From Diplosphaera chodatii (Eukaryota > Chlorophyta > Trebouxiophyceae > Prasiolales > Stichococcaceae), in contig JAALGY010000012.1 of NCBI GenBank assembly GCA_032358165.1, positions 3,038,001 to 3,102,000 of the forward strand: a stretch of DNA of 64,000 nt, written 5' to 3'. Under the pieces are notes generated by a model. It ran no database searches. It saw only the letters and a program-made list of their open reading frames with translations, and had not been told where the DNA came from. Position 1 is the first letter of the stretch. Each line of letters begins with the position of its first letter. Of the stretch, positions 1-64,000 are shown in pieces. A program made the translations under genes and the position numbers.

Positions 1-3000
1 GTTAGGCTACGTGTGGCGCTGAGCGTGTGGGGGTCCTCGGGGCCCGTGCGGCGCTGCTGCACATCAAGCATCTGCTGCAGCAGCGTCTGGGCCTCCACGC
101 GGCGCCCCAGCCGCCACAGCGCCTGCGCCAGCCGCGCGGCGGCGCCCGCGCTGTCGTGGTGCGCCGAGCCCACCATGCGCTGCATGCAGCGCAGCACGCT
201 GCGGTGGTGCTCGACCGCCTCGGCGCGCCGCCCCAGCTGGTCCAGCTGGTCCGCCACGCTCTGCAAGCTCGATAGCGTGCGGCGGTGCTGCGGGCCCAGC
301 ACTGGCCGCCGTGCCATCAGCGCGCGGCTGTGCGCGTGCAGCACGTCGGCGTCTCGCCCTGCGCTGTGGCCATGCCCTCCAGGCTGCACAGACGTGCCCG
401 GCTGCTCGCGCACAAGCGCCGCCTCGGACAGCCGCAGCAAGCGGCGCAGCATGCGGGCGCCCTCGGCGTACTGCCCCAGGTGCAGTAGCTCCACCGCCAG
501 CATGTTGCCGCTGCTCAGGGTGGCCGGGTGCTCAGGCCCTGCAGCTGCTGCCGCGCAGCAACCACCGGCCTGAGCAGCTTGGCGGCGGCGGCAGTGGACT
601 GCCCAAAGAGCTGCAGCACGCCCGCAAGCCCCTCTAGCCTGCTGAGCTCATGCTCCGTGTGTATCGCCGCGGCCAGCGGCAGCTGGCTCAGCTGTGCCGC
701 CAGGGCACTGATGTTGGGCAGCTCATCTGCGAGCAGCTGCGTCACCTCCGCGACCTCCGCTGGGCTCCCGCTGCCGGGCTGCATCTTAGCCAGGCGGTCG
801 CCAAGTGCCAGCACCCAGGCCAGAAATGCCTTGAGGGCGGTGAGCTGCTGCGGCAAGGGCTGCGCCTGCCGCGCGCGCTCCGCAAAGTCCCACACCAGCG
901 GGTGCAGCGCGAAGCGGTGCGCGCAAGCGCTCGCAGGCGAGGCGAGCGCCAGCAGCGACACGTCTGCCAGGTCCTGCAGCAGCGCGGCGGCCTTATCGCA
1001 TGCTTGCTGCTCCGTCCCGCCCGCCTTGTCAGTTGACGTGCGCCTGGATGCAGGACGAGCACAGGGCTCTGCTGCATCCCGCTTGACAATGGCAGCGATG
1101 CAAGAACACACAGATCATGCAGAGGGAAGTGTGCATGTCCCAGAACCCTGCCAGCGCCTCACCGCATCTTGCGCAGCTGCTGCACGACTGTGGTCAGCAT
1201 CGTCGCAGCTGGCGCCGCGCCTTGCTGCACCATCGCCATGGCTGCATCGTTGCTGAAGCTTCCCCTGCGGGCAGCACGAGGGCTTAGGGTGTTGCAGTGT
1301 TATCTGTGGTTGCCAACCAGAACCTGACTGCTTGAGCATGCTGCTGCCACAATGCGCTTCACCTCAGTGTGCCACTGAGCAGCTCACCTGAACAGCAACA
1401 GTGCGGACAGCGCCTGCAGCTGCGCCGGCTGCGGGTGGTCTGTGATCCAGGCGAACACCCGGCCGATGTCCAGGTCATGGCGCGGTCCGCCCTGCTGCAC
1501 GCTGAGGGGCCCCCCAGCCTCGGCTGTCTTCAGGACATCCTGAGGCAGACCCAACGTCCCGCTCAAAGAATACATATCTGGCATTTGACGGGTATGCCAT
1601 CTGGTCAGTCTGGTAGAGCAGGTGGTGCACGCACCATGCATGCTGCCCCACCCACGCTCCAACCACTCACCTCAAGCCGAAGCTTGTTGGTGGCCAGCAT
1701 GGTACCCAGCACCCGCAGCAGCAGCGCATTGCAGCTGCAGAGCCGCGCCAGCCGGCTGGCGCCGTCCGGGTGCAAGGCGTCCGTCTGCAGGCCGCAGTGC
1801 CGCAGCAGCTGGCTGACGGCGCTGTCCGTGTCGAGGGGCGGCAGCGCCAGAAGCGCGTTCTGGGAGACGGGCGTGACGCGCGATGTGATGACCATGCTGA
1901 CCCTCAGGCAGCCGTGCATCTCCCCAAGCAGCTCAAGCAGCGTCTGCAGATCACAATGAGAACGTCATGCAGTACGCTGCAGGATGCAAGAGCAACGGCG
2001 AAGGGGGCAGTCATTTGACAGCAGGCAGTCTCTCACTGCCATACCCCATACAGAAAGCTTGCATAGCTGACCACGAGTAGCCACTGTGCAGGCAGATGCT
2101 ATGATGGAGCTTGCCTTGCTGCTGGAGGGATCACGCAGCGCATGCTCTGCATTCTCCAGCACAACGAGCAGCGGTTTGCAGGACCTCCTCGACCACAGCA
2201 ACATCTGCTTCCAGCTGCCTTCAGTAGCCAGCCGCCAGCAGGCTCCCTGAACGAAATGTTTCAATGACCACATCGACTGCACAGCTTCTGACGAGCATGA
2301 TGAGCGCCTTGAGATGAAATGGTGCCTCAAGCGTGAGCTTCACCTGCATCTGTTGCTGCAGACCCGCTCACCTTCACTGTGCTGCATGCCGCCTCCAACT
2401 GATCTGCGATGTGGCCTGACAAAGCCGTCTTGCCGCCTGCATGCAGCATGCTCATGTGCCGTGCAGCAGCCAGCTGAGTCTGCCATGCACATGCACCGCC
2501 ATATGTCGTAGCAGCCATGCACAAAGGATAGGTTCGGGTGGCATGTGCCGCAGCCCACCTGCAGCCGTGGCGGTGGCGGCAGCCAGGTCCACTGCGAGGA
2601 TGCCCCCAGGCAGCAAGTGGGCATCGCTCATGCAGTGTGCCGCCTCTGCCGCCACGACGCTCTTGCCCTCTCTGGGACCGCCAACGACGATCAGCAGCCA
2701 CTCGCGCTGCAGGGTCTCCCGCACGCTCGCCAGCACCCGCTCGCGGCCCAGCAGCGGTGGCGGCCACGGCAGCTGATTGCGGTCGGCGGCGCCGTAGTCA
2801 TCCGGCAGCTGGCTGGCCGCCACCAGCAGCTCGACCACCACGTCCACAGCGCACAGGGCTTCCACGCCATGGAACTGTCGGGCCTTCGCAGCATTGACAC
2901 TACGCTGTGAGTCATCGCATGCAGCGATTAGTAAGGCTGCAGCCCGCATGTACGCCACCACAAGCCAGCCGAACGGCGCCGGGGTAGGAGCGAGCAAGGG

Positions 3001-3978
3001 CACACTGCCTGAGATTGCACAGGGGATTGGACAGCTTTTGCGTTAGCTCACCTGGTCATGGCGTAGTGCGATGATGTCGTGCAGCACGATTCACAGCCGC
3101 TGCCCGCTGCCGGCCTTACGCTGCGCTATGATCTGCTGGCGCACCTCCTCCATGGGGTACTCCTTGTGCACAAAGTGGCGCGACAGAACCACCACCACTG
3201 CAGCCAGGGCAATACATTGTCACCGACACAGCTTCGACCAGTGCCAGCATAGCCAATCGTCAGGGTGAAAAATGCTCCAGCTTGCCAAACCAGCATATGT
3301 AGTATCGAGTGCTGCAACGTCATGCAGCAACTGCAGCGCCATGGGCATGTAACTTAGCTTCACGTTGCACCTAGTCATTTGAAGGCCCTGGGCATCAACT
3401 GCAGCTGTTCAGACAGCCTCACCAACGGCTGCAGTTTGCACAGTGTATTGGATAACAGGTAGTGCATCATCGTCAGGCCGCAGGCTCCACTCGTCGACAA
3501 ACACGCCCGAAGCGTGCATGTCGTTGAGCAGCACGCGCAGCACGTCCACGAACGCCCGCTTTTCCTCGCCAGCATGCGCAACGAACACCTGCGGGCCTTT
3601 CAGATCGACCGCATGTGCTGCCGCCTGCATTCCACACATACATGCGCTGCTGAGCATGAGCTGTAGTGGGCATTGGTATTCTCACGATCGACATACTTTG
3701 CATGCATCAGCTACATGATGCAATGCCAACACGGACGTTACCTGGTTGATAGCCTTTTGAGCTGATGCAGCAGGTATTGCTGGCGGCGTCACGTCGCCTG
3801 TTGGCTGCAAGGTTGTGTCACTTGCTGGGGTTGCACCTGCCAGTAGTGGTGCAGCAGTTGCTGTCGCTGACGCTCTTCCTGGCCGCTGGGCACTGTCGTC
3901 CCTCGTGGATATGCCTGTAGCATTGGTGTTCTCGCCGCCAGGGCTGCGACGGCTGTCACTGCTGCCGGACTGGGGCAT
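1..3978 (-). pseudogene. Module A: TIR-NB-ARC-TPR pseudogene, 3' end outside window
   Basis: Exons read right to left: N-terminal low-complexity exon 3978-3742, TIR-a 3624-3423, TIR-b 3197-3052, P-loop 2883-2559, 65-nt mini-exon 2436-2372, kinase-2 2246-2115 (GC donor), RNBS-B/GLPL-like 1943-1671, winged-helix-a 1539-1388, winged-helix-b from 1264, then the HPLVWDFAE (MHD-like) and TPR exon from about 1010 to the window edge. Exon phases match the other modules. Breaks: TGA at 3093-3091 in TIR-b where paralogues have Cys; TIR-b is 146 nt instead of 212; Walker A reads GGPREGKS (Gly to Arg); about 1 nt is missing near 540, after which good TPR sequence continues in another frame; extra sequence splits winged-helix-b. 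TIR-a (VFVAHAGEEKR) is well preserved. By homology an NTPase-regulated TIR NADase; as it stands a pseudogene. The ATG at 3978 is the first Met of the linker exon; an upstream exon is possible because this exon resembles the tail of a TPR exon. Confidence 0.8.
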
Positions 3979-5143
3979 TCGTGGAAGCGAAAATGCAGAC
4001 CCGCTGCGGCACTGGCACAGACATCGCTGCCTGTCCGCCAGCATCGTCGGCCTGTAACGTTGGGACTTTGCGGTTGCACGGTGGTCACCACACCTGCGTG
4101 GTGGTAAGACAGCACAGCATACAAGGCGGTATGTGTACCGCATGCGTATGCAGCATGTGATCATGCCCATGCATGATTACATTCTGCGGACTGCAGTGCT
4201 CAGGACGACGCCCCACGCAGATCAGTCGAGTTTCACTGCCAAATCACACCCGTGGAGATGATCCGCTGTCTGAGACGGGACTCAGATGCAGCACAGCCAA
4301 CATCCATGGCGGCATCACTGCAAATGTCGAACATCCACCCTGACAGGTCGAAGGTGACGGACAGCGTCTGTGGACTGTAGGGCCCCAGACTGGTAGGCAT
4401 TCTGCAGGCTCCAGGTGCAAAAAGCGTGGCAGTTGAAGTCATGCAAACTGCATATATATGGGGACTGAGAGGTCTCACAGTGTGTTTGTTGGTGATGATC
4501 TTAAATTCTGTGACTGGCATGTACCACCCCATATAATTGCGACAATAATGTATATCACGGAACAAGTGGTACAGCGAGCGCCTTTGCTGCACAGGCAGAG
4601 GTGCAGTGAATGCCAGGCTGTCAGCTGGTCGTCAACCTCAAGCAAGGGGAGTGAAAGAGTTACTCCCCTTGCGTCACCTCAGGGCGGGTATTAAGTGATA
4701 GCTAGCCATTCATCTTGTGATCTGTTGAACGGCAGCAGTGACGGGCTCTACACAATGTCGTCTGGTTTTGTGCATCCTTGCTCAGCAAGGTGGGTCTAAG
4801 TAGCTGACGGTGATCCCGTACAATCATGCCAGTAGGCAATGTCCATTGGGAGGCGCGTTGCGCCGATGGTCTGCACCAACATGTCAAACATGCTGGTCAT
4901 AGCTGCGACACCGCCAGAGTGACAGCATGGTGAGCAGGCTCCTGTTCGGAGGGCTCATACTGCACAGCAGTTCGATCAGCAGCAGCAGCAGCAGCCACCA
5001 GCACCAATAACCCCATGTTGCCTACAGCATTGGTTCACAGCTTCACACGACACGGACCTGCCTGCAAGCAACTGTCCCTGCAATTGTAGCTCGAAACAGC
5101 AACACAGCAGCAAGATGCTGATGTTTCATCCAGAGTGAAGACA
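3979..5143. other. Intergenic, no gene recognised
   Basis: Between module A and the EP-like gene. Contains a perfect inverted repeat (4642-4672) and a short (CAG)6 run at 4977-4994. No open frame here resembles the neighbouring families. Confidence 0.5.
4642..4672. repeat. Perfect 11-bp hairpin
   Basis: GCAAGGGGAGT pairs perfectly with ACTCCCCTTGC across a 9-nt loop. It lies in non-coding sequence about 0.65 kb upstream of the module A linker exon. Function unknown; it could be the end of a small mobile element or a transcribed hairpin. Confidence 0.6.
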
Positions 5144-6566
5144 TCAGTCCTCAGCCGGCGGCAGATCCATATCCGCAAGCGGGTCAAGATCCACGGGCAG
5201 CGGCGGCGCCCCGTAAATTGCTGGGTTACGAGCGCACGCTGTCTCTGCTGCCTTGGCCCACACCAGGGACGACTTGTAGCTGGACCTGCCCTCGCTGCGC
5301 GCCCAGCGCATGTGCATGTCCTGGATGTCGGCGAACATGCCCGGCCGCCGCGTTGTGTAGTGCACCAATGGCTGCCCTGTGTGGGCACCCATACGGTAGT
5401 ATGCGGCAATGTCAAAGGGTTCCACCAGCTCCCGGAAATTGTTGGCGCGGTGCAGCCACTTGGCGCCGCCGGTGCCGCCCTCCGCTGCCCGTTTGGCATG
5501 GTCGATCAGGTCGAGGGGCGCGTCCGGCGCCTTTCGGCCGAAGCCCGGCGGCAGGCTGCCGTCTGCCACTGCCGACAGGAAGCGCTCCCAGAACCCCTTC
5601 AGCGTGTTGCAGGCGGCCTGCACTTCGGTGACGGTCATTCCTGACGATGGCGCCTGGCCCTGCAGCACAGCCCAGAGGGCGCCACCGCTGTTCTGCCTTT
5701 CGCGCTTAAAGTCGCCCAGCCGTGTGGCCGCCTGCTGCGGGCCGACACTGCTACTGTATTCTGTCATAAACGCAGCCAGCTGCTGCCGCTGCTGCTTCGC
5801 TCGCCTCGCCTCTGCTTCCTGCTGCTCAGCACGTTGCTTTGCGGCGGCGGCCGCGGCGTCCTCCTCGTGCCGCTGCTGCTCCGCCCGCCTCGCCTCTGCT
5901 TCCTGCTGTTCCATGCGCTGCTTTGCGGCGGTGGCTGCGGCGGTGGCTGCGGCGTCCTCCTCGTGCTGCTGCTGCTTCGCCTGCCTCGCCTCTGCTTTCT
6001 GCTGCTTGAAGCTGTCCTTTTCGTGCTGCTGGGAATCCTGCCAGACCTTAAATGATGCAATGACAGTGCCGCTAATGGCAACAACAGCCCTGACTTTTTG
6101 GTAGCTGCTCCACCTGGAGTTATTCCCATTAGCAGCTGCCTGCACGAGGATACGGATTTGCTTCAATCTGTCTGATATACAGTGCCACTTGTTGGTCAGG
6201 AAAGCGGTAGCAGGTGACAGCAAGATTGTGCGAACGTGTGCTTCATATGCAGATGCTGATTGCTATGTCATGCGGCGCACCGTGTCAGCGGCAGGCTGCC
6301 CTTGACCAGATGCACCGCCACTACTGGCGGTATTGCTGTTCGTTGTCTGGTCTGGGCTGATAGACTGAGCCTGTGATGCAGGTCCAGCTGTGTTTGAAGG
6401 GGGCGGCTGCGCCGGCTGCGCCGCTGCGCATATGGGTTGAAGACACGCCTCATCCGATGCCAACAACTCATCACCATCGAGGATCACATGCTCAGCTTGT
6501 ATCTGGCAGCGTTCAAGACGGTCGATAGGCAAGCACACAGGAAGGCCTAATGCGCCGAGACGTACC
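5144..6566 (-). CDS. EP-domain-like protein with coiled coil (EDS1/PAD4 EP-like)
   Basis: The main exon is open from 6262 down to the stop at 5144. It encodes a short hydrophobic stretch (VRAVVAISGTVIASF), an about 110-residue Gln/Glu/Ala/Arg coiled coil, and a C-terminal globular part with GFWERFLSAVADGSLP, ELVEPFDIAAYYRMG, VHYTTRRPGMF, IQDM and SSLVWAKAAE. From memory this order (FW..., LVEPxDIAxxYR, HYxxxRPxxF, Q, SxxWA) is that of the EP domain of EDS1, PAD4 and SAG101. No lipase-like domain is seen in front of it. The main exon has no suitable ATG, so an upstream exon is needed. An open stretch 6566-6266 (PVCLPIDRLERCQIQAEH...), preceded by an acceptor-like CCCAG, is in the same frame but separated by TAG at 6265-6263, and is a candidate first or second exon. 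The plus-strand gene at 24951 is a paralogue. EP assignment is good; the 5' structure is uncertain. Confidence 0.65.
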
Positions 6567-9062
6567 TGGGGTAGCAGTTGTCGCTGCCCGCACAGCCATC
6601 ATATCTTGCAGACCGGCGCGGCCAGACTGTGCTGTGGACCTCCACACTCTGACCTGGCTACGACAACATGCTACCGCGGCCTGCTGCAACAGGGCTGCAA
6701 GGGATAATCCAGCCATGACCTCAGTTGCTGCCAGCAAAGCTGGCCTTCTACATGTGCGTCACAGTCTCAGAGCGCATGTACACTGGCAATTGGCGTCCTG
6801 GCCAAGGCACCACAGTTGTTCTGTCGACATTACTATCTGGACTGCATGGTGCATGACCATGCAGGACGCTAGTCGTGTTGTAAACAGCAATGCTCATGAT
6901 TCCACTAAACATTTCAGTATGACAGCCTTGCACGTCTAAGCGGAGTATGAGGGCTTGCTGAGAACATAACAATACATGATGGCGGCGCGTGACGGCTTAA
7001 CCGCATTACCATTTAAGCGCCTCAGTAATCAATATTGCATGCACATGGCAAATCCGCACCGCAGCTGTGACGGTAACAAGACCTCTCCTGGCAGCTGTTG
7101 CGGCGTTCACAGTACTGAGCGACATGACGGTAGGCAACATCCGGCGCTGGCAGCAGCAGTCGGACAGAACAGGGCCGCGCCGGAAGCAGGCTTTCCTCAG
7201 AGGTCACAGCACCAGCGAATGTGGCCTGCCGTGCGTGCAGGTGGGTTCAGACTGGACACTGTCCGTACTCCAAACACGCTACACAGCCTGGTGCTGTTCG
7301 CATTGCAAACCATGTGGCTGAATGGGAATACCTTCCGCGCCGATCTGCCCGTGCAGGTGGCAGCGCACACACTCTGAGCCAGGCAGCCTGACGCGCTGCT
7401 TCACATGCGAGACAACAGTCCGGGTCACATTGACCAGTGCCGCCAGACCAGCTGTCGGGGCAGCACCGCATTGCCGTGATGTATGCCAGCCCGGGATTTG
7501 GCAATCATAGGCGTCTGCACTGCGGCTGCTGGTGACTATCTGCTCCAGACGGTGCATGCTTTTGCCACGTGTTTCCCCTTTGCACAGCATACTGTGGTCG
7601 TTTGCTCAGCTGATGCCCGTCACCACCTCGTGCTGGCTGTTGAGCAGCGCCATGTTCGCAGATGCTCTACACAGTTACCTTCAACTCCCTTGTGCCTGTG
7701 CAGTAGTGCTGCGCTGTTGCCAGGGTTCTGCAGCGTGCGCTGCAGCAGCTGCAACACTTTTCAGGAAGTAAGCGGCGGGGGTCTGCAGCACAATGTTTCC
7801 AGTGAGCAACAGGTAGCGCTGCCAGGCTGGCGCTGCACTGGAACATTCGTGAGTCTGCGCTGCAGCAGGTACTGCAGCGCATGCCAAAGAATGCCCAAAT
7901 AATTTGACAGGCCTCGCTGTCTTGTGTCTGCGCAGCATGCTGGTATTTGTCATGCTGCAGCGTGGGGCTCAGCACACCCACACCATGCAACTGCAGGCGC
8001 ACAGGCTTTGGATAAGTGTGCGAAGCACATGGCAGTTGGCCTCATCAGCAGGCTGCTATGCAGCTGCCAGCTGCCAGCACAACATGGGAGCAGCACGTGT
8101 AGCCAGCTGCGGTGAGATTCCGCTCAGGGGTGCAGTGGCAAGCTTGCAGATGCTCCAGACGAACTGCGAACAGCTCTCTGGCTCCTAGCGAGGGCGCAAG
8201 CGCAGTGACAGCTGACGAGTGCATTGCTTGCGGTTGGTTGCATGGCCTGACGGCTGCTGCCAAATCTCGCACCATCTGAGAGACACAGAAGATGCTGCTG
8301 GTGCTACTGTGTGAGGGCGATCTTCCCAGCGAAAGCGTTTTCTTGTGCATCCAGGTCCTAAGTGTGATATTGGTGGGATTGTTCAACGCAATGGTGACAG
8401 GCAGCGAAAGAGCGGTTGCACCCTATATTTGCAGCAGATTAGAGACAGCGGCCAGCAGCATGCCTGCCCAGTTCGCATTGGCAGGTGCCTTGACAGCAAC
8501 GTTGCCGCGCCAGGCTGCACCAGATGCAACTAGGCGTCAATGCACGCCGATAGCAGCTTCCGTCAGTGACACAATGGTATGCAGGCGGCAGCGCAGCACC
8601 TCAGTGACAGAAGGTGTACCCAACGCTACACGCTCTGATGCTGCACACATGATTCGCCGACAGTGCCATGGTTCAACGGCTCATGTCGTGGCAGGAGTGG
8701 CCCATACCTTTGCCATCGTGTTGTGCAGAACGTCAAGCGCGCCAGACAGCGCCTGCTTCATCACCAGCGCACCATCATGACGCTCAGCGCTGGCGCAGCT
8801 GTGTCGGGGTGCGGCAGCAGTCGCAGCGGCGGCAGCATGTCAGGAGCTGAAGTGGCAGCCAGCAGCAGCTGCGGCGCTGGCGCAGGAGCAGCTGCCGAGA
8901 GGTGCGGCAACTGCCCTGCATGCAACTGCACATATGCACCTCATTGCACACACACTGTAGAGCTTGGGGGAACCCGCCGCAGGCTGGATGCACCTTAGAC
9001 GACGGACACTGTTAGATCAAGCCCTTGCATGTGGTTTGACGGTCCGCTGGTCTGTCGCCCAG
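6567..9062. other. No supported gene; ancient duplicate segment
   Basis: No frame here resembles a known family. Around 6690-6745 the sequence is clearly similar to 29755-29815 (shared pattern: gctgcaaggga-atcc--ccatgacctc, then matching positions to gctggc-tt), so both regions descend from one ancestral segment. A 162-codon ATG frame at 8292-8780 has a hydrophobic start but no family signal. A Ser/Ala/Gly-rich frame at 8790-8998 could be a transit-peptide exon of the following fragment. Confidence 0.4.
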
Positions 9063-9568
9063 GCTACCAGGACCTGTCGTCTCGCCTGGTGAAAGCGCTG
9101 CGGGAGGCGATCGAGACGGACGTGGGGGACGCCTCAGAGCGTGAGGTACGGGCCTCCTGAGAAAGTCTTCAACGTCACTCATGCCATCATGACATCGATA
9201 TTTCAGCGCAGTCGCCAGCATTTCCAGCGCAATTGGTGGGAAAGGCAGCGGGGAGCTTGCTGCATAGAGGCACGTGTTGGGTGGCCATCTTTGTCAGATC
9301 TGGCAGGAGGCGGGATCATTGATTGCAAACTCGAATCCATTTTGTCCACACGCTGCTCTGCACGTGGAGGCGGCAGGCAGTACATCCTTGTTTGAGCGCT
9401 TGGCTGATTGGCTGCCAGTCAGCAGCAGTCGTGCACAGCGACTCAGTTCCGCCGCCCTGCAGGTGCGGCGGAGGGCGGACAGCGCCAAGGGGCTGGTGCG
9501 GGAGTGGATTGCCAACTGGCGGGACAGCCCCCTGGTCACCTCCAGCGACTCGCACCGCCAGCTGACAG
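9063..9568 (+). CDS. Two exons of a Psb27-like protein (fragment)
   Basis: Exon 9063-9145 (acceptor cgcccag, donor GAG|gtacgg) reads YQDLSSRLVKALREAIETD. Exon 9463-9568 (acceptor ccctgcag) continues in phase 0 as VRRRADSAKGLVREWIANWR followed by DSPLV...SHRQLTG, ending at a possible GC donor. The helical pattern (Y..LV..LREAI, then an Ala/Lys helix, V-E-WR-x-P-V, S-x-R-L) recalls Psb27, the lumenal photosystem II repair factor. I could not find the expected final exon (ALxxLxxFY...), nor a convincing transit peptide, so it may be a broken copy. It is unrelated to the surrounding receptor genes. The family assignment is tentative. Confidence 0.3.
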
Positions 9569-10623
9569 GCAGGTTGACGCTGGACGACTCCCGCGTTTAC
9601 ATGCATGCTGCAATGGACGCTGGCATAGCAGCAGGTGCCAGCCTGTTCAAGGGATTTCACTTCCTGCAGCATATGAGTTTCTCTGTGTCATCAGGTACTG
9701 CAGCGTGCCAGGAGTAGCCTTGCAGCGTATCCAGCCACAGTACTGATGACCGAGGGTGCATCGTCCTGGTGCTGCTGCGGCCAGGACAACAGCCTGCAGC
9801 AGCAGAGCCTAACCATGCTGAAGGTGGGTTTGAATGAGTGGCAGGACGGGTGTTAGCGGGAAGAACGTGTTTTATGCTGTCATGATGTGGTGACCACCCA
9901 GGCAACTCTTGTGTGCAGACTGGTGACATGACTTGCGGCTCACCTCAACATAGGCAATGACCAGCGTGCACGGCAGCGAGGTGCACCATACTAGAGAGCA
10001 GCCGCGCATGTCGCGGAAGCGAGGCAGTTGATGAGGGTGCGGAGATGTTATCATCCGTGCTATGGGCAGAGGCCGCGTACACCCTTTGTTCAACCATCCA
10101 GCAGGTCTAGCTCGCCGGCGCTACTGGCAGACCTGGCTTTGCCGGCGATGCGGATCCGCCTGAAGGTGGCTCCTGAGGAATGGAACAGAGGATGCATACC
10201 AGCATGCATCATATGAAGGCTGAGGCCCACAATTGGTTTCGTGGGCCGCAGGCTTCACGAAAGGTTGCTCATTGTGACACAGCATACCGGTACTGCTATG
10301 GTGTAGGGTCTGTACACAGCTGGTATAGGTAGGAGCTGTGTGTCCCGTGTCCCGTGTCACTCGATCACTTCCGTCACTCGTGCATACCTACCGCACACCA
10401 GATGATGTCGTATGGTAGTGAAGTTTGCACATGTGTCATGCAACCCCCAAGGATCAAGCCATGAACGTTGATGATCACCTCAAACCCTGCTGACGTCAAC
10501 TTTGCGACTTTCAAGCAATGGGCACTGATCAGTAGTCCATGCTACAAGCACTCCTGGCCTCAATCGGCTGGGCATGTCCACCCCCTTCGCTGGGGTCTAC
10601 ACTTTCACTTTCACTTTCAATGC
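9569..10623. other. No supported gene
   Basis: Downstream of the Psb27-like fragment and of module B. Three CTTTCA hexamers at 10602-10619 abut the premature stop of module B. Nothing else is recognised. Confidence 0.5.
10602..10619. repeat. CTTTCA hexamer repeat at TPR breakpoint
   Basis: Three near-perfect CTTTCA units lie immediately downstream (minus-strand sense) of the module B stop codon, where homology with the TPR exons of modules C, D and F ends. Confidence 0.6.
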
Positions 10624-13453
10624 TCAGGCCCCAACACGACGCTGCTGCACCTGCATAGCCTGCTGCAGGTGCAGGGCTACTGCAGGCTCCCCGAACATGT
10701 ACAGCGTGCCCACAAGGGTGTTCAGGCTGTTGAGGGTGTCCTGCTCGATAGCCGATGCGCAAAGCGGCAGTTGACCCAGCTGCGCCGCCAGAGCCCTGAT
10801 GTTGGGCAGCTCCCCCGTCAGCAAATGCGTCGCTTGCTCGACCTCGGCTGAGCTGCCAACGCCAGGTCGCAATGGAGCCAGACGGTCGCCGGATGCCAGT
10901 ACACACCGCACAAATGCTTTGAGCGCGGGCAACTGCTCTGACGCCGGCTGCGCATGCCGTGCATGCTCTGCAATGTCCCACACCAGCGGGTGCAGGGTAC
11001 AGCGGGCGTCCGCTGGCATTGTGGCAGATGTGTCCGTCAGCAAACATGCATCTGCCAGATCCTGCAGCACTGTCGCTGCCGCTGCAGCGTCCAACTGCAG
11101 CACTGTCCTGGCTGCCTCCCGGCTGAAACTGCCCCTGTAGGCGGCGTGCAATGAATGCTCAGTGCGTGATAATCAACGTGGCGGCAGTGTCATGACGGCA
11201 GAGGCATGATGAACTGTGTCAGGCATGGGGACAAGCCCTTGAGTGCTGCGTAATCTAAATGTATGCAGATTGTTCCGGCCCACCTGAACAATGCAAGTGA
11301 GGACAGCGCCTGCAACTCCTCCGGCAGCAGGTATCCGTGAATCCAGGCCTGTGCGCTTGCGATTTGTAGCTCCTCCCGTGGCCCCCCTCGCCGGGTGTCC
11401 TGCAGCACGCTTAATGGGCTGCTTGCCCGAGCCGCCTGTAGCACAGCCTATGGCAATGGCCACGATGGATGTCAGGTAGTTGCTTCCCTTTCAGCTTATC
11501 ATTCCTACCGAAGGCAACCGCGTGCAGGGAATTCAGCAGCTGCCACCTCACTGCCGTCCCTTCCAGCCCCACCTTGAGGTTGCAGCGACCGGATCCGATC
11601 ATTGCGCCCAGCACCCTCAGCAGCAGCGCATTACAGCCGCACAGCCGCACGACTTCGTCTGCAACCTCCGGCTGCAGCACGCCTGGCTGAGTGGCATCGT
11701 GCCGCCGCAGCAGACTGACAGCACTGTCTGTATCAAGGGGCGGTAGCCGAAGCACATGCACCGGTGGTACCGTTGGCAGATGTCTACGTGATATGATGAC
11801 CAGGCTGACCATGGCGCAGGTGTGCAGCTCCCCCACCAGCTGCAGCAGCGCCTGCACACATGTTGAAAGGTAGTCTCAGTGCTGCAGCGGCGGGTCTATC
11901 TTGTGCACAGCTTCAGTGTGAAATCAGACATACCAGCAACGAGAGCAAATCGTGTGTTCCGCACGTGCGCGCAGAATGCCACAAAATGCACCAGACTAGC
12001 ACGTTGGTCGTGACGATCAGCATCACAAACAGGTGAGTTACCCACCGTAGCACTTCCTCTCCGAGCTGCATATTCGGCATGCTCTAGCACGATCAGCAAT
12101 GGTCGAGACCTCTGGAGCCACGCCAGCAGCTGCTCCCAGCTCCCATCAGTGGCAAGCCGCCAAGCTCCCTAGCAACGAAGGGGTTTGTGAGATCGTTTGA
12201 CGGCGAGGTTTTCAGCCCATGACGGATGTGGAACCCCACTTGCAGCTGGATTCAGCCGTCAATCACCTTCATGGTGCTGCATGTGGCTGACAGCTCGGTC
12301 GCAATGTGCTTAGACAGAGCTGTTTTATCGCCTGCAGTTGGATGTGACATGCCAGGTGCTCATCAGGTATGTACCGTTAGGCATCAATGGCTCTTATGTG
12401 CTGCAAATGCATGGCTCAATGGATGCGCAGCACTCTACCTGAAGATGTGACAGCAGACAGGTCCACCACAAAGACACCGCCAGGCAGTGCTTGGTCATCT
12501 GTCATACTATGCGCCGCCTCCGCAACCAGAGCGCTCTTGCCCTCGCCAGGCCCACCCACGACGACTAGCAGCCGCTCACGCTGCAGTGTGTCCCTGACAT
12601 CCGCCAGCATTGCAGCCCGGCCCAGCAGTGGCGGGGGTCGCGGCAGCTGGTTGCGTGCAAACTCGCCGTAGCCTGGCGGGAGCTGTCCGGCCGCAATGCG
12701 CATCTCCAGTATACATTCCACAGTGCGACGTACGCTCTCACCACCGTAGTCGAAACCCTGGCAGGCAAAGCAATAGCCAACATCAGCAAGCTCATGACAT
12801 GTCTCCGCAATAAGAGTTTGCATGGTATTGCAGGTGATACACATGCACAACCAAGTGCGTGCCTGCTCTGCCCGCAGTGCTGTGACGCAGAGCAGCTTCT
12901 CCATGTCAGCAGCGTACTCCGGCAGCACGTGCTGGCTGCACTCCTCGTAGGCAACGCCGTGCAGCACGATGCACAGCTGCTGGCTGCTGCCGGCCTGCCG
13001 CTGCTGCAGGATCTGACGCACTTGCTCCATGGAATACTTGTTGCGCATGAACTCCCTTGACATCACCACCACCACTGTGAAGAGGTATCATGGACAAGAA
13101 AACCGTCAATGTTTGCCTCGCTGTAGCACAACCAGTGCACATCTCTGCACCACAATACACACAAGCCAGGGTTGCATCACATGCACAGCCTGGTGTCAGA
13201 TGCACCCTATATGTAAATTGTGTTTGCCAACAAGCGCAGGCTACAGAGCTGAGAGTCTGACGCTCTCACCCACTGCAGCAGTGCTGAGCTCCTGTTGGAT
13301 GACGGGCAACGCATCGACATCGGGCCGCAGGCTCCATTCGGCCACAAACACGTGGAGAGCATGCACATCGCACAGCAGCATACGGAGCAAGTCCACAAAA
13401 CCCCGCTTCTGCTCGCCAGCGTGCGCTATGAAAACCTGCAGAACTTCTGCCAT
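10624..13453 (-). CDS. Module B: TIR-NB-ARC protein lacking TPRs
   Basis: Eight exons: TIR-a 13453-13270, TIR-b 13074-12863 (GC donor CAG|GCACGC), P-loop 12757-12439, mini-exon 12331-12267, kinase-2 12168-12046, RNBS-B/GLPL 11851-11573, winged-helix-a 11435-11284, winged-helix-b 11134-10624. Lengths sum to 615 codons. Start: ATG at 13453 directly before EVLQVFIAHAG; a TGA lies two codons upstream in frame. Motifs: GGPGEGKSA (Walker A), LLIVLEHAEY, IISRR, CNALLLRVLG, LHPLVWDIAE. The helical segment after the MHD-like motif stops at TGA 10626-10624, exactly where paralogues begin their TPRs and beside a CTTTCA microsatellite, so the TPR array was lost. In the TIR catalytic position B reads YSMEQV where paralogues have M-x-E-V, so it may be enzymatically weak or inactive. 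The preceding C exon ends in a donor, but its phase does not match this TIR exon, so B is modelled as separate. Confidence 0.75.
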
Positions 13454-13534
13454 CGATCAGTGGCCGCTATCTCAACGAGGAGATGGCAACGGTGTTCACC
13501 AGGGACTCTTTTGGCAAGGTTGCATATACCAATT

Positions 13535-16500
13535 TCATGCACCTGCCATTCCGGCCAGATTGTACAGCACCTGATTGTTGTTGTCCTGGGCATGTGCCTG
13601 AGCGTCACGTCCATCATCAGCGTCTTTCGTACTCGCTCTCAGCGCTTCTTCGTACTGCTGCGCTGCCTGCGGCCGCTGCGCGAGCGCGGTAAACTGTTGC
13701 CTCCCTTGCAGGGCCTGCTGGTGCAGCGTCGCCGCCTCAGCGTGCCGCCCCAGCTGCCCCAGCTCGACCGCCGCCTGCTGCATGCTGCATAGCGTTGCCG
13801 AGTGCTGTGGTCCCAGCACGCGCCGCCTGGCCTCCAGCACATCCCGGTGCTGCTGCAGCGCCTCAGCGTGCCGCCCCAGCTGCCCCAGCTGCATCGCCGC
13901 CTGCTGCATGCTGCACAGCGTTGCTGGGTGCTGTGGTCCGAGCACGCGCCGCCTGGCCTCCAGCACATCCCGGTGCTGCTGCAGCGCCGCATCATGCTGG
14001 CCCAGCTTCCCCGTTTGCACAGCCAGCTGGTGCATGGCTGACAGGGTGGCCGGGTGCTCTGGGCCCAGCATACTGCACAGGGGGTCTTGCATTGTCTGCA
14101 GCTGCTCCGCAGCCGCTGCATGCTGGCCCAGCTCGCCCAATGCGCAAGCAATGTCAAGCATGAGCTCCAGCACGCCTTGATGCAGAGGTGCTGAATCCTG
14201 CTGCAACGCATCTTGCACCTGCCGCAGCATTGTCTCCGCGCTTGTGCGGTCACCCAGCTGCAGCACCGCCAGTGCCAGCCGGATGGCTTGACGCAGCACT
14301 GTGTGGTGCGCCCGCCCCTTGTTACGCTCCATGCTCTGCAAAGCGCGGCGGTGGAAGACGACCGCCTCGCTGTGGCGCCCCAGCTGCCCTAGGTCCCTTG
14401 CCACCATGCTGAGGGTGGCCACTGTGTCAGGGTGGTCTGGGCCCAGCACTGCCTGCCGCGCTGCCAGCACACGGCGATGGATGTCCAGCACATCTGCGCT
14501 GCGGTCCAGCTCGCCGTAGCATGCGGCCAGGCTGTCCAAGCTCGTCAGGGTGTCACGGTGCAGTGAGCTCAGCACACGCTCACGCAAGCCCAACGTCAGC
14601 TGGTGCTGCTCTACTGCTTCTGCAAAGCACCCTTCCCGAGCCAGCTGATCTGCAATGGCGTGCCTGACACTCAGCGTGGCAGCGTGCTCGCGCCCATGGT
14701 CTGCCTCGGCAAGGTCCAACAGGCGGCGGAGCACCTGCCTGGCCTCAGTGACCCTGCCTAGGTTGCCCAGCTGGCTTGCGAGCAGGTCGGCAGTGACCAG
14801 CGTGTCGGGATGCGCTGCTCCCTGTGTCCGCAGAAGCGCTGCCATCACTGGCTGCAACAGTTCTACACTGGTTGTGAGCTGCCCAACTCCCCACAATGTG
14901 GCTGCCAAGCTGTCGAGCCTGCTGAGAGTGTCCTCTGCCTCCAGTGCCGCGCTCTTGGATAGCGGTGGCTGACCAAGCTGTGCTGCCAGAGCTCTGATGC
15001 TGAGGGACTCGTCTGCCAGCAGCTGCGCCGCTTCCACAACCTCTGCTGGGCTTCCAATGCCAGCCCGCATGCCGATGACACGATCGCCGCAGCCCAGCAT
15101 CCAGTGCAGAAACACCTCCAGTGCAGCCAGCTGCTGCAGCTGAGGCTGCATCTGCCGCTGCTGCTCCGCAACTTCCCACACCAAAGGGTGCATGGTGAAG
15201 CGCGATCCTTGCAAGCTGGTAGTGGGCGCGGATGCAAGCAGGCATACATCTGCCAGATCTTGCAGCAATGTTGCTGGCGCTGTGGTAGCTTGCTGCAACA
15301 TTGTCAAGGCTGCCTCCTTGCTGAAGGCGCCCCTGTTGGCACATCAGTCGACCAGGGTCACGCCCGCATGGCTTCTGCAACTGCATAGATTGGGGTATCT
15401 TGATCATCAACAGAGATCCAAAAGGCACCCATCAAAAGGTGTGGTGGGCAGCATGATCATGGTGCACCTTGTGTTTGCATGTCTGGATGAACTGCTCACC
15501 TGAACAATGCAAGCGAGGACAGTGCCTGCATTTGATCTGGCCGTAATTTGTCACCAATCCAGGTCAGCACCATGTGGATGTGCAGGCTGCTGTGTGAGTC
15601 GCCCTGATGGCTATCCTGCAGCATGCCAAGTGGGCCGCCAGCCTGGGCTGCCTCCACTACAGCCTGTAACGATGGATGAGACGAATGGCAAATAGCAACA
15701 AGAAATGTATATGGAAATGGCACTGGCATCAGAATATAATAGCCGGTGCCACTGACAGTTCGTCAACTCAGAGCTCACCTCTAGATCGCAGCAACCAGAC
15801 CCGACCATTCCGCCCAGCACTTTGAGTAGCAGCGCATTGCAGCTGCACAGCCGCACAACTTCCTCTGCGCCCTCTGGATGCGGAGCATCCATCGCTGTGC
15901 CACATTGCCACCGCAGCAAGCTGACAGCGCTGTCTGCACTGAGCCGTGGCAGATGCAGACATGGCCATTCAGATCTCAGATGAATCCTTGACGTGATGAT
16001 TATGCTGACCATGGGACAGGTGTGCAGCTCGTCCACTGATCGCAGCAGCTCCTGCGTGCAATAGTCAGAAGCTGAGCTCCATGCTACTGGTTGCAGAGGC
16101 ATGCAGAACATGGCACAGTTTTCTGGCGCGCGGCAAAAACAACACAGCGGGTTGATGAGGCAAGTACTGTACCATTTCGCATGTTCGATGTGCAACACGA
16201 TAACGGCACCGTCTCTACCAAGCTTCAGCTACATATGCTCACCGTGGCACGAGGCTGATCGCTCATTGCGTGCTCAGCGCTTTCCAACACAATCAGTAAT
16301 GGGGTTGTGGTGTTGCGCAGCCGTAGCAGCAAGCGGCCCCAGTCTCCTTGAGTGGCAAGCCGCCAAGCTCCCTGACATGGGTGATTTGTCGCATGAAGCT
16401 TTCGTGATGCCATATCCCGAAACACATGCGTACAGTGAAGAGTTCACTGCGATTGCACTGTTGGCTGTCCCAGGAGCTCACTTACCTTCATCGTGCTGCA

Positions 16501-17726
16501 GGCAGCTGATAGCTGATCTGCAATATGCAGAGTCAGAGCCGCCTTGCCACCTGCGTTCAGTGTCATTGAGTGTCAAGCACCAATGGGCAGGCTCTGCTAG
16601 GCGTGACCGCATGTGTATCGTACATATGCATGCCCCCTCGTATGGAATGCAGCTGCCGCACACCTGGAATGGTAGCAAGATTAACAGCATAAGCGCCCCC
16701 GGGCAACAGGCCGGCACTGCTCAGGTGGTGCGCTGCCTCCGCCGCCAGTGCGCTCTTACCCTCGCCAGGGCCGCTCACAATGATCAGCCTCCGCTCACGC
16801 CGCAGGGCGTCCAATGCATCTGTCAACGCCATGTCCCGGCCCAGCAGCACTGGCGGCCGCAGCAGCTGCACAGCCTCGCCGTAACCAGCTGGCAGCTTCC
16901 TGGCCTTCATCAGCAGCTTGATGACAGCCTCAGCAGCGGGTAGCGCTTCCCCAAAGGCCTGTCGATTGTACGAGACGCAACCGTTGGCTGTCTAGAAGTA
17001 TGCAAAGCATGAAAGACATTGCTTCCCAGGAACGGGCCCTTCGGCGCAATATACCTTGCAATCAATTGTGATGCAAACGGCAGATGGGACTGGTTCATAA
17101 GTTGAAGAGTGTGCACCTGATTCCCCGGTAGTAGGGTGATGCCCAGCAGCTCCTCCATGTCAGCGGCATACGCTGGCAGCACGTGCTGGCTGCTCTCCTC
17201 ATAGGTAACGCCGTGCAGCAGGATGCACAGCTGCTGGCTGCTGCCGGCCTGCTGCTGCTGCAAGATCTGGCGCACCTCCTCCATGGAATGCGTCCTGCTG
17301 ACAAACGTGCGCGAGAGCACCACGACCACTGCAGTGCACAAGCAAAGCAGACTGACGCATATTGAACTCTGGTGTGTTGCAAGCCTCGAGCTGAAAACGC
17401 AGGCGTATTCGTTGTGCAACAACCATCCAGATGTGGAGCAGCCTGCAGCAGGCACACCACCTGCATACAATGTGCCCCATGCTACAGCTCATGCAACAAC
17501 ACAGATGAGCAATGCTGCGCTTACCGACCGCCGCTGTGCGCAGTTCCTGGTAGGTGACATGCAGCGCATGATCATCGAGCTGCAGGCCCCACTCGCCCAC
17601 AAACACATCCAGCTTGTGAAGGTCTCGCAGCAGGTATTGCAGCGAGTCTACAATGCCAGGCTTCTCCTCGCCAGCATGCGAAATAAAGACGTGCGGACCT
17701 TCGACATCCACTCCAGGCATTTCTGC
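13535..17726 (-). CDS. Module C: TIR-NB-ARC-TPR, likely second half of a D-C fusion
   Basis: Exons: TIR-a 17726-17525, TIR-b 17328-17117, P-loop 16991-16664, mini-exon 16550-16486, kinase-2 16371-16243, RNBS-B/GLPL 16051-15779, winged-helix-a 15663-15500, winged-helix-b plus TPR 15332 to the stop at 13535. Up to the donor-like CAG|GTGCTG at 13571 they sum to 1,045 codons. Motifs: VFISHAGEEK, HSMEEV (catalytic Glu present), SGPGEGKSA (Walker A), LLIVLESAEH (kinase-2 position without Asp), IITSR, CNALLLKVLG, FTMHPLVWEVAE (MHD-like), then kinesin-light-chain-type 42-residue TPRs (RRVLGPQHPATL). TIR-a has no Met start; its acceptor at 17727 is in phase 0 with the donor ending the module D TPR exon 107 nt upstream, so C is most simply the C-terminal half of one protein. 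If the last intron is not spliced the protein ends VLYNLAGMAGA. Predicted NAD-cleaving, NTP-switched receptor; ligand unknown. Confidence 0.8.
13870..14060 (-). repeat. Near-identical TPR block shared with module D
   Basis: This about 190-nt stretch of the module C TPR exon (encoding HRDVLEARRRVLGPQHPATL and flanks) matches 18530-18721 in module D with a single difference seen by eye, while flanking parts of the two exons are much more diverged. This suggests recent gene conversion or unequal exchange. Confidence 0.75.
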
Positions 17727-17833
17727 CTGCCAACACCGCAATTTCTGAGTCGTGGTACGATGGCCAGACGGCACGACTGGCAGTGGTGCATGCACGTCGT
17801 GCACTGGCCACTGCTATAGCATGCAGGTAGCAC
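17727..17833 (-). other. 107-nt intron joining module D TPRs to module C TIR
   Basis: The donor after EDTSQ (CAG|GTGCTA, exon end 17834) and the acceptor GGCAG before AEMPG (exon start 17726) are both phase 0. Introns of 107-119 nt occupy the same position before the TIR-a exons of A (3625-3741), C, D (22402-22520) and E (33272-33390). Confidence 0.6.
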
Positions 17834-20800
17834 CTGGCTGGTGTCCTCGGGAACATGTGGTGAGATGGACGCTGGTATTGGTACCGCATCTGGCAGCTGG
17901 CTGCTGATGTGTTCCTCTGCTGTACCTGTGCTGGTCGGTGCCGTATGCTGTGCTCCAGCCGCTAGCGTGTCCACTGAATGCTGGCCAGCCGCTGGGAGCC
18001 CTCCTGCAACGTCAGTGTCCGTTCTGTCGCTGCTGTGCTGTTGCTGCTCTGCGCTGCTGACGCCCTTAGATGCCGTCTGACCACCTTGCAAACACGTTAT
18101 CATGGCCTGCAGCAGCTGTGCCGCCTCTGTGTGCCTCCCCCGCTTTGTATATTGGCCTGCCAAAACGGCCATGCTGCTCAACACATTCAGGTGCTCCAGC
18201 TCCGGCTGTGACTGCACGAGGTGCTGCAACTGCTGCTGCAGCTGCTCTGCATCCTCCATCTGCTGTGCCGCGAGGGCCACCTGAGTTGTTAGACCATGGA
18301 CCCCACTGAGGCTTGCATGCGGCTGGCTGGCAGATCCTTGAAACCGCTGCGAACAGGCCCGCAGAGCGGCTTGGTACTGCTGCCCTGCCCTGGGCTGCTG
18401 CACAAGCAGCATAAGCTGCGCCGCCAAACCGTTCATGCTGATGAGTATGCAAGGGTGCTGTGGTCCCAGCACGCCCTGCTGCAGATCGTCCGGCTGCAGG
18501 ATCTGCTGGTGCAGCGCCGCCGCCTCAGCATGCCGCCCCAGCTGCCCCAGCTGCATCGCCGCCTGCTGCATGCTGCACAGCGTTGCTGGGTGCTGTGGTC
18601 CGAGCACGCGCCGCCTGGCCTCCAGCACATCCCGGTGCTGCTGCAGCGCCGCATCATGCTGGCCCAGCTTCCCCGTTTGCACAGCCAGGTGGTGCATGGC
18701 TGACAGGGTGGCCGGGTGCTCTGAGCCCAGCACATTGTGCAAGCTAAGGTGAAGCTGGTGCAGCTGCGCTGCCGCCTCTTCATGCTGGCCCAGCTCGCCC
18801 AGTGCGCAGGCCAAACTGTGCATTGAAAAGAGCGTCACCAGGTCCTTTGAGCCCGTGAACAGCTTCTGGACACGCTTCAGCACTGTCTGCGCCTCTGTTT
18901 CGCTGCCTTGCTGCAGCAGCGCCAGCGCGAGCCTGGTGGTGGCTCTCAGCGTCATGTGGTGCGCCCCTCCCCTTGCAAGCTGCATGCCCTGCAGTACGCT
19001 GCGGTGGTGCGCAACCGCTTCGCCATGCTGGCCCAGCTGGCTCAGCTCCTCTGCCACCATGCTGAGGCTGTCCAGTGTGATGGGATGGTCAGCTCCCAGC
19101 ACAGCCCGCCGCGCCTCCAGCGCGCGGCGGTGAACACTTGGGACTTCAGCGCTGCGGCGCAGCTCGCCATAGTAAAAGGCTGTGCTGTGCAACCCAGGGT
19201 GCTCCTGAAGCTGAAGCTGACCGACTTGCAGGCAGAAATTTGCTGCAGTCCTTGGCGGATCTGACAGCAGCTGCAGCGGCTCGGACTGCTGCACCTCTGA
19301 CGTGAGCCAATGCTGCTCTGCAGCCTCAAAGAAGCAGCTTTGCTGGCCCAGCTGTGGCTGCACTGCAAAGTCCTTCATAGTGATGAGCGTGACTGGATGC
19401 TCACACCCGAGTGCAGCCTCTGCCAGGCTCAGCATGCGCCAGGTCCACTGCCCAGATACGGCATACTGATTGAGCATGCACAGCTGCTTCGCCAGGAGGT
19501 TGGCACTGAACAATGTGTCAGCATGTGCTGACCCCTGCTTCCGCTGCCGTGCTGCAACCACGGGCTGCAGCAGCTCTGCCGCGGCCGCTGGCTGCCCAAG
19601 TGTCCAGAGGGTGATGGCAAAATCGTCGAGTCGGCTAAGGGTGTCCTCTGCAGTGAGCGCTGCACTGTCAGAAAGCGGCGGCTGACGTAGCTGTGCCGCC
19701 AAAGCACCAATGTTTGGCAGCTCATCTGCCAGCAGCTGCGCTGCTTTCAAAGCATCTGGGCTTCCAAAACTGGGCCGCATACCAGCCAGACTGTTGCCGC
19801 AGGCCAGCATCAGGGGAAGGAACGCCTCCAGCGCAGCCAGCTGCTGCTGCTCCGGCTGTTCTTGCCGCTTGCAGTTGGCAAAGTCCCGCACCAGTGGGTG
19901 CAGGGAGTAGCGAGGCGCATGGCTGCTGACAGCGGGGGCACGCGCCAGCATGCAAGCATCTTCCAGGTTCTTCAGCATTGACGCCTTTGTAGCGCCTGGC
20001 GGCAGCAACGCCATAGCTGCCGGCTTGTTGAAGCTGCCCCTGCAGTCAAGACGGTTGTGCTGGATGTGGGCTGTTGTGTCAGCTGGCGCTGTGAATAATT
20101 AGTGTGTCACACTGGAGGGCTATGGCTGGGTTTGCCACCCTCTGCGTGCCAAAGAACCTGCTCTACGTGCCAAAGAACCTGCAGGTGCGCCATGCGCCAT
20201 CCTCAATGCCACCTGCCCACCTGAACAACGCCAGCGCAGACAGCGCCTGCAGCTGATCCGCCCGCAGCTGTTTCCCAAACCAGGCCAGCACGCGGCTGAT
20301 GTGCTCATTGTCGCGCGGACCGCCCACATCGGTATCCTGCAGCACGCTGAGCGGGCCGCCAGCTTGGCACTCCTCCAGCACATCCTATTGGCAGCAAAGG
20401 CAGAGGAGGTTAGTGACGTCTGGTGCACTGGCAGGTCACTACCAGTGCACTGCACGTGAGCAGAACACAGCCTTTTGTAGCTTCATACATCTCACCTCCA
20501 GCTCGCAGCGTTCGTTAGCCAGCATTGCGCCCAACACCTTGAGCAGCAGCGCGTTGCATGCGCACATCTGCACGAGCCTGTCAGCACCCTCTGGTTCCAG
20601 ATTGCCTGACTGTGTGCCGCAGTAGAGCCGCAACAAATCGACAGCGCTGTCCGCCTCGAGGGCCCGTAGACGGATGCTGGGCCGCTCCGAGTTAGGCTTG
20701 GTGCGCGAGGTGACGATCAAGCTGACCCTGGGGCAGGCATGCAGCTGGCCTACCAGCTGAAGCAGAGCCTGCAGGCATGTTCGAGAGGATAGACACTGCG

Positions 20801-22565
20801 CTGATGGGAGGACAGCACTACATGCTGGCTTCATGTGACTCTGCAATGTCGGTCTCGAATTGCTCAGAAGCGGGCTCACATACTTGCGTCAAGCATCTGG
20901 ATATGACAGGCATGCGTCATGCACAACGTGTAGTGCAAACTGGGGTTGGAAGTGCCCACCTTGTGGCTGTCTTTGTTGTGCAGCAGCATGTGTTCCGCAT
21001 TTTCCAGCACGATCAGCAGCGGTTTTGCTGACCGCTGAAGCCAATGTAGCAGTTGCTCCCAGTTGTCGTTGCTCTTTAACCCCCAAGCTCCCTGCAGAAG
21101 CAGACATGCTGTGTGCTTTCCGCAACCCACTTGAATGGTGTGAAGAACTCTGACCTGGCATTGACAGAAGCGGCTACCCCTGTTTATGGCTCACCTTCAT
21201 CGTGCGGCAAGCGGCCGCCAACTGTACAGCAATATGCTTGGCGAGTGCCGCCTGACCGCCTGCAGTCCGACACCGGTGCATGTCTGGGAACAGGCACAAC
21301 TGCAGGATGTATGGATATTATGTGCGCAGTCTTAGGCATGGTCCACGGCAGGTGCCAAAGCTCACCCTCGCATGCAGCAGCAGTCAGATCCACTGCAAAG
21401 GCTCCCCCGGGCAGCTGCTTAGTGCTCAAATGATACGCTGCCTCCGCCGCCAGTGCACTTTTGCCCTCGCCAGGCCCGCCCACAATGAACAGCTGCCGCT
21501 CACGCCGCAACGTTGTGAGCGCCTCCGACAGCACTGTATCCCGGCCCAGCATCGAAGCAGGCCGTGGCAGCTGATTGCAAGTGCCGTCGCCATAGCCAGC
21601 CGGGAGCTGTCCTGCCTTGATCAGCATCTTGACCACGGCCTCCACGGCACGCCGCAGCTCTTCGCCATGGTAGTCACGGGCCTGGCGAGTGCAGCAAGAT
21701 GGTATGACCAATGGACTGTCAGATGCAGGACTGATTCCATGCAGCACCTGCACACATGCAGCATTTGCTGGCGGTAGGTGTGCTCTGCAGCGCAGAGTGT
21801 TGGCGGCTGCCTAAGTCGAGTATCCAGAGTACGCGCCTGGTCAGGGCGCAGCAGGGCAATGCCCAGCAGCTCGTCCATGTCGGCAGCGTAGCCATGCCGC
21901 ACGCCTTCGCTGCACTGCTCGTAGGTGATGCCATGCAGCACGATGCACACCTGCTGGTCGCTGTTGGCCCTGCGCTGCGCCAGGATCTGGCGTACCTCAT
22001 TCATGGTGTGCTTCTTGGCCTTGAACTCGGGCGACAGCACCACCACCACTGCGGAGGTCACAGGAGTGTGACACAGCTCAGCATTGACTATCAAGGAATC
22101 TGTTGGGCGCTGTTCGGTGCATTGTTAACAGGGAAAGCACCTGCCCAGTGTATCAAGCAAGGTATATTGCAAAAGTGTGGGAGCTGCTACGACCCTCACC
22201 AACGGCAGCAGTGCGCAGGGCCTGCTCGATTTCACGCAGCGAGTCAGTGCCAGGCTTCGAGCTCCACTCGTCAACGTACACGTCCAGCGCGTGCACATCT
22301 TTCAGCAGCACACGCAGCACATCCACAAACCCCTTCTTCTGCTCGCCGGCATGCGCAATGAACACCTGGGGACCTGTAATGTCCCCTGCAGGCTCCGCTG
22401 CCTGCTGTGGCAGCACAGGCTGCAAGTTAACACACATTGACCGCACTTCTGCCTGATTGGCACGCAATTGAAAGCACTCGAACGCTCACAGCAAGGGATA
22501 TTGTTCCACTGTAGTAGCACCTGGCTCGTGCATGGTGCTGCAGCTGCTGAAGCTGATGCTGACAT
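17834..22565 (-). CDS. Module D: TIR-NB-ARC-TPR, first half of a D-C fusion
   Basis: Exons: linker 22565-22521, TIR-a 22401-22200, TIR-b 22048-21837 (GC donor CAG|GCGCGT), P-loop 21681-21366, mini-exon 21259-21195, kinase-2 21091-20960, RNBS-B/GLPL 20768-20496, winged-helix-a 20384-20221, winged-helix-b plus TPR 20039-17834. The sum is exactly 1,205 codons. Residues 16-153 are TIR (VFIAHAGEQKKGF; HTMNEV with catalytic Glu). Walker A is GGPGEGKSA, the kinase-2 position LLIVLENAEH, RNBS-B IVTSR, the GLPL-like motif CNALLLKVLG, and YSLHPLVRDFA is MHD-like. About 700 residues of kinesin-light-chain-type TPRs follow. Start: Met of MSASASAAAAPCTSQ is the nearest ATG, but this exon resembles the tails of other TPR exons, so it may be a relic of a lost upstream module. 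If the TPR exon is not spliced it runs on to a stop at 17648. With the phase-0 intron into module C the product is 2,250 codons. Confidence 0.8.
18530..18721 (-). repeat. Near-identical TPR block shared with module C
   Basis: Partner of the block at 13870-14060; one mismatch noticed over about 190 nt. Confidence 0.75.
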
Positions 22566-23400
22566 TGGTGCTGCATTGCAGCCGAGGTCAGGGCGGTGCC
22601 TATCCAGCCGTCTTGCATTGGGCGCCACCAGCACCCCTGCCGTCTCTGGCACTGATGCTGAGGTCTTGTCGCAGTTGGCTGCTGCGAGCATGCCGGCAGG
22701 CCCTCAGACCACGCTGCCACGGCTGCGAGTGCTACTGCCGATGCGCAGCTGTGGGTTGGTATCCTGAAGAAGGCATCAGCACCAGCGTCAGGAGCCAAAC
22801 CCTTCCAGTGCATGCTCGGGATCAGATTGGCATCGCTTGCGGAATCCACTGCCATTGTCGTGTGCTGTGAAGGGTTGCAGTTACTGCGCGCCTGTGGGAA
22901 GAGCACGCCCCACTCGGTTTGCAGGCGGCCTCGCCGCACTATTCTTAGCGTCGCAGCACGCCGCTCAACACCTGTAACAGCAGCGATCTAAGCCATCGAA
23001 ATTCGGCAAACACCAGCAGTGGGTTACGCAGAGGCACCGGCAGTAGGAGTGTCCCTTTTCAGGGACCAGCTCGGCGCCGCATGCTGAAGAGACATGGTCG
23101 TTCCAAGCCAGCGTCTAGCGTTCAGATCTGTTACTTATGGCTCAGCACGGCTTCGTGGACATGAGTGCGCGCTGCATTGCACCCACGATGTGGCCATTGA
23201 GGTGTCGACACCATATCTGGTGTCGACATCCATGCCGGAGGGCAGCGCTTGTGTCCAAGGGACGGCCTTCAAGGAAGAGACGGCGATGTGCTTACCGTCT
23301 CTCAGGTGGAGATGCGCCCGTTGAGGCTGCAGAACTCGCTCCACCTGGCCCTGTCCCACTGGAGGCAACTTACGCAGATGAGCTGGCTGCAGCCCACATG
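22566..23400. other. No supported gene
   Basis: Upstream of module D. No TPR, TIR or EP signal. A small palindrome GGTGTCGACACC lies near 23200, with GGTGTCGACATC just after it. Confidence 0.4.
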
Positions 23401-24288
23401 CTACATTGAACGGTTGAAGTCCCGTGTGCAACAACGGCAGGTTTGCCAAAATGCATGCTTGGGCACACGGACGATAACATCTGCATCGTGTCGTCCTTCA
23501 CGTACCGCGGTTGGCCTGCACGGGCTGCACCTCCTGCTGATCAAACATCTTGTGATAGGAGCCGCTCCTAGAAGGAGCGGTTGCAAATCGTGTGGTAATC
23601 CTGAGAGAGGCGAGAGTCGAGAGGGCGAAGTGGCTCTTGGCTGTCCTGAGAAATGAACGACAACATTGGGAGCCAGCCATTCGCATAGAATGCGCACTCT
23701 GCGTCGCACCTTGAACCTGTGAATGCAGCGCAGCCATTCCAGCAGCAGCAGATCTGGGGTTGTACTGGCGTCGCACTGGGGTGTCAACAAGTACATGAAC
23801 CCCAGCCTCTGCCCGTTTGCCAGGTGCGTCGACGGGCCTGCGCACATGCTGGCTATGCGGTTTAGATCCTCCACAGCTGTATTGGTAAGCGGAGTTGTCG
23901 GCATAAGGCGACCCATGCGCCATCTGCTTGCACATGCGGCGGATGTTGCCTTGGTTAGTAGTGATCCGTGCAGAGTTTCGATCCCTGATCGCAGGCGAGC
24001 AAAAGCTACAGCAAGCAGGCCTTCGACGGTGCCGGCCTCAATCCCGACCTCCGTTCTGCGCTACAGTGCCTCGTTTGCACGTGGTGGCCCTCGATACAGG
24101 AGGAAATCTTCGAGATCAGCAGGTGAGCGCACATACATGGGAGCAGTCAGAAGCACGATGCTATAGAGCTGCAACGCAGCCTGCAGCCGCGTGATGGGGG
24201 CACATGTTGGAATTTGGTTGGTGGCGCACCTGGCTGCATGCTTGCCGGGCTGGCACAGGCGCAAGCCAGTGTGCGGCGAGCTATGCAT
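23401..24288 (-). pseudogene. Unassigned reading frame with one internal stop
   Basis: A single minus-strand frame runs about 296 codons from ATG 24288 to a stop at 23401, broken only by TAG at 24063-24061. The composition is protein-like and not low-complexity (for example RSPADLEDFLLYRGPPRANE, ANGQRLGFMYLLTPQCD, LLLEWLRCIHRFKVRRRVRI). An acceptor-like CTGCAG before AALQLYSIVLL at about 24180 suggests an exon boundary. I do not recognise the family. It could be a broken host gene, a mobile-element fragment, or two exons with an intron spanning the TAG. A perfect 8-bp hairpin (CCGCTCCT-AGA-AGGAGCGG) lies inside it near 23570. Confidence 0.35.
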
Positions 24289-24950
24289 ATCTACGCTGCA
24301 TTAGGAGCGTGGTCTATGCCAGCGCACTGCTGCAGCTACGTCAGAATGCGCTAACGGAAGCAACCTCCTCCCATACCACAAACCTATCTGCTTGCAGCAG
24401 ATGGTGGGACATGGCAAGATGGCAGCCTTGCTGCCATTCATTTTCTTGAAAGGGCCCACCTGAACAGAAGAACGCTGTAGGCAGGCCGCCATCGCAGAGC
24501 CGACTGAGTGTGCTGCTGGCGGATGCATTATAGTCACGCAGGCCTGCGAATCCGTAGTGTCCACAAAGGCAAAGGCAATATAGACGCTGGATGCAGCGTC
24601 ACCGTGTTGGTCCGTCGTCCAGCGGTGGTCCTGATGTGCTGGGAGCGTGGCCATGCAGGCCGCGCGTGCATGGGGTGCTGGTGTCTGGGTACACGGCCTG
24701 ACTGCCATTCAGTACTCCGATAATTCCTGGCGCCGTTCAGCTCTGACTGTGTGGCGCAGGCGCTTCGTCCCTCACCCTGGCCCGGTGACCGTGCTGTGCA
24801 TTCAAAGCAGCGCCAGAGACGACACCGCTTGTGACATCAGGTCAGTTGCACATCATTCACACCATGCCTCATCCTCTGATCCCATAGCAGTGGCCATAAT
24901 GCATGTATCTGCACAGCAGCAACCAACATATCATGTTCCGTCGTGTCAGG
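24289..24950. other. No gene recognised
   Basis: Probable upstream region of the plus-strand EP-like gene; no motif I can support. Confidence 0.4.
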
Positions 24951-25901
24951 ATGGCAGTGGATGAAGGCGCGCTGGGCGTCGGCATCGCCGCCGCGGTGCT
25001 GGCGCTCCTGTCGCTGGTGCTGACGGTCGTCTGGCGTGAAAGTGCAAAGGTGAAGGCGCGCGCAGCACGTCTGGCGGACCTGAAGAAGCAGTATTCAGAG
25101 GCAGTACAGCCGGCAATGTCGTGGCTGGATGGACTCAAGCGCCAGCACCCAGGCGGAAGGCTCTGGGCAGCGCTGCAATTCGAGCCTTTGCTGCTACTGC
25201 CACAGCTGCCACTGCTGCCGATTCGGCCCAGTGCAGATGACTTGCAGCGGGAGTTGACAGCACGACAGCTGCTGGCATCCCACATGGAAGAGTTTCAGCG
25301 GGAGCAGCGCAGCCGCAACCAGGTCAAAGGTTTCTGGGAAGCACTTGTTAAGGATGTGGACGAAGGCAACTTGCCAGCAACATTTGTGTACGGTGGCAAA
25401 CACAAATTGCTTGGCAGCACCTTGCTGGGCCAATTGTTCCCTGGCTTGGTGCTGCACAGATTGCGCCGGCGGCAGCAGGCACAGATCACAGCCGCCGCAG
25501 CATTAGCAGCCTCTTCCGCACAGCAGCAGCCAGTAGCAACTAGCACATGGAAGGAGGAGATGCGACCCATTACCTTTGCAAATAAGAAGTGGCTGTTCAG
25601 GGCGAAAGGTTTCAGGGAATTAGTGGAGCCCTTCGACATCGCCAACTTCTACCGCATGGGCCTGAACAAAGGGGTGGGGGGCAACCGCAGCTACCACGAA
25701 GCAGGACGCTCAGGCTTGTACATTCGGCTGCAAGACATGGAAGTAGCAGCTTTGAAGGCGGCAGGCGGAGGGGTTTACCAGTCTTCACTGGTGTGGGCTG
25801 AGGCTGCGGCGGCAGCGGTGCAGGCTGATCCAGTGCACGATGGCCCACCTGCGTTGCAGGCAGACCTGGCACCACTGGCGCCAAGGCAGCAGCCCCCATA
25901 A
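24951..25901 (+). CDS. Membrane-anchored EP-domain-like protein
   Basis: Single-exon frame of 316 codons from ATG 24951 (MAVDEGALGVG); an earlier in-frame ATG at 24903 would add 16 residues. Residues about 6-28 (ALGVGIAAAVLALLSLVLTV) form a transmembrane segment followed by basic residues, i.e. a signal anchor. A helical region follows. The C-terminal half carries VKGFWEALVKDVDEGNLP, KWLFRAKGFRELVEPFDIAN, FYRMG, YHEAGRSGLY, LQDM and YQSSLVWAEAA, the same ordered motifs as the gene at 5144 and, from memory, as the EP domain of EDS1/PAD4/SAG101. There is no lipase-like domain, unlike seed-plant EDS1. TGTAA follows the stop by 25 nt. It lies between modules D and E/F but on the opposite strand. 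It is the only EP-like copy here that is complete with its own start. A role in TIR signalling is inference from domain and context. Confidence 0.75.
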   Translation: MAVDEGALGVGIAAAVLALLSLVLTVVWRESAKVKARAARLADLKKQYSEAVQPAMSWLDGLKRQHPGGRLWAALQFEPLLLLPQLPLLPIRPSADDLQRELTARQLLASHMEEFQREQRSRNQVKGFWEALVKDVDEGNLPATFVYGGKHKLLGSTLLGQLFPGLVLHRLRRRQQAQITAAAALAASSAQQQPVATSTWKEEMRPITFANKKWLFRAKGFRELVEPFDIANFYRMGLNKGVGGNRSYHEAGRSGLYIRLQDMEVAALKAAGGGVYQSSLVWAEAAAAAVQADPVHDGPPALQADLAPLAPRQQPP

Positions 25902-25926
25902 ACCTTGTACCCCCATCAAGGTTTCA

Positions 25927-25931
25927 TGTAA
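25927..25931 (+). terminator. TGTAA polyadenylation signal
   Basis: The chlorophyte-type poly(A) signal TGTAA, 25 nt after the TAA of the EP-like gene. Confidence 0.5.
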
Positions 25932-27050
25932 GGGGTGCAGAGGATCGATAGATATATATGGGCATTGTGAGGTTTGGGTAGCATGAATTGAGAGGGATTG
26001 TCATTGTCAGTGTGGGGCTTGAGGTGGTTGGTCACCAAGGCAGGGAGTTGGCAGCATGCCGCTGAGGCCGGCACACAATATCGATGCCCAGGACTGTCAA
26101 TCGTCATTGTACATGAGAGGCTTTGCGCATGCTTGTGTGGCTCGATGCTTGTGAAACATGTCGAGGATTCTCGGTCAAGTGCGAAGCAGACATCACTGCA
26201 GCTACGATATAACAATGTCAGCGCAAGCATACAGCTGCGCCGTCCAGTGCCCAACAACTCCTTCATGCTGCCATCGCTGGACACATTGACCCCCGATTTA
26301 AATGTGTATGGCAGATAAGCTGTGTAGCTGCCACTGATTACAGGACATGCGCTGTTCGCTGTGCAGCCGGTACATATCCCACTTCATCACCTATTTCAGC
26401 TATGTGCCTGTATGCGTCATGGTCTCAAATTTCTGGTGGCGGCCACTGCTGGCCCGGCCGCCTTGGCATCTGCACGGCAGTGCACGGTGTCGGTTTAGAG
26501 TATTATCCTACACCACTGCGCGCCTTGACATGTTGGCTCAAGAGGGTTCCTTCAATGAAGTCAGCAACTGCAACTGCACATTTCTGACAGAGCGTTCGCT
26601 CACCTTCAGGGGTGCCTGCTGTGGTTGCCATGCTGAAAAGACTACATGCCTGATGCGTGCTGGCCATATGTGCTGCAATCCAGGCAGAACCACCAATGCC
26701 TGTGCATGTGACGCACAATGGTTACACGTCCATTACATCACAAGTATCCAGCTGCAGTATGGCAAGGACCTTGACCACTGCAGGACGGAGTAGCAACAGG
26801 TCACTTTACGTGTCCGAAGCAGCAGTCAAGCAGTAATTGCATGTGGCGGAGGTCGCGATCTGCTGAGGACCTAGCTGGCTCGACTGGCAATTGTATCGCT
26901 GCAGGGGACTTTCATGCATCCACGGCAGCTCACGCTTGTGATGGTGCTGCCGTCGCTCCTGCTCCTTGCCGATACTCACACTGCCAACAGTGCCTAGTGC
27001 CTCACCTTCAACTTGGGGTGTTCGCAGCTGTGAGCTCCGGGCGCAAATGT
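25932..27050. other. No supported gene
   Basis: Spacer between the EP-like gene and TPR debris. A 148-codon plus-strand frame (26347-26793) is Cys- and His-rich but shows no family pattern. Confidence 0.4.
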
Positions 27051-29270
27051 GCCGCCACCTCGGTCGATTGCCCCAGCTGCTAGAGTGGGCAGAGAGCACA
27101 GAGTCACTGTCTGCTGCGGTCCCACCAACCGCTGCATGGCAGGCAGCACGCACTGCAGCAGCCGCGCCACCTCTGCAGGCTGCCCCAGGCTGGCATGCTT
27201 CTCTGCCAGCGCAGCAATGCAATAAAGCGCCGCCCGGTCCTACAGCACTGCCTGCGCCAGCAACCACAAAGCACAGAAGGCTTGGCAGCTTCTCGCTTCA
27301 AGCCACGCGGCAAGCCACAGCACAGAATAAGACATTCATTGAGAGATTCATACAGCAGGGTAAGCAGACGCAGCCGTCATGGAAGCACAACATGCTGGGC
27401 ACCCAGTGTGTTGCACTCTGCCCATGCCAACCGCACGCAGCTAGTGGAACGAATTTGTTGATATCTTGACAACCACTGTTTGAATCGGACTGACAATGCA
27501 TGCCTGCATCAAGGTGTCGATTCACCGCCAGTGATCAGCCCCATGCTGGCATCAGCAGAGGCGCTCGCTGCCACCGTGGTGTGCGCTGCAATGAGCACGG
27601 CTGCAGTTGCGGTAGCGCGGCGGCTCGCGCGGCGCAGATGCTCCTCATTGGGCAGCGGGCATAGCAGCTCGAGCTGTACACCAGGAATTCTGCCAACGCC
27701 TGCAAACCTGCGGCTGGAACATAAAATTGTCATGGCTCTACAACAGAAACCACATACTTCTGATTGGTGCGCTGATAAGCTGACTGGCAAACTGCCTTGC
27801 CCTGCATGTAGATTGTGTACACTTGTCTGGGCATGCCAGGCAGCATGTGCGGCATGCTGCAAGGTGGCTAGCAGATAGTTCATGAAAAGGCAGTGCGTTC
27901 AACTGTAGGAAACCACATAGCACAGTGCTATCTGAAGTCAGCTCACCTGTAGGCAGCGCCTGCTCCGCGGCCACTGCCACACGCTACTGCCCAGCTGGGT
28001 GATGCTGTCCATGTGTGCTCCGCTTGACCAGAACACCAGCGCCTGTGCGTTAGTTGACAGCCTTACTTTCACCTCGTCGCTGGCGGCAGTCGGGTGGCGC
28101 GTAACACATGTGCGAGGCCATCAGTAGCCACAGCCTGATGCCACACCCTGAAGTCATGGCAAAAATGCGATGGTTACAGCAGCGTTTTCCTGGCCAGACA
28201 TCCATTCAGCAGTGCTCTGAACATACCAGACCTGGTCCAGATTCGCATTGCATGCGCTAATGCTCTGCAACGATCAAGGCGCCTGTCCAACCCGTCCTGC
28301 AGCACATCATGGGGACATGACTGCACACATGCTGCAATGCAGGCAAGCGCTGTTGTGACGACATTGCAACCTCACCGGACATGCGCAGGCATGACGCAGG
28401 TGTACAACAATTGTCAAATCTGAAACAAAGTAGGTGAACAGCATCCTGCAGCACGGAGCAGCTGGCAGAAGCTTTTAGGCTATGATGGCGGCTGGCGTGG
28501 GTGCACAGCTGCTATGTGCATGCCCAACGATCCAGTAGATCAACGTCCGTCTTGGGATATTGATATAATTTGGGGACTGACAGCGATCACCTCCTCACAA
28601 CACAAGAGAAAGTGCACTGCCTGCAGCACCTGGTGCAGCTGTGCGGCCGCCTGCGCAAATGAACCCAGGTGGCACAGCTGCCTTGCAAGGCTGGCAGCGC
28701 ATAACAGCGTGAGCGGAGGCTATGGTCCCGTCACACTGCATATCAGGCAGTGCTGCTGCAGCAGCAGCGCTGCATGTGCATGCCGTCACGCGCTGCCATG
28801 CTTTTCTGCCAGCTGCTGAAGGCATTAAGCTGACTGCGCTGAGTGCATGGCTTGCTGCTGCTGTTCTGCCGCTTCCACATTCTGGCCCAGCTCGGCCAGT
28901 TGTGCCATCACGCAGCTGCCGCTGCAAGGGATGGCGCCTAGCTCCCCAGAGAGTGCTGCACAGTCCTGCGACGCAGCCTGCTGCGCATCTTGGTGTTGCT
29001 GCGCCGCATCGTCCTGCGTTGCCAGGCTGCTAAGCTGCTTGGTCCAGCTGTCTATGCCCTTGAGTGTGCAGAGGTGCTGTGGCCCCCCACAGCACGCTGC
29101 TGCTCCTGCGGCACACAGTAGAGCAACCGCTGCCTCGGCTTGCATGCCGCCCAAGCGCAACTGCTGCACTGCTGGCTGCTCCATGCTGCGCAGCGTGTCC
29201 GCGTCTCACAAGCCCAGCACCCGCTGCCTGGCTGCCAGCACATGCCGGTGCTGTGTCATCGACATCACAA
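27051..29270 (-). pseudogene. Decayed TPR gene, old copy of the tandem-unit TPR debris
   Basis: Minus-strand TPR remnants in shifting frames: about 27262-27070 (AALAEKHASLGQPAEVARLL, then RLVGPQQTVTLCSL) and about 29270-28825 (HVLAARQRVLGL, TGA, DADTLRSMEQP, then AELGQNVEAAEQQQQ). Nucleotide similarity to the 12.5-kb units is visible at three points in the same order: 27045-27085 with 39165-39205, about 27366-27440 with about 39507-39580, and about 28095-28160 with about 40169-40230. A plus-strand EP-like sequence precedes it here, as one precedes the unit 2 debris. It is therefore an older, diverged copy of a unit junction and is not functional. Confidence 0.6.
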
Positions 29271-32200
29271 ATAATGTGAGCTTGCCATCTTGAGCCCACA
29301 AAGTTGCACAACACTGCAAGTTGCAACCTTCTCAGGGCATAGGGCGATTGCATATGGGCAGTCGACGTGAGATGAAGAGGCAGCACCAGCTTACTGGCGA
29401 TTGTCGCCTGGTTGGATGTGGGTGCCGTCCAAAGTTGTCCAGCCGAGAGACGCGATTTGTGTGTGAGGCAGCCCAGACAGTGGAAAGCGAAACACCCGCG
29501 CCTCGTACAGTATGCCGCTTCACGAGGAACTGGTGAGAGTAGACGATGCAAATTGTTCATCTCTGACATCTGGCGGCAGCAAAGCAAACATACAGCGCAG
29601 TGGACGCATGTGTGACGCCTGTACACCCACCTGATGGAACAGTCATCGCCGCACGTGCTGCACAGTCTCGTGCAGATCAGCAGGTCCGTTTTGTGCTATG
29701 CAGCTTGCAAATCTAATCTGGCGGATCAAAACATGCCGCCGCGCCCTGCTGTGACATCGCTGCAAGGGATCATCCGGCCATGACCTCGAAGACTGCCGGC
29801 AACGCTGGCTTTTCACAGCGGGGTGTACAGCCCGAGCATGCAGCACTCATGATCGTGTCTTGGTCCAGAGAATCTCTGCGAATGTTGCCAGAAGCATGCG
29901 CAGTTTGCAGAAGAGGACCCCACAAGGGGACGCAAGGTGGACAAGCGAGGACTTCGTGTTGCATGATGTGAATGCTCGGCTCAAGTTTCATTTCAGTTCC
30001 CAAACTTACTTGGTAAACGCTTATTCCTCCGAGTGATGGAGCTCGCTTGCAGATTGCGCACAACGACAGAAGCATTAGGTTGAGTCCATCGCGAGGCTCC
30101 ACCGATGAGCGAGATGCTCATCAGCTTATGCCTGAACAATATCGCAAGATCAGCTGCCGTGGTGGTAGCAGCGAATCTGCCAGCAGCCTTGGGCATTTAC
30201 CAATGACTGCCGTGAAAGGTCGTCGAAGCGAACCTTGGCTCTGCAGGCCCGGCTTCGGGAGCGGCGCCTGCCAGGAAGCCCCAACATCACCAAGACAACC
30301 TGCCGTCAGCGGGATGCAGAGTGGACCTGCAGGCTATTGGCTTCTTGGGCACCTGCTGCGCAGCTCGACAACCATAGCAAGGCACAAGCAGCCACGGGGC
30401 TGACTGGTGTACAAAACATGGTGCCCATACAGATGGCACACAACAGACGTCGCAGGCAGGCTGGAGCGCTGTATGTACCTAGAAGAGGCAGCAGGTCGGT
30501 GCATGATTGAGCGTGCTGCGGGCCCTGCTTCTTGCCAACCGCACCTCTTGTGGTGGTGAGCCTTCATGGTGGACGCAGAGTCTGCAGACAGGGGCAACTA
30601 CTCGCAATGCTAGACTGAAACAGAAAGCTGCACGTTGTCGATGATTGGCAAGCCCAGTTTTGCGGTTGCTGACGTAAACATGCTTGCCTGCCGTCACCTG
30701 AGCAGCTGCGCACATCGTGCTGGCCATCCTGTGCAGAACTGTGCACAGGCATGGCCGAATTGTGCACAGGTCCAGATACGATCTGCCTTGTGCCTGTGCA
30801 GTAATTTTGGTGCCATCGCCAGCATTGCTGAGAGGGGCAAAGCGCTGGAGTAGCTGCAGCAGAGCAGCTGATAAAGCAACAGCAGGAGGGTGCAGCATGA
30901 CTTTCGCCCAGTGCTGCTGGGCGCGTGCAACCAGTCCTGGCCGCAAAGCTGGCTCTGCACTGTATGGCTTTGTCAACGGGAGGTTCAGCTGCTGCACCAC
31001 ACAGAACGTCAAGGTGACCGCGATTTGCTACTTCTGCTGGCCATGACATACGGAGATTTGTAGGTGCTGCAGGACATGCACATCTGAAAGTTAAGCAACA
31101 TACATATCGTGCAGCTGCAGACGTGTGACGTGGATAGCAAGCTTGCAGAGCACATCGCAGGCGCTGCCGTAGGCCAGCTCAAGGCTGCCAAGAAGCTACC
31201 TCCGCGCAGCGGCCATGGCGCTCGCAACCAGCTGCCGTGCACATGCCCTTTGCCGGCAGCAGCTTAGCAGAACCAGTGTGTGCAACAGCGCAGTGGCAGC
31301 CGGAGCGGCACGCGGCCTCTGGGTTCATAAGTACATGCCTTGGTGGCACCTACATGCTGCCACTGTTGCCTGTTAATGGTGCGGGCCACAATGTTGTGTA
31401 CGAGGCTATAAGCAGACAGTTGCCTGCCAGCATCATTGCTGCTGATGCTGAAGCACATCTCCTGCACAAGTCTCAAGAGAGGCGCTCATCAGCCACGTGC
31501 AATGTTTCTGGTTAGCCAGCAAGGCGCATGGAGTGGAAATGAAGCAGATGCACTTCTTGTTGCTTGCGGCCTCAGGTTACTTCTGGGACTGTGCTGCATG
31601 GTCTGCTTCATCAGGTCAGTGCTCAGCCTGTTGCACCTGTTGTTATAGTGCACAGTACCTTCTTGCTTTTGATGGCTGTGCATGACCGCTGTGCAACTGT
31701 GCTGCTGCTGCAGGCTTCATACCACTGTTCAGTGGCGGGTCCAGCTGCACACAGAACCAGCTCGGCGTTGACACTACAGGTTGGTGTTGCAGCAAGGGTT
31801 TACGTCAGCAATGTTCGCACATGATTGTGCAGCCTGTCTGAACGCTTGCAGCTCACAGTGGTTTGCGAGTTGGTGCAGGGCAGGCAGATGCCTCAGGCAG
31901 ACAGGCGAGGGACCAGCGCACAAAGTACAAAATGCAGTCCGCTGCCGCAATGTGAAACCAAAGTAGTCAGCTACCACCTTGCAGCAACGTTTGGGGGCGG
32001 CGCAGCGTGCAGGCAGCCAGCGCGGACTCATCAGCAACGTGATGTATGCATATTGCGATAGTAAGCTTGGATGGACCACAATGCCGTGCAATGAAAGCGG
32101 GAACCAGTCACACGATTTGACGCAAGTGTAGGTGGCAGCCGATTGTTACCGCGCTTGTGATATCTTTGCATATCTGAATGAAAGTGATGCCCACTGCCCT

Positions 32201-32443
32201 GGTGATGCACGTTTAGCCGTGGGATACGCCACTGACATAGCCAAGCCTCACCAACAAATGTGGTGCATGTTGCGAGTCACTGCCCATCAAAACCTGATCG
32301 AATTCACAAGACGACTTGCAGTCCGGCGGCGAGGCCAATGCAAAGTTGATGTTCGCGACTGCAGCACACGAATCTGTGCAGCTGATGACTGAGACACTAT
32401 GCTGAAGCCCCAGCATGTGCTCCCTGCACCTTGCTTGATGACA
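29271..32443. other. No supported gene
   Basis: 29755-29815 is homologous to 6690-6745. A few minus-strand stretches near 30700-31200 look helical (for example GSLELAYGSACDVLCKLAIH), but no chain of exons can be supported. The NB, winged-helix and TPR exons expected downstream of module E are absent. Confidence 0.4.
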
Positions 32444-33271
32444 TCATGCAGGTGGTAGCTGCCCAGCTCCCTTTAGCAGCTCAATGATGACTCCCACAGC
32501 CCGCCGTGCTTCCACACCATGACACACGCGGGCCTAGCAAGTGCAAGAGACAGCACCATTAGGCAACCAATGGGATGCCAAGGTTTTTGACCCTGCTAAA
32601 TCTCCAACCTGTAAAAGAACACATGGTGTACTCACTTGGTACAGTGGCAACAAACTCACTCGTCACCTGTGGACAGCACGCACCTGGTTGCCCTGCAGTG
32701 CAATGCTCCCAAGCAGCTTGTCCAAGTCGGCAGCGTACTCTGGCAGCACATGCTTGCTGCACTCCTCGTAGGTGATGCCGTGCAGCACGATGCACAGGCG
32801 CTGGGCGCTGCCGGCCTCTTGCTGCTGCACGATTTGGCGTACCTCCTCCATGGGGTGCTTGTTGGCCACGAAGTCGCGGGACAACACCACTGTCACTGCA
32901 ACGTTAGAAAGCAGTAAGAATCAGCATCCTGGCCCGCAGACGCTTGGCATGACATTGCGGAAGCCTGGTTTCATAGTATGAAGTCGAGCAATATCAGCCC
33001 TTGTGGACATTCAGATGTCTCAGACACTATCAGAAGAACGCTCAAAACAGGTCGTCCCCGATGTCTCACCAATGGCAGCTCTGGCCAAGTTCGGTTGGAT
33101 CACAGACAGCGCATCGCTGCTGGGATGCAGGCTCCACTCGTCGACATCGACAACCAGATCAAACACCTCGCGCAGCAGCACACGCAGCACGACCACGTAC
33201 TCGTGCTCGTGCCCGCCAGCGTGTGCAATGAAAACATGTGGAACCTTCCTGTCGTCTACACATTTTGCTGC
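32444..33271 (-). pseudogene. Module E: degenerate second TIR fused to module F
   Basis: TIR-a 33271-33070 (VPHVFIAHAGGHEHEYVVVL), TIR-b 32895-32684 (VVLSRDFVANKHPMEEVRQI, catalytic Glu present), then only the beginning of the P-loop exon, 32533-32444 (VEARRAVGVIIELLKGAGQL), ending at TGA 32446-32444. No P-loop follows. TIR-a has no Met and its acceptor is in phase 0 with the donor ending the module F TPR exon; the 168 codons continue the F frame without interruption. Either F ends in an extra C-terminal TIR (TIR-NB-TPR-TIR, 1,141 codons) or E is the stump of a lost second module. Confidence 0.7.
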
Positions 33272-33390
33272 CTGCAGTGCCAATTTTGCAGGTTTGTATG
33301 TATGGCAATGACTCACGGCTGTTGGCAGCTGTACACGCAGGGCATGCCACGACCAACAGACAGACAACTGTTGCCGGGTTCTAAGAGCAC

Positions 33391-36300
33391 CTGGCTGGTA
33401 GTGTCTTGAGCAGGCGGTGACGCTGGCACTGGCACCACATTGCCAGCTGGGCTGCCAGCGCGGCTTGCGTCCAACACCCATTGGTAGAGTGCTGCACCCT
33501 CGGCGAAGCGACCAAGCCGCCCCAGCTGCTCTGCTACTTGCTGCACGCTGTGCAATGTGTCTGCATGCTTGTGGCCTAGCACGCGCCGCCTGGCTGCCAG
33601 CACATGCTGGTGCTGCTCCAGGGCCGCAGTGTAATCGCCCATCATCGTGGCTTGCCTGGCCAGCTGGTACATGCCTTCAAGGGTGCGTGGGTGCTCTTGG
33701 CCGAGCAAGCCGCACATGCCGTCATTTACCGCCCGGTGCAGCTCTGCCGCCTGTGTATGCCGGCCCTGGCTGCCCATTGCGCACGCAAGCTTGTGCGCAG
33801 CAATAAGCCTGTCCAAGTCCGCAAGCTCTGCATTCTGCAGCCGCTGTAGCTGCATCTGCTGCATCAGTGTCTCCGCCTCAGAGTGCTGCCCAATCTTCCA
33901 CAGCGACTTCGCAAGCTTGGTGGCTTCTGTAGCCGCTGCGCGGTGCGCGGGCCCCATCACGCGCTGTATGCGCGGCAGGTTGCTGCGGTGAAGCTCGATT
34001 GCCTCGTCGTGGCGCCCCAGCTCGTCCAGGGTGACAGCCACCCTGCTGTGACTGAGCAGCGTCTGGGGGTGTTCTGCTCCAAGCCTGTTCGCACGCCCCG
34101 CCAGCACGCGGACATTGAGGTCGAGCGCCTCAGCGTTGCGGCCCAGCTGGCTGTAGCAAAGCGCAAGCAGGTCCATGCTGTCCAACGTATCCGGGTGCTC
34201 GTGCCCTAGCACACGCTGTCGTGATTCCCACACCAGCTGATGCTGCGCTGCCGCCTCGGCAAGGTGCCCCGCAACTAACAGCTGCCGTCCCATGCTGTCC
34301 TGAATGGAGAGCGTCACCTCATCCTCAGACCCGAGCTTAGCCCTGGCCAGGGCTAGCAGGTGTTGCAACCGCTGCCCGGACTCGCGGTGTTGGCCGCGAA
34401 AGCACAACAACAAGGCTAGGAAGCTGGCACGTTTCAGGGTGAGAGCGGGCGCTGAACCCTGGCTTCGCTCTTGTGCTTCCACCACTGGCTGCAGCAGATC
34501 TATGCTGTCTGTGAGCTGACCGAAATCGAGCATCGTCCGAGCGAGCTCGTCGAGTCTGTCAAGGGTGTCATCCGCCAGCGCTGCACTGTCCTGCAGGGGC
34601 GGCTGACGCAGCTGCGCCGCCAGAGCCCTGATGTTGGGCAGCTCATCGACCAGCAGCTGTGTCGCTGCCACCACCTCGGCTGGGGTGCCAGCGCCGGGCT
34701 TGCTGCCTGCCAACTGGTCGCCGAAGGCCAGCATCCAGTGCATGAACGCCTCGGTTGCAGCGAGTTGCTGCGGCTGTGGCTGATCTTGCCGCTTGCGCTC
34801 GGCGAAGTCCCGCACCAACGGGTGCATGGAGTAGCGTTCCATCCCCACAGTGACAGTGGGGCCGCGTGCCAGCAGGCAGGCATCCTCTAGATCCTGCACC
34901 ACTGTAGCTGCTGCTGTGGCACCTCTCGGCAGCACTGCTGTGGCTGCCTGCTTGCTGAAGCCTCCCCTACAACAAAACGTTCACATGGTTCTCATTGCAT
35001 AATCCCAGTCGCTGTAATACATGTGGCAGGACTCTTACTTGACAAAGGATGAGGTATGACACCATGGCACATGTGCCAGACAGCAGACATGATGTGTATC
35101 ACATCTTCATCCACATCATACACACTCTTCATACACTGCCCACCTGAACAAGGCGAGCGTGGATAGTGCCCCCAGCTGCTCCGGCTGCAAGAGGTTTGCA
35201 AGCCAGGCCAGCACCTGTCCAATACGTTCGTGTTCGCGCGGCCCGCCTTGCTGGCTGTCCTGCAGCACGCTGAGTGGGCCTCCAGCCTGAGCCTGCTCTA
35301 GCACATACTGCAAGCAGGAAAGCACGCATGTTGTCAGCCAATTAACCAGTCCCACATGGATGTCGACCAGGACCACGATCAAAACACAGGAAATGAATTT
35401 GAACCTGCCAATCTGCTACCTAACACTCACCGTCAGCTGGCATCGACCAGACTTGATCATCGCGCCCAGCACCTCCAGCAACAGTGCATTGCAGCCGCAC
35501 AGCTGCACAAGTCTGTCTGCGCCCCCTGGCTGCAATGCATCTGGGTGCTGGCCCCAGTGCCGCCGCAGCAACGTGACAGCGCTCTCCGCATCAAGAGGTG
35601 ACAGGTACACCAGATGGTTGAAGACCGGCTTGATGCGCGATGTCACGATCAAGCTGACCTTGGGGCAGGCGTGCAGCTCGTTGACAAGCTCCAGCAATGC
35701 CTACAATAGGTCGTGAAGGAATATTGCCAGACTCTGGCACTGCATTTGGTAGCAGGCACGCTCGTGCCTGTGGACAAGACGCCTCATGCCAAGGGAGGTC
35801 AGTGAAGCTGGTGATTGCACCCTCCTAATATGCTCACCTTGGTGCTGAGTTTGTTGCTGAGCACGTGCTCAGCGTTCTCCAGCACAATGAGTAACGGTTT
35901 GGAGGATGATCCTCGCAGCCAGAGCAACAACTGCTCCCAGCTTTGCTTAGTAGCAAGCTGCCAAGCTCCCTACGTGAACGCAAGAATATGCTGCAATATG
36001 TCTACCGGCCTGCAAGGGAGCCCACAGCTCGCAGATTCAAGTCCACTTTGCACAATTTGTAGCAGTTTCATCACCAACCTGTGTTGTGCTGCATGCTGCT
36101 GTCAGCTGACTTGCGATGTGCTTGGCCATTGCTGCTTGGTCGCCTGCACATGCATTTGAACGCCATGTAGTAAGTGGCATCGAGAGTTAGACTGTAAGCG
36201 CTGTGGACATAATGTCGTTTGCCAATACTCAGCCACACATCACGCATCGAAGCTCACCAGCAGTCGTGCCAGCAGCCAGATCCACCGCGAAGACCCCACC

Positions 36301-37269
36301 AGGCAGCAGCTTGTCAGCACGCATGCGGTGAGCCGCCTCCGCCGCCACTGCGCTCTTGCCCTCGCCAGGGCCGCCCACAATGAACAGCTGCCGTTCACGC
36401 TGCAGGATGGTCTGCGTCTCGTTGAGGATGACGTCTCTGCCCAGCAATGTAGGCGGCCGTGCCAGCTGGATGTGCGCGTTGTCGCCGTAGCCATATGGAA
36501 GCTGCTTGGCTTCCACCAACAGCTCGATTACGCCTTGCACAACTTGTTGTGCTTGCACCCCTTGGAAGTGGCGGGCCTGGGAAGCGCACGGGGCAGCACA
36601 ATCAGCATTTTGCCAGGCGGTTGGAAGTTCTGTAAACATTGAGGCCATATGGCTGGCCACATGTTGTAAATGTTCAAACACTGCATGTGAAAGACACTGT
36701 CCAGATGCCTTTATATGTACAGCGCGTACCTGGTCGGCCCGCAGTCCCTGCACTCTGAGCAGCTTGTCCAGGTCGGCAGCGTACTCATCCAGCACGTGCT
36801 TGCTGCACTCCTCGTAGGTGATGTCGTGCAGCACGACGCACAGCCGCTGGGCGCTTCCAGCCTCTCGCTGCTGCATGATCTGGCGCACCTCCTTCATGGG
36901 GTGCTTCTTGCCCACGAACTCGCGCGATAGCACAATCACCACTGCAACATGCAGGACAAGCAAATTACCAGCTGCCGTGTTGACCATTCAGGGGGTGTTA
37001 CTGACAAGTAACACTCAGCCTATAAACCCAGTCATACACAGAGGTTTTGCAAAAAGGCTGGGTCATGTTGTGTGTGCGCTAATCTCACCCACGGCAGCTG
37101 TGCGCAGGTTCTGTTGGATGACTTGCAATCCGTCATCGTTGAGCCGCAGGCTCCACTCATCGACAAACACTTTCAGGTCGTGGCTGTCGCGCAGGAACAC
37201 GCGCAGCAGATCTACGAAATCACGCTTCTGCTCCCCAGCGTGAGCAATGAAGACCTGAGGACCCGCTGC
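33391..37269 (-). CDS. Module F: TIR-NB-ARC-TPR receptor-like protein
   Basis: Exons: TIR-a 37269-37089, TIR-b 36941-36730, P-loop 36576-36258, mini-exon 36143-36079, kinase-2 35969-35838, RNBS-B/GLPL 35700-35431, winged-helix-a 35307-35144, winged-helix-b plus TPR 34966-33391. The sum is exactly 973 codons with no interruption, the cleanest module of the array. Motifs: PQVFIAHAGEQKRDF, HPMKEVRQI (catalytic Glu), GGPGEGKSAVAAEA, LLIVLENAEH, IVTSR, CNALLLEVLG, YSMHPLVRDFAERKRQ, and about 490 residues of TPR (RVLGHEHPDTL type). The 5' exon is unresolved: TIR-a starts after a phase-0 acceptor, and no linker exon like those of A and D was recognised in 37.4-38.0 kb. The final donor (TTSQ|GTGCTC) leads in phase into module E; unspliced, the frame ends at 33313 after VLLEPGNSC. 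Probable TIR NADase switched by the NB-ARC, with TPRs as sensor or scaffold. Confidence 0.8.
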
Positions 37270-38800
37270 CTGCACCAAGAGCAAATGCTACCTGTAAATG
37301 GTATCATCGAACACATGATAGAGAGTCATGTACATGCAGTGAGCTTCATGCAACGACTAACACTGCTGTGGTCTATGCGCACCGGGCCGATCATGTCATA
37401 GTCACCAATCGATGCTGACCCTGATGCCGCCGCTGGTGTCAGACTGCGGTGCAGGGCTTGGAAAGGGTTCCTCAATTGCGGCAGCGTCCAATGAGCGCCG
37501 AGCGCTGGCACACCTTTAAGCGCTGCCACTGGTCCTGCCTGCTGACAACCAGCACTTGCTGCGCACGAGCGTGCAGCACTGAAAGGCATGTTGCTGCGGT
37601 GTGGTGAGGGTGCGAGCACGCTGCAGCATTGGTGACCGAAGCTAATCATTGCGGCCCAGCGGCTACAAAGCTGCTCCCTGGCTTGCCGCCGGCCACTGCA
37701 ATATACAATGACAACAATGTTCATGGCAGTTGTCCATGGTCTGGTTGAAGATACAAATGCAACCTATACAGCTCGCTAGCTGCATACTACTGCAACCCCA
37801 ATGCATGCATGTCTCAGGGCCTTATGCCATGCCATGCAGTCCTATGACTTTGGCAAGCCATGAGACCGTCCTGTCAACGCAAAGTAAGGGCGCAGCAGCA
37901 GGCAGATGCGTCCCTATTTGAGCGTCACTGGTTGGTCTAATAGTTAGGACCGGAACACAGACACCACAGTAATTGTCGAAGCGTCTACAAGCCCAGATGC
38001 AGCCGAGTAGTGCCCTTGAGTCAGCTGAATTCAGCAAGGCTGTGCACGATGATAGCAGATCTCAAGAACAGGCCCATCTAGCCACCATGCATGCTGGTTC
38101 AACACGCAGGGTGTTCCTGACTGTCTGTACCTGCGGTTCTGGGCTGCTGACAGGCGCCACTCTGGACAGAGCAAACAATCGTTGGCTCCACAATAGGTGT
38201 CAGCACACGGTCGCCAGTCGCCGTGTGCGTTTGCTCATGGTATCATTAACACTGGTGTCGACGCCCAGTCGTCGTCCGTCCCTGCTTTAGCCAGCGCTTG
38301 CTTGTTCGGCAATTTTTTGCAGCAGTTATTGAGGGTGCTCACCAGCTATAACCAGCTCGTGGCTATCTGAGGCTCCCAATCCCGCTGCACCTGCCCTCGT
38401 ACAGAGCGCTCTGGCACCGCGCTTCGCCTTGCTGTATCACCGTTGCGCTGAGGTCACAGCCCACAAGCACACTCTACTGCCGCCCAAGTCTCAGCCTTTC
38501 ATGCAGAAATAGAGCCACATGATGCTGCAGAGGCCGTTAAGGTTTCGCTGCTCACAGACCTAAGGGCTACCTCTGAGTTTGTGTGATGTGCACGTGATTT
38601 TGGCGGTTGCGAACCATCACGATGAGCGAGGTGTCGTGCAGCTGAGCAGCTCACAGCGACACAGCCTCCAACGCCGATGTGATGGTCCGTTGAAATCATC
38701 TCAGCTCTGTCAGCAGTATTTGGCTTCGCATATCACGACCGCCGCAGCTGCAGCAAATACGGGCTGCACTCACGTCGCACATGTGAAGGCAAGTGAAGTT
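37270..38800. other. Spacer between minus array and tandem units
   Basis: No supported gene. It should contain the 5' end of module F. The duplicated-unit sequence starts abruptly near 38801. Confidence 0.4.
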
Positions 38801-39138
38801 TCATGTGCTGAGAAGTTAATGGCTGCTGACCACAGCTATCACAACATACTCGATATGATGCAGCTCACGCAAGGTCAACGCAGTCAGCACAACCGCCCAG
38901 CTGCACTATTGCCATACTATTACTCGTAAGTGCTAAACTGCTGCCATACGTCTCAAAATAGTGACGATGTTGACATAGCTGCTAGAAGAGATCGCTGACT
39001 TGACCTTCAGTCCGCAATAGCGAGTAAGCAGTCTTCCTGGTTCCCAGACACCTGTGCTGCGTGCGCTGCGCCAGTAGCAACCTCCGCTGCATCGTCTACT
39101 TTCACGTTCCCTTCTCAGCGGCGTGCGTCAGAATAATG

Positions 39139-40861
39139 TTAGTGCGCCATTGTTGGAGACTGGCGCAGCTGTGCCACCACCGCGGTCAACTGCCCCAACT
39201 GGCACAGCTGCCTCGCCAGAGCGGGCGCGATGCCCAGCGTCATGTCTGGTCCGGGCCCACCACCCGCCGCATTCCCTGTAAAGCTTGCTGCATCACCCGC
39301 GCCGCCGCTGCAGGCTGGCTCCAGGCTGGCACGCCGCCCTGCCACCGCAGCGACGCTGCGAACCGCGCCCGGGTGGGTGCTCCGGCCCCAGCACTATCTG
39401 CACCAGCAGCCGCAGAGCACATGTTTCGTAGAAGTGTCTAGCGCTGAGGGCTGAGCCACAGCAGCAAGCCGCAGCACGCAGTGCGGCAGGATCGGACTGC
39501 GGGGTGGAACACACGCAGCGGTCATAGAAGCGATACATGCTGGGCATGCAGGTGCGGCACTCTGGTTGTGCCACCAGCACGCACCTGGGCAAACGGATTT
39601 TGCATTGACGTGCGAAGGCATGCCTGCAGCCACAGGCTGTCAGCACGCTGCCATTGCGCCAACCCCCACGCCAGCACTGACAGCGGCGCTGCTGGCCACC
39701 AGGGTCTGTGCTGAAAGGGGCACGCTGCCACGCAGCAGCCACGGCGGCTCGTTCACGGCACAGTTGGAGCAATGCTACAGGCATGGCGCCGGCGCCAGCA
39801 CCCGGGTGGCCTGCACGAAAGGTACCTGGTGGCCCTCAGAAAGTCATTCGTGATGTGGTGTGCTGGCGAGCTGATCTGGCGACCTGCCGTGCCCAGGTTG
39901 TGGACATGTGCATGGGCATTTAGCAGTGTGGCATGCCGCAAGGGTAGACAGCACGTGGTACAGCTACACAGCCATGCGAAAATGACCACACACCACACCA
40001 CCTTGTGGAACCAGCTGACCACAGGATATGCCTGCCTGATGGCCACTGCTGTTGTGCTACTACTGCCCCCATGGGTAGTGCCGCGCATGCGCGCTCCGCT
40101 TTCAGCAGTCACATTAGCGCCTGTGCACACTGCAACAACCATTACTGCCTCGTCTCTGGCAGCTGTCAGATGGCACACAACACATGCCGAGGCTGTCAGC
40201 AGCCACAGCCTGGTGCACTGGCCAACAAATGTCAGAATTCGGTGAGTGGTCACAGCAGCGCAGCTGTGGCCACACACCCTGTCAGAGGTGCTACTGATGC
40301 TACTGCTTCATGCAGCAGCGCAGAGTTTCAACCCTTGACACATTCGCCAGTGCGTCGCCCGAGCCTTGTCAGCCCTGCCCAGCAGCTCCATGCATATTAC
40401 ACGGTGGGTGGTGCAGGCATGCGCCAATGTGTCAGCATTCTGATGCCGCTTCAACTGCCCCAGCCTTGCTTCGGTCGCTGAGTCATTGTGCCTAGCAGAG
40501 GTATGGCAGGACGGCAAGAGTGGCAGCATCCGCCAGCATAAGCAGCAGGCAGCAGTCAGCTCTGCGGCAGGACTTGATGGTAACCGGCATGGTTGCACGG
40601 CTTTGCACGAGTTGCATAGACTGCTCCTTCAGGGGCTGTTGTGTTGCTCGACAGTAGTTTTCCCAGGCAAGGCTCACCTTGTATGTAGACATGTAAGAAG
40701 CCTGGTTGCAGCGCCCGCTGCAGATTTGTTGCCGCCCATGCATGGTGCCCCAGCTGGGCACATACAGTTGCCTCGCTGGGCTGGCGGTACCGAACGCTGT
40801 AACGTCCTGAGATTCTGTAGCCCATTGACCAAAGACCTGGTTTTGGGCGGCCGTCACACAA
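39139..40861 (-). pseudogene. Unit 1 minus-strand TPR debris
   Basis: TPR-like pieces in different frames: IVLGPEHP near 39390, then MQQALQGMRRVVGP, then DMTLGIAPALARQLCQLGQL and TAVVAQL near 39200; further pieces near 40700-40860 correspond to the better preserved unit 2 segment at 53207-53400. Frames change every 50-100 codons and I see no intact gene. The plus-strand frames over this region are probably antisense artefacts. Confidence 0.55.
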
Positions 40862-41835
40862 GCATCTGCCTCATTGCGATTGTGAGATGTGTCCCGACCA
40901 GTGGAGGCCTGATGGCAACGTTATCAAAACACGCCGTGCAAGCACAGGACAGCGCCTTGTCACAGAGTGCATGGCCCAGGAGCATTACAGCACGCGTTGT
41001 GGCACTAGCTGAAGTGCGGTGCGTGTCTGGAGCGACAGGCTGTTCTTGGTCTACATCCAGTCTGGCATCCAGATCGCCAGATGCACCTTCACTTCCGACA
41101 CACTGCTCAACTGCCAGATCAGGCGATGAATGTTATCAGACGAATGACATGACATTGCTGGCTTCGACCACAGGAAGCCGAGCGGTGCCCTGTTGAGTTG
41201 CACATTGCCACATGTGGATCATGGTGCATGCATTTGCGGTGGCGTTGACGGATCTTGGCTGATGTGGTTGATGGTGCATCTGCTGACAGCTCGCCGCACT
41301 TGCACGGAGTGCCGCGGGTAAGCCTTAGGGACAGGCTGATCACTTTCCCGCAAACTGCCAGCCTCAGCCAGCGCGCACAGTCAGCGGCCATGCAGATGCA
41401 TACATATGCGCAGGTGACAGATCAAGCTCGTCCCGCATGTCTTGCTCAGTCATCAGCCATTGCTGGTTCTGCTGTCTCCGGCCCTCAGAGTGCTCTGGCT
41501 GCCAACACAGACAGCAGCACACAGCTACGCATCGGCTGGCCGTGCATGCTGCTCGTAGATGTGGGGCATCAGGCTGGGCACTTTGCAGGCGGTCTGCTGC
41601 ATGAGCCGCACCGCCTGACAGTGTCAAAGGCCAATCTGGATGCGGGAGCTGCCAATGCTGCGGCTTGACAAGGTTGGTGCTTGAGTTTTACCTGCAATGC
41701 AAGGGCTGTTTACATAGCTGAACGCCATACAAACTCAACCAGGCATCTGTGCTGCGTTGTCACTGCACAATTCGTGATGCTGTCAGCAAACCTTCTGCCC
41801 TGTGCGCAGCGGTGGTGGTGCTGTAATTAGCATTG
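40862..41835. other. No clear gene
   Basis: A plus-strand frame at 41255-41668 (ending GWPCMLLVDVGHQAGHFAGG and on to LDAGAANAAA) looks protein-like but is frameshifted in unit 2 (insertion near 54150). It is left unassigned. Confidence 0.3.
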
Positions 41836-42291
41836 CTAGACAGCAGCCGTGGCCTGCAGTAGCTGCAGCAGCTGATCCACCAGCTGTAACTGCAGGGCCC
41901 TCACACAGTTTGCCAACACGAGGTGCCAGCTGTCAGTACGGAGCAATGCCCTGGCAGGTGTGCGCTGTGTATCAGCGTGAGTCATGTCTTCAACTCCGTG
42001 GGTATTCTGAACCTGCAGGCTTGCGGCTCTGCTGGCAGCCAGGCCAGGAGGGGAAGCAGGCATTGTTGTTGGTCAGCTCATGGCGACAGAGCACCTGCGT
42101 CCGCAGCACGGCAGCGGCAACTGCATCTAGCTGGCAAGACTGCTGGGCTGCTGGGTCGTAATCCAATTGATACACACAATCGCCTTCAGATAGCAGGTAC
42201 GCAAGACCAGAAGGATGAACGAGCATGTCCGTCTGCTCGCTTGCTCCGCTCACGAAGCAGAGGTGCAACCGGTATGCATCACCCAGCAGTT
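41836..42291 (-). pseudogene. Minus-strand frame abutting receptor G, frameshifted copy
   Basis: Reads ELLGDAYRLHLCFVSG, then DMLVHPSGLAYLLSEGDCVY and QLDYDPAAQQSC after an acceptor-like ACACAG at about 42291, i.e. within 20 nt of the ATG of gene G on the other strand. The frame shifts at about 42050 relative to unit 2, where the same frame stays open for more than 180 codons. No family recognised; the first part has a beta-propeller-like texture, the later part is helical. Confidence 0.4.
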
Positions 42292-42309
42292 CTGTGTCGT
42301 GAAGGGGCC

Positions 42310-45300
42310 ATGGCGTGCGACGGGCACGACGTGTTTCTCAGCCACTCGGGCAGCGAGGATGGCGGCTTGGTGAAGATGGTGCTGGACTTTGTGCGGCGCG
42401 AGCTGGACGGGCTGCAGCCCCCGAGGCAGCGCACCTTTCTAGATGAGCACAGCCTCAGCCACGGCCCCGCAGATGTGGCCGTGGAGCGTGCGCTGCGCCA
42501 CTGCGCTGTGGGTGCGTCACCTGCTCCCTCGGTGCATGTGTAGCTGCATGTCCTGGTGCCAATCGTGACAGCACACCTGCTGCTGTCTGACAACATGGCG
42601 TCAGGCATGGTCAGCAATGGGGATGCGCACCACTAAGGCAATCCCGTTCGCTGCGAAATATCTGCGCACAGCCTCCTTCCTTTGCGACTGCTCTGGTCCA
42701 CATCTGGCTCAGAACTTGCCGTTAGCTCAGGACCTGTGAACCGGTAAAGGCAGGCATGCTTACAGTAGGAGTGCCCCTGTGCCATGCAACATGTGCAACC
42801 CAAGTTCAGCTACACCCAACAGCTGCCGGTTGTTACACAGGTGTGGTCGTGTTGAGCGAGGACTTCCTGCGCAGCAGCTGGTGCATGTGGGAGCTGGGCC
42901 TACTGACGCAGCGCCAAGCACAGCAGAAGCAGGACTGCGCGGCAGGCCGCCAGACGCCAGGGCAGCAGCAGACCGTCATCCCCGTGTTTTTTAGAGTCAG
43001 CTACGAACAGTGCAGGCAGATTCGTCAGAAGTATCAAGAGGACAGCTTTTGGGGCAGTGCGGAGCGTCCTTCAGCGGAGACAGTGGAAGAGTGGGCAAGC
43101 CATGTTGAGGAGCTCTGCGCACATACTGGCGAGCGCGGTGACCAGGTAAGGCCCTGGAGTGGCCCACAGGAGGCACTCCGGCATATTATCATTGAGTGCT
43201 CTCAAAACAGGCTGTGTGCATGCTCCTCATTGACAAGGCGGTTTCATCAAGGAGCTGTTTGCATGTGTGCAGACAAACATGAAGGAGCCGACGCAGCTGG
43301 CAGATCGCACGCTGGATCGCATCGTTGCTGCGCTGAAAGACGCTGGCAAGCTCGGACAGCACGTGCAGCGTGACGCCAGGCGCATGCCACTGGTGCAGCT
43401 AAACCGCCCACCCTTGTGTCTGGGCCGCGACGTTGAGCTCGCCGCTGTGGAGAAGCGTCTGTTGGAGGAGCGGCTGGTGCTCGTCGTGGGCGGCCCTGGT
43501 GAGGGTAAGAGCACGCTCGCAGCAGAGGCGGTGCACCGCATGCTCGATGGCGGCCGAGTTTTCAGCGGCGTGTACCTGGTCGACCTCGCCAACGTGCCAG
43601 GTGAAGCTTCATGGACTGAGGACGCACACTGAGGTCGTGCAGCGCCAATGCCGCAAGATTGTTCACTGTCTGGGTTGGTCACTTGACATCGTGTGGTCAG
43701 TCATGCTTGCATTGCATTGCAGGGAGCAGGGATGATCTGACGCAGCATGTGGCAGCTGTCCTGTGCGCAGCATGCAGCCAGACGCAGGTGCATGAATGCT
43801 TCGTGCTGGGCAGGAGCGCTTGCCTCGATGTAGACATTGCCTGTGCACATCAGCACTGCACAGCTGCTTGCTGGTTTGCGTGCTGCAGGAAGGCACGTTA
43901 CTGGGGTCGAGTGCAAGCTGGGAGAGTCTGCTTAGGTGGCTGCGCATACAGACACGACCATTGCTGGTGGCTTTTGAGAATGCTGAGGGCGTGCTGGGCG
44001 CTGCAGATGAGGTGATCACAGTTGCTTTGCGACAGTCGGATGGCAGATGGTGGATACCATGGTACACATAGATGTATGTGTGGCACTCTCACATCACCGT
44101 ACATCTGTGTGCAAGTGAATGAATGACAATGTGTGCGTATCTGAGGAGGGGCTTCACAGCAGGTTACACCTGCAGGTGCTTTCTGATGTCATTCGCGAGC
44201 TGCGCGGCTGCAGCTCTGTGCATCTGCTGCTGACGTCCAGGATCAGAATGAACAACGCCAGCATCAGCCCACTGCTGCTGACATCTATGGACGCTGTCAA
44301 TGCTGTCAAGTTGCTGCAGGATCAGCAGCCCAGCTGGCAGCCAGCCCAGGCGGCACTCGTGGCTGAGCATTGTCAGCACAATGCGTTGCTGCTTACCATC
44401 ATTGCAGGGCTGGTGGCCGACGAACGCTGCACAGTTCAGGTGTCTTCTACTTGTGTCGTGCATCGTACGATACTTGTTTACCACCAGCACCATGAGTTGA
44501 CGACATCTTCCATCAACAACTGGTTGTGCCAACTTAATGTGCTTGGCTAATATCTGTGGATCTGGTCCAATCAGGAAGCTGTGGAGGCAGCAGAAGGTGG
44601 CGGACCCCTAAGTCTCCTGGCGGGCTCACGAATTGGCGGCGCCAGCAACGATCCGCATGTCCAGCGAGCGAGCACCTGGTTGGAGACGGTCCTGCAGCCG
44701 GCCGAACGAGACGCACTCATCACGCTGGCCCTTTTCAGGTTTGCAGTTTCGGCGCAGTCTCAATGGCGCAGGTTCATTCCTTGCAGTGCTAGGTGTATGC
44801 ATGTGCACCAATACCTTTCCTTTTCTATTTGGTTTGCTCAGTGACCGCTGCTTGATGGCTTTCCACCAGGCTCAAGCTTGGTCAGGTGTTGTCGTTCTTT
44901 TGGTTCATCCACAGCTCCTGCCGGCACAGGGGCAGTTTTGGAGACGCGGGTGCTGCTGCATTGCTGCCACATTCCAGCACTCAGCTTCTCAGGGACTTGG
45001 TGGATCTATCCCTTGTCAGCTGAAACAATGTTGCGTCGGCCGGCAGCCTTGGCTTAGGACAGCAGCAGCAGCAGCAACGGAGGTACACCATGCACCCAGT
45101 GGTCTGGCATTTTTCAGAGTGCCTGCGCCAGCAGCAGCAGCAGCAGCAGCCGCCGCCGGAACAGCAGCTCGTTGCTCTGGAAGCTTTCCTGAGCCACATG
45201 CTGCAGCATGGCAATCGTTTGTGGGACTTGCAGCCAGGGAGTGGCGGCACTGCGGAGCTGGGGGAGGCGCACCAGCTGCTGGCAGATGAGCTGCCCAACT

Positions 45301-46526
45301 TTGTTGCGTTGTCAGGGCAGCTCAGCCGGCCGCCGCTCAGCAACAGCACTTTCAGTCGTGGGAAGCTGCCCCAGCTCGATCGCACAGCTGATGCACTTGC
45401 TGCCTATGGCAGGCACGCAGCAGCGGAAAAACTCCTCAGACAGATCGTACAAATCCGCAGCAATGCTTTGGGTCCGGAGGATCCAGACACGCTAATCAGC
45501 ATCAACAACCGTGCCCACCAGCTTGTCGAACTGGGGCAGCACGTGGATGCAGCGGCTCTGCACCGGCAGACGCTGGAGATCTGGCAGCGGGTGTTGGGTC
45601 CGGAGCACTTACACACGCTGGCCAGCAGGCACAACCTTGCCATCGCACTCAGCGAAATGGGGCAGTATGAGGAGGCGGCGGCGCAGCACCGGCAGACGCT
45701 GGCGATACAGCAGCGGGTGTTGGGGCTGGAGCACCCGCACACGCTGGCCAGCATGAGTCACCTCGCCACGGTGCTTGGCGAAACGGGGCAGTATGAGGAG
45801 GCGGCGGCGCAGCAGCAGCAGACGCTGGCGATCCGGCAGCGGGTGTTGGGGCTGGAACACCCGCACACGCTGGCCAGCATGAGCAAGCTTGCCAGCGCAC
45901 TCAACAAACTGGGGCAGTGTGAGGAGGCGGCGGCGCAGCACCGACAAACGCTGGAGATACAGCAGCGGGTGTTGGGGCTGGAGCACCCGCACACGCTGAC
46001 CAGCATGGGCAATCTCGCCACGGTGCTTGGCGAACTGGGGCAGTATGAGGAGGCGGTGGCGCAGCACCGGCAGACGCTGGAGATCCGGCAGCGGGTCCTG
46101 GGGCTGGAGCACCCGCGCACGCTGATCAGCATGAGCAACCTCGCGACGGTGCTAGACGAAATGGGGCAGTATGGGGCGGCGGCGCAACTGCAGCAGACGC
46201 TGGCGATACAGCAGCAAGTGTTGGGGCCGGAGCACCCGCACACGCTGATCAGCATGAGCAACCACGCAACGATGCTTGGCGAAATGGGGCAGTATGAGGA
46301 GGCGACGGCACAGCTGCAGCAGACGCTGGAGATCCGGCAGCGGGTGTTGGGGCTGGAGCACCCGGACACGCTGGTCAGCATGTATAAGCTAGCTGCGGCA
46401 CTTGGCAGCATTGGTCAGCTCGAGGCAGCACTGACCCTGCAGCGGCGCACAGTGACGCTTATGCAACGGGTCCTGGGGCCGGATCACCCGTACACGCTAG
46501 CAGCTGTATCACTCTTTGACACATAA
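42310..46526 (+). pseudogene. Receptor G: TIR-NB-ARC-TPR gene with in-frame TGA
   Basis: Exons: TIR-a 42310-42511 (ATG; MACDGHDVFLSHSGSED), TIR-b 42841-43145 (VVVLSEDFLRSSWCMWELGL, catalytic Glu), P-loop 43273-43600 (GGPGEGKSTLAAEA), mini-exon 43723-43787, kinase-2 43889-44011 (LLVAFENAEG), RNBS-B 44176-44439 (LLTSRIR), winged-helix-a 44575-44738, winged-helix-b plus TPR 44930-46526. Intron phases 1-0-1-0-0-0-2 are those of the minus-strand modules. TGA at 45021-45023 replaces the Cys (TGC) of copy H, 24 codons before MHPVVWHF (MHD-like). Translation to the TGA gives a 514-residue TIR-NB-ARC protein; the rest is a separate 478-codon frame from ATG 45090 with eight 42-residue TPRs (RVLGLEHPHTL) plus a half repeat. 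It differs from modules A-F in TIR subfamily (SHSGSED, SSWCMWEL) and in starting directly with Met. It may be a pseudogene or a recently truncated TN-type protein. Confidence 0.8.
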
Positions 46527-47213
46527 ACTGCATACATCGGACCGAGATAGCGCCATCAGGTGAGGTCTGAGGAGGTTTGCGGTCCTTCCGATGCTGTTTT
46601 GCCAAATGCAACAAGACTGTCTTTCATACCATCAGCCACATCACATATGCGCCTTCTATCGGCACTTACGACTGAAACTGCAAGAGCGCCCTGACCCTGG
46701 CTGCAGTGCGGGCATGCAGCTACCTGGGCAGCAGTGGCGGCGGGCTGGTGGCATGGTGGCAGAGGTGTAGTGTGTTGCGCTGGCGGTGACGGGGTCTGTC
46801 GCGCAGTCGAACATTTCCCAGGGCTATGGAGGCCGGACCTACGGCGCATCGCCGTCAGCAAAAGCTTCAGCGTTGCAATGCCGCAGCACCTGCTCCACAC
46901 GCTGTGGGATCCGACGTCCTCAGGTGGCCGGCGGTGAGCCACCATGATTGACACAGCACGGCCACCGATGCTTTGAACCAGCAAGGCTCAGATGCTGAGG
47001 GCAAGTGGGAGTGAGGGCGTGGGGCAGTGGTGTATAGTAGGTGATGTCCAGATGATGTACCAGTGTGTCAGGCAGCATGCAACCAGCAGCACCGAAGGCG
47101 CCCGATAGGCGCCTGTCAAGTGCGCCTCTCCTTGCTGTCTCGCAGCCGGCTGGGAGAGCAGATACTCTCCCGTAGGTACTCTGCGCTTTCGACCCTGACA
47201 CCTCAACTTGCAG
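46527..47213. other. Spacer with possible 5' exon of LRR gene
   Basis: A frame ending at a donor (TCCTCAG|GTGGCC, 46923) reads RRIAVSKSFSVAMPQHLLHT followed by LWDP, and is conserved in unit 2 (59270-59360). Its phase does not fit the next LRR exon, so its membership is uncertain. Confidence 0.3.
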
Positions 47214-47973
47214 GAGGCTGAGCGGGACCCCGGTGGCGCACCGGCGGCGAGCTCACGGCGGCTGGCACTGGCTGCTGCTCGCCCCGCTGCACAGCGCTGC
47301 CTGGCACCTGCCTCGCCCAGCTCACCTGCTCGGCAAAGTGCAACACCTGAAGGTACCATGTCTGCGAGAGCATGCCACAGCACGCTCACCTGTACTTCAT
47401 GCCACCAACTTTGCATGGCTGCCTGTGTCCAGCCAGTGTTGCCACTCATACAAAGCTACTGTGCAGATCTGGTGACAGCTGCACAACATATGCAAGTTTT
47501 TGGGGAGATCCCCAACCTGTGAGCCTGGTCGCGCACGAAGCAGATGCGCCACTTGCGACCTGGTCGTTATGCTGCAGGAGCTGGCCTTGCGGGATGCAGG
47601 CAGCTGCAAGGCGCTGACCTCTACCGTGCATTGGGGGCTCTCTTCACTGCGGGAGCTGCAGGCGACCGGCTGCCGGCTGCCAACCGATGCCGGTAGCTGA
47701 ATTCAAAAGCCAATCTACTGGGCTGTTTGTGTGCTTGATTGCATAGCTGGCGGGCATAGGTACCAGTGAACCACTCCGCTTTGGCTGTGCGCATGAAGCT
47801 GATTGCTCTCGGCACCAGTTAGCTGCCGTGTCAGCACAAGCTACACTGCTTGGGGAAGAGGGGGCCCTTAAATGCCCAGGACCTGTCGTGCAGTCAATCA
47901 TGTTGCTGCTTTCTTCAGGCATCAGAGCGCTACAACCATTGTGGGGCCAGCTGGGGACCCTGGAGAATTGCAA
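47214..47973 (+). pseudogene. Unit 1 LRR-like exons (frameshifted)
   Basis: LRR-a 47214-47352, LRR-b 47578-47692, LRR-c 47919-47973. LRR-b and -c read LSSLRELQATGCRLPTDAG and then GIRALQPLWGQLGTLE, a plant-type leucine-rich repeat pattern. LRR-a is 139 nt against 138 in unit 2: one extra T (cactgg against cacgg, near 47270) shifts the frame. Further LRR-like coding (VPSTLTTLQHLSAP) occurs at 48775-48895. See unit 2 for the intact frame. Confidence 0.55.
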
Positions 47974-48199
47974 GTGCGCTCGTGTGGCCGCCGTCATGCG
48001 CCCCTCACACAGGCGCGCCTCTGCCACTCGATAGTGCTCTTGCACACGGACACCTGAATCTCAGAATGGACTGCCATAGATGAGGCGCTTTGTCGATGGT
48101 GTCATATCACTAGGTGCACATGAATATAAAGGTCCTGCACATACACATGCTGCAGGGCTGCAGCTGCTGCACACGACATGCTCTGTGCTGCTCAAATAT

Positions 48200-49660
48200 C
48201 ACTCAGCTGCTGAGTCCAGGTCCCGAGTGGCTGGGAGCCGACTGGCGCGCACCGGTCGGTCTGTGGCCCGCACCCCGGCAACTTGGCGGCGCTGCTGCGG
48301 GCTGGACTGTGCCATTGGCCCCCTCGGGCAGCGGAGGCAGGCGGTCAGGGGATGGGGAGAGGCTCAAGCACCTCGCCACTGCGGTGGGTGTCGAGCTGGT
48401 TAAGTGAGGCGCATATTACCACGGGCCAGGATCATGGAAAGGCCCTGCAGTGGCCACCAGACCATCGCGTCTGCAGTGGTCTGTGCCTGTTCATCGAGCA
48501 TCCTGCTGATCATGTTGTGCCCGAGAGCCAACATGTTTGACACTCTTGCAAAGGCTGTCTCGTAATGAGGCGTCAGCTTGCTGCCCTGCCCAGGCCTGTG
48601 CACCGTGTCAACAGGGCAGCTGTGTATTGATGAATGCGCTGCTGCAGCTGCAGTGCTGGACTGCCTGCCTTAAGTCAGCGATGCTTGAGTCAGCAATGCG
48701 GCTGTGTCCTGTCAAGCATTTTCGCCCCTTCACGGCTGTCTACAGCAGGTGGCGCTTCGTTCTGTTGCAGGCAGGCGTGCCCTCCACGCTGACCACCCTG
48801 CAGCACCTGTCAGCGCCATCCGTGCAAGATGCCCAATGCAGCCTGGCACGCTGCTCCGCCTCGGCTGCCCGCACAGCCGACAGCCTGAACAATGTGAGCA
48901 CCAGTACTCACTGGCAGTTGGGGCATTTGCTGTTGAGCATGCAGGATTTGAGGGCAGCCAGGCACACCTAGGATGGCTGCTGCATGCACGAAGCAGGGGA
49001 TGACTGTTCATCTAAGTGAGCAGTGCATCCCTGTGAGATGCCTGATCACAGGCTATGTTCTGCTGCGACACCACATGCGCGGCGATGAACACTGCAATTG
49101 ACTTGATATCCTTCTTCTTGACAGATCGGCTCTGGGCCCTGGGCGCAGCTGCACGAAGCAACGGCAAAGGCTGCTTCCATCGGTGGAGCACTGGACTGTG
49201 GGACTACACATTGTCTCTGCTGTGGCTGCAGGTGCGACTCCCTGCTCTGATGCTTTGTTGGCATCAGCACCTAGGGTACCTAAGCAGCGTGCTACTTTCG
49301 TGTGGTTCCACTGCCAAGCAGACCTCTGTCCTGACAGCGACCTGGCTTGCAAGTTCCCGCTTTGCATGCATGCCCTGAGATGCCAGTTGCAGATGCCTAA
49401 CAGGCCGCTAAGGGCGCCGTTCCGTCAGCCTGCAGCGGTTGTTGGAGCTGGCGCTGGCGCCACATGTGCAGCAGCACGGCGCTGCTGCCACCCTGCACGT
49501 GGGTTTGCTGTGGGCCATGGCGCAGTAGCCACGTTGGCACACATTCGTGCTGAACGCCATACCTGATGGACATTCAGGTGCGCTGGCCATGTAGGGTCTT
49601 GCCAAGACGTGCCTGAAGAGCCTGCCATGTAGGCTGCTGTGCACACGCATACCCTGACGC
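48200..49660 (+). pseudogene. Unit 1 degenerate exons between LRR and TPR parts
   Basis: Conserved islands shared with unit 2: 48190-48405 (GAAAGWTVPLAPSGSGG), 48775-48895 (VPSTLTTLQHLSAPSVQDAQ), 49122-49230 (GSGPWAQLHEATAK) and 49431-49530 (LQRLLELALAPHVQQHGAAA, ending at TAG in both units). I could not join these into one chain. Confidence 0.4.
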
Positions 49661-49724
49661 ACCCATCATGCGCTGTCCCGCTGACTGCAATGGGATAGCT
49701 GTGTCGTCGAGATGACTTCAAGAG

Positions 49725-51147
49725 CACGGAGTGGCTGTTGGGGCTGCAATGTTCCTGCAAAGCAGCCATGTGACCCTGCAGCCACTGGCACAGGCGCAGC
49801 TGTACGGCCTGATGGGATTGCTGACGGCGCTGGTGTGGCTGCGGTGGGAGGCCCTGGGGCCACAGCATCCAGATATGCTGCAAGCCATCGATCACTGGAG
49901 CATCGCGCCCGCGCACCATGACGATGCAGCCACACGGTGTGTCCTGGCATGATACGCTTGCACATTTGCACTTCCATATATGGCCACGCACATCAATCCA
50001 AGTGACGCACACAGTGCCATGTGTCCCTGTAGATGGTGTTAGGTCGGCACCCATACTGCTGGGTGCCCAACAGGCATCGCCCTATGCTGGACGCGGCCAT
50101 CGCCTTGTGGGGCCGCGACAACCGAGATGTCCTGGCCATATGGACAACCTGGGGTGGCAGCCGCGGGAGCTGGCGCAGCTGCCGATGCGCGGCAGCGGCA
50201 CTCAGAGGCGCTCGCGGGGTGCCGTCGCATGCTGAGGGAGCTGCGCCCGACCTCCATCAATTGCGCTGGCAGCCTGGCATGCGTGGAGCACGCCCCTGGG
50301 CAGCATGGCGCAGCGGTTCCAGCAGGCAATGATGTGCATTGACACTGACAACATGCCACACGTATGTGCCTGGAACCAGCTGCCAGGCTGCTGCTGCCCA
50401 GCAGTGTTTAAAGCTGTTAAGTGGTAGTAAACAAGACAGCCAGCTGCTCTTATCCCCCTGGCCCTGACGGTGACATGTTGTCGCCTTGCATGCAGGTGCT
50501 GGCGGCACGGGAATACCTGTTGGGGCCGGAGCACCCAGACACGCTGGACGCCCGCTGCAATGTGGCCGCGCTGCTGGCGGCTGGGTCGCGGCCCGGCAGC
50601 GCGTGCTGGGGCCATCGCACCCTAGGGTCTGGGACGCCAAGGGCGACCCGGCGCTCAACCTGCGCGCATGTGGGCAGCACGGCGAGGGGTGGCAGCTGCT
50701 ACGAGAGGTCGTGGCGGCACAGCGGCGCCTGCTTGGCCCGGACCGTCCAGATACAATGTGCTGGGTAGGCAATATGGCGGGCCAGCTGTCAGCGGATGGG
50801 CAGCTTGAACCTGCGGCGGAGGAGTATGCATGCCAGGCCGCGCTGCTGGAGGAGCGGCTCCACAGGACTATGAACAGTGGCGTGGTGCACTACACAGCAA
50901 AGCGGCCGGGCATCTTCAGGCAGCTGCAGGAGGTAGAGATCGCAGAGCAGAGCAGCAGCGTGTAGCAAACGCGCCTGCAGCTCAGGGGCCTCCGAAGGCG
51001 ACGACATACCAGTCGTCGCTGCTGTGGGCTGAGAAAGCAAAGGAGGCGTTTGATGCCGATACGGTGAGGCCAGGTGCACCGCAGCTGGCAGCCACTGAGG
51101 CTCTGCTGGCACAGCAGCCGCTGCCACCTGTCCTCAGTGCTGCGTAA
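49725..51147 (+). pseudogene. Unit 1 TPR plus EP-tail remnant
   Basis: TPR pieces: 49725-49936 (LVWLRWEALGPQHPDMLQAI, donor follows), about 50070-50340 (MLDAAIALWGRDNRDVLA, then in another frame MDNLGWQPRELAQL), 50497-50600 (YLLGPEHPDTLDARCNVAAL) and 50610-50870 (LLGPDRPDTMCWVGNMAGQL). They run directly into an EP C-terminal tail: GVVHYTAKRPGIFRQLQEVE, then in a third frame TTYQSSLLWAEKAKEA, ending at TAA 51145-51147. The EP core (LVEPFDIA) is missing, so this is a TPR-EP chimera by recombination or decay. Compared with unit 2, one C is missing near 50182 (gctgccgatg against gctgcccgatg). The frame change at DNRDVLA/MDNLGWQ is shared by both units and so is older than the duplication. Confidence 0.6.
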
Positions 51148-51666
51148 AGGATCGAATGATCAATATTTCTATGTGGGCACTGGGCAGACTGGGTAGCTGG
51201 ACCTGAGTGTTGGCTGCACCTGTCAGTGTAGGGCTGAAGTGTTTGCTCACTCGCAACAGCATGCAGCATGCTGCCCGTGCCAGTAGTGTTGTCAGCGTAC
51301 TGAACCATTGGGCACTGTTCTAGCCGCCGCAGGAAACACACTTTGCACATGGTGCAACCGGCTGTGCTTCACGTGCTGAGAACTTGCCAATGACTGCTGA
51401 CCAGAGCTATTACAACACACTTGATATTATGCGGCTCATGCAATGTCAATGCAATCAGCACAACCGCCCAGCTGCACTATTGCCATACTACCTAGTGCTA
51501 AACTGCTGCCATACGTCTCAGAACAGTCACGATGTTGACATGGCTGCTGTAAGAGATCGCTCACTTGACCTTCAGTCCGCAATAGCCAGTAAGCAGTCTT
51601 CCTGGTTCCCAGACACCTGTGCTGCGTGCGCTGCGCCAATAGCAACCTCCGCTTCATCGCCTACTT

Positions 51667-53527
51667 TCACGTTCCCTTCTCAGCGGCGTGCGTCAGAACG
51701 TTCGTGCGCCATTGTTGGAGCTGGCGCAGCTGTGCCACCGCCGCGGTCAACTGCCCCACCTGGCACAGCTGCCTCGCCAGAGCGGGAGCAATGCACAGCG
51801 TCATATCTGATCCGGGCTCACCACCCGCCGCATTGCCGGCAGTGCTTGCTGCAGCATGCCGCGCCGCCGCTGCAGGCTGGCGCCAGGCTGGCACGCCGCC
51901 CTGCCGCCGCAGCGACGCTGCGAACCGTGGCCAAGTGGGTGCTCCGGCCCCAGCACTATCTGCACCAGCAGCCGCAGAGCACATATTTCGTAGAAGTGTC
52001 TAGCGCTGAGGGCTGAGCCACAGCAGCAAGCCACAGCACGCAGTGGATCACGGACTGCCGGGTGGAACACACGCAGCGGTCATAGAAGCGATACATGCTG
52101 GGCATCCAGGTGCGCCACTCTGGTTATGCCACCAGCGCGCACCTGGGTGAACGAGTTTTGCATTGACGTGCCTAGGCGTGCCTGCAGCCACGGGCTGTCA
52201 GCATGCTGCCATTGCGCCAGCCCCACGCCAGCACTGACAGCGGCGCTGTTGGCCACCAGGGTTTGTGCTGAAAGGAGCACGCTGCCACGCAGCAGCCACG
52301 GCGGCTCGTTCACAGCACAGTTGGAGCAATGCTACAGGCATGGCGCCGGCGCCAGCACCCGGGTGGCCTGCACGAAAGGTACTCGTGGCCCTCAGAAAGT
52401 AGACACTCATGATGTGGTGTGCTGGCGAGCTGATCTGGCGACCTGCCGTGGGTTGTGGAATGTGGACATTTGCATGGGCAGCAGTGTGGCATGCCGCAAG
52501 GTTGGACAGCAGGTGGTACAGCAACACAGCCATGCGCAGGTGACCACACACCACACCACCATGTATAACCAGCTGACCACAGAATAAGCCTGCCTTATGG
52601 CCATTGCTGTTATGCTGCTGCCCCCATGAGTAGTGCTGCCCATGCGCGCTCCGCTTTCAGCAGCCACACCAGCGCCTGTGCACACTACAACAACCATTAT
52701 TGCCTCGTCTCTGGCAGCTGTCAGGTGGCACACAGCACATGCGCGAGGCTGTCAGCAGCCACAGCCTGGTGCACTGGCCAACAAATGTCAGAAGAGCGGT
52801 GAGTGGTCATAGCAGCGTAGCTGTGATGTGGCCACACCCAGTCAGTCGTGCTCATGGTGCTACTGCTTCATCTAGCAGCGCAGAATCTCAACCCTTGATA
52901 CATTCGCCGGTGCATCGCCCGAGCTTTGCCAGCCCTGCCCGGCTGCACAATGCATATCACACGGTGGGTGATGCAGGCATGCGCCAATGTGTCGGCAATC
53001 TGATGCCATTTCATCTGCCTCAGCCTTGGTTCGGTCGCTGAGTCCTTGCGATTGCAGAGATATGGCAGGCCGGCAAGAGTGGCAGCATCCGCCAGCTTGA
53101 GCAGCAGGCAGCAGTCAGCTCTGCGGCAGGACTTGATGGTAACCGGCATGATTGCACGGCTTTGGACGAATTGCATAGACCGCTTGTTCAGCGGCTGTTG
53201 TGTTGCTCAACAGTCGTTTCCCAGGCACGGCTCACCTTGTATGTAGGCATGTAAAAAGCCTGGTTGCAGCGCCTGCTGCAGATTTGCTGCCGCCTCTGCA
53301 TAGTGCCCCAGCTGGGCACAGTTGCCTCGCTGGGCTGGCGGTACCGAACGCTGTAAAACGTCCCAGGCTCTGTCAGCCCATTGACCAATCACCTGGTCTT
53401 GGGCGGCCGTACATACAAGCATCTGCTCATTGCGGTGTGAGATGTGTCCCGACCAGTGGAGGCCAGAAGGCAGCGTCATGATAACACGCTGTACAAGCAC
53501 AGGACAGCGCCTTGTCACAGCGTGCAT
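51667..53527 (-). pseudogene. Unit 2 minus-strand TPR debris
   Basis: Equivalent of 39139-40861. Pieces: IVLGPEHPLG, MLQQALPAMRRVVSPD and DMTLCIAPALARQLCQVGQL with TAAVAQL between about 52000 and 51700; CAQLGHYAEAAANLQQALQP near 53290. TPR spacing is recognisable, but frames change and stops intervene. Confidence 0.55.
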
Positions 53528-54289
53528 GGCCCAGGAGCATTACAGCATGCATTGTGGCACTAACTGAAGTGCGGTGCGTGTCTGGAGCGACAGGCTGTTC
53601 TTGCTCTACATCCAGACTGGCATCCAGATCGCAAGATGCACCTTCACTTTCGACACACTACCCAACTGCCAGATCGGGTGACGTGTGTTGTGTTATCAGA
53701 CGAAATGCCAAAACTTTGCTGGCTTCGACTACTTGACCGAGCGGTGCCCTGTTGAGTTGCACTTTGCACATGTGGATCATGGTGCATGCATTTGCGGTGG
53801 TGTTGACGAGTCTTGGCTGATCTGCTTGATGGTGCAATGCTGACCGCTCGCCACATTTGTACGGAGTGCCGCGGGTAAGCCTCAGGGACAGGCTGAGCAC
53901 GTTCCCGCAAACTGCCAGCCTCAGCCAGCGCGCACAGTCAGCGGCCATGCAGATGCATACATATGCGCAGGTAACAGATCAAGCTCGTCCCGCATGTCTT
54001 GCACAGTCATCAGCCATTGCTGGTTCTGCTGTCTCCGGCCCTCAGAGTGCGCTGGCTGCCAACACAGACAGCAGCACAGAGCTACGCATCGGCTGGCCGT
54101 GCATGCTGCTCGTAGATGTGGGGCATCAGGCTGGGCACGTTGCAGGCGTGCTGCGGGTCTGCTGCATGAGCCGTACCGCCTGACTGTGTCAAAGGCCAAT
54201 CTGGATGCGGGAGCTGCCAATGCTGCGGCTTGACAAGGTTGATGCTTGTGTTTTACCTGCAATGCAAGGGCTGTTCACAGAGCTGAATG
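53528..54289. other. No clear gene
   Basis: Equivalent of 40862-41835 in unit 1; the protein-like plus-strand frame there is broken here near 54150. Confidence 0.3.
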
Positions 54290-54876
54290 CTATACAAAGT
54301 CAACCAGGCATCTCTGCTGCGCTATCACTGCACAATCTGTGATGCTGTCAGCAAGCCTTCTGCCCTGTGCGCAGCGGTGGTGGTGCTGTAACCAGCATTG
54401 CAAGACAGCAGCCATGGCCTGCAGCAGCTGATCCACCAGCGCTGTATTGCAGCCTGCCGTCTGCACGAGCTGTAACTGCAGGGCCCTTACACAGTTTGCC
54501 AACACGAGGTGCCAGCTGTCAGTACGGAGCAATGCCCTGGCAGGTGTGCGCTGTGTATCAGCATCAGTCATGTCTTCAGCTCCGTGGGTATTCTGGACCT
54601 GCAGGCTTGCGGCTCTGCTGGCAGCCAGGCCAGGGGGGGAGCAGGCATTGTTGTTGGTCAGCTCATGGCAACAGAGCACCTGCGTCCGCAGCACGGCAGC
54701 GGCAACTGCATCTAGCTGGCAAGACTGCCGGGCTGCTGGGTCGTAATCCAATTGATACACACAATCGCCTTCAGATAGCAGGTACGCAAGACCAGAAGGA
54801 TGAACGAGCATGTCCGTCTGCTCGCTTGCTCCGCTCACGAAGCAGAGGTGCAACCGGTATGCATCACCTAGCAGTT
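54290..54876 (-). CDS. Unassigned minus-strand frame abutting receptor H
   Basis: One open frame of more than 180 codons from an acceptor-like site at about 54876 to a stop at 54290. It reads KELLGDAYRLHLCFVSGASE, DMLVHPSGLAYLLSEGDCVY, then TPARALLRTDSWHLVLANCV and RALQLQLVQ. The first in-frame ATG encodes the Met of MLVHPSG. The first third looks like beta-propeller strands, the middle like helical repeats; no family recognised. Its 5' end lies within 20 nt of the receptor ATG on the other strand, so either an upstream exon overlaps the receptor gene in antisense or the two genes share a very short bidirectional start region. The unit 1 copy is frameshifted. It may be the 5' part of the minus-strand TPR gene whose debris follows. 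Confidence 0.4.
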
Positions 54877-54894
54877 CTTTCTTGTGAAGGGGCC

Positions 54895-57800
54895 ATGGCG
54901 TGCGACGGGCATGACGTGTTCCTCAGCCACTCGGGCAGCGAGGATGGCGGCTTGGTGAAGATGTTGCTGGACTTTGTGCGGCGCGAGCTGGACGGGCTGC
55001 AGCCCCCGCGGCAGCGCACCTTTCTAGATGAGCACAGCCTCAGCCACGGCCCCGCAGATGTGGCCGTAGAGCACGCGCTGCGCAACTGTGCTGTGGGTGC
55101 GTCACCTGCTCCTCGGTGCATGTGTAGGTTCATGTCCTGGTGCCGATCGTTACAGCACACCTGCTGCTGTCTGACAACATGACGTCAGGCATGGCCAGCG
55201 ATGGGGATGCGCACCACTAAGGCGATCCCACTGGTGCTGTGTGATATCTGCGCACAGCCTCTTTCTTTGCGACTGCTCTGGTCCACGTCTGGCTCAGAAC
55301 TTGCCGTTAGCTCAGGACCTGTGAACTGGTAAAGGCAGGCATGCTTACAGTAGGAGTGCCCCTGTGCCATGCAACATGTGCAACCCAAGTTCAGATACAC
55401 CCAGCAGTTGCCGGTTGTTATACAGGTGTGGTCGTGTTGAGCGAGGACTTCCCGCGCAGCAGCTGGTGCATGTGGGAGCTGGGCCTACTGATGCAGCGCC
55501 AAGCACAGCAGAGGCAGGACCGTGCGGCAGGCCACCAGACGCCAAGGCAGCAGCAGACCGTCATCCCCGTGTTTTTCAGAGTCAGCTACGAACAGTGCAG
55601 GCAGATTCGACAGAAGTATCAAGAGACAGCTTTTGGGGCAGTGCGGAGCGTCCTTCAGCGGAGACAGTGGAAGAGTGGGCAAGCCATGTTGAGGAGCTCT
55701 GCGCACATAGTGGCGAGCGCAGTGACCAGGTAAGGCCCTGAAGTGGCCCACAGGATGCGCTCCGGCAGATCATGAGTGCTCTCAAACAGGCTGAGTGCAT
55801 GCTCCTCGTTGACAAGGCGGTCTCATCAAGGAGCTGTTTGCATGTGTGCAGACAAACGTGAAGGAGCCGACGCAGCTGGCAGACCGCACGCTGGATCGCA
55901 TCGTTGCTGCGCTGAAAGTCGCTGGCAAGCTCGGACAGCACGTGCAGCGTGACGCCAGGCGCACGCCACTGGTGCAGCTGGGACGCCCACCCTTGTGTCT
56001 GGGCCGCGACCATGAGCTCGCCGCTGTGGAGAAGCGTCTGTTGAGCGAGCGGCTAGTGCTCGTCGTGGGCGGCCCTGGTGAGGGTAAGAGCACGCTCGCA
56101 GGAGAGGCAGTGCACCGCATGCTCGATGTCGGCCGAGTTTTCAGCGGCGTGTACCTGGTCGACCTCGCCAACGTGCCAGGTGAAGCGTTATGGACTGAGG
56201 ACGCACACTGAGGTCACGCTGCGCCAATGCCGCAAGATCGTACACTGTCTGGGTGGGTCACTTGACATCGTGTGGTCAGTCATGCATGCATTGCATTGCA
56301 GGGAGCAGGGATGATCTGACGCAGCACGTGGCAGCTGTCCTGTGCGCAGCATGCAGCCAGACGCAGGTGCATGACTGCTTCGTGCTGGGCAGGAGCGCTT
56401 GCCTCGATGTGGACATGGCCTGTGCACATCAGCACTGCACAGCTGCTTGCTGGTTTGCGTGCTGCAGGAGGGCGCGTCACTGGGCTCAGTCGCAAGCTGG
56501 GAGAGTCTGCTTAGGTGGCTGCACATACAGACTCAATCATTGCTGGTGGCTTTCGAGAATGCTGAGGGCGTGCTGGGCACTGCAGATGAGGTGATCACAA
56601 TTCCCTTCCGACAGTCGGATGGCAGATGGTGAATCATGGTACACACAGCTGTATGTCTGTGCACTCTCACATCACCGTACATCTGTGTGCACAGTGAATG
56701 AATGGTAATGTGTTCTTCCTGAGGAGGGGCTTCACAGCAGGTTACGCCTGCAGGTGCTTTCGGACGTCATACGCGAGCTGCACGGCTGCAGCGCTGTGCA
56801 TCTGCTGCTGACGTCCAGGATCAGAATGAACAACGCCAGCATCAGCACACTGCTGATGACACCTATGGACGCTGTCAATGCTGTCAAGCTGTTGCGCGAC
56901 CAGCAGCACAGCTGGCAGCCAGCCCAGGCGGCACGCGTGGCTGAGCTTTGTCAGCACAATGCGTTGCTGCTCACCATCATTGCCAGGCTGGTGGCCGAAG
57001 AACGCTGCACTGCTCAGGTGTTTTTCACTTGTGTCGTGCATCATGCAACACCTCTATACCACCAGCACCATGAGTTGACGGCGTCTTCCATGGACAACTG
57101 GTTGTGCTGACTTCATGCGCTTGCCTGATAATTGTGGACCTGCTCCGATCAGGAAGCTGTGGAGGCAGCAGAAGGTGGTGGGCCCCTAAGTCTGCTGGAA
57201 GGCGCACGCATCGGCGGCGCCAGCAACGATCCGCATGTCCAGCAAGCGCGCACCTGGTTGGAGTCGGTGCTGCAGCCGGCCGAGCGAGACGCACTCATCA
57301 CGCTGGCCCTTTTCAGGTGTGCAAGTGCAGAAGCGCGCAATGATGATGACGCAGGGTTCTTGCAGTGCTAGGTGTACGCATGTGCACCAAGACCTGTTCT
57401 ATCTGGATTGCTCAGTCACCGCTGCTTGAATGCTTTGCACAAGGCTCAAGCTTGACCAGGTCTCGTAGTTCCTAGGTTCATCCAGCTCCTGCTGCCACAG
57501 GGGCACTTTCGGAGACACGGGCGTCGCTGCACTGCTGCAGCACTCCAGCACTCAAGTCCTCAGGGACTTGGTGGATCTGTCCCTTGTCAGCTGCAGCAAT
57601 GTTGCAACGGCTACCAGCCACGGCTTGGGAGAGCAGCGGCAGCAGCGACGGCGGTACACCATGCACCCGGTGGTGTGGCACTTTTCAGAGCGCCTGCGCC
57701 TGCAGCTGCAGCAGCAGCAGCCGCCGGCACAGCAGCTCGTTGCTGTGGAAGCTTTCATGAGCCACATGCTGCAGCGTGGCAACCGTCTGTATGACTCGCG

Positions 57801-58944
57801 GCCAGGAACTGGCTGCACTGCGGAGCTGGGGGAGGCGTTCCAGCTGCTGGCAGATGAGCTGCCCAACTTTGTTGCGTTGTCAGGTCAGCTCAGCCGGCCG
57901 CCGCTCAGCAACAGCAACTTCACTCGTGAGAAGCTGCACCAGCTCGATCGCACAGCTGATGCACTTGCTGCCTATGGCAGGCACACAGCAGCAGAAAAAC
58001 TCCTCAGACAGATGGTACAAATTCGCAGCAACGCTTTGGGTCCGGAGGATCCAGACACGCTACGCAGCATCAGCGACCTTGCCCGCCAGCTTGTCGAACT
58101 GGGGCAGCACGTGGAGGCGGCGGCTCTGCACCGGCAGACGCTGGAGACCCAGCAACGGGTGTTGGGTCCGGAGCACTTAGACACGCTGGCCAGCAGGCAC
58201 AGCCTCGCCATCGCACTCAGCCAAATGGGGCAGTATGGGAAGGCGGCGGCACAGCTGCGGCAGACGCTGGAGATCCGGCAGCGGGTGTTGGGGCAGGAGC
58301 ACCCGGACACGCTGGCCAGCATGAACGACCTCGCCACGGTGCTTGACAGAATGGGGCAGTATGAGGAGGCGGCGGCGCAGCTGCAGCAGACGCTGGCGAT
58401 CCTGCAGCGGGTGTTGGGGCTGGAGCACCCGCACACGCTGGTCAACATGAGCAATCTCGCCACAGTGCTTAGCAGAATGGGGCAGTATGAGGAGGCGGCG
58501 GCGCAGCTACAGCAGACGCTGGCGATACAGCAGCGGGTGTTGGGACTGGAGTACCCGCGCACGCTGATCAGCATGAGCAACCTCGCAATGGTGCTTTTCA
58601 AAATGGGGCAGCACGTGGAGGCGGCGGCTCTGCACCAGCAGACGCTGGAGACCCGGCAGCGGGTGTTGGGGCTGGAGCACCCGCACACGCTGGCCAGCAT
58701 GAGTTACCTCGCCACGGTGCTTGGCGAAATGGGACAGTATGAGGCGGCGGCAGTGCAGCACCGACAGACGCTGGCGATACAGCAGCGGGTGTTGGGGCTG
58801 GAGCACCCGGACACGCTGGCCAGCATGCATAATTTAGCTGGGGCACTTGGCAGAATTGGTCAACTCGAGGCAGCACTGACTCTGCAGCGGCGCACAGTGC
58901 CGCTTATGCAACAAGTCCTGGGCCGGATCACCCGTACACGCTAG
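54895..58944 (+). pseudogene. Receptor H: TIR-NB-ARC-TPR gene with TIR frameshift
   Basis: Exons as in G: TIR-a 54895-55096, TIR-b 55426-55729, P-loop 55852-56179 (GGPGEGKSTLAGEA), mini-exon 56302-56366, kinase-2 56468-56590, RNBS-B 56754-57017, winged-helix-a 57153-57316, winged-helix-b plus TPR from 57501. TIR-b is 304 nt against 305 in G: one G of tatcaagaGGacagc is lost near 55624, after the catalytic SSWCMWEL. The shifted frame stops at TAA 55731-55733, formed by the splice donor itself, giving a 169-residue TIR-only protein. The remaining exons are intact and, unlike G, have Cys (TGC) at the G nonsense position. The TPR exon has seven full 42-residue repeats, one fewer than G. A second 1-nt deletion near 58922 changes the last residues (stop 58944 rather than about 58970). 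Confidence 0.8.
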
Positions 58945-59659
58945 CAGCTGTGTCACTCTATGACACATAAACTGCATACATCGGACCGAGATTGCGCCAT
59001 CAGGTGAGGTCTGAGGAGGTTTGCGGACCTTCCGATGCTGTATTGCCAAGTACAACAAGACTGTCTTTCATACCATCGGCCACATCACATATGCGCCTTC
59101 TATCTGCACTTATGCCTGACACTGCGCCCTGACCCTGGCTGTCGTGCGGGCATGCAGCTACCTGGGCAGCAGTGGCGGCGGGGTGGTGGCATGGTGGCTG
59201 AGGTGTAGTGTGTTGCGCTGGTGGCGATGGGGTTTGTCGCGCAGTCGAACATGTCCCAGGGCTATGGAGGCTGGCCTACGGCGCATCGCCGTCAGCAAAA
59301 GCTTCAGCTCTGCGGTGCCGCAGCACCTGCTCCACACGCTATGGGATCTGACGTCCCCGGGTGGCCGGCGGTGAGCGACCATGAGTGACACAGCACGGCC
59401 ACCGATGCTTTTGAAGCAGCAACGCCCAGATGCTGAGGGCAAGTGGGGGTAAGGGCGTGGGGCAGCGGTGTATTGTAGACGATGTGTCCCACACACAGCC
59501 AGGTGTTAGGGTGTCAGGCAGCATGCAACCAGCAGCACCGAAGGCGCCCGATAGGCGCCTGTCAGGTGCGCCTCTCCTTGCTGTCTTGCAGCCGGCTGGG
59601 AGGGCACATATTCTCCCGTAGGTACTCTGCGCTGTCGACCCTGACACCCCAACTTGCAG
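58945..59659. other. Spacer with possible 5' exon of LRR gene
   Basis: Equivalent of 46527-47213. LRRIAVSKSFSSAVPQHLLH is encoded at about 59275-59340, before a donor-like site. Confidence 0.3.
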
Positions 59660-60415
59660 GAGGCTGAGCGGGACCCCGGTGGCGTACTGGCGGCAAGCTC
59701 ATGGCGGCTGGCACGGCTGCTGCTCGCCCCGCTGCACAGCGCTGCCTGGCACCTGCCTCGCCCAGCTCACCTGCTCGGCAAAGTACAACATCTGAAGGTA
59801 CCATGTCTGCGAGAGCATGCCACAGCACGCTCACCTGTACTTCATGCCACCAACTTTGCATGTCTGCCTGTGTCCAGCCAGTGTTGCCACTCATACAAAA
59901 GTATTGTGGAGATCTGGTGACAGCTGCATAACGTATGCAAGTTTTTTGGGATGATTCCCAACCTGTGAGCCTGGTCATGCACGAAGCAGATGCGCCACTT
60001 GCAAGCGGGTCGTTCTGCTGCAGGAGCTGACTTTGCGGGATGCAGGCAGCTGCAAGGCGCTGACCTCTACCGTGCATTGGGGGCTCTCATCTCTGCGGGA
60101 GCTGCAGGCGACCGGCTGCCGGCTGCCAACCGATGCCGGTAACTGAATTCAGAAGCCATTAACTGGGCTTTTTGTGTGCGTGATTGCATAGCTGGCGGTC
60201 ATAGGTACCAGTGAACCACTCCGCTTGACTGTGTGCATGAAGCTGATTGCTCTCGGCACCAGGTGGCTGCCGTGTTAGCACAGGCTAGACTACTTGGGGA
60301 AGAGGGGGCCCTTAAACGCCCAGGACCTGTTGTGCAGTCAATCATGTTGGTGCTTCTCAGGCATCAGCGCGCTACAACCATTGTGGGGCCAGCTGGAGAC
60401 CCTGGAGACTTGCAG
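59660..60415 (+). CDS. Unit 2 LRR exons (open)
   Basis: LRR-a 59660-59797 (138 nt, phase 0 to 0), LRR-b 60024-60138 (ends phase 1), LRR-c 60361-60415 join in frame: WRLARLLLAPLHSAAWHL, HLLGKVQHLK, ELTLRDAGSCKALTST, LSSLRELQATGCRLPTDAG, GISALQPLWGQLETLETC. Leucine spacing and the LP-x-x-I-x-x-L-x-x-L pattern are of plant LRR type. Donors and acceptors are canonical. It lies downstream of the receptor on the same strand but cannot be part of its reading frame, which ends in TPRs. It is part of a larger, otherwise broken gene that also carries TPR and EP-tail sequence. Confidence is good for LRR, low for a functional product. Confidence 0.5.
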
Positions 60416-60559
60416 GTGTACTCATGTGGCCGGCGTAATGTTAGCGCCCCTCACACAGGCGCGCCTCTGCCACTCGGAAGTGCTCTTGCACACGGATACC
60501 TGAATGTCAGAACGGAATGCCATAGACGAGGCACTTTGTCGATGGTGTCACATCACTAG

Positions 60560-62140
60560 GTACATATGAACATGAAGGTCTGCACATACACATGCTGCAG
60601 GCTAAGCTGCTGCACACGACATGCTTTGTGCTGCTCAAATATCACTCAGCTGCTGAGTCCAGGTGAGTGGCAGGGAGCCGACTTGCGCGCACCGGCTGGT
60701 CTGTGGCCCGCGCCACAGCAACTTGGCGGCGCTGCTGCGGGCTGGACTGTGCCATTGGCCCCCTCGGGCAGCGGAGGCAGGTGGTCAGGGGATGGGGAGA
60801 GGCTCGAGCACCTCGCCCCTGCGGTGGGTATCGAGCTGGTTGAATGGGGCGCATGTTACCACGGGCGACCAGGATCATGGAGAGGCCCTGCAGCGGCCAC
60901 CAGACCATCACGTCTGCAGTGGCCTATGCCTGTTCATCGAGCATCCTGCTGATCAGATTGTGCCCGAGAGCCAACATGTTGGCACTCTTGCGAAGGCTGT
61001 CTTGAAATGAGGCGTCAGCTTGCTGCCCTGCCCAGGCCTGTACCCCGTGTCAACAGGGCAGCTGTGTAATGTTGGATGCGCTGCTGCAGCTGCAATGCTG
61101 GACTGCCTGCCTTAAGTCAGCGATGCTTGAGTCAGCAATGCAGCTGTGTCAAGCATTTTCGCTCCTAGACAGCTGTTCATAGCATGTGGCGCTTCGTTCT
61201 GCTTGCAGGCAGGCGTGCCCTCCACGCTGACCACCCTGCAGCACCCGTCGGCGCCATCCGTGCAAGATGCCCAATGCAGCCTGGCCCGCTGCTCCGCCTC
61301 GGCTGCCCGCACAGCCGACAGCCTGAACAATGTGAGCACCGGCACTCACTGGCAGTTGGGGCATTGGCTGTTGAGCATGCAGGATTTGAGGGCAGCCAGG
61401 CACACCCAGGATGGCTGCTGCATGCACGAAGCAGGGGATGACTGTTCATCTAAGTGATCAGCGCATCCCTGTGAGATGCCTGATCACAGGCTATGTTCTG
61501 CTGCGACACCACATGCGCGGCGATGAACACTGCAATTGACTTGATATCCTTCTTCTTGACAGATCGGCTCTGGGCCCTGGGCGCAGCTGATCGTGGCTGC
61601 AGGCGGTGGCACTCAGCTGCACGAAGCAATGGCCAAGCCTGCTTCCCTCGGTGGAGCACTGGACTGTGGGACCATGTATTGCCTCTGCTGCGGCTGCAGG
61701 TGCGGGCTCCCTGCTCTGATACTTTGTAGGCATCGGCAACAAGGGACACCTAAAAGGCGTGCTACTTTCGTGTGGTTCCACTGCCAAGCAGACCTCTGCC
61801 TTGACAGCAACCTGGCTTGCAAGTTCCCGCTTTGCATGCATGCCCTGAAATGCCAGTTGCAGATGCCTACAGGCCGCTAAGGGCGCTGTTGTGTAGCCTG
61901 CAGCGGTTGTTGGAGCTGGCGCTGGCGCCACATGTGCAGCAGCACGGCGCTGCTGCCACCCTGCACGTGGGTCTGCTGTGGGCCGTGGCGCAGTAGCCGC
62001 GTCTGTGCAAACTCGTGCTGGACGCCATACCTGATGGACATTCAGGTGCGCTGGCCATGTAGGGTCTTGCCAAGACACGCCTGAAGAGCCTGCCATGTAG
62101 GCTGCTGTGCACACGCATACCCTGACGCACCCATCATACG
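60560..62140 (+). pseudogene. Unit 2 degenerate exons between LRR and TPR parts
   Basis: Islands conserved with unit 1: 60660-60850 (GAAAGWTVPLAPSGSGGRW), 61209-61331 (VPSTLTTLQHPSAPSVQDAQ, clean acceptor and donor), 61562-61700 (GSGPWAQLIVAAGGGTQLHE) and 61900-62000 (RLLELALAPHVQQHGAAATL, ending at TAG). No continuous chain could be built. Confidence 0.4.
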
Positions 62141-62189
62141 CTGTCTTGCTGAATGCAATGGGACAGCTGTGACGTCGAGATGACTTCAA

Positions 62190-63582
62190 GAGCACGGAGT
62201 GGCTGTTGGGGCTGCAAAGTTCCTGCAAAGCAGCCATGTGACCCTGCAGCCACTGGCACAGGCGCAGCTGTACGGCCTGATGGGATTGCTGACAGCACTG
62301 GTGCGGCTGCGGTGGGAGGCCCTGGGGCCACAGCATCCAGACACGCTGCGGGCCGTCGATCACTGGAGCATCGCGCCCGCGCACCATGACGATGCAGCTA
62401 CACGGTGTGTCCTGGCATGATACGCTTGCACGTATGCACTTCCATATATGGCCACACACATCAATCCAAGTGACACACACAGTGCCATGTGTCCCTGTAG
62501 ATAATATCAGGCCGGCAACCATACTGCTGGGTGCCCAACAGGCATCGCCCTATGCTGGGCGCGGCCATCGCCCTGTGGGGCCGCGACAACCGAGAAGTCC
62601 TGGCCGTATGGACAGCCTGGGGTGGCAGCTGCGGGAGCTGGCGCAGCTGCCCGATGCGCGGCAGCGGCACTCAGAGGCGCTCGCGGGGTGCCGTCGCATG
62701 CTGAGGGAGCTGCGCCCGACCTCCATCAGTTGCGCCGGCAGCCTGGCATGTGTGGAGCACGCCCTTGGGCAGCATGGCGCAGTGGCGCAGCGGTTTCAGC
62801 AGGGAATGATGTGCATTGACACTGACAACATGCCACACGCATGTGCCTGGAACCAGCTGCCAGCCTGCTGCTGCCAGCAGTGTTCAAGGCTGCTAACTGG
62901 TAGTAAACAAGACAACCAGCTGCTTCTCCCTGCCTGTCCTGACGGTGATGTGTTGTTCGCCGCGCATGCAGGTGCTGGCGGCATGGGAAGACCTGTTAGG
63001 GCCGGAGCACCCAGACACGCTGGACGCCCGCTGCAATGTGGCCGCGCTGCTGGCGGCTGGTCCCACACCCTAGGGTCTGGGACGCCAAGCTCAACCTGGC
63101 GCTTAAGCTGCGCGCATGTGGGCAGCACGGCGAGGGGTTGCAGCCGCTACGAGAGGTCGTAGCGGCACAGCAGCGCCGGCTTGGCCCGGACCGTGCAGAT
63201 ACAATGCGCTCGGTAGGCAATCTGGCAGGCCAGCTGTCAGCGGATGGGCAGCTTGAACCTGCAGCGGAGCAGCATGCATGCCAGGCCTTGCTGCTGGAGG
63301 AGCGGCTCCACAGGGCTGTAAAGCAGTGGCGTGGTGCACTACACAGCAAAGCGGCCGGGCATCTTCAGGCTGCTGCAGGAGGTAGAGATTGCAGAGCAGC
63401 AGCATGTAGGAAAAGCAGCTGCGGCTCGGGGGCCTCCGAAGGCGACAACTCACCAGTCGTCGCTGGTGTGGGCTGATAAAGCAAAGGATGCCGATGCGGC
63501 GAGGCCAGGCGCGCCGCAGCTGGCAGCCAATGAGGCTCCGCTGTTAGAGCAGCCACTGCCACCTGTCCTCAGTGCTGTGTAA
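62190..63582 (+). pseudogene. Unit 2 TPR plus EP-tail remnant
   Basis: TPR pieces: 62190-62404 (LVRLRWEALGPQHPDTLRAV), about 62540-62830 (MLGAAIALWGRDNREVLA, then MDSLGWQLRELAQLPDARQR and SEALAGCRRMLRELRPTS in one open frame), 62972-63060 (LLGPEHPDTLDARCNVAALL) and 63080-63320 (RLGPDRADTMRSVGNLAGQL). The EP-like tail is open here in one frame to TAA 63582: VHYTAKRPGIFRLLQEVEIA, then TTHQSSLVWADKAKDADAA. TPR and EP frames differ by 1 nt near 63318, and about 36 nt present in unit 1 are missing near 63061. Breaks differ from those of unit 1. The LVEPFDIA core is absent. Confidence 0.6.
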
Positions 63583-63802
63583 AGGATCGAATGATCAAGA
63601 GTTCTATGTGGGCATTGTGCAGACTGGGTATTTGGACCTGAGTGTTGACTGCACCTGTCAGTGTAGGGCTGGAGTGTTTGCTCACTCGCAACAGCATGCA
63701 GCATGCTGCCAATGCCAGTAGTATTGTCAGCGTACTGAACCATTGGACACTGTTTTAGTTGCTGCAGGAAACACAATTTACACATGGTCAACCGGCTGCG
63801 CT

Positions 63803-64000
63803 TCATGTGCTGAGAACTTGCAAATGACTGCTGACCACAGCTATCACACCATACTCGATATGATGCGGCTCATGCAAGGTCAACGCAGACAGCACGACCG
63901 CCCAGCTGCACTACTACCAAGTGCTGAACTGCTGCCATACGTCTCAGAACAGGCACGACGTTGACATGGCTGCTGTAAAGATCGCTTACTTGACCCTCAG
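63803..64000. repeat. Start of tandem unit 3
   Basis: The last 198 nt repeat the beginning of units 1 and 2 (CTGCTGACCACAGCTATCAC, then CGCCCAGCTGCACTA), so the array continues to the right of the window. Confidence 0.85.

Follow-up and report, generated by a model that had tools for sequence, protein, structure and literature searches.

Stand-alone EDS1-type EP-domain genes lie beside TIR genes in a probable chlorophyte genome

The stretch of DNA analysed here, a window of 64,000 nucleotides, carries two genes for EP-domain proteins, EP1 and EP2, along with TIR-NB-TPR genes and two EP tail remnants. The positions of these features are collected in Table 1, together with those of a further copy on another contig that is discussed below. 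A first-pass annotation of the window had placed two EP-like genes at 5144-6566 on the minus strand and at 24951-25901 on the plus strand. For EP2 this extent is exact, with one open frame covering the whole of it. The place given for EP1 also holds a frame that is open from stop to stop (6262 to 5144), in which the first ATG is residue 117; the proposed 5' end at 6566 was not recovered as part of this frame and would require an upstream exon. The ordered motifs from which the two genes had been recognised, FW..LP, ELVEPFDIAxxYRMG and SSLVWA, were found and exceed chance, the Pfam profile EDS1_EP (PF18117) scoring 43.4 bits against EP2 (E=4e-11) and 31.5 bits against EP1 (E=1.7e-7), compared with a curated cut-off of 23.1 bits. 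Want of a significant profile match, coupled with a predicted fold other than the EP helical bundle, had been set beforehand as the outcome that would refute the EP reading; both proteins score over the cut-off. EP1 and EP2 share 46% identity across 104 columns. They had been described as carrying a membrane segment or a coiled coil, and this description was borne out: EP2 has a strong membrane segment, with a hydropathy of 2.60 over 19 residues, while EP1 has a weak hydrophobic segment (only 1.19 over 19 residues) and a long charged stretch that is coiled-coil-like as judged by eye.

Table 1. Positions of EP, TIR, NB and TPR features in the window, and of the exons of the apparent TIR-EP copy on contig C51.
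Feature	Position	Strand	Remarks
EP1, EP-domain protein, 372-aa open frame	5144-6262	minus	EP core at about residues 262-340
TPR region of neighbouring TIR-NB-TPR gene	13535-15343	minus	TPR_12 E=7.2e-48
TPR region of EP2-partner gene, 816-aa open frame	17648-20098	minus	TPR_12 E=2.1e-36, 7 stretches
NB-ARC second part, EP2-partner gene	20439-20888	minus	NB-ARC positions 130-213, E=0.0055, below cut-off
P-loop (STAND NTPase) exon, EP2-partner gene	21184-21810	minus	nSTAND3 E=1.8e-4, below cut-off
Second TIR exon, EP2-partner gene	21621-22124	minus	TIR_2 profile positions 52-93, E=0.017, below cut-off
First TIR exon, TIR-NB-TPR gene head-to-head with EP2	22153-22485	minus	TIR_2 28 bits, at cut-off 28
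EP2, single-exon EP-domain protein, 316 aa	24951-25901	plus	N-terminal membrane helix (predicted); EP core at residues 209-267
TIR, plus-strand unit upstream of first EP tail	42816-43154	plus	PF01582 28.3 bits, C10:3080816-3081154
First EP tail remnant, C-terminal half of EP	50882-51129	plus	tblastn with EP1, E=3.6e-6
TIR, duplicated plus-strand unit upstream of second EP tail	55392-55673	plus	PF01582 26.7 bits, C10:3093392-3093673
Second EP tail remnant, duplicated downstream unit	63331-63564	plus	tblastn with EP1, E=2.6e-7
TIR exon set of probable fusion copy	C51 ~125065 to 124055	minus	positions derived by hand
EP exons of probable fusion copy	C51 ~123905-123699, ~123563-123261	minus	positions derived by hand

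It can be seen from Table 1 that the gene at 17.6-22.5 kb, which lies head-to-head with EP2, has TIR_2, STAND/NB-ARC and TPR_12 matches in order on one strand, in agreement with the TIR-NB-TPR surroundings that had been claimed for the EP genes. The TPR matches of this gene are strong, and its TIR and NB matches are weak, being at or below the Pfam cut-offs. The two tail remnants are likewise real, each being found with EP1 as the query. The beginning of the first tail is read in frame as the last part of an open frame (50474-50962) whose repeats look TPR-like by eye; the second half of this tail is in a different reading frame. Both tails have the appearance of EP parts that decayed or were shuffled, within window units that also bear TIR matches.

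The reading of both genes as EP-domain genes is supported by the significant Pfam matches and by searches of the PDB, in which EDS1, PAD4 and SAG101 come out on top. With EP2 as a single sequence, 12 distinct sequences were matched at E<=1, all of them EDS1, PAD4 or SAG101, the best at 0.0014. A profile made from the ten algal copies described below gave 15 matches at E<=10, the 13 best of which are chains of EDS1, PAD4 or SAG101 (E 1.9e-11 to 3e-5), with the next match at E=0.036. A spliced EP copy from another contig matched Arabidopsis PAD4 at E=1.8e-11, and the probable fusion copy matched EDS1 at E=2.6e-9 and PAD4 at E=2.8e-9. When five of the ten algal copies were aligned with EDS1/PAD4 segments from Arabidopsis and rice, 11 invariant columns were common to all of them. 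The Pfam profile has 211 positions, and the EDS1_EP matches stop short of position 141, leaving its C-terminal third unmatched. Structure prediction made use of alignments that drew on the 33 database matches described below other than P0025, P0033, P0034 and P0035. The best structural matches of the EP2 model are EP domains of the EDS1 family, with modest Z and a small Z gap, and a Foldseek search with this model gave no significant match; in a second structural look, no EDS1-family chain was present among 16 chains for the EP1 model, which is poor and excludes nothing. We conclude that homology to the EP domain is established by sequence, in a host that is probably a chlorophyte. The searches also produced an EP match to gp29.2 of phage SPO1 (9vel_r; E=2.9e-4 and 5.7e-5), which we treated as chance or unexplained because it spans ~40 residues, has E=0.036 with the algal profile and reaches 0.06 at best against phage records.

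A profile search of the whole host genome (85.6 Mb, 55 contigs) found EDS1_EP at ten places, all of them over the Pfam cut-off, and at no place in 14 control genomes. An independent protein search recovered the same ten places, with the remainder no better than E=0.5. The EP places are spread over five contigs of 1.2-3.4 Mb each, with two in the window, two on C1, one on C14, two on C24 and three on C51. Full splice models were obtained for five of the six copies tried, the sole failure being C1_1, for which there was no valid model. In all five the first intron, chosen in each case among 4 to 24 GT-AG candidates, falls at a codon boundary, and in three of the five the farthest upstream ATG was taken as the start, which may be too early. 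The five spliced copies have an N-terminal hydrophobic helix with a hydropathy of 2.56-2.87 over 19 residues, and in the copy at C24:693723 hydropathy reaches 2.35. A membrane helix is predicted at the N-terminus of seven of the eight copies measured, EP1 being the exception, and EP2 has the plan of the spliced copies within one exon. As a separate observation on the host, the genome has two RbcS places, one of which, over all of its 140 residues, has as its best PDB match 1gk8, an entry from Chlamydomonas. Taken with the GT-AG introns, RbcS points to a chlorophyte as the most likely host.

Relatives of these proteins were also present elsewhere. The algal profile recovered 33 proteins from a public protein collection (E 4.3e-41 to 2.7e-4), these coming out of 6813 candidates from 5.8 billion. 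A precomputed PF18117 assignment is attached to 30 of the 33, one is 84% identical, and the contigs that encode them are up to 219 kb long. When the same collection was queried with the whole of EP2 and with its EP region there were no matches in either case, probably due to low complexity or few shared words. Short-pattern scans, which can miss distant relatives, confirmed none of 17 candidate stretches in viral contigs and none of 295 in genomes of prokaryote species. The nearest relatives of solved structure are seed-plant proteins, as would be seen if EP had been transferred laterally from a land plant, or if plant DNA had contaminated the assembly. We give this explanation almost no credence, since the ten copies are distributed over five contigs of megabase length beside TIR genes of the same genome, the public collection adds another 33 relatives including the one that is 84% identical, and the identity of the five aligned algal copies to Arabidopsis EDS1 is 25-36%.

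The earlier claim that the EP-like proteins lack a lipase-like domain was also sustained. In a Pfam scan there was no lipase match in EP1, EP2, three further genome copies or P0022, and none of the 47 Lipase_3 matches in the genome lies on any contig carrying an EP gene. It is on this N-terminal lipase-like alpha/beta hydrolase domain that membership of the EDS1 family fails. The family is described as uniquely defined by the EP domain in the accessible part of PMC9806590, a study that used predicted protein sets. As far as the excerpts of the other surveys go, EP proteins occur in seed plants only (PMC10834447, where lipase plus EP was sought in 350 genomes), there are no EDS1-family proteins beyond the seed plants (PMC9654257, from best BLAST hits and domain architecture) and non-seed plants possess TIRs and lack the EDS1 family (PMC9153377). 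A potential explanation for the algal genes is that they were reduced from a full EDS1-like ancestor, the lipase-like domain having been lost in chlorophytes; such a history would be silent on EP before its fusion to that domain. Both the lack of a match to the final third of the EP profile in Pfam and the EP tails and fragments in the window are in keeping with reduction. We nevertheless consider it rather unlikely, as no lipase-EP neighbour was found in this genome, the EDS1 family is stated to be absent outside seed plants in the excerpts of PMC10834447 and PMC9654257, and the membrane exon and a first intron that falls between codons recur in five of the six copies for which splicing was tried. 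This recurrence points to an established EP-only architecture.

All ten EP places are found within 20 kb of a TIR match, a zone that amounts to 0.87% of the genome, and eight of them within 5 kb (0.36%) and six within 3 kb (0.23%). The genome has 26 places for TIR_2, 30 for TIR (PF01582) and 25 for NB-ARC; the TIR_2 and TIR matches were merged into 32 TIR places for the distance count, and the distance to the TIR of the fusion gene, which is outside the merged list, was added by hand. Binomial values for this proximity, 3e-14 to 2.5e-21, are overstated because genes duplicate in clusters, and the five contigs are the fairer count. The nearest TIR match is head-to-head for eight of the ten EP places, with EP1 and the fusion copy being tandem by that test, and the true divergent neighbour of the copy at C51:127015 is the fusion gene, 1.2 kb off. 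In the five pairs for which the distance was taken, from positions derived by hand, start codon and TIR lie 0.86-2.6 kb apart. With all ten places near TIR genes, and with a probable TIR-EP fusion, the location of EP proteins among TIR genes is more pronounced than the first-pass annotation had claimed.

Apart from the fusion, six head-to-head partners on C1, C14, C24 and C51 have both TIR_2 and NB-ARC over the cut-off. TIR, P-loop and LRR frames follow one another in order on one strand in all six of the paired partners outside the window, the LRRs being assigned by motif; LRRs were confirmed by Pfam on one neighbouring, unpaired frame only. By eye, the glutamate of the C-x-x-E-L motif, presumably the catalytic residue of TIR, is retained in 11 of 11 TIR frames, six of them paired with EP and five not.

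It might be argued that the pairing is accidental and arose from tandem duplication in one immune-gene neighbourhood, with no functional link between EP and TIR. The EP genes on the five contigs are indeed non-independent, EP and TIR do not co-diverge (their distances are uncorrelated), and the reverse count is weaker, most TIR places having no EP place within 5 kb (9 of 32 have one, and 16 of 32 have one within 20 kb). However, the divergent order is seen on all five EP contigs, with LRR-type and with TPR-type partners, one EP copy is apparently fused to a TIR domain, and EP tails are found within window units carrying TIR matches. An accident therefore appears improbable to us.

In the fusion copy on C51 the join from TIR to EP is a phase-0 GT-AG intron across which the frames agree, as judged by eye with the exons checked. 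The conceptual protein, in which the single frameshift of TIR exon 1 was read through with an X in its place, scores 27.2 bits for TIR (cut-off 21.3) and 50.2 bits for EDS1_EP, the latter being the best EDS1_EP score among the EP copies scanned with Pfam. When exon 1 is left out, the TIR score is 15.6 bits, below the cut-off. Going by these exons, TIR and EP appear to be on one polypeptide in this copy. Given the frameshift in TIR exon 1, the copy may alternatively be a pseudogene or reflect a mistake in the assembly, and TIR and EP may instead be genes of their own.

The EP pocket was mapped from the residues given in the accessible part of PMC6377607, according to which TIR-NLR immunity in Arabidopsis depends on K440/441, K478 and R493 in the EDS1 cavity and PAD4 R420, the counterpart of EDS1 R493, is dispensable for it. 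The mapping covered the five aligned algal copies out of the ten. Conservation of the pocket residues had been named as a check on the EP reading, and here the outcome was unfavourable, the basic cavity set of EDS1 being mostly absent. Equivalents of K441 and K478 are present in none of the five copies, those of K440 and R493 are present in the fusion copy only, and all four residues are missing from the four stand-alone copies aligned. Equivalents of EDS1 R475 and R490 are kept in all five copies, and four of the five have K or R where PAD4 has K380. Because of the pattern at K440, K441, K478 and R493, any nucleotide pocket in the algal EP would differ in its chemistry from the EDS1 pocket, if a nucleotide is bound there.

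The algal EP could be homologous and still be a mere helical scaffold or docking module that holds TIR receptors at membranes or inhibits them, with nucleotide sensing arising later, in the EDS1 lineage. A scaffold would be compatible with the lack of K441 and K478 equivalents and the lack of R493 in the stand-alone copies aligned, with the membrane helix of the EP copies, and with the head-to-head pairing of EP and TIR genes, a layout known from sensor-executor NLR pairs. Against a scaffold stand the strongly conserved LVEPFDIANYYR...NRP block, with the R475 and R490 equivalents in five of five aligned copies, and the K or R that four of these have in the place of PAD4 K380, and we regard it as unlikely.

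Compared with EDS1, PAD4 and SAG101, the algal proteins are alike in having a homologous EP domain, by Pfam profile and by sequence search against solved structures, in the conserved W...EPxDIA.YY(R)...G....RP block, and in their association with TIR-NLR genes. They differ in having no N-terminal lipase-like domain and, in most copies measured, a membrane helix, in matching only part of the EP profile, and in mostly lacking the EDS1 cavity lysines, with R493 in the fusion copy only. Their genome also differs in that it has no match over the cut-off for the RPW8 helper (PF05659), the best being E 0.68 in a six-frame search without introns, which a split gene could escape. Bacterial Thoeris-like systems place a TIR enzyme gene next to that of a sensor protein bearing a membrane segment, and the algal genes may be likened in their logic to such pairs of a TIR and a membrane effector.

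Closer to the present host, one sentence in the portion of PMC7145615 (2019) available to us mentions three 'EDS1 genes' within an NLR cluster of Chromochloris zofingiensis. Those genes resemble the ones described here in lying beside TIR-NB-LRR genes in a chlorophyte. The comparison is by text alone; no domain architecture is stated there, and the main text uses none of the terms EP domain, lipase and head-to-head. The partners outside the window have the TIR, NB-ARC and LRR motifs of chlorophyte TIR-NB-LRR receptors as these appear in the excerpts of PMC7145615 and PMC7282519; in contrast to those receptors, the partners here are divergently paired with EP genes, and the window partner of EP2 has TPRs, not LRRs. 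The excerpts of PMC12856790, PMC9647133 and PMC10952240 contain nothing on algal EP genes, and in a search of titles and abstract starts, outside of which lay subscription papers and preprints, EP-only or TIR-EP proteins in algae are undescribed. The accessible parts of the surveys place EDS1 and EP in seed plants only; the suggestion that a TIR-EP pathway in an alga would be new is weakened by the 'EDS1 genes' of PMC7145615.

We propose, as the best explanation and at about two to one (a probability of roughly 0.65), that these genes form a TIR-EP immune module in which EP is a membrane-anchored receiver of TIR-made nucleotides. In such a module a TIR receptor would sense infection and its TIR domain, acting as an enzyme, would make an NAD-derived nucleotide. 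The EP protein, which would sit in the membrane via its N-terminal helix, would bind this nucleotide and would execute or relay the response directly, with neither a lipase-like domain nor an RPW8 helper, the order of signalling presumably being from TIR to EP. Direct action of EP at the membrane is proposed because no RPW8 helper match is over the cut-off.

More tentatively, and with somewhat less than even confidence, we suggest that TIR and EP were a signalling pair already in the common ancestor of green plants, with EP stand-alone, membrane-anchored, head-to-head with TIR and sometimes fused to it, and that the line leading to seed plants gained the lipase-like domain and RPW8 helpers only later. 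The TIR-EP partnership may go back much further than current surveys hold. Judging from their accessible text, earlier surveys, which looked for lipase plus EP, used predicted protein sets or took best BLAST hits, could miss EP-only genes that are split by introns. With an EP-only protein whose gene is paired with TIR genes in a chlorophyte, and in one apparent case joined to a TIR domain, the origin of the pathway can be put to the test. The module predicts that EP alone can receive TIR signals, with no need of lipase-like partners or helper NLRs, and EP-only reception of this kind would be a far simpler system for biochemistry.

The apparent TIR-EP fusion gene is frameshifted in its first TIR exon (locus L011, C51:125065-124877), which may reflect a pseudogene, a strain polymorphism or an assembly error. 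For the EP copy C1_1, splice modelling yielded no model with an in-frame membrane exon; nonetheless, its EP core is open. The EP-tail-like stretch in the window, judged on a weak sequence match, is perhaps a third EP remnant.

Features considered in this part
Feature	Location	Strand	Remark
Repeat unit 1	window 45342-46520		126-bp repeats
Repeat unit 2	window 57910-58965		126-bp repeats
EP copy C1_1	L018, C1:1954301-1955203		EP core open
EP-tail-like stretch SSVLWAEAAYTLC	window 9964-10158	+	weak match, E 0.12 to 1.1
SPO1 gp29.2	FJ230960 98604-98858		phage head-decoration protein

The EP-like database protein P0025, which carries no precomputed Pfam label, was drawn from ncbi, jgi, lgn and ena sources and lies on 9 contigs (the longest 142 kb), possibly algal contigs within deposited metagenome-assembled genomes. 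It can also be seen that SPO1 phage gp29.2 (PDB 9vel_r) resembles algal EP over 40 residues (E 5.7e-5 to 2.9e-4), with the motif DI..YYR..LDR..GHY in common; the match was weaker with the algal EP profile (E 0.036), and the similarity is probably due to chance.

The repeat period of both window units equals 42 codons and was judged TPR-like by that period. The units are spaced ~12.5 kb apart and are 92-97% identical over several 300-base stretches. TIR matches along C10, the contig containing the window, recur every 12-18 kb and run on to C10:3151396; we therefore conclude that the array reaches past the window.
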